In this document: positions 1-27,220 of the stretch, in pieces
How the letters are laid out: each line of letters starts with the position of its first letter
Numbering within the stretch: position 1 is the stretch's first letter
IMG/VR virus record: IMGVR_UViG_3300035698_010890
Location: 1 to 27,220 of that record
DNA length: 27,220 bases
From: a virus
Direction: 5' to 3' (one strand)
Notes under the pieces: generated by a model
Databases searched by the model: none
What the model was told of the DNA's origin: nothing
The model's input: the letters and a program-made list of their open reading frames with translations, nothing else
Made by a program: the position numbers and the translations under genes

Positions 1-137
1 ACGATAAAATGCTCCTGTTCTTTTGTTGCGTACTTCTGGAGCAACGAAAGGACGTCGGTAGGTTGGACTATTTTCACGACTGGATTCCCCCGCTCCATTG
101 CCCATAATTCCCGAAGGAGTTCTTGTTTCCTGCTCAT
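1..137 (-). CDS. RadC-like JAB-domain protein, N-terminal part (cut by window edge)
   Basis: The reading frame runs leftward from an ATG at 137 and is still open at base 1, giving 45 visible residues. After a short basic-acidic leader comes VVKIVQPTDVLSLLQKY and then KEQEHFIV. This matches the opening of the RadC/JAB (MPN+ metalloprotease-fold) domain, where an 'I.sPedv..ll' segment is followed by 'dqEhF.vl.L'. The metal-binding HxH...D motif would lie beyond the window and cannot be checked. RadC-like proteins are common in phages and mobile elements. A DNA-repair role is traditionally assigned to the family but is poorly supported. The start overlaps the stop of the upstream 116-aa gene (ATGA), so it is probably translated by coupling as the last visible gene of the leftward replication block. 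The family call rests on about 25 residues. Confidence 0.6.
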   Translation of the reverse strand, partial: MSRKQELLRELWAMERGNPVVKIVQPTDVLSLLQKYATKEQEHFI

Positions 138-484
138 GCCCAACCCCATGACGGCCACTCCTGATCTTCTTCGGCTGCACATATCAGTTCGTCAACGTGC
201 TCGTCCGAATCCGGTTCGCACAAACGCGGATTCCCCTCACGAATCGGAACTCCATCGTCTACCCGCACAGAGGCAACCTTCCCCTTGTCTATTTCAACAT
301 ACACCGGGACGTTGAACGCGAAACAGCCGGAAGGATGTGTTTTGACTTCATCTATCTCGCTGTTTATTAGGCCGATAGTATTATTTATTGCGGCCATAAA
401 CCCCACACAGTTTGATTTTGCGGACGCTATCGTTGCCCGTGCATACCCGTACCCGTGTATCATGTCTTTTTCGTATTGTCCCAT
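134..484 (-). CDS. Hypothetical phage protein, 116 aa
   Basis: I do not recognise this protein. It starts at ATG 484 with GGGAG about 8 bases upstream, and its stop overlaps the start of the RadC-like gene. The N-terminal half (residues about 1-50) is predicted helical, with the segment SNCVGFMAAINNTIGLINSEIDEV. The middle (about 55-80) looks like beta strands, and the C-terminus is acidic and ends in a Trp-rich tail (EWPSWGWA). Two of its three cysteines lie in the N-terminal half with no zinc-ribbon spacing. It is separated from ssb by a 92-base gap holding a GC-rich hairpin. Position suggests an accessory function in the replication/repair block, but nothing in the sequence fixes a role. 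Confidence 0.7.
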   Translation of the reverse strand: MGQYEKDMIHGYGYARATIASAKSNCVGFMAAINNTIGLINSEIDEVKTHPSGCFAFNVPVYVEIDKGKVASVRVDDGVPIREGNPRLCEPDSDEHVDELICAAEEDQEWPSWGWA

Positions 485-550
485 CTTCTTTACTCCCTGC
501 GCCGCATCCCTGTTTCGTGAGACTGCGGTTAAATCGAATGCGAAAGGGCT

Positions 551-568
551 GGGAGCCCGTAGGCTCCC
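551..568 (-). terminator. GC-rich hairpin after ssb, possible weak terminator
   Basis: A perfect 7-bp stem GGGAGCC/GGCTCCC encloses a 4-base loop, 9 bases past the ssb stop codon in the reading direction. On the minus strand it is followed by AGCCCTTTCGC, so there is no real U-run. It may attenuate transcription or protect the 3' end of the ssb message rather than terminate strongly. Confidence 0.35.
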
Positions 569-576
569 CGTCCTCC

Positions 577-864
577 TTACCTTTGCTGTTGAAACTCTAC
601 ATGCTCGGCAACAATATGCATCCGGTCATATCCTGATACTCTGCCGACTATCCGTATTTGGTGGCCAACCCTTATGGCTTTCCCGCAGGTATCGGCGAGT
701 CGACCGGTTGCCCGGAACGGAACCACTGTTGAGTTGCGCTTGATATCGCCATTTTCTCGATACTCACGCGCGACATCGACCGTGGCACAGTAGAATCCCT
801 CCACGTTCTGCACGTCGATACTGCGTACGGTTCCGTCAATAAGTGTACTGTTCAGGTTGTTCAT
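577..864 (-). CDS. ssb: Short single-stranded DNA-binding protein (SSB-like OB fold)
   Basis: This 95-aa protein opens MNNLNSTLIDGTVRS. It then shows the SSB pattern of beta strands: a first strand ending 'LIDGTVRSIDVQ', a second strand 'YCATVDVAREYR' and a charged loop 'ENGDIKRNSTVVPFRATGRLAD'. It closes with 'IRVGHQIRIVGRVSGY', the usual '.. GdrV.V.Grl' strand of SSB. Start 864 is chosen because AAAGGA lies at normal spacing before it and its ATG overlaps the stop of the upstream gene; a longer frame to 1053 has no SSB-like sequence. It lacks the disordered linker and acidic DDIPF-type tail of bacterial SSB, so it may not recruit host partners in the usual way. By family it would coat single-stranded DNA during phage replication. 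Confidence 0.72.
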   Translation of the reverse strand: MNNLNSTLIDGTVRSIDVQNVEGFYCATVDVAREYRENGDIKRNSTVVPFRATGRLADTCGKAIRVGHQIRIVGRVSGYDRMHIVAEHVEFQQQR

Positions 865-1139
865 TTTGTTCCTTTCCCGGATTGATCGAATATGATGCTT
901 TTCGTTCCGTAATCCTGCCGGACACGCCCGAGATATACGGGCGGACGGGTTCCATTGCTCCCGCCCTGCATATAGATATCGAACACATCGAACTCGCCAG
1001 AGTCGCCCATCGCATAGCCATGTACGGAGACTCCCGCGTTCCAACCGTTGCACGTGGTACGCAACCCACTATTTCGGGAACCTATGCGAGTGGCTTGCGT
1101 TTTTGCCTGCCCGGATATGGTGCCGTAGAACCGCACCAT
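861..1139 (-). CDS. Conserved-looking phage protein of unknown function, 92 aa
   Basis: The gene starts at ATG 1139, one base after the clamp gene stop, and its stop overlaps the ssb start, so it is embedded in the leftward operon. The protein opens MVRFYGTISGQAKTQATRIG and continues with a Gly/Ser-rich stretch (SGLRTTCNGWNAGVSVHGYA). It then has 'EFDVFDIYMQGGSNGTRP' and a C-terminal strand 'PVYLGRV'. From memory, small phage proteins with a similar 'GQA.T.ATR.G...SG......GW..GV.V' pattern occur widely next to replication genes, but I cannot verify this here and no function is known to me. The make-up suggests a compact all-beta protein. Operon position between a clamp and an SSB hints at a replication-associated role. 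Confidence 0.7.
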   Translation of the reverse strand: MVRFYGTISGQAKTQATRIGSRNSGLRTTCNGWNAGVSVHGYAMGDSGEFDVFDIYMQGGSNGTRPPVYLGRVRQDYGTKSIIFDQSGKGTK

Positions 1140-1140
1140 A

Positions 1141-1788
1141 CTAATATCCCGCTCCCGCGATTACGGCGAATAAATATTTATCGTCGGACGTAAATATTGC
1201 CGTCCCGCATTTTTCCGGGTCGGTCGCCATTGTCCAGATATTACCCATGAGACCATAGACAAAGTCAACGTTGAATACGGTTTGTTTTTTGCCGTCCGAT
1301 AGTCGCATGGATTCTATGGCGATCGCAGCACAGATTTGGCCAACTTGCACGCCAATATTCTTCTTCGTTCCTGTAAGGTCGAAAGAATATGATTCGTGTA
1401 TCATCGATAGAGTGACTCCTCTATCGTCGCCGTTTCCGGTTTGTCCCCGGTCAAGAAACGGCGCGCAGTCATCAGGGATAACCCGTCGCCAATTCGGAAA
1501 TTCTCCGCCCGTATCAACGGGCTGTAAAAATCCGTGTCCTTTGTTTGCCTTTATGTAGCTATACATGCCGGGGACGACTTCAATATCCATATTTGCAGTG
1601 TGGAGCCTGCGCCCGTCCGTACCTATGATGATTGTCTGTCCGTCGTTCTTTTCGACGCAAAGAGCCGTCATAAAGTACCGAGTTTCATCATCAGAAACGG
1701 CGCGATTCACGAATTCAATCCGTGCCACGTCTTTGCCGAGGATAGTTGCCGTAGTCCGTTCCGTGTCAATCTTATGTGTAATACTCAT
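1141..1788 (-). CDS. Half-size DnaN-like sliding clamp (beta-clamp domains 2-3)
   Basis: This is a 215-aa protein. Residues about 21-64 carry the signature of the middle domain of bacterial DnaN: 'RAVSDDETRYFMTALCVE' then 'IIIGTDGRRLH' (compare vs.de.RyfL.gv.. and lvATDGhRLa). Residues 97-105 (FPNWRRVIP) match the 'FPdy.rviP' that ends that domain. The C-terminal part, with 'FNVDFVYGLMG' and the final 'AIFTSDDKYLFAVI', resembles the last clamp domain before the terminal '.viMP'. Domain 1 of a 360-370 aa bacterial clamp is missing, so the ring would have to form from more subunits or be used differently. The start at 1788 is chosen because GGGAG lies 8 bases upstream; the frame extends to 1878 only through a structured leader. 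Expected role: DNA polymerase processivity factor. The family call is inferred from motifs only. Confidence 0.62.
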   Translation of the reverse strand: MSITHKIDTERTTATILGKDVARIEFVNRAVSDDETRYFMTALCVEKNDGQTIIIGTDGRRLHTANMDIEVVPGMYSYIKANKGHGFLQPVDTGGEFPNWRRVIPDDCAPFLDRGQTGNGDDRGVTLSMIHESYSFDLTGTKKNIGVQVGQICAAIAIESMRLSDGKKQTVFNVDFVYGLMGNIWTMATDPEKCGTAIFTSDDKYLFAVIAGAGY

Positions 1789-1810
1789 GTAGTACACTCC
1801 CATAGTGTGA

Positions 1811-1878
1811 TTTTTCCCGCATACGCGGGGATGGCGTGCGTGGGATTCGGACCCATGCGCACGCCGTTGACACGTCAA
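1811..1878 (-). other. Structured leader: three inverted repeats ahead of the clamp gene
   Basis: In plus-strand coordinates the hairpins are as follows. First, CCCGC 1816-1820 pairs with GCGGG 1825-1829, extendable by two pairs. Second, GGCGTGCG 1833-1840 pairs with CGCACGCC 1858-1865, continued after a 2-base bulge by TGGG/CCCA around a 7-base loop. Third, TTGAC 1867-1871 pairs with GTCAA 1874-1878, overlapping the stop codon of the upstream gene. In the reading direction the RNA would start at the stop of the 63-aa gene and end about 22 bases before the clamp start. The first hairpin with its flanks resembles a single type I-E CRISPR repeat. The loop of the second resembles a tRNA T-loop. 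No T-run follows on either strand, so these are not ordinary terminators. Confidence 0.55.
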
Positions 1879-2066
1879 TTAGCAGAGACGCCAGAATAAT
1901 GAGACATTACCGCGCTCGATGTCATTACGTAGATAGCCATTGCGTCATGCCGGACGGTCTCAATCTTCAGTCCATACCAGTCGGCCAATAGTTGTAAATC
2001 GGTATCGATTGTTTCAGTCGTCGAGTGGTACACTGCTAACATGAGCCGTGAATAGTATTCAGACAT
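1875..2066 (-). CDS. Small hypothetical protein, 63 aa, first gene of leftward operon
   Basis: It starts at ATG 2066, with GGAG 9 bases upstream (CTGGAGCAAATACA); an in-frame ATG at 2123 lies inside the probable 5' leader. The protein opens MSEYYSRLMLAVYHSTTETIDTD and continues 'LQLLADWYGLKIETVRHDAMAIYVM'. The segment LQLLADWYGLKIETVRHD could be a short helix-turn-helix-like element, but this is weak. It is the first gene behind the promoter at 2151-2179, which is where phages often place small regulators or host-takeover proteins. I do not recognise the family. Confidence 0.6.
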   Translation of the reverse strand: MSEYYSRLMLAVYHSTTETIDTDLQLLADWYGLKIETVRHDAMAIYVMTSSAVMSHYSGVSAN

Positions 2067-2150
2067 TGTATTTGCTCCAGTATTGTGATTCCCTTCCCTT
2101 GTAGCTACGATGTAACGATGCATTACACTGCTATAGCCTATGTTGATATA

Positions 2151-2179
2151 AAGATATCACGGCATAGAGATAGCGTCAA
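2151..2179 (-). promoter_or_regulatory. Sigma70-type promoter for the leftward replication block
   Basis: Read on the minus strand, TTGACG (2179-2174) is followed after 17 bases by TATCTT (2156-2151). The -35 matches the consensus at 5 of 6 positions and the -10 at 4 of 6, with optimal spacing. Transcription would start near 2145 and give a leader of about 80 bases before the 63-aa gene. Confidence 0.65.
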
Positions 2180-2206
2180 GCATAATCGTAGCGATAGGGC
2201 ATAGAT

Positions 2207-2246
2207 ACAGTATCCATACTGTGTGTATAGGGTATGCATACTGTAT
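2207..2246. promoter_or_regulatory. Operator-like palindromes in the divergent intergenic region
   Basis: ACAGTAT-CC-ATACTGT (2207-2222) is a perfect 7-bp inverted repeat. Just to its right are TATAGGGTATG (2226-2236), the palindrome GTATGCATAC (2232-2241) and ATACTGTAT (2238-2246). The last element recurs at 2922-2930 and TATAGGGTATG recurs in the array at 2952-2995, so the same DNA-binding protein may bind on both sides of the gene at 2349. The site lies between the leftward promoter and the start of that gene. Confidence 0.5.
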
Positions 2247-2348
2247 ATAGAAGAGACTGGAGTCGACCGGGAGCCGTGAATCATTTTCACTACTCTCCGG
2301 TAAATGCAGTAAGCTGTTCCCAGCTAAAGAGTTAAAGAGGAGCGAACC

Positions 2349-2879
2349 ATGTCAGAACAACCCGTATCTGATCGCATGAAAGCGGTAGCCGCTGACTTCC
2401 TGAGCCGTGATAAAAGCACCTACCTTAATATGACTAAGTCTGTAGCAAGACACTACAATCGGAAAGATAGAAACGGCGCTTCCTCTCAGGCCTGTATTCT
2501 AAATAAGCACGTCGGTTTCAGAAACTACGTCGAGGATCTGGCCGAGAGTCTGGGCGTTGGGTTGAAGGTTCGATTGACCATAGCCGGCAAGGCCGCCCAA
2601 GGCAATATTGTACCGAAAACGACAAAACGGGTGTATAAACTCGACAAAAGCACCAAAAAGCTAGTACAAACCTCCAAAATAGTAATCGAAACAGAGCCGA
2701 GAGTATCCGAGCGGTTAAAGGCCCTGGAGTATGTAAACCGGACCACAGGGCATGAGGAGCTTGTCAAAGAGGCGATGTTAGACGCTCGGCGGAGCCTTGA
2801 AGACATGTATAATGAGCAGTTGAGCGGTGAGGCTATGGCTGCAGTTGAGCAGGCAATCGACACGGCGACGCGGGAATGA
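2349..2879 (+). CDS. Probable terminase small subunit (DNA-binding packaging protein)
   Basis: The gene encodes 176 aa. It starts at ATG 2349 with AGAGGAG at good spacing. Residues about 5-60 look like a helix-turn-helix region: 'RMKAVAADFLSRDKSTYLNMTKSVARHYN', then 'SSQACILNKHVGFRNYVEDLAESLG'. This recalls terS proteins, where an 'aF...Yl...n.t.AA' helix pair is followed by 'l.n..f..yi..l.e..g'. Residues 115-135 contain 'RVSERLKALEYVNRTTGHE', like the '.ad.lkAle...k..g' segment common in phage small terminases, and the C-terminus is helical and acidic. The gene lies upstream of the large terminase but about 3.2 kb away. By family it would bind a pac/cos site and load the large subunit; the flanking repeats are obvious candidate sites. 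A transcription regulator is the main alternative. Confidence 0.5.
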   Translation: MSEQPVSDRMKAVAADFLSRDKSTYLNMTKSVARHYNRKDRNGASSQACILNKHVGFRNYVEDLAESLGVGLKVRLTIAGKAAQGNIVPKTTKRVYKLDKSTKKLVQTSKIVIETEPRVSERLKALEYVNRTTGHEELVKEAMLDARRSLEDMYNEQLSGEAMAAVEQAIDTATRE

Positions 2880-2951
2880 GTCACCCACGGCCTATGAATT
2901 CGCATATTCCCTTCTATCCATATACTGTATACATGGCGTAATTGAGTCGCT

Positions 2952-2995
2952 TATACCCTATGTATAGGGTATGTATAGGGTATCCATAGGGTATT
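2952..2995. repeat. Four contiguous 11-bp iteron-like repeats
   Basis: The units are TATACCCTATG (2952-2962, inverted), TATAGGGTATG (2963-2973), TATAGGGTATC (2974-2984) and CATAGGGTATT (2985-2995). A further GGGTAT follows at 2996-3001. Their spacing is exactly 11 bp, close to one helical turn, so proteins bound to each unit would line up on one face. The first two units form the perfect inverted repeat ACCCTAT-GT-ATAGGGT. A single identical unit lies upstream of the neighbouring gene at 2226-2236. Possible roles are terS binding (pac/cosB-like), replication iterons or operators. Confidence 0.7.
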
Positions 2996-3178
2996 GGGTA
3001 TTTCCCCCGTGCGGAGCCGTGAATACAAACACGCATGCCTGCCTTTACACTCGGTTTACACAGCACTTGCCATGTACTCGCACACACACGACCTATACAC
3101 GCACGAATGCCGTCATATAGGTAGCCACACGCAGCACGCGCCACCCCACCAAAACACGCGACAGGGGGCACCGGGACA

Positions 3179-3221
3179 GGGGGGAAGCCCCTCGTCTCCA
3201 GTTTCATCTAACCCCCTTTTT
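3179..3221 (+). terminator. Possible terminator upstream of the small-gene operon
   Basis: A G6 run (3179-3184) can pair either locally with CCCC (3188-3191) or with CCCCC (3212-3216). The latter is followed directly by TTTTT (3217-3221). Both stems are short, and the larger loop is about 28 bases, so strength is uncertain. It would insulate the downstream promoter from the gene at 2349. Confidence 0.3.
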
Positions 3222-3252
3222 GATCGAAAGAATATTTTTAAAACAGGAACCC

Positions 3253-3286
3253 TTGCTATGGGTGTATTATGGTAGTAGTATATAAT
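3253..3286 (+). promoter_or_regulatory. Candidate promoter for the rightward operon
   Basis: TTGCTA (3253-3258) is followed after 17 bases by TAGTAT (3276-3281), and a consensus TATAAT lies at 3281-3286 within a run of A/T. It is the only AT-rich promoter-like stretch before the long co-directional gene block starting at 3311. The exact -10 cannot be decided by eye. Confidence 0.4.
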
Positions 3287-3310
3287 TATATTATATAGAG
3301 GGGTGAATGG

Positions 3311-3556
3311 ATGAGTGTTGAGTCTGAGAAGGTGCGAGAAGAGTTGGCGGATTATGCGCATAGGACTTGGTCTGGATGGATGAATCATCTGTTTAGCAAG
3401 TCTCACGCGAATGGAGATGGGACTGTGACTATTCCTGCGGAACAGGTTGTCCGGTGGCGGAGGCAGATGGAGACGGAATACCAGGATTTGCCTGGGGAGG
3501 AGAAGTTAAGTGACGGGGATGAGGCTGACGAGATATTAGGGATTATAGGGAAGTGA
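3311..3556 (+). CDS. Small phage protein with RyR-like motif, 81 aa
   Basis: ATG 3311 is preceded by GAGGGG. The protein has 'LADYAHRTWSGWMNHLF' near the N-terminus, 'VTIPAEQVVRWRRQMETEYQDLPGEEK' in the middle and 'SDGDEADEILGII' at the end. The ending resembles the RyR domain pattern 'PY.dLPe.eKe.Dr..a...l..i', preceded in that family by a helix containing a conserved His and Trp. Here H17 and the W20/W23 pair fill that place. Small phage proteins of this kind are familiar but, to my knowledge, have no assigned function. It opens the plus-strand small-gene block, and its stop overlaps the GTG start of the next gene (GTGA). Confidence 0.7.
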   Translation: MSVESEKVREELADYAHRTWSGWMNHLFSKSHANGDGTVTIPAEQVVRWRRQMETEYQDLPGEEKLSDGDEADEILGIIGK

Positions 3557-3759
3557 ACCTCCCTTGGGACGCGGTATTAGCCAGGGCGCCTATTTGTCCC
3601 AATGACAAGACGGCTCTGGAAATGGGGTTTACTGTTGAGAGGGGTGAGCGGGTGTATTTGCAATCGTATTGGATGTGTAGTGGATGCGGGCTACGCTATA
3701 CTACGGACTTGATGGCTGCGGGTAATGAGAGGGCGAGGAATGGCGTTGACCCTATCTGA
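3553..3759 (+). CDS. Small Cys-rich (zinc-ribbon-like) protein, 68 aa
   Basis: A GTG start at 3553 overlaps the TGA of the previous gene, with AGGGA just upstream. The protein has one Cys-Pro near residue 15 (ICPNDKTALEMG) and a CxxCG knuckle later (WMCSGCGLRYTTDL). A fourth ligand is not obvious; Asp or His near the first Cys could serve. This would be a small treble-clef or ribbon protein of unknown role. The next gene begins within its last 20 bases. Confidence 0.6.
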   Translation: MNLPWDAVLARAPICPNDKTALEMGFTVERGERVYLQSYWMCSGCGLRYTTDLMAAGNERARNGVDPI

Positions 3760-3937
3760 AGTAGATCATCGAGAAGAGGCGTGTGAGGTTTGTGGTAAAA
3801 TGGCTATTGTTCACTCTACGCCGGCATATGGAGAGCGGTTGAAAATGTGCGATGGATGTAGGTTGTTATTGTATGGTGAAGGGATGGTCGGGCCAAAGGG
3901 TTTCTTTGGTTTTGATGCATTCGGTTCAGTGATATGA
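3740..3937 (+). CDS. Small zinc-finger-like protein, 65 aa
   Basis: I place the start at ATG 3740, with GAGAGG 8 bases upstream, rather than at ATG 3725. The protein carries CEVCG at about residues 15-19 and MCDGCR at about 36-41. That is a classic CxxC...CxxC four-cysteine zinc site separated by about 20 residues. The C-terminus (GPKGFFGFDAFG) is Gly/Phe-rich. Its stop overlaps the ATG of the next gene. Function is unknown; such tiny zinc proteins are frequent in phage accessory operons. Confidence 0.62.
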   Translation: MALTLSEVDHREEACEVCGKMAIVHSTPAYGERLKMCDGCRLLLYGEGMVGPKGFFGFDAFGSVI

Positions 3938-4161
3938 GGATCGATGTAAAGCGTCGATGTCGGGCCTGCGGCGCCGTATTGATAACGACGATGGAAGTGG
4001 ACACGTTGGCTTTTCCTAGACCTGGGCTGGCTGAGTTATCAGCGATGGGCGAGGTTGGGTTTGGTCCACATAACTGTAAGAAGGATGGAAGCGTAGTGGG
4101 GCTGGTGGAGCCGGTGAGCGCGATGAGAGTAGCAGAAGGAGAGAAAGGTTATGACGGATAG
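3934..4161 (+). CDS. Small Cys-containing hypothetical protein, 75 aa
   Basis: It starts at the ATG that overlaps the previous stop (ATGA). The N-terminus has RRCRACGAVL, a CxxC knuckle, and a later GPHNCKKDG supplies a possible His/Cys pair, so a zinc site CxxC...HxxC/HxC is conceivable. The rest is not recognisable. The last 11 bases overlap the start of the coiled-coil gene, implying translational coupling. Confidence 0.6.
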   Translation: MRIDVKRRCRACGAVLITTMEVDTLAFPRPGLAELSAMGEVGFGPHNCKKDGSVVGLVEPVSAMRVAEGEKGYDG

Positions 4162-4903
4162 AAAGGCGAGAAACGGGTTGGATATTCTGGAAAATCGGTT
4201 TGAGGGGCACTTGTGTGATTCCTCCGTTCACCAGAATACGAGAACGATTCTTGACCGGATTGAACATCTTGAAAGCAAAATATCGACTGGGCAGCACAGC
4301 CCAACATTGTTTGAGGTGGGGCAACTACGCTCGAGGCTTTCTGTGCTTGAGACTACAATTCACGAAGAGGATAACCCGGGCATTATGTCACAGAAAGAGG
4401 TAAACCACGGGCTCAATGGGCAGATTGCGCGTCTCAGAAAACAACTCGCGGAACTCAGGAATGGTTTCCTGGAAACTCGAGAAGAAGACGACTATGCAGA
4501 CATCCAGGAACGACTAACCCACGTTGAGGCTGTATTGGCACGACCCGATAAGCCTGAACATCAGACGGCTAATGATTGCCGGGAACTGGACAGGCAAATC
4601 GAGAAGTTCGCCGAAGACATGACTAATCGATGGTATACCTACTCCGGCCATCTTGCAGGGGTAGTGCGTGACGTTCTCGAGGCCGGAGACAGCGGATGGA
4701 TTCGCGGTGAAGGCTGGAAAATTATCCTCGATAAAGGTGTCGATATTGCCGATGTAATCGATTCGATCAATGAGCACCTGAAAGTCGATCTGCCGGATAG
4801 CGATGATACAATGGCGATGGACCTTTCCGGATATTCTGGCGTTGTGAGTCCGGATTCCGTGCTGGAGCTAAAACCAGATGGCAACATCGGTATAGAAACG
4901 TGA
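4151..4903 (+). CDS. Acidic coiled-coil protein of unknown function, 250 aa
   Basis: ATG 4151 is preceded by AAGGAGAGAAAGG. Residues about 30-155 show repeated heptad-like patterns (TILDRIEHLESKIS; QLRSRLSVLETTI; QIARLRKQLAELRNGF; DIQERLTHVEAVLAR; LDRQIEKFAEDM), so a long coiled coil is likely. The segment 160-215 (WYTYSGHLAGVVRDVLEAG...DIADVIDSINEHLKVD) may fold as a small helical domain. The C-terminal tail is acidic and probably flexible. There is no signal peptide or membrane span. It could be a structural or scaffolding accessory protein. I do not recognise a family. Confidence 0.75.
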   Translation: MTDRKARNGLDILENRFEGHLCDSSVHQNTRTILDRIEHLESKISTGQHSPTLFEVGQLRSRLSVLETTIHEEDNPGIMSQKEVNHGLNGQIARLRKQLAELRNGFLETREEDDYADIQERLTHVEAVLARPDKPEHQTANDCRELDRQIEKFAEDMTNRWYTYSGHLAGVVRDVLEAGDSGWIRGEGWKIILDKGVDIADVIDSINEHLKVDLPDSDDTMAMDLSGYSGVVSPDSVLELKPDGNIGIET

Positions 4904-5085
4904 TAACCGGCGAGATTAAGGGCCCCGGCTGGGAGATGAAGTTCCAATCGGTGTCAGAAGAGGCCCTTTATACTCGTATCAGGGCAATTGCCCTTGAGCT
5001 CGTGCAGATCGCAGACGAAGAAGAAAGAAAGCTTGGCATTAAGCGCGGTGCTACGCTATTATATAGGGCGCCAGGAAAGAACTAG
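4900..5085 (+). CDS. Small hypothetical protein, 61 aa
   Basis: The GTG at 4900 overlaps the stop of the coiled-coil gene (GTGA). An internal ATG at 4936 has GGGAG too close for good initiation. The protein is mostly helical and charged (EEALYTRIRAIALELVQIADEEERKLGIKRG). No family is recognised. Confidence 0.55.
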   Translation: MITGEIKGPGWEMKFQSVSEEALYTRIRAIALELVQIADEEERKLGIKRGATLLYRAPGKN

Positions 5086-5094
5086 GAGGACCGA

Positions 5095-5313
5095 ATGAAG
5101 TACGTATGTAAATGCAGGATGTGTAAGGCTGAGTTCGAAGTGGACGCTTCGTATGAGACCAAAGAAGAGGCGCTTGATTCCCTGAAGGATCGGCCGGCTT
5201 TTTTCTTACATGAGCATCCACGTTCTTCTGTTTGGGGGCTTGGTGAGATTATTGGGATTCGTGAGCGGGTACAATCCGCATCTTTTCGAGCCAGTCCTGC
5301 TCAGGACGGGTGA
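5095..5313 (+). CDS. Small Cys/His protein, 72 aa
   Basis: A strong GGAGGA precedes ATG 5095. The N-terminus MKYVCKCRMCKAEFEV carries CxCxxC, followed by a helix (ETKEEALDSLKD) and FFLHEHPRSS. The Cys cluster plus HxH could make one zinc site. The C-terminal stretch VWGLGEIIGIRERVQ looks like a beta-hairpin and helix. Function is unknown. It belongs to the run of tiny Cys-rich proteins in this operon. Confidence 0.65.
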   Translation: MKYVCKCRMCKAEFEVDASYETKEEALDSLKDRPAFFLHEHPRSSVWGLGEIIGIRERVQSASFRASPAQDG

Positions 5314-5317
5314 AAGA

Positions 5318-5497
5318 GTGGCCGGTTATAGCAATGTGCCATTCACGAATCTCGAGGACCATTTTAAGAACCGTAAGGGTATAGCTTCAACCCCGGATCG
5401 CCGGGAAAGGATAAAAAAGCGCCGAGATCGAGAGATCAGGCAGGGCACCGCGGAAGTGCTCGAACTACAAATCCAATCGGAGGAAACCGATGAGTGA
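5318..5497 (+). CDS. Small basic hypothetical protein, about 59 aa
   Basis: The frame is open from 5210, but a start there would overlap the preceding gene by about 100 bases. I prefer GTG 5318, just after the previous stop and with GGACGGG upstream; GTG 5261 is an alternative. The product has a basic helical segment (DRRERIKKRRDREIRQG) and an acidic end (LELQIQSEETDE). It overlaps the next gene by 8 bases. No family is recognised, and the start is uncertain. Confidence 0.45.
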   Translation: MAGYSNVPFTNLEDHFKNRKGIASTPDRRERIKKRRDREIRQGTAEVLELQIQSEETDE

Positions 5498-6110
5498 CGA
5501 ACCTTTAGACAACCCGTTTGCAGAAGACGGGACAGACGAATTTGCAAATCCGACCGAATACGATGAAAATGTGGCACGCAAGGAAGGCGAGGCTATCCAG
5601 TCAGACCTTGCCGAATCGGGTATTTTGTCGCCGAACCCGGCCGGGGGCGCCGCGGACATCCCGGAAGATCGGGTATCTCGTGCGGAAGCAGTTATGGACG
5701 GTGAATCGCCGTCGAACGCAGTCCCGCCTGGTGAAGCAGGGCGATTTGGCGCATCGGTATCCTCGGCGCGGAATCTGAAAGGTGATCGCGTGTCACTAGA
5801 TCAGAGTGAACTGGCCGGACTTATGGATCGGATAACCCTCCTCGAGTCAGCAGAACAACCGATAGGAGCTCCCACCCCTCCCAAAGTGGCCCCGGTGTCG
5901 GATATGCCGCTACGGTTTGTCCTGATGAACCATTACGGCGGGAAATACGCTTCTCGATCCTTTCGTACCCTCGAGGTGCTTAAAGGGTATGCACAGACGC
6001 AACCCGGAGAGAGCCGAATTTTCGCATATGAGAAATGGCCGCCCGAAGGCGATAGTATCGAGATGATGGAAATTACCGCACTCGGTCAGCGCGTGGCGAG
6101 GGGTGGCTGA
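5490..6110 (+). CDS. Hypothetical protein with disordered N-terminus, 206 aa
   Basis: ATG 5490 is preceded by GGAGGA. Residues 1-120 are acidic and rich in Pro, Gly and Ala, with little predicted structure; a short helix appears at LDQSELAGLMDRITLLES. Residues about 138-200 look folded: MPLRFVLMNHYGGKYASRSFRTLEVLKGYAQ then SRIFAYEKWPPEGDSIEMMEI, a pattern of beta strands around a helix. The stop overlaps the GTG start of the large terminase by 8 bases, so its product is made in step with packaging proteins. A packaging accessory protein is possible, but nothing proves it. Confidence 0.7.
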   Translation: MSDEPLDNPFAEDGTDEFANPTEYDENVARKEGEAIQSDLAESGILSPNPAGGAADIPEDRVSRAEAVMDGESPSNAVPPGEAGRFGASVSSARNLKGDRVSLDQSELAGLMDRITLLESAEQPIGAPTPPKVAPVSDMPLRFVLMNHYGGKYASRSFRTLEVLKGYAQTQPGESRIFAYEKWPPEGDSIEMMEITALGQRVARGG

Positions 6111-7725
6111 TACATACGAACTTTCCAGGCAAGACCTTGCTCGGATAACCGGGTACGCAGAGGCATTGGCGCGAAAGGGCAAGTCGAAAGCCGAGATACC
6201 TCGACTTGCCCATCGCCAATGGCTTCGATGGAAAGTAACTCACGATCTGTTCTTCTTTGGGTATGAATTCCTTGGATGGAAGAACGCAACAAACAAGTTC
6301 AAGACAAGAAAGCGCATGGACCCGGTGTTCCACCGATGGCTGTGCAAAATTATTTGTAAACCAAACGACAAACTAATTCTCGTCCCACGACTTCATCTGA
6401 AGTCTACATGGATAAAACTCCGGATCGTACAGTTAATCCTTCTCGACCCGAACACGAGAATAGGCCTGTTTTCTGCCACCGGGCGCCTTGTGGTGCAGCA
6501 TATGGCATGGATCAGGCGTGTTTTTGTGAACGCAAAGGTTCGAGAACTCTTTGGCGACCAAATTCCGGAACCCGGGAAGAAGTTTTCCGGCTGGGAGAAG
6601 GCAAACGAGAACGAACTTACGATATGGCGGGATCAAAGCCAAGAGCACGTTCCTTCCGAGCCTCAACTCTTCTGTGTCGGCGCCGGCGCTGAGATCACCG
6701 GACTCCACTTCGATTACGCCTTTCTCGACGATATTGTTACCGATCAGAACGTAAAGACGCAAAGTCAGCTCGAAGCAGTTGAGGATTGGTGGGAATATCT
6801 ATATCCGATCCTCGAGGTTGATTCAGAAAAGACTATCACCGGGACCCCGTACTTCTATCGAGACCTGTATAATCGCATACAGGAAAACGAGGAAATTCCG
6901 AAAGAGAACGTATATATCCGTCGCTACGAAGAAGAAGGCAAGATTATCTACTCTTCGTGGTATCGCAGGGCGGACTTCGAAAAGCTGAAACGAGGCATGA
7001 AGCCGTATAAGTTTTCATGCCAGTTTGAGATCAACCCTCTTCCAGACGAAGATAGGATATTCCCTCCAGAACAACCGCAGTTTGATCGGTTACCGATGGA
7101 TGAGCGCGGATACCGATATTACGCGCTCATTGACCCGGCCGCAACGCAGGAGTCGTATTCAGACCATACCGGCGTTGTTGTGATTGCCGTGAACCACCTC
7201 AACCAAGTATTTGTTATCGAGAGTCATAGCTTGAAGGAGCGGGGCGATAAACTCGCTGACTTCCTGATACGACGCCACTTACGGTATGGATTCAAGATGG
7301 TAGGTATCGAATTGGGCCTGCAGGCACATCTCGCTACCATTATTGATATGAGGATCGCTGACTATAAACGCGAAACTGGCGTTGACCTGCGAATCCCGAT
7401 GCAGTCAATACCAATCAAGAAACAGGACAAGGGCACGAGAATCGACACCATGATCGGATCGCTTGTAAGAACTGGGAGGATTCTTATCAATAGAAGGCTC
7501 ACGAACCTTATTGGGCAGATGGACAATTTTACCGGGCGAGATGGTGATGAAGACGATGAAATCGATGCACTTTCAATGGCCCCCTACGTGGTTGAGTCGT
7601 TCGCTGCGCATATGAATCTCCCGGAAGGGATACGAAGCGATGGCATGACTATTACAGAGTTTGTGGAGAAACATGGTACTCGAAGACGCAAGAAGGGTTG
7701 GAGTGGAAAGTTTAAAGCGGCATAA
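6103..7725 (+). CDS. terL: Terminase large subunit (ATPase and nuclease)
   Basis: This 540-aa packaging motor pumps DNA into the prohead and cuts concatemers. The ATPase domain shows a phage-type Walker A at about residues 94-102 (VPRLHLKST, with Arg in place of the first Gly). Walker B is at 206-210 (AFLDD) and a coupling motif at 244-249 (TITGTP). The RNase H-like nuclease shows the three expected acidic sites: D344 in YALIDPA, E403 in MVGIELG and D488 in DDEIDALSMAPY. The GTG start at 6103 overlaps the previous stop. Length is typical. It works with the small subunit (probably the gene at 2349) at the portal vertex. The 3' end overlaps a small zinc-ribbon gene. Confidence 0.95.
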   Translation: MADTYELSRQDLARITGYAEALARKGKSKAEIPRLAHRQWLRWKVTHDLFFFGYEFLGWKNATNKFKTRKRMDPVFHRWLCKIICKPNDKLILVPRLHLKSTWIKLRIVQLILLDPNTRIGLFSATGRLVVQHMAWIRRVFVNAKVRELFGDQIPEPGKKFSGWEKANENELTIWRDQSQEHVPSEPQLFCVGAGAEITGLHFDYAFLDDIVTDQNVKTQSQLEAVEDWWEYLYPILEVDSEKTITGTPYFYRDLYNRIQENEEIPKENVYIRRYEEEGKIIYSSWYRRADFEKLKRGMKPYKFSCQFEINPLPDEDRIFPPEQPQFDRLPMDERGYRYYALIDPAATQESYSDHTGVVVIAVNHLNQVFVIESHSLKERGDKLADFLIRRHLRYGFKMVGIELGLQAHLATIIDMRIADYKRETGVDLRIPMQSIPIKKQDKGTRIDTMIGSLVRTGRILINRRLTNLIGQMDNFTGRDGDEDDEIDALSMAPYVVESFAAHMNLPEGIRSDGMTITEFVEKHGTRRRKKGWSGKFKAA

Positions 7726-7870
7726 ATGTGCCTATTGTGGTTCTAGTGTCCGAAAGATATATTATATAGGTCACGATGTGGTGTGTGGACGATGCCGCGG
7801 ATACTTTATGCAGAAGGTGAAAGATGGTAGCAAATTCAGCCGTGGGCGCTCCGGTAAGAAGCGCGGGTAA
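7703..7870 (+). CDS. Small zinc-ribbon protein, about 55 aa
   Basis: The product contains HKCAYCGSS and VVCGRCRGYF, a CxxC...CxxC ribbon separated by about 16 residues. A very basic tail follows (KVKDGSKFSRGRSGKKRG), suggesting nucleic-acid contact. The start is uncertain: GTG 7703 has AAGAAGGG upstream and a 23-base overlap with terL, while ATG 7673 and TTG 7661 are longer options. It sits between terminase and portal, where many phages carry tiny zinc proteins. Confidence 0.55.
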   Translation: MESLKRHKCAYCGSSVRKIYYIGHDVVCGRCRGYFMQKVKDGSKFSRGRSGKKRG

Positions 7871-8027
7871 CTTTGCCGAGTTGATGGGGGCTGCATCTAA
7901 TGTTCCTGGCGCCATGGATGCCCTGATGCAGCAATTTGCAAAACAGCGGGTTCCTGGCCAGTTCCAGAAGATCAATCCGCCGATGTATCGACCGGGGGGA
8001 TCACGTCGTGCCACTCAGGGAGTATAA
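7824..8027 (+). CDS. Small hypothetical protein, 67 aa
   Basis: ATG 7824 lies inside the preceding gene, with AGAAGGTG upstream. The product is Ala/Gly/Met-rich, with a probable central helix (FAELMGAASNVPGAMDALMQQFAKQR) and a Pro-rich basic end. It overlaps the previous gene by 47 bases and the next by 20. It may be a minor head protein. No family is recognised. Confidence 0.5.
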   Translation: MVANSAVGAPVRSAGNFAELMGAASNVPGAMDALMQQFAKQRVPGQFQKINPPMYRPGGSRRATQGV

Positions 8028-8292
8028 ATGCTCATGCGGCCACTCCTTCGACGAATTATACTCCAATAAGTACCCAAAGCACCGCAAATGTCCTATATGT
8101 GGAGAACAGGCTGTCTATGTATTCAGCGCCGTGACATTCAGATTAGACTTCAGGGACGGATGGGACCAAGGAGCCGGTGCGTATTTTGACTCTGCAAGAC
8201 AGAGGGACACGCACTTGGACAAGAACAATTTGGTGAAGGTTCCAGACGGAGCCTTCGACCAGGCGTTCGGGGAGAAAGTCCATGGCGGATGA
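8008..8292 (+). CDS. FmdB-like zinc-ribbon protein, 94 aa
   Basis: GTG 8008 is preceded by GGGGGGAT. The first 35 residues (VPLREYKCSCGHSFDELYS...RKCPICGEQA) follow the FmdB/CxxC ribbon pattern 'MPlYeY.C..CG..Fe......CP.CG'. Here the first knuckle is CxC rather than CxxC. The rest (residues 40-94) is not conserved to my eye and contains 'FDSARQRDTHLDKNNLVKVPD'. FmdB-like putative regulators are commonly found beside portal genes in phages, where their role is unknown. The stop overlaps the portal start. Confidence 0.65.
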   Translation: MPLREYKCSCGHSFDELYSNKYPKHRKCPICGEQAVYVFSAVTFRLDFRDGWDQGAGAYFDSARQRDTHLDKNNLVKVPDGAFDQAFGEKVHGG

Positions 8293-10141
8293 AGAAGGTA
8301 AACTTCCAGAAGAAATCCAACAGATAAAGGGATTCGTCGATAAGGTCTTCACTTCAGAAGAATACGAGGCTCGTCACAAGAAGATGAGAAAGTACATGGA
8401 CCTCTACAAAGGGGAGATGTACGACGAATCACTTCCAGACGAGGAATCTAAAATACAGGTCAATTATCCATTCTCCACCGTAGAAACTCTCACCCCCCTT
8501 CTTACTGATAATCGCCCGGTCTGGCACTATCGCGCGCGCGAACCGGTCTATCAGAATATGGCGAACCTGTTCAAGCTCGGGCTCGACTATCTATGGGATG
8601 AAATGAATATGGGCGCCGAGATTATCCCCGACGCTCAGAAACGGTGCCTTATTTATGACAACGGCATTGTAAAGGTGGCATACGATCCGGACAAAGAGGA
8701 CGTTGTCTGTGAATCGATCGATCCGGCAACATATGTTTGCGCCCCTGGATATGACGATAACTGGAAGGCCCCATGGCAGGGAGAGAAGGGCAGAAAGCCT
8801 ATGTCGTGGATCGCTGACAATTTCCCGGATAAACTTGACCTGGTAACCCCGGAAGGAGACGATCGGGGTGACAAGGGTTCGAGTAATTCCGAGAAATCGT
8901 TTTTCAAACAAGTTCATGAGTCTGTAACCGTCTACGAATTGTGGACAAAAGATTCAACTGTTATGAAATATTTCGAGACAGTAACCGACGAACAGGGCGG
9001 AGAGAAGAAAGAAGCCAAGTATAAAAAAAAGTATCCGAACGGACGGCTTATCATGTTTACCAGCACTTGCGTGCTCAGAGACACCGAAACCCCGTTCAAC
9101 TTTGGATTGCCGCCGTACGTATTCTTTTACGATTACAAAATCCCCGGTCAAATGTGGGGGATGGGTGAAATCGAGCAGATCGAGTATTTGCACAAAGAGA
9201 TCAATCTCCAGTTACAGGCTATCGTGAAACACTCGCGAATTTCCCACAATAAGAACTTTATTTATGACGAGACAGCAGGTCTCCCGGAAACAATCGCCGC
9301 CGACTTCTACGAAGGCGGGCATATTTGGCCAGCGTCGTTTACGAACTCCGATACACCGGTTCAGTCCATAGACCCAGGACCGATTGACCAAGCAATGCTC
9401 ACGCTCATGACTATTCTCCCGAATGCCATAGAAGAGGTATCCCAGGTAGGCGAGTTGATGAAAGGCCAGTCAGCAAAGAAAGAGCGGCAGTCAGCTTCAG
9501 AAATCTCGGTCATGATTGAGAGCTCGTATACTCGAGTCCGGCAGAAGGTCAGAAACCTCGAAGAATCGATCAGGCGCATCGCCGTGTTGGTGACAAACCT
9601 CATGCAGCAATTCTGGCTTGCTGAACGATATATTTCGGTTCGTGGCTCAGGAGCAGAAGGCCCCCAGCTTGACTATTTGCAAGTAGGGAGCAATAAGCGT
9701 ACCCTCAAGCAATCGAACACGCCTATGCGCGGAGATGAGGAAAACGACGAAGAGTACGAGGAAAAGAAAGCAAATGACCCGATGTGGCAAAAGACCCTCG
9801 AGCTTATCGAAAAGATAGGAGACAAGGATTCTGTCCAGTTCAAGGGCGATATTGAGATTCAAACGAACTCTACATTGCCAATGGACAAGCAAACTCTCGC
9901 TAATCTCTATTTGAGGCTTGCACAAATCAACATTACGTCCGATAGTATAGTAGATAGAAAGGCTGTCCTTGACGGCCTTGATGTACCAGATGGAGAGGCG
10001 ATCTTGGCAAGGCAACAAAAGGACCAGAAGCAGGCCGCAATGATGGCTCAACAGCAGGGCCAGGGCCCGCAGAGAAAGCCAGGGCCTGTTTCTCCTACAA
10101 TGGGTAATCAGATGATGAACCAAGGAGGGCCGCAGATATGA
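8282..10141 (+). CDS. Portal protein
   Basis: This 619-aa protein would form the dodecameric DNA channel at one capsid vertex and dock the terminase and adaptor. Features typical of P22-like portals include an acidic N-terminus, 'IQVNYPFSTVETLTPLLTDNRPVWHYRAR' near residue 60 and 'GIVKVAYDP' at about 132. The core signature 'YKIPGQMWGMGEIEQIEYLHKEINLQLQAIVKH' lies at about 284-316, followed by 'SASEISVMIESSYTRVRQKVRNLEESIRRI' for the long helix. The C-terminus is Gln/Met/Pro-rich (QQKDQKQAAMMAQQQGQGPQ) and likely disordered. ATG 8282 has GGGGAG upstream. The stop overlaps the ATG of the next gene. Confidence 0.92.
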   Translation: MADEEGKLPEEIQQIKGFVDKVFTSEEYEARHKKMRKYMDLYKGEMYDESLPDEESKIQVNYPFSTVETLTPLLTDNRPVWHYRAREPVYQNMANLFKLGLDYLWDEMNMGAEIIPDAQKRCLIYDNGIVKVAYDPDKEDVVCESIDPATYVCAPGYDDNWKAPWQGEKGRKPMSWIADNFPDKLDLVTPEGDDRGDKGSSNSEKSFFKQVHESVTVYELWTKDSTVMKYFETVTDEQGGEKKEAKYKKKYPNGRLIMFTSTCVLRDTETPFNFGLPPYVFFYDYKIPGQMWGMGEIEQIEYLHKEINLQLQAIVKHSRISHNKNFIYDETAGLPETIAADFYEGGHIWPASFTNSDTPVQSIDPGPIDQAMLTLMTILPNAIEEVSQVGELMKGQSAKKERQSASEISVMIESSYTRVRQKVRNLEESIRRIAVLVTNLMQQFWLAERYISVRGSGAEGPQLDYLQVGSNKRTLKQSNTPMRGDEENDEEYEEKKANDPMWQKTLELIEKIGDKDSVQFKGDIEIQTNSTLPMDKQTLANLYLRLAQINITSDSIVDRKAVLDGLDVPDGEAILARQQKDQKQAAMMAQQQGQGPQRKPGPVSPTMGNQMMNQGGPQI

Positions 10142-10533
10142 TGCCACGTCAGGCGCCGATGAGTCCGCCACAACCCGGTGGGGCAGGAGACCCCCTTGGT
10201 GATGCAAAGGGAATGAGATCGGTATTTAACCCTACCGATTTATCCATGTCGGTCCAGGACGGGGAATTATCTCCTGATTCGACAGTTGGAGACCTGCTCA
10301 ATAAATTGGGCATGACAGTAGAAGACCGGATCACTGATCTATTGCCTGTCTTAAAACAGCAAATGGATTCAGCGAGTCCTCTCAATAAAATGCAAAATCT
10401 TGCGCAGAAACAACCAGCTCCACAAAAGGGCGGAATGCCGTCACAAGGCGGAGCCCCGGTACAGAAGCCGTTCCAGCAGGGTGCAAAGCCGATGGCCGGT
10501 GGATTTTCGGAGATGTTTCCGCAAGGAGGATAA
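10138..10533 (+). CDS. Pro/Gln-rich head-region protein, 131 aa
   Basis: ATG 10138 overlaps the portal stop and is preceded by GGAGGGC. The ends are low-complexity (Pro, Gly, Gln, Met). The middle (about 45-80) has a helical stretch, STVGDLLNKLGMTVEDRITDLLPVLKQQM. Lying between portal and scaffold it is probably a minor head or assembly protein. I recognise no family. Confidence 0.65.
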   Translation: MMPRQAPMSPPQPGGAGDPLGDAKGMRSVFNPTDLSMSVQDGELSPDSTVGDLLNKLGMTVEDRITDLLPVLKQQMDSASPLNKMQNLAQKQPAPQKGGMPSQGGAPVQKPFQQGAKPMAGGFSEMFPQGG

Positions 10534-10536
10534 CGA

Positions 10537-11364
10537 GTGATTTACGGAACCCATTGGGAACCATCAGGAAGTCGGGTGTTTTTGGCACCTGACGGAGCCG
10601 AAGGTGGGGAGCCCGCAGGGATTCAGGAACCCGAAATATCGGGGGAGCCTGAGACACCAGCATCATTCTATGATTGGACGGGCCCGGATGGACAGGTAAC
10701 GTCGTTCGGGGATCAGGAAGAGCTCGGGAAGTATCTGAGCGAGAGTACGTTGCGCCAAAGCGATTATTCGCGGAAGCATACCGAACTCTCAGAACGTGAA
10801 AAGTCGCTTTCGGAAAGAATGGCGACTCACGAAAAAGATGTTGCGTCTGTCAACAAATTGAAAGGGGATTATTCTTCTTTCAAGAAGGCGATGGATGAGC
10901 GACCTGAAATGTTCAACGAGTTTCGTCAACGATTGCAGCAACCGGTTTCGCCGGACGATGCTTTCGGACGGGCTCAGGGTTACACTGACGAGCGGTACGA
11001 TTCGCTCTCGGAGAAAGTGGAGTCTGTGCTTAAACGGCTTGATGATCGGGAAAGCTCCGATAGCCGGGCCAGCCTTATAGAGAGACTTTCTGGAGAGATC
11101 GATGGATTCGACGGCGAAAAGGTCAGTGCGTATCTGAAGAACATTGAGAACGAAGAACAGCTCATGAGAACTGCACACTTCGCAATCGCCGGCCAAAACC
11201 CTCCAGCGATCGATGCGCATGAGATCGCGAAAGCACAGAAAGAGGAAGGCGAGAGAGCCCGTGGAACAGTAAGCGGGGGCTCATCGACGCCACCTCCTGA
11301 GCCGACGTTCAAGACCGTCGAAGAGGCGCGGGCACACGCGCACAAAGTAGCGGGTTCGTCGTAA
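10537..11364 (+). CDS. Probable capsid scaffolding protein
   Basis: The 275-aa product is highly charged. It has a Pro/Glu-rich N-terminus, then long helices rich in Glu, Lys and Ser (SDYSRKHTELSEREKSLSERMATHEKDV; YDSLSEKVESVLKRLDDRE). A small C-terminal segment follows a Gly/Ser/Pro linker (PTFKTVEEARAHAHKVAG). This build, and the place between portal and major capsid gene, fits phage scaffolds, which guide shell assembly and then leave. The GTG start at 10537 follows AAGGAGGATAACGA. There is no protease motif, so scaffold removal may not need self-cleavage. Confidence 0.65.
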   Translation: MIYGTHWEPSGSRVFLAPDGAEGGEPAGIQEPEISGEPETPASFYDWTGPDGQVTSFGDQEELGKYLSESTLRQSDYSRKHTELSEREKSLSERMATHEKDVASVNKLKGDYSSFKKAMDERPEMFNEFRQRLQQPVSPDDAFGRAQGYTDERYDSLSEKVESVLKRLDDRESSDSRASLIERLSGEIDGFDGEKVSAYLKNIENEEQLMRTAHFAIAGQNPPAIDAHEIAKAQKEEGERARGTVSGGSSTPPPEPTFKTVEEARAHAHKVAGSS

Positions 11365-11379
11365 TCGCAAATTAGGAGC

Positions 11380-11396
11380 AGTCAGTGTCACTGACT
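11380..11396 (+). promoter_or_regulatory. Inverted repeat over the major capsid start codon
   Basis: AGTCAGTG-T-CACTGACT is a perfect inverted repeat. In RNA it can form a 7-bp stem with a 3-base loop that contains part of the GTG start codon (11385). The Shine-Dalgarno TTAGGAGC lies immediately upstream and stays unpaired. It could tune capsid translation. Confidence 0.45.
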
Positions 11397-12335
11397 ATTT
11401 CCGAAGCAAATACCACACAAAAGAAATTCTACGATCGGAAGAAACTCTCATATAACCAGGTCTATGAAGAAGACCCGTTTTTGAGCAAGTTGAAACGATC
11501 ACACAAAGTTACCTCTCGTGGTGGTAACTCGATTCAGTTCCCTATCAGATATCGCAAGTATGGTCGCGCAGATGCCACAGGGCCGGATGCGCAGATCAGA
11601 TTCGAGCGTAAAACGACTCGAACCGCAGGTGACGTTGATTGGAAGTACTACAATGTAGACTCCATGATAACCCAGGAAGAGCAGGTCAAGAACGACGGGG
11701 AACCGAAAGTGATCGACCTTCTCGGCGACAAAGAAGAGGAAATGCGTCAGGACCTTACTGACCGCCTCTCCACCGACCTGTATACCGCCAACCCCAACGG
11801 CTATGGCATGGATTCTCTGGCTACTATGGTAGATGCCGCGGCTACGTACGCCGGTCTCGCCGTTGCCGATGCGGACACGTGGTTATCGATAGCGGATTCA
11901 TCCACGACTCAACTCGTGCTTTATGGCACAAATTCCCTGTCCTACCTGATGAACTCGGCGACCTTCGGAAAAAAGAGACCGACGTTGATAAACACAACCC
12001 GGAATCTCGCGTCGAAGTTTGAATCGTTGATCGAACCGCAGAAACGATATGCTGACAAAGAGACGGCAAATGCCGGATTCTCGAATGTTACATTTCATGG
12101 CGTCCCGGTTGTTGGGAACCCCTTCGTGCCGTCCGCGACCATGTACGGCCTCTGCGTTGAAGACTTCGAGTTCCGAGTCAATCCAAACTTCGACTTCGAA
12201 ACGACCCCGTGGACCGACCTGTTTCAAGCAGGTTTCCCGTGGACCATGGGTAGGGTGATATCACTCGTATGTAACCTCATCTGCAAGATGAGACGCACCA
12301 GCTTCAAGGCGACTGCGTTTGATTACACCGAGTAA
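11385..12335 (+). CDS. Major capsid protein
   Basis: At 316 aa, placed directly after the scaffold, this is the expected shell protein. It starts at GTG 11385 with TAGGAGC upstream. The N-terminal arm (MSLTISEANTTQKKFYDRKKLSYNQVYEEDPFLSKLKRS) is followed by 'GGNSIQFPIRYRKYGRADATGPDAQIRF', the strand and loop expected for an E-loop. A long helix region follows (DKEEEMRQDLTDRLSTDLYT), then an A-domain-like end with 'TFHGVPVVGNPFVPSATMYGLCVEDFEFRVNP'. Similar proteins are annotated as phage major capsid proteins of the HK97 fold. I infer the fold from position and pattern, not from an alignment. Copy number should be several hundred per virion. Confidence 0.8.
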   Translation: MSLTISEANTTQKKFYDRKKLSYNQVYEEDPFLSKLKRSHKVTSRGGNSIQFPIRYRKYGRADATGPDAQIRFERKTTRTAGDVDWKYYNVDSMITQEEQVKNDGEPKVIDLLGDKEEEMRQDLTDRLSTDLYTANPNGYGMDSLATMVDAAATYAGLAVADADTWLSIADSSTTQLVLYGTNSLSYLMNSATFGKKRPTLINTTRNLASKFESLIEPQKRYADKETANAGFSNVTFHGVPVVGNPFVPSATMYGLCVEDFEFRVNPNFDFETTPWTDLFQAGFPWTMGRVISLVCNLICKMRRTSFKATAFDYTE

Positions 12336-12346
12336 GGAGGACAGGT

Positions 12347-12787
12347 ATGACACCCTTTGATCCAAGCACGACTCAATTGACCACGTTCGAGAAACGGTAC
12401 GACCAGGACGGGAAAGTATTCCTGCAGGCCGTAGCTCACGGTGCCCTTACGGCGAAACAACCGTATTGGATAATCGTCAACGAATACGGGCAGGTTACCG
12501 TAGCCCTGTCGGATATCAATGTGTACGCATACGTTGGCGTCCCGCTTGCGGCTGTTGACTCCGGCGATACCGCATGGCTCCAGATCGGCGGTTATCTCAC
12601 AGGCCTTATCACTGCGTCGCTCGACATTGAGGTAGGTAATGCGCTCAATATCACATCCGGCGCGGTTGCGGACTCGGCGGCAGATTATTCTGGCCTGGTC
12701 GCTGAATTCGCCGTAGCAGTAGTTGATGATGGAGCGGCTACTACTCAAACGGTAATGCTCGTACCCGAACGATTTCTCTGTAACTAG
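12347..12787 (+). CDS. Probable capsid decoration/stabilisation protein, 146 aa
   Basis: A strong AAGGAGGA precedes ATG 12347, only 11 bases after the capsid gene. The product is almost entirely beta-strand in character (YWIIVNEYGQVTVALSDINVYAYVGVPLAAVDSGDTAWLQIGGYLTGLITA), with alternating hydrophobics and Gly/Asp turns, and has no charged helices. A small beta protein directly behind the major capsid gene, ahead of a terminator, fits a decoration or cement protein made in large amount. The exact family is not identified. Confidence 0.6.
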   Translation: MTPFDPSTTQLTTFEKRYDQDGKVFLQAVAHGALTAKQPYWIIVNEYGQVTVALSDINVYAYVGVPLAAVDSGDTAWLQIGGYLTGLITASLDIEVGNALNITSGAVADSAADYSGLVAEFAVAVVDDGAATTQTVMLVPERFLCN

Positions 12788-12805
12788 GCCCGCATGGGCT
12801 TAGAG

Positions 12806-12842
12806 ACCTCCGGCCTGGCAGCTTTAAGGCCGGGGGTTATTT
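12806..12842 (+). terminator. Intrinsic terminator after the capsid/decoration genes
   Basis: An 11-bp stem pairs ACCTCCGGCCT (12806-12816) with AGGCCGGGGGT (12827-12837), containing one G-T wobble and a 10-base loop. A T-rich TATTT tail follows. A smaller hairpin GCCC/GGGC lies just before it. It sits in the gap between two gene groups, so it probably caps the high-level capsid transcript while letting some polymerase through. Confidence 0.6.
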
Positions 12843-12860
12843 CCGAATAAGGACACATGA

Positions 12861-13979
12861 ATGTCAGTAGCTTTAGCGAAAGAAACTGGCCTGATGGGAA
12901 GAAAGCTGACCGCGTACATGGCTCGCGGTGGTAAGTTCTGGACCGGGAGTTGTACGTTCGACTCTTCGTATCCGCTCGGTGGCGAATCTCTCGCCGCACT
13001 TCCTTTCACGCCTTCAGGTCTCGATATCAATCCTCGAGGTGGTTATATTCCGGAATGGGATAAAACCAATAACAAACTGAAACTCCTCACGCCTGGAGTT
13101 GACCTTATCGTCGAAGAAGTGGTTACGATTGCTTCGCATGTTGGAACGCTCAAGCATAAGCCGTTCTATATCTTGGCGGTTGAATCGACAGCGACTACCA
13201 CGACCGGCCCGTTCTCGGTAATCCCAGCCGGAGAAACGCCTCTCACCGTGCAATGTGCGGTGAACTTCGCTACGGGCGGACTCACGTTTGTCTCAACCGA
13301 CTTGGTAACCTCTGTTCTGGTGACCTATATCCCGCTTCACGAAACCGGGCCGTTCTCGAGCTCCAATCTCGTCATAGACGAGGCTGTTGTTGCGGCTATA
13401 GCAAAGACCGACCTCGCATACCAGGCCGCGGCCGTTCAGTACGTATGGGACGATACCGATACTATCATTGCCGCGCTCGAACCGGTAGGTGAAGCGCCCT
13501 CGGCTACCCATACCGCCGTTGTCGATATCGACGATGGAAGTAACGATACAAACATCGACTCTCATACCGATGATGAGGGGAATTCCCTCAAGGTTACGTA
13601 TATCAAATATGGAACCTTCCCGCCGTATTGCCTGTTGGGAGACGGCGATCTCACCTTGGCGTCGGAAATCTACAACTTCACCACGAACCACTATAACCAC
13701 TTGGCGATTCCTGGACTTGGGACTGCTTGTATTGGTGAAGCGACAGCAGACAACGTAGCTCTCATATGGTCTGGCCCATCTTCCAGTAAGGCCGCAGGGG
13801 TCCCGGTGCTCGACCTTGAACTCAATCAGTGGAGCATAGACGAAAGTTCCGCGGTTACGACTCTCGCGGTTCCCGTTATCTTCATGCCTCCGAATGCAAA
13901 CGGCGGGGCTATGATGGAAGCTCCGATCGGAGAGGACCTTTCTTCTATCATTATCGATATGCGCGCTTGGCAAATATAG
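12861..13979 (+). CDS. Virion structural protein, 372 aa
   Basis: ATG 12861 has AAGGAC 8 bases upstream. The N-terminal part contains 'FDSSYPLGGESLAALPF' and 'RGGYIPEWDKTNNKLKLLTPG'. This pattern, of the 'sYptGGe.l....y.....nKlk' kind, recurs in phage structural proteins next to capsid genes. The rest is beta-rich with many Thr, Val and Gly residues and a central HTDDEGNSLKVTYIKYG. There are no long helices or catalytic motifs. It may be a second capsid-surface or vertex protein. Position, after the first terminator and before the adaptor, supports a virion role. Confidence 0.6.
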   Translation: MSVALAKETGLMGRKLTAYMARGGKFWTGSCTFDSSYPLGGESLAALPFTPSGLDINPRGGYIPEWDKTNNKLKLLTPGVDLIVEEVVTIASHVGTLKHKPFYILAVESTATTTTGPFSVIPAGETPLTVQCAVNFATGGLTFVSTDLVTSVLVTYIPLHETGPFSSSNLVIDEAVVAAIAKTDLAYQAAAVQYVWDDTDTIIAALEPVGEAPSATHTAVVDIDDGSNDTNIDSHTDDEGNSLKVTYIKYGTFPPYCLLGDGDLTLASEIYNFTTNHYNHLAIPGLGTACIGEATADNVALIWSGPSSSKAAGVPVLDLELNQWSIDESSAVTTLAVPVIFMPPNANGGAMMEAPIGEDLSSIIIDMRAWQI

Positions 13980-13989
13980 GGAGGCGTAG

Positions 13990-14319
13990 ATGTCTCAACA
14001 TGCTGTAAAAAGAGGAAAGGCGACTCGGACCTCGGCGGGAAGTACAGACATCCTGGCTACTCCCGGGGCCACCTCGCAGTACGCCCTCAAGACGCTTGTT
14101 GTAACGATCCATACGATCGCCGCAAATGGGAAGGTCGTTGTAGACGATGGAACAACCGAGTTTCTTGGATGGGATGCGGTAACCGCCGGAAGCGGGCAGC
14201 CGCCATGTATAAACTTTCCCGACGGGTATCATTGGGGAAAGAATAAGGCGATCCGCCTCACAACTGTAGGGGCTATCACCGCCTTTGCGATGGCCACCGC
14301 AGAAGTCCGCGGTCAGTAA
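13990..14319 (+). CDS. Small virion-region protein, 109 aa
   Basis: ATG 13990 is preceded by GGGAGGCG. The N-terminus is basic (MSQHAVKRGKATRT). The body is strand-rich (YALKTLVVTIHTIAANGKVVVDDGTTEFLGWD) and the end is 'AIRLTTVGAITAFAMATAEVRGQ'. It is followed by a clear intrinsic terminator. It is probably a minor structural protein. No family is recognised. Confidence 0.6.
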   Translation: MSQHAVKRGKATRTSAGSTDILATPGATSQYALKTLVVTIHTIAANGKVVVDDGTTEFLGWDAVTAGSGQPPCINFPDGYHWGKNKAIRLTTVGAITAFAMATAEVRGQ

Positions 14320-14322
14320 ATA

Positions 14323-14343
14323 GGGCCCTTCGGGGCCTGTTTT
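14323..14343 (+). terminator. Intrinsic terminator with UUCG tetraloop
   Basis: GGGCCC (14323-14328), loop TTCG, then GGGCCT (14333-14338), followed by G and TTTT (14340-14343). This is a compact stem with one G-T pair, capped by the very stable UUCG loop and followed by a T-run. It lies between the 109-aa gene and the adaptor gene. Confidence 0.65.
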
Positions 14344-14356
14344 ACAAGGAGGACCC

Positions 14357-15655
14357 ATGCTTCTGTCAGAGGCAATCACCGAAGTTCGAGAGAAGAGCCG
14401 CACGAGTGATGATTTCGTCACTGATGCGACGGTGGCGAATGCTATCGATGCGTCAATAAAAGAGTTTTTCACCGACGTTCGCGTCCTAATAAAGTACGCG
14501 CATCTCTCCCTTTCTCCGAAGTTCTGGACTCACGCAAGTATGGCAATCAACCTGACCATCGTTGGCGGGGCAAACGTACTTGTTGCAACAGATGTCGTCA
14601 TTACCGACTATTCCCGCGAGGGGGTGGCCGGTTCTGTCGTCGCGGCCGACTTGCAGGCCAAAATACGCGAGGCCGGCGCCACAACAGTATCGGTTTCGTT
14701 CTCGACTACAACTTGGAAATTCACGATCGACGCATCAGACTCGACCTCTATTACGATCGATAGCCCGTCGAACGATACCATATACGCAGACCCGATCGAT
14801 AACCTTCTCGGAAAATCAGGGACGCAATCAGATACCTCTTGGCTCGGGAATGTTCCGGAGGACTGTAACGTAGAGATAGACCTGCCTACAGACTTTGACA
14901 GGATGAAAGTTGTCGAGTGGGATCGGCGCCAACTCGCCGAAGCCCCGTATGACCTGTTCGTTTCTCCTCAATCGGCCGGACCTCCGATGTGTTATCAGGT
15001 CTTCAATAAGAGAATTAGGATCGCGCCGGTCCCTGACGAACAGGAATTGCTGCAGATCGTATATTTTTACCGACCTGAGACTGTGCGAGATTTCAAAGGG
15101 TATCAGGAGCTTGGATTTTCGAACGCAATCGATAGCCAGGCTTCAGGGCTTGCCGCTTCTACGCAATATTATTTCAAGGTCACAGCAAACGGCGGAACTG
15201 TAGTTGAATATGACATTACGACTGCAACGGTACTCACGATCGCTGCCGTCCTCGCGTTGATGAACACCGCGGCTACAGGGATATGCACGTTTTCCATGGA
15301 AGCCGGCGACATTAGGTGTACCTCAGACACTGAAGGTACCAGTTCTGCAATTGCTCTCGCCGTTGGGTCTACCGGAACCGATCTGTTCGCGACACTTACT
15401 GGATACTCAGCATTCGACACGGCCGTATCTGCATTGACTCGAGAGCTTGATATCCCTGATGAGGGAGAAGAGCCGGTTATCTACGGCGCCACGGCGAGGA
15501 TGTACGAAGCCGCCGCAGAGGAGAAGCGCGCAATCTATTATCACGGTCTCTCTCGGGCCCTGAGAATGGACTACAAGCGGAAAATCTTACAGCAGGATTC
15601 TAAGTACACAACGACCGCACAACGCGTAGTAAGTATCCCGTCGGTGACTATATGA
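14357..15655 (+). CDS. Head-tail adaptor/connector protein with two inserted domains
   Basis: The 432-aa product starts at ATG 14357 after CAAGGAGGA. The core matches phage adaptors that sit under the portal. It has an N-terminal helix pair (LLSEAITEVREKSR...ATVANAIDASIKEFF), a beta region at 170-245 (LPTDFDRMKVVEWDRRQL; YQVFNKRIRIAPVP; LLQIVYFYRP) and C-terminal helices (YGATARMYEAAAEEKRAIYYHGLSRALRMDYKRKI). Two stretches interrupt this core, at about residues 60-155 and 255-354. Each is rich in Thr, Ser, Ala and Gly, and each has a helix followed by beta strands, ending 'DNLLGKSG' and 'DLFATLTGY' respectively. Usual adaptors are about 150-230 aa, so the inserts roughly double the size. The stop overlaps the next gene. 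Confidence 0.65.
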   Translation: MLLSEAITEVREKSRTSDDFVTDATVANAIDASIKEFFTDVRVLIKYAHLSLSPKFWTHASMAINLTIVGGANVLVATDVVITDYSREGVAGSVVAADLQAKIREAGATTVSVSFSTTTWKFTIDASDSTSITIDSPSNDTIYADPIDNLLGKSGTQSDTSWLGNVPEDCNVEIDLPTDFDRMKVVEWDRRQLAEAPYDLFVSPQSAGPPMCYQVFNKRIRIAPVPDEQELLQIVYFYRPETVRDFKGYQELGFSNAIDSQASGLAASTQYYFKVTANGGTVVEYDITTATVLTIAAVLALMNTAATGICTFSMEAGDIRCTSDTEGTSSAIALAVGSTGTDLFATLTGYSAFDTAVSALTRELDIPDEGEEPVIYGATARMYEAAAEEKRAIYYHGLSRALRMDYKRKILQQDSKYTTTAQRVVSIPSVTI

Positions 15656-17592
15656 GACAGGCCTCTTTCGGCGACTTCAGCCGTGGATATGATTTACGTA
15701 CCCCTCACGAACTCATGAAGCCAGGCGATCTTACGAAAGCAGACAACTGCGTGTGGGATGATGAAGGTTTGGTTTCAAGGAAAGGACATGTAAGTTACAT
15801 CACGTCAGGGATTGGCGAAGACGATCAGATTAGAGGTTTTTCCAAACGATACTATTTGCGTGGCAAATGGGTTCAATTCATTGCTATTGACGACAACAGT
15901 GCCAGTTATGTCCTTTTTTTCGCACGCGACACAGTATCAATTTCCGCTCTTGGATCACAGTCGTATACGTTTACAACCGGGAATAATGTCCACTTTGCCG
16001 AGATAGACGGTAAGATTATCGCCACAAACGGCGTTGACCCTCCAATGATTATTACCTGGTCAGGGACACGGTGGGAAGGCGTCCGGTATGACACGGCCGA
16101 CACAAAGACTTGGGACGTAACTATTTGGGACGCTGGGCAATACTGGCCGGACACGTCGTATGTGGACGATACAACGGATGCGCAAAGCGATGATCTTCTC
16201 GATTTCCCGTTTGCTGGATCAACCAACATCGCCGGCTTTTGGGTTGCCTGCGCAAATCCCTTTACAAAGATCGTGCTTTACAACGCACAGCAATTAAGTA
16301 ACGTTTCTGCAATAACATATTCATATTGGAGTAGCGCCACTGATACGTGGGCGAATTTCACACCTACGACACCACTAGACTTAACTGCCGTGAATGGTCA
16401 CAGGACGGTTGAATGGGCATGTATTTCTGCTCTTAAACGATACGATGGAGACGAAGAAGCGATTCCTACGGGATATTATGTGATTCGAATAATAGTCGGG
16501 CAAACAGTAGACCAATCATATAAATACTGCCAAAAGCTCGAGATTTCGCATACCCATTATCTTTCTGAGGCGATAGGAGGTACCATCCCTCAGATTTGCA
16601 TTGCTCATAATAGCCGTATGTTTTTATCGGTAGACAATAAAGCATATTTTTCTCCACCTAACTCCATGTACAAGTTTCGAGGGGAAAGCGAAAGCGAATA
16701 TTTCCTCGAGGGCGGACCCCAGATACGCGCAATGGCTTCATACAAGAACATGCTGTTTGTCTTCAAGGATAGCGCGACATATGTGTTCTATGGAACAACT
16801 GTTGAGGATTTTTATCGAAAGAAAGTATCAGACTACGGGATAACATCAGCAACGGCTCTTGTCGTAACTGACGTGGGGATATTCTATCTCTCGGCAGACG
16901 GAATGCGAGTCACGAACGGAGATATAGATGTCCGGGTGTCTAACCATATCAACGACGAGTTGCTTGATTTTGATTCGTCAGAGGCTGTTGGAATCTATCA
17001 CAATGGCGTAGCCTACGTATCTTTCCCGAACGAAAGCACTGGAATCGTCTTACGATTCGATCCTGCAACGCTCGAGGTGGACGATAAAACCGGAGAGGGC
17101 CGCGTAGCCTTTTACAAATATACTGTATACCAGGCGAATTTCTACGTGTCTGAGAACGGAACAGGAGACACCGGGTTCCTGTTTTGTGCAAGTAACGACG
17201 GCGGCAACAGCGCATATATAGCAAAATTAGAATCCGTCCCATATGACACTCTTCGTGGAAGCTCCACCAAAAAAGCTATTTCCTTCGATGCGCGGACGCC
17301 GTATCTGTCTTTAGGGAATCTCGCGAAAAAGAAACGGCACGGGCGCCTTGTGCTTACGTTCATTGAGGGGTCGGCGGCGATAACGGCAACCATAGAGCTT
17401 GGAGCCGATAAGGGAGATCGGACGGTTTCCACTACCGTTATACTTGGGACCGATGGAAGGGACCATGTGTCAGAAATGAGAGCCCCCTACCAGATGGACG
17501 GACGGAGCATTAATGTTAAAATAACAATGTCGGCGACTGTGAAGTTTGGGTTTAGAGGCTTCGCGCTCGAGTATGAGACCATGGAGTTATAA
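15652..17592 (+). CDS. Tail nozzle/stabilisation-like protein, 646 aa
   Basis: ATG 15652 overlaps the adaptor stop. The N-terminus has 'DLRTPHELMKPGDLTKADNCVWDDEGLVSRKGH', a pattern seen in phage tail-hub and P22 gp10-like proteins. The body contains many short beta repeats, each with an aromatic, Gly and Asp turn. One is the stretch 'GPQIRAMASYKNMLFVFKDSATYVFYG', followed by 'VTDVGIFYLSADGMRVTNG' at about 360-425, as in beta-propeller nozzle proteins. In short-tailed phages this component extends the adaptor and forms the DNA exit tube. The place directly after the adaptor fits. There is no enzymatic motif. Confidence 0.6.
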   Translation: MRQASFGDFSRGYDLRTPHELMKPGDLTKADNCVWDDEGLVSRKGHVSYITSGIGEDDQIRGFSKRYYLRGKWVQFIAIDDNSASYVLFFARDTVSISALGSQSYTFTTGNNVHFAEIDGKIIATNGVDPPMIITWSGTRWEGVRYDTADTKTWDVTIWDAGQYWPDTSYVDDTTDAQSDDLLDFPFAGSTNIAGFWVACANPFTKIVLYNAQQLSNVSAITYSYWSSATDTWANFTPTTPLDLTAVNGHRTVEWACISALKRYDGDEEAIPTGYYVIRIIVGQTVDQSYKYCQKLEISHTHYLSEAIGGTIPQICIAHNSRMFLSVDNKAYFSPPNSMYKFRGESESEYFLEGGPQIRAMASYKNMLFVFKDSATYVFYGTTVEDFYRKKVSDYGITSATALVVTDVGIFYLSADGMRVTNGDIDVRVSNHINDELLDFDSSEAVGIYHNGVAYVSFPNESTGIVLRFDPATLEVDDKTGEGRVAFYKYTVYQANFYVSENGTGDTGFLFCASNDGGNSAYIAKLESVPYDTLRGSSTKKAISFDARTPYLSLGNLAKKKRHGRLVLTFIEGSAAITATIELGADKGDRTVSTTVILGTDGRDHVSEMRAPYQMDGRSINVKITMSATVKFGFRGFALEYETMEL

Positions 17593-17593
17593 T

Positions 17594-19003
17594 ATGTCTG
17601 ATATATTAGGGATAGATGGAATCCTGGCTAATCAGCCTCAAAGACCCAAGGAGCGAAGGTATGTAAACTATACCGGTGAGCAGTTCTTTACTCCAGAAAA
17701 CCAGCAGAACACAGCATACGCTCCATATGTGAGCCCATACCTCGAGGGAGGCGCGGATTACGGTACGCTTGCAGGAACCTATGCTTCGACTCCCGTTGTT
17801 CAAGGATACGAAGAGCTCGACCCGGACTCTGGCCAGTGGGCCTTTACCCTGGAGAAATCGCTATACGATGATGCACAGAATCTGCAAGAACTTAATACTG
17901 CTGAAGGCCCGGAAAGTTTCGACGATTGGATAGCCGATAGGCAAGAGTACGACGCGGAAGGGAATCTGGTATCGGGTCCGGAATATTTCGATGATATATT
18001 CTCCTCCGAGGCGTATACCGGGATGCAGGGTGTTATTGACGACTCCGCGGACATGGACGACGAAATGGCCGGCGCAGAAATGGCTGCTGCCGCTCGTCTT
18101 GGGTTCTTCGAAAAAGATGCAGACGGCAACACCCTCGTGGACGAAGACGGGAATCCTATTGTAGACATGGAGGCTTATCGCGATAGTATTGCCTCAGATC
18201 GAGAGCAGCTTGACAAAGGGGTGATGGGGCAGCAAGGGGTTCTTGGGACAGAATACGAAACTGCTTTCCATCGCAACACAGCAAGAACGGTTCAGCAAAT
18301 AATTAACGCGAATCAGCAACTTATCGAATCGCTGGGGATGCAGTCCTCTGCGGCCGCGTACATGAAGATGGGAGAAATCTCAAATCAGATCGCAGACATC
18401 AACGTGCAGGCAGGCTTTAAGCTCATGGAGCAAGACCTCCTGCAGCGAGAGGTTGAGTACGAGGCATTAGTCAGTCGATTTAACGCTACATCAATTATCG
18501 TGTCCGACGAACGGCAGATGTATATAGATGCTATCATGGACAATAGGGCAACGGCCCTCCAAGGATATGCTACGCAGGTCGCTTCGATGTTCCAGCAGAA
18601 CCAAAACGTGTTGACTGAATACGGTTCAGATCTCCAAGCGGCGCGAAACCATATCGATGCTGCGTATAAAAAAATCATGGCTTCGATAGGGTATGATGAA
18701 CACCTGATGGATCAGTCAAATGAGGCGTACGAGGCGAACATGGCTCCGTATTACGATGCGATGGAGGAGTGGTCGATTAGTCTAAATGCCGCTTTCGGAG
18801 TAGAGGAACTTGATCTTTCACAGCAGGACAGAGACGCGGCTGGCAACACAAACATTGCCTCTTCTTTGACCGATGCCGTTGCTTCGCTTGGAACTGGAGT
18901 CGGCGTCGGATTTGCGGTGGGAGGTCCGGCCGGGGCAGTGGTTGGTGGGGCGATCGGGCTTATCTTGGCAATTATCGGCGTGGGCTCTGCGGTTTCGGCA
19001 TAA
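17594..19003 (+). CDS. Probable ejection (internal virion) protein with glycine-zipper C-terminus
   Basis: The start is ATG 17594, with GGAG 8 bases upstream, giving 469 aa. The N-terminal 150 residues are acidic and Tyr-rich. Residues about 200-410 are long helices rich in Gln, Ala and Met (TVQQIINANQQLIESLGMQSSAAAYMKMGEI). The last 40 residues are hydrophobic and glycine-rich (GVGVGFAVGGPAGAVVGGAIG, then LILAIIGVG). Such glycine-zipper tails insert into membranes and are known in podovirus ejection proteins, which leave the capsid with the DNA and build a channel across the cell envelope. It is followed after 12 bases by a second large helical protein. The class call is by composition and position. 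Confidence 0.6.
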   Translation: MSDILGIDGILANQPQRPKERRYVNYTGEQFFTPENQQNTAYAPYVSPYLEGGADYGTLAGTYASTPVVQGYEELDPDSGQWAFTLEKSLYDDAQNLQELNTAEGPESFDDWIADRQEYDAEGNLVSGPEYFDDIFSSEAYTGMQGVIDDSADMDDEMAGAEMAAAARLGFFEKDADGNTLVDEDGNPIVDMEAYRDSIASDREQLDKGVMGQQGVLGTEYETAFHRNTARTVQQIINANQQLIESLGMQSSAAAYMKMGEISNQIADINVQAGFKLMEQDLLQREVEYEALVSRFNATSIIVSDERQMYIDAIMDNRATALQGYATQVASMFQQNQNVLTEYGSDLQAARNHIDAAYKKIMASIGYDEHLMDQSNEAYEANMAPYYDAMEEWSISLNAAFGVEELDLSQQDRDAAGNTNIASSLTDAVASLGTGVGVGFAVGGPAGAVVGGAIGLILAIIGVGSAVSA

Positions 19004-19015
19004 AACGAGGGGAAT

Positions 19016-20386
19016 ATGGCATATAGCGACAGGAATCTTGGCGTTCGAAACAATATCTCGAGTCTGATCCAAGGGTTCAGACAAGGGGCCTCTCAACGCG
19101 CTGACCGTTCAGCCGGGCTTGCCGAGGGAGCCAGGAACAGACACGCGGGCAAACAGTCTCAGCTTCTTGACATGGCTTCGAAATTCGGAAGCCAGGTACA
19201 GCAGCAGAGCTTTGACAAAGAATCCTATTCGCCCGGGGGCCATATGTTCGAGTATGGCAAGGCCCAATCTGCTTGGGAACTCGAGGCGAATAAGGATTTA
19301 GCCGAATACAAAGAAGGGCTGACTGAGAAGGCGTATGGGCCTAATGGGGTTCAGCGAGACTATGCGGCATGGGCGGCAAGGCTCGAAGAGGCAGCTCAGG
19401 GGAGGCTTAAAGAAATACAGTTTGGGTACGACAAGGATTTAGCTGAGGCAGGGAGAGAGACGGCAGAAGAGCGTGCTGCCGATGCTTGGGCCAGCGAGGC
19501 CGCAAAGCTCAGGTTCTATACTGAAATGTATGAGAAGCATCCGGAAATGTTTGCAGCGATGTATGGCGCCGCAGACGAAGAGGGGGTAGAAGACGAGCAG
19601 CCGTTTGCTCCGTTCGATCAAATTGTCACTTGGACTAAGGAAATAGCCGACAGGCTGTCTGGCTTAGACACGAGAGAAGAGGTTATCGCAGAATTAGAAA
19701 CATTTATCGGGCAAAAGCTCTTGGGTAATGTTTGGAAGACCGGGGAAGCAGAGCTTCTCGAATCTATGATCCCGGGATTTGTCGATTGGGCATACGGAGA
19801 TGAAGTAGGATTGGTCGATCCTGCGACAACTGCCCACAGGGCTCTTGTGTTGCCGAATTTAGGATTCGGGCGGAGAATTAATAATGTTGTGAAAATCTTT
19901 ACAGCCGGGTTGGGGGCGGCTGGAATTGGAGATTCGGGACTCGTGACTCGTGCGATAGATAGGGCAAAGGCAGAAAACGCTGCGGCTGGAAACACTGGCG
20001 GAGTATCGCGCAGTTTCTCTGAGCCAGGCCCGGTTACAGTTCCGTCTTCTGGAGTTGATACTTTGGATCAAAGCATCGCTTCCGTGGTCAATCCATCTGA
20101 AGTGGTAGCCCATACTCTGCCCGCCGGGATCGGAAGTATAGTAGGTAGGGTACGTGATGTTGCAGAAGAAGTGGAGTATCCTGAATGGGCCGACACTCAA
20201 GTTGAAAAGATTCTGCATGATTACGTAAAGGACCTGACTCCGCAACAGCTCGAGTCTCAGGCAGGGGCTGACGCCAAAGGGAATCCCACGACGGTACAAT
20301 GGCAGATAGATATTGCGAAGCACACGCAGCAGTCGGATGAGGTTGTCAATAAAATCCTCAATCTAATAAAAAGCGCAACTCAGTAG
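19016..20386 (+). CDS. Probable second ejection/internal virion protein, 456 aa
   Basis: ATG 19016 has GAGGGG upstream. The first 60 residues are basic and Gln/Ala/Ser-rich (ISSLIQGFRQGASQRADRSAGLAEGARNRHAGKQ). A long helical stretch follows at about 80-180 with many Ala, Glu and Lys (ELEANKDLAEYKEGLTEKAYG; RDYAAWAARLEEAAQGRLKEIQFGYDKDLAEAG). The central part is acidic, and the C-terminal third carries 'HTLPAGIGSIVGRV' and a helical tail. No catalytic motif is visible. Its place between the glycine-zipper protein and the giant protein argues for a role in DNA ejection or as an internal core protein. No named family is recognised. Confidence 0.55.
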   Translation: MAYSDRNLGVRNNISSLIQGFRQGASQRADRSAGLAEGARNRHAGKQSQLLDMASKFGSQVQQQSFDKESYSPGGHMFEYGKAQSAWELEANKDLAEYKEGLTEKAYGPNGVQRDYAAWAARLEEAAQGRLKEIQFGYDKDLAEAGRETAEERAADAWASEAAKLRFYTEMYEKHPEMFAAMYGAADEEGVEDEQPFAPFDQIVTWTKEIADRLSGLDTREEVIAELETFIGQKLLGNVWKTGEAELLESMIPGFVDWAYGDEVGLVDPATTAHRALVLPNLGFGRRINNVVKIFTAGLGAAGIGDSGLVTRAIDRAKAENAAAGNTGGVSRSFSEPGPVTVPSSGVDTLDQSIASVVNPSEVVAHTLPAGIGSIVGRVRDVAEEVEYPEWADTQVEKILHDYVKDLTPQQLESQAGADAKGNPTTVQWQIDIAKHTQQSDEVVNKILNLIKSATQ

Positions 20387-20396
20387 GAGCCTATGA

Positions 20397-20987
20397 GTGC
20401 CCAACCCATTAGCGAGACTACCGGCCGGCATACGATCAATTAGTTCTCCAGTTCTCAGAAACGCTGTACGTTCGTCGGTTTCTCGTTACGATACGCTCCG
20501 CGGCCAAGAGGAAACTCCCGGACCTACCCAATCTCAACAGGAACTTATGCCGTACCTCGAAGAAGAGGCAAAGAAGGAAGCCAGGCGAAAGGGGCTTCTC
20601 CGACCGGTTGAGGTTGTTTTTGACATCCTGCAGCGCGGGCAATATCTCACAGCAAATGTTACGCAGACGATTATCGACAATATCCGTGGCGGGAAGCCGA
20701 TCGCACAGGGCTTATCGCGGGCTGTAGTCGGAGCCATCTCAGGGAGCATAAAAGGTGACTGGAAAGACGTTCTGTTTGGGGGCCCTGACGAGCAAGGACA
20801 AGACGTTCAGGGGTTGTTCGACTGGAGACCAGACACAAAGGGCGGAAAGTTCGCCAAGAATGTCGCTGGATTTGCGGCAAATGTTTTCCTCGATCCGACC
20901 ACTTATCTATCTTTCGGCTCGTCTAGTGCTGCGAAGCAGGCCGCTACTCGGTTTGCTGATGATGGCGTTATTGGCTTTGTTCGATAG
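20397..20987 (+). CDS. N-terminal part of a giant internal virion protein, ended by an in-frame amber
   Basis: GTG 20397 follows TAGGAG at normal spacing and opens a 196-aa frame that ends at TAG 20985-20987. The sequence has the features of the start of a much larger phage protein: 'LRPVEVVFDILQRGQYLTANVTQTIIDNIRGG', 'GAISGSIKGDWKDVLFGG' and 'AGFAANVFLDPTTYLSFGSS'. Large virion proteins I know of with such N-termini continue for many hundred residues. Directly after the amber the same frame stays open for 1,032 more codons, up to 24086, with no start codon for the first 60 bases. It may be a point nonsense mutation, a sequencing error or programmed readthrough. If no readthrough occurs, this fragment is made as a separate 196-aa protein. 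Confidence 0.6.
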   Translation: MPNPLARLPAGIRSISSPVLRNAVRSSVSRYDTLRGQEETPGPTQSQQELMPYLEEEAKKEARRKGLLRPVEVVFDILQRGQYLTANVTQTIIDNIRGGKPIAQGLSRAVVGAISGSIKGDWKDVLFGGPDEQGQDVQGLFDWRPDTKGGKFAKNVAGFAANVFLDPTTYLSFGSSSAAKQAATRFADDGVIGFVR

Positions 20988-21047
20988 CTCTCCAAAAACC
21001 CGAAAGAATTCCTTCCGGACCTAATCCGCAGAGGTATCGACGAGGAT

Positions 21048-24000
21048 GTGTTCAAGCAGGCAAGCAAACTCGGCGACATTGAGGCGCTTCAATACCTTCA
21101 GAAAGTAGCCGGCGACGACATTACCAAGATATACAGCCGTGTCCACCGGGAGCTCTACGAGAAGGCCCTCAGGTTGCCGAAGGGTGAGCTGACCGAAGAA
21201 TTGCAGAGCAAGATCATCAACGATGTTGCCGGGTTTGTGAAAAAGAACGGTCCTGAAAATCTCGCAAAGCCGACCCTTGGTAGAAAACTTCTCGAGACAA
21301 CCTCGATTGAACCGCGGAAATCGACACTTCCGTCTACCGATGTGAATGCCAACCAAGTAGTAGAGCCTATTCGATTCAATCAAGACCTTTACTCAGGCTC
21401 CGGCACCCGTGCATGGCGATTCATGCGCAAAGAGTTTGGCCTCAAAGAGAAGTATCCTGGCTGGCTCCGGCGTATGGACGAGGTGAAGCAGCAGTTAAAG
21501 AAGAGTAATGTTGGCGGGAAGTTCTCCGATGCGTGGTGGTCGTTCATGAACCATTCAAAATCGCCAGTTGCCACGCTTCGGAAGGCTCTCCGTATAAGGA
21601 ACCCGTACCAGAAACTTGTTTCGGTTATGGAGCGGGACGTTCAGGAACGTGCGTTTCATGAATTCTTGCTGGACGGCGAAGAAATAAACGCCGTCCTAAA
21701 AGGTCTGACTGACGAAGAAGCCAGGGCCGTTACCGGCGCAATGATGTTTTCTCAGGTTCAGCAAGAGAAGGCAAAGGTTGCGCGGGACGCTATCAAAAAG
21801 AAGTTCGGCAACGCAAAACCGCTTGGAGACCAGTATGCAGAGGCAATGAGGGCGCAGGCAGAAGGAATACAAGGACCAGTTACCCTCTCGGCCCGTGAGC
21901 TGGCACAAAAGTTTGCCCCTGAAGAATCGGTCGATAAGGTTGTGTCGGTGATTGACAGTATAAATAAAATCTCTGACGAATGGCTCCAGTTCAACCGTGA
22001 CGCATTCGATCGCAAATTATCTTCTAGTATCGGGGAATGGCAAGATTATTTGCCGATACAGTCGAATGTGGCGAGTGGATGGAATCGTGCCGGCAGACAG
22101 CTCGCGAGTATGCAGCCGTCATATACTCACACTCGAGAGCTCGGAGTCGGGCGCCATATGCAGCAGCAGGTCGAGAAACTTCGGTGGATGTTTGGAGAAG
22201 GGGTTTCTGACGAACAGATCGCCTCGGCTATCTCGAACAACTTCTCAGATCTAAATACGAATCTACAAGAAATGCTTACCAGACGCGCGTTCGCCCAGGC
22301 GCGATTCAGACAGCGCGTTCACTTGATCGATTCGTTCAAGCAGTTTGGAGTCGATGTTGGCGACATTCAGGATGTGAATCCGGAGCTCTACAACTCGATC
22401 GCCGGGAAATGGGGCGACCTGAGCATCTTGGGAATGGGCAAAGTTCAGGACCAAGCTCTCGAGGGAGTAATATTCGACAAAGATGTCGCAGACATATTCA
22501 ACCGCGCGATCCAGGTAACCAACGACGGGTCTTCATGGGACAAGATTGTCTCGAAGATTTCAGACTTCACATCATGGTGGAGAGGCTGGGCAACTCTTTC
22601 TCCCGGGTTCCATATGAGGAACTTCGTGTCAAACAATATGACCGGCTATCTAAAGCACGGAGTAGAATGGTTCGATCCTCAAACCTACACTGACGCCTTA
22701 ATAGTGACCCATGTTGCGCTCCATGGGAAAGAGAAGGCAATACAAAATCTCAGCAAGGCTTTCGGTGAGGATGTTGTTCAGGCAAGAATGGCGAGAAGGG
22801 TAGGAGACTACACGCTCGAGGAGCTTGCCGAGTACGCCGGGACAAAAGGGATCGCGACCAGGGTGACCCGCGGGTTCCATCAGCCGAAGAATTACGAAGA
22901 ACTCACGAAGGTTGAAGGCAGGATGTTTCAAAATGCAAACTGGAATCCGGCAAGCAGAACCTTCACTCCAATGGACGTGAGCCATTCTATCGGGTCATAC
23001 GTAGAGTCGTCCTCGAGGGTCCAGTCCTTCCTTCTTGATTTTAAGCGCGGGATTGCTCAAGGAGCCGATCAGCGTACGGCTCTCGAGTGGTCAAAACGCG
23101 AAGCAAAGAAATGGTTCATCGATTACGGTGACCTGTCAAAAACAGAGCAGGAAGGTCTCAGGAACATACTCCCGTTTTATACCTGGATTCGCGGAAACAT
23201 AGCAAATCAGCTTTCGGGCTTGGCAATAATGCCCGAGATGTATGGGACCGTAGCAAAGGGAATCCACGCGGCCGACACTGGAGAGGTGAGCAAAGAAGAG
23301 ATGCCCGATTGGGCGCGTGAGCTTGGGATGATCCCGGTAGGTCCGGCTGAAGACGATAAAACTCGATTCTTCTGGCCGAATTTCCCGATGTATGATCTGA
23401 ATAAAATACCACTTAGGTTCAGCGAAGAAGGTTTGCCAATACCGTACTTCTCTCGAGGAGCCGACATCATTACGGATATTGCCTCAGATTCACACCCGAT
23501 ATTAAAAACCGTCATAGAGGCTACAACAAATAAGGACGTATTCTACCAGAACGATATTGGAGAACTTGAGAAAGCCCCAAGGGCCTTGCGTATACTCACC
23601 GCTCCATTGCAAGCCGTCGGGGATCGGGCGCCACAGTCGGTTATCGAGCTCCTTGACGGGTTGCTCCGCCATGTAGGATTTGACCAGGGGATTCGTGCCG
23701 AAGTAGACGATAAGGGCCGGCTGCTTATGGACGGGAAGTTGGCAAAGGTCCTCGAGAACAACATCCTTATGCTTAACATGATCCCGAAGTATACCGACAT
23801 TATTGACGTGTTTGTTCCTGCCGTTGAGAAATGGAAGGAACGTACATTCGGAGCCGTTGACGACTACGATGCCCTCGAGGAGTTTTTCCAAGTCCTTAGT
23901 TTTTACGCAGGGATTAAGTTCAAGGACATCGATATAGAAGAATCTGAGTTTTACCGCAAGTACAACCTTACGAGGGAAGCTCAAGAGAAGAAGTCCCAAG

Positions 24001-24086
24001 CACAGCAACGGCTACCAGGGTCAGAACAGCGTTCTCTCGACTGGCGGCAGCAGCAGGAATCCACGTTCAGGAGACTTGGACTATGA
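21048..24086 (+). CDS. Large internal virion protein, main body (1012 aa, in frame with the upstream fragment)
   Basis: The first usable start after the amber is GTG 21048, with no convincing ribosome binding site, so this part may depend on readthrough. In order it contains a helical region with 'VVEPIRFNQDLYSGSGTRAWRFM' near residue 105 and 'LRKALRIRNPYQKLVSVMERD' near 180. The signature 'FTSWWRGWATLSPGFHMRNFVSNNMTGYLKHG' is at about 510-545, and 'WSKREAKKWFIDYGDLSKTEQEGLRNILPFYTWIRGNI' at about 685-720. These last two blocks (P.fH.RN..sN and ..fDY.dL...E...lr.i.PFYtW.r.N) recur in very large phage structural proteins. There is no protease or transglycosylase motif. It probably travels inside the capsid and enters the cell with the DNA. 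The stop overlaps the fibre gene start. Confidence 0.65.
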   Translation: MFKQASKLGDIEALQYLQKVAGDDITKIYSRVHRELYEKALRLPKGELTEELQSKIINDVAGFVKKNGPENLAKPTLGRKLLETTSIEPRKSTLPSTDVNANQVVEPIRFNQDLYSGSGTRAWRFMRKEFGLKEKYPGWLRRMDEVKQQLKKSNVGGKFSDAWWSFMNHSKSPVATLRKALRIRNPYQKLVSVMERDVQERAFHEFLLDGEEINAVLKGLTDEEARAVTGAMMFSQVQQEKAKVARDAIKKKFGNAKPLGDQYAEAMRAQAEGIQGPVTLSARELAQKFAPEESVDKVVSVIDSINKISDEWLQFNRDAFDRKLSSSIGEWQDYLPIQSNVASGWNRAGRQLASMQPSYTHTRELGVGRHMQQQVEKLRWMFGEGVSDEQIASAISNNFSDLNTNLQEMLTRRAFAQARFRQRVHLIDSFKQFGVDVGDIQDVNPELYNSIAGKWGDLSILGMGKVQDQALEGVIFDKDVADIFNRAIQVTNDGSSWDKIVSKISDFTSWWRGWATLSPGFHMRNFVSNNMTGYLKHGVEWFDPQTYTDALIVTHVALHGKEKAIQNLSKAFGEDVVQARMARRVGDYTLEELAEYAGTKGIATRVTRGFHQPKNYEELTKVEGRMFQNANWNPASRTFTPMDVSHSIGSYVESSSRVQSFLLDFKRGIAQGADQRTALEWSKREAKKWFIDYGDLSKTEQEGLRNILPFYTWIRGNIANQLSGLAIMPEMYGTVAKGIHAADTGEVSKEEMPDWARELGMIPVGPAEDDKTRFFWPNFPMYDLNKIPLRFSEEGLPIPYFSRGADIITDIASDSHPILKTVIEATTNKDVFYQNDIGELEKAPRALRILTAPLQAVGDRAPQSVIELLDGLLRHVGFDQGIRAEVDDKGRLLMDGKLAKVLENNILMLNMIPKYTDIIDVFVPAVEKWKERTFGAVDDYDALEEFFQVLSFYAGIKFKDIDIEESEFYRKYNLTREAQEKKSQAQQRLPGSEQRSLDWRQQQESTFRRLGL

Positions 24087-27000
24087 GCCCTCGAGGATCG
24101 ATAACGGCTGATGAGGGGGCCAAAGTTGCTCGTTTGCCACTCGGGTATCAGGCTGGATTCTCCCTCCGCGAATCGTCGGACGGAGAATATGCCATTGTGT
24201 ATCCTGGCCTGTTGGAAGTTGCCGGGGTAGGGCTCACCCTCTCTTCTCAGTACATATTAAGCTCCGGGGAATGGACCGAAGGGAAACGCGCGAACACGAC
24301 TTATTATGTATACGTCGATAAGCGGAAAGAGTTTTACATACATACTGTCGAACCAGCGTTTAATGATGAATTCCTGTCAGACTATCATCCACTGTTTGCC
24401 TATCGATATGTAGGCAGAATAAAACTTGGGACAAACAAGGAGATAACGGAGATAGTAAGCTCCTCTCTTGAGGGCGTTGACGTAGAGGTAGACGCTACCA
24501 TCACTGACCTTACAGTTACTGGAGGGTTCACCGTAGGTGGTTACCTGATGTCTAACTTTGTCGAGTCGCTTCTCGACAATGCCGACGCGGGTGACTTTCT
24601 AACCGACTTAGGGCTTTCGACTGATCTCGCGAACCTTACGGACGACGAGGTTACCCAGCTTGAAAACATAGGCGCGGTGACAATATCTGCTGACCAATGG
24701 GGATACTTGGGAGCAATGGACCAGGGGGTAGCTGCAGCCAATTCTCCAACATTCGCTGGCCTTTCTACCGCTGGAACTATTGAAGCAGGGGGATATACAG
24801 AGGGCGGAACGACAACGCTTTCGAATGACATATCTGGCAATGCGGCAACCGCCGATGCGTGGTCTACCGGACGAACTCTCACTTTGGGCGGCGACCTTAC
24901 AGGAAGCCAGACCTTCGATGGATCGGCCGCTTTTACACTCACGGCCGAAGTTGTAGACGATTCTCACACACACGATGGGCGATATTACACAGAAACGGAA
25001 CTTGATGCCGGGCAGCTCGATAACAGGTATTACACCGAAACGGAACTCGATGCCGGGCAATTAGATAATCGGTATTACACGGAGACTGAAGTAGACAACT
25101 ACATAACGCAGTATTTGCTTGTGGCTGGATCAAGGGAATTGACGGGGAATTGGGATGCTGGTGCGTATACGATCACAGGTACGCAGTTTATCTCCGATAT
25201 CGCCATTGGAACTGCTCCCTTTGTAGTTACCTCAACTACTATTGTGTCAAATCTTAATGCTGATTTGCTTGATGGTAATGAGGCGTCTGTTTTTGCATTG
25301 AAAACCACTACTCTTACGGCGGGGGCTGGGCTTACGGGAGGAGGGGATCTCTCAGCAAACCGAACCTTCACGGTGGGCGAGGGAACGGGTATTACGGTGA
25401 ATGCGGATGATGTGGCTTTAAATGCTGCATCTATTGCCTCTCTCCTTCTTGCCGACAGTGCGTTACAAACCCTTGCTCTTTCTGGTCTTAGCGATGTTAC
25501 GATAACCACAATAGCCTCCGGAGAACTTCTCAAGTGGAACGGCTCGGCATGGATAAATAACACCTTGGCTGAAGCCGGGATAGAAGCTGCTGGGGTTGCT
25601 GCCACCGCTGTGACATCTCACGAAAGCACTTACAACCACGCACATTACAACACCGCGTATGGATGGGGAGATCATGCCTCTGGTGGATATGCAGCTGCGA
25701 CTGTTAATCTCACAGCGGGCGGGGGTCTCACCGGTGGTGGTACAATAGCAGCGAATAGGACATTCGCAGTGGGTGCAGGTACGGGGATAACGGTTAATGC
25801 TGACGATGTGGCTCTGAGTGCGGCTTCGATAACATCCCTCGGACTGGCTGATAGCGCATTGCAGTCTCTCGCGCTTTCGGGGCTTAGTGACGTTACGATT
25901 ACGACCATTGCTTCGGGTGAGATTCTCAAATGGAATGGAAGTGCTTGGATAAATAACCTTCTCTCGGAGGCGGGGATTTCGGCAACTGGGCATACTCATG
26001 ATGATAGATATTATACTGAGACAGAATTAGACGCGGGACAACTCGACAACCGGTACTATACAGAGACAGAGGTTGATGCTCTTACGTGGGCGGCAGATGA
26101 TATTGTCTCTGGAACATTCGCTGATGCCAGGGTTTCTGAATCTTCGGTAAGTCAGCATTATGCTGCGGTCTTAGGTGCAGGCGACGTAGCCGATATTGGT
26201 GATGTCACAATCACGACCATCGCTGCTGGTGAAATCCTCAAGTGGACTGGTACTGCGTGGATAAATAATGTACTCGCAGAAGCCGGTATATCGGCTACCG
26301 GACACACCCACGATGATAGGTATTACACCGAAGCGGAGGTTGATGCCCTTACTTGGGATGCCTCTGATATCGTTTCCAGTACTTTCGCCGACGCGAGAAT
26401 TGCAGCATCAAATGTGACTCAACATGAAGGATCGCTTACTATTGCAGCTTCGCAGGTGACTGAAATTAGCAATCTTACCGCAGTCGAGGGCGCACAGCTT
26501 GAGAACATAGGAGCGGTAACGATATCTGCTACACAATGGGGATATCTTGGTGCGTTGAATCAGGCATTAGCAACAACAGATAATGTAGGGTTTGCTGAAC
26601 TTGCGTTGTCGGGTGACTTCGCCGTCAACACCGACAAGTTCACGGTCGCTGCTGCTACTGGCAATACCGTTGTTGCTGGGACGTTGGGGGTTACTGGGGT
26701 AACAACAATAGATAACGCACTTATTGTTTCTGCCGTGTCGAATCAGATACGGATCATCGATTCAGATGGTTCTCAAGAGTGGCGTCTTGGAGCAAATGCC
26801 AACATTTTCAAAATTGAAGATCAAAATACCGGTCGAAATGTAGTTACTATCGCTGATAATTCACTCGCCGACGCCCTAACCATCGACGCAACCGGCGTAG
26901 ACATGGCTGGGACGTTGGATGTGACGGAAGCGACTACGATAGCTGCTGATCTTATTCTATCTGCTGCAACTGGAACAATTAGAACTAACACGTCTGATGG

Positions 27001-27220
27001 CGCAGACAATAAAGCGATTTATTTAGCGGGTGGTGGTGGTTCTCAAAATACTCGTGGTGCTTCGGTTAGAGCGTATGGGAACGAACAAACCAGCTATCCC
27101 GGAAACGTCTGGCTTGTAATGGGAGATATTGCGGGTTCCTCGGTAGATATTTTGGGTTCAGGTGGGGCGATTAAAGCAACGTTTGAACTTGGCGGCGATA
27201 TCCATCTCGGAGCCGACACC
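24083..27220 (+). CDS. Tail fibre protein, N-terminal 1046 codons (open at window end)
   Basis: ATG 24083 overlaps the previous stop and has AGGAG 9 bases upstream; the frame has no stop through 27220. Residues 1-125 form a probable virion-attachment domain (VARLPLGYQAGFSLRE; TYYVYVDKRKEFYIHTV; HPLFAYRYVGRIKL). Then follow fibre repeats: HxH-containing units (SHTHDGRYY, NHAHYNTAYGWGDHA, and GHTHDDRYY twice) and YYTETELDAGQLDNR units. There is also 'NLNADLLDGNEAS' and two 94-residue repeats containing LTGGG and GISWN-like SAWIN turns. HxH motifs are known to bind metal in trimeric phage fibres. The last visible part (about 860-1046) is more varied and may lead to the receptor-binding tip. The C-terminus, and any S74 chaperone domain, lies outside. 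Confidence 0.85.
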   Translation, partial: MSPRGSITADEGAKVARLPLGYQAGFSLRESSDGEYAIVYPGLLEVAGVGLTLSSQYILSSGEWTEGKRANTTYYVYVDKRKEFYIHTVEPAFNDEFLSDYHPLFAYRYVGRIKLGTNKEITEIVSSSLEGVDVEVDATITDLTVTGGFTVGGYLMSNFVESLLDNADAGDFLTDLGLSTDLANLTDDEVTQLENIGAVTISADQWGYLGAMDQGVAAANSPTFAGLSTAGTIEAGGYTEGGTTTLSNDISGNAATADAWSTGRTLTLGGDLTGSQTFDGSAAFTLTAEVVDDSHTHDGRYYTETELDAGQLDNRYYTETELDAGQLDNRYYTETEVDNYITQYLLVAGSRELTGNWDAGAYTITGTQFISDIAIGTAPFVVTSTTIVSNLNADLLDGNEASVFALKTTTLTAGAGLTGGGDLSANRTFTVGEGTGITVNADDVALNAASIASLLLADSALQTLALSGLSDVTITTIASGELLKWNGSAWINNTLAEAGIEAAGVAATAVTSHESTYNHAHYNTAYGWGDHASGGYAAATVNLTAGGGLTGGGTIAANRTFAVGAGTGITVNADDVALSAASITSLGLADSALQSLALSGLSDVTITTIASGEILKWNGSAWINNLLSEAGISATGHTHDDRYYTETELDAGQLDNRYYTETEVDALTWAADDIVSGTFADARVSESSVSQHYAAVLGAGDVADIGDVTITTIAAGEILKWTGTAWINNVLAEAGISATGHTHDDRYYTEAEVDALTWDASDIVSSTFADARIAASNVTQHEGSLTIAASQVTEISNLTAVEGAQLENIGAVTISATQWGYLGALNQALATTDNVGFAELALSGDFAVNTDKFTVAAATGNTVVAGTLGVTGVTTIDNALIVSAVSNQIRIIDSDGSQEWRLGANANIFKIEDQNTGRNVVTIADNSLADALTIDATGVDMAGTLDVTEATTIAADLILSAATGTIRTNTSDGADNKAIYLAGGGGSQNTRGASVRAYGNEQTSYPGNVWLVMGDIAGSSVDILGSGGAIKATFELGGDIHLGADT
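24983..25087 (+). repeat. Tandem 45-bp repeats in the fibre gene
   Basis: Two full 15-codon units (24983-25027 and 25028-25072) plus a partial third encode YYTETELDAGQLDNR. A codon-diverged copy lies near 26006-26062. Differences between units are nearly all at third codon positions, so the protein sequence is under selection. Confidence 0.85.
25313..25594 (+). repeat. Fibre repeat A, copy 1 (282 bp)
   Basis: This 94-codon unit runs from LTAGAGLTGGG to the EAGIEAAG that follows SAWINN. It aligns without gaps to copy 2 at 25709-25990, from which it is separated by the NHAH...GWGDHA linker. Confidence 0.85.
25709..25990 (+). repeat. Fibre repeat A, copy 2 (282 bp)
   Basis: The second copy of the 94-codon unit is clearly diverged at the DNA level but strongly conserved in protein (ITVNADDVAL; LSGLSDVTITTIASGE). 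It is followed directly by GHTHDDRYY. Confidence 0.85.
26183..26302 (+). repeat. Fibre repeat A, truncated third copy
   Basis: Only the last 40 codons of the unit are present (DVTITTIAAGEILKW...SAT/TAWIN...EAGISATG). As with copy 2, GHTHDDRYY follows immediately. Confidence 0.75.

Follow-up and report, generated by a model that had tools for sequence, protein, structure and literature searches.

An in-frame amber codon in a long probable virion protein gene of a podovirus-like phage record

The interrupted gene and its neighbours

The sequence analysed here, which we refer to as the window, is an entire virus record of 27,220 bases, classed as a linear fragment, whose plus strand carries a module of structural genes. 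These comprise the terminase large subunit (6103-7725), the portal (8282-10141), a probable scaffold called by its position (10537-11364), the major capsid protein (11385-12335), an adaptor-like protein (14357-15655), a protein with a weak match to phrog_511 'internal virion protein' (15652-17592), a protein with a glycine-rich hydrophobic stretch at its end (17594-19003) and an orphan gene (19016-20386), relatives of which were undetected in any fetched locus while its neighbours on both sides had them. The interrupted gene described in this study follows, and is itself followed by a tail-fibre-like gene from 24083 onward.

The interrupted gene lies on the plus strand and extends from a GTG at 20397 to a TGA at 24084-24086, with a single in-frame stop, the amber codon TAG at 20985-20987, on the way; re-examination of the reading frame agrees with the first-pass annotation that this is the only stop in the interval. 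The first part of the gene (20397-20987) consists of 196 codons and ends at the amber codon, and the second (20988-24086), which opens with the codon CTC, continues in frame for 1,032 codons up to the TGA. There is thus one break in the gene, with neither indels nor a second stop. The GTG at 20397 is a credible start, well supported at the sequence level, because a probable ribosome-binding site, AGGAG (20385-20389), lies 7 nt upstream of it and because relatives begin at the same point, the homologues at loci L129 and L169 starting with MPN/MPF and similar residues at the equivalent position. The same AGGAG also precedes, with a spacing of only 3 nt, the ATG at 20393 of a 16-codon out-of-frame ORF (20393-20443, ending in TAG at 20441-20443) that overlaps the 5' end of the interrupted gene. 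As the 1,032-codon frame is in phase with the first part and homologous to other proteins over its full length, we consider a chance opening to be ruled out.

The gene order is that expected of a podovirus, and the interrupted gene, which is long and situated in the structural module after the portal, capsid and tail genes, occupies the position of an ejection protein. Its product is therefore probably an ejection or internal protein of a podovirus-like phage, in keeping with the label 'ejection protein' that it had been given from the outset, with gene order the source of this assignment of role. A Pfam search with the protein gave zero matches, its PHROGs matches were confined to families of unknown function, and PDB searches returned nothing useful and no match to a solved structure. 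The predicted structure of the homologue at L169 is helical and of low confidence (mean pLDDT 57), too poor for a fold search; residue 196 of this model, the equivalent of the amber codon, falls just past a predicted helix (176-195), a placement to which we give no weight. One account describes ejection proteins as necessary for infectivity (PMC8954989), and on that description a true null, once fixed, would be costly.

Relatives of the interrupted gene

Direct searches of viral and genome contigs with single window proteins gave no relatives, nor did a second scan of genome contigs, made with a profile. Close relatives were found in viral contigs using a degenerate PFYTWxRxN pattern and two alignment-profile scans, and are counted here as distinct contigs, with loci within one record merged. 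In 36 of 36 distinct contigs matching both halves, the two halves lie in one frame and are stop-free between, and a further nine of nine contigs are likewise unbroken, giving 45 relative contigs in total. An apparent in-frame TAA at L135 was rejected, as it sits before the ATG of that gene. The amber codon is missing from every relative found.

The closest relative found, record G007, encodes a protein of 1,164 residues with 46% identity to the window protein, and its gene is letter-for-letter the same in loci L169 and L181. The first half of the window protein (residues 44-196) matches G007 at 26815-27273 with 51% identity, and all 1,032 residues of the second half match at 27277-30180 with 43% identity, such that the gap between the two matches is exactly one codon, located at the amber. 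In a tree, the window groups with L169, then with L135, then with L133 and L134, all of which are unbroken. The other core genes align with those of G007 end to end or nearly so, and the break is therefore isolated. The residues found at the amber column in relatives are G, Q, T, N, E, A, S, L and V, and this variable position therefore tolerates change.

Together, the one-codon gap and the 45 stop-free contigs uphold the proposal that the sequence on both sides of the amber reads as one protein, and by this homology the two halves are one gene. The homologue alignment called for by the first-pass annotation returned one continuous protein in relatives with a variable, rather than conserved, amber column, and relatives encoding two separate proteins split at the same point were sought and not found. 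For annotation, this means that the record is best described as carrying one interrupted gene and not two successive proteins of 196 and 1,012 residues.

Homology extends, much more distantly, to large virion proteins bearing PGFHxRN / PFYTWxRxN-like motifs in named phages, namely Arthrobacter phage Jasmine gp29, Microbacterium phage Shocker gp37 and those of MW202795 and MW202803, which resemble one or both halves and occupy a similar place in the structural module, but differ from the window gene in being unbroken in every case. In isolate and assembled phages, the first half corresponds to N-terminal regions of single long proteins and the second half to regions further along. A single long protein of MW202795 matches both halves, the long proteins of Jasmine and Shocker match the first half clearly and the second weakly, and the second half is matched within long proteins of MW202803 and a Paenibacillus plasmid-like phage.

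Proteins of the PFYTWxRxN family are very common among viral contigs, with at least 120 loci (L009-L128), and uncut motif-bearing open frames range from 783 to 3,384 residues among the matches listed for the pattern scan. At L139 (8938-12640, plus strand), frame changes disrupt the second half of the homologous gene, the pieces being readable in other frames, so that breaks of this gene, whether real or technical, do occur in such contigs. At L132 (IMGVR_UViG_3300033149_003571; 4704-5681, plus strand), the homologous virion protein contains a 326-residue intein-like insert positioned exactly within the conserved motif, IPFY^TW, and matching LAGLIDADG_3 with an E value of 5e-4, slightly below the Pfam cut-off; L133 is without the insert and is identical to L132 at 1,173 of 1,191 residues outside it. 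Elsewhere in G007 (loci L188-L190), tandem gene copies are present at 17552-18440 and 19555-20571, where the counterpart of the 12347-12787 gene occurs twice and that of the 13990-14319 gene three times, against a single occurrence of each in the window.

The downstream half was also compared for its rate of change, expressed as the ratio of window-unique to G007-unique changes with L133, L134 or L135 as the outgroup. This ratio was 1.2-1.6 for the second half, within the range of 0.5-3.5 seen for control genes (1.3-1.7 for the genes at 14357-15655 and 15652-17592), and relaxed constraint downstream of the amber was not seen by this measure. The second half has no further stops and can be aligned over its whole length. 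As it has evolved like its neighbours, its constraint is intact, and its translation probably lasted until recently.

Interpretation of the amber codon

The reading that we favour, at a probability of roughly 0.86, is that a large virion protein is encoded here by one continuous gene which, in one assembled record, carries a nonsense change of a single base, private and recent, that could be either a real allele or a consensus error. The relatives are unbroken and have a sense codon at the amber column, the flanks align without a break, and a nonsense mutation or a sequencing or assembly error, both raised in the first-pass annotation, accordingly stay in the lead among the options that it offered. 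As written, the gene would be translated for 196 residues and then stop. Given that the downstream part shows no decay, the change, which we take to be recent, would have to be very young, absent from the real population (as a consensus error would be) or partly tolerated, by way of leaky termination or suppression in the host; if it is a real allele, the gene would be either defective or tolerated by one of the latter two routes. The closest parallel is a phage virion gene that is intact apart from an amber mutation, where there is likewise one in-frame stop, an open and conserved remainder and intact relatives. Unlike such known mutations, the stop here has been seen in one metagenome record, and a consensus error is for that reason possible. 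A point against a private defect is that a solitary break free of indels and other stops is also what a functional allele would show, and it is possible that the stop arose anywhere on the branch leading to the closest relative, at 46% identity, and is used by this lineage.

Such use could take the form of readthrough or host amber suppression, by which the phage would exploit or tolerate a short form of 196 residues and a long form of 1,229 residues. An intact and constrained frame past the amber and a column that accepts many residues are both consistent with this, as is the identity of the following base, since TAG followed by C is a comparatively leaky termination context in E. coli. An example of programmed stop-codon readthrough is the coat extension of the RNA phage Q-beta, where an upstream product is likewise extended in frame; in the window, by contrast, the arrangement is unconserved and has no recognisable signal, and the 'extension' would be most of the protein, leaving as the short form a mere small N-terminal fragment. 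Bacterial genes with in-frame stops that show signs of readthrough have also been reported (PMC7918605). Against this reading, a stop at the amber column occurs in none of the 45 relative contigs, the closest of which is 46% identical, and the RNA around the amber, examined in four folds, was no more stable than shuffled sequence in any (z -0.8 to +1.0). In addition, no tRNA genes were detected in the 27-kb window, in the relatives' loci or across the full 45 kb of G007, so that the search for a suppressor tRNA suggested at first pass came back empty over these sequences. Programmed readthrough, which had been listed among the initial options, is possible but is not supported by these results, and we regard readthrough or suppression in any form as improbable. 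As the relatives are all unbroken, a recent mutation of an ordinary kind, or else a consensus error, is a likelier source of the stop than a designed switch, and is most likely what it represents.

A more specific version, which we rate as very improbable, would have a lineage-specific amber acting as a leaky checkpoint in a standard-code phage, possibly with a suppressing host, such that most translation yields the 196-residue fragment and the few full-length proteins of 1,229 residues set the copy number. If readthrough did prove true, a virion protein of a dsDNA phage would be regulated by stop-codon leakage without recoding of the genome, which would be unusual.

It is also conceivable, though highly unlikely, that the gene has undergone a lineage-specific split into two proteins, the second being made by reinitiation at GTG 21048 (21048-21050), about 60 bases past the stop. 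This codon is the first in-frame ATG, GTG or TTG past the amber, in line with the 60 bases lacking a usable start noted at first pass; the first-pass view of its ribosome-binding site needs qualifying, in that an RBS-like GAGGT does precede the GTG, at a poor spacing of 12 nt. This candidate restart is thus in frame but poorly signalled. Moreover, no start codon is conserved at this position in relatives, the sequence that separates the GTG from the stop still aligns with and resembles that of relatives, and none of the 45 relative contigs is split. With unbroken relatives and no conserved start, the split was rejected.

The weakest alternative, that TAG encodes an amino acid (e.g. Gln, as in code 15) across the phage or its late genes, can be dismissed as having a negligible probability. 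Like code 15 phages, including the crAss-like phages and phAss-1, the window has a structural gene with TAG in frame, and several relatives have Gln at the amber column. However, known code 15 phages have many in-frame TAGs, phAss-1 having TAG in 41 ORFs together with three suppressor tRNA genes (PMC10607447), whereas the window has a single in-frame TAG among 6,934 codons, in which Gln codons number 304. Roughly half of the phages predicted to use code 15 carry a suppressor tRNA (tRNA-CTA) gene (PMC11210395); none was found in the 27-kb fragment or in relatives. TAG, moreover, still terminates genes: besides the interrupted gene, five plus-strand genes, several of them structural, end in TAG (4161, 5085, 12787, 13979 and 20386), as does one minus-strand gene (1141), so that the gene ends listed at first pass are all borne out, with 5085 in addition, as is its view that general reassignment is unlikely. 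Were TAG read as sense, the gene at 12861-13979 would be lengthened by 88 codons and that at 4900-5085 by 75, in each case over the next genes. The TAG at 12787 sits at a conserved C-terminus, the capsid-neighbour gene at 12347-12787 ending where its homologues in L136 and G007 end with TAA, and judged on these gene ends and codon counts a general reassignment of TAG can in practice be ruled out.
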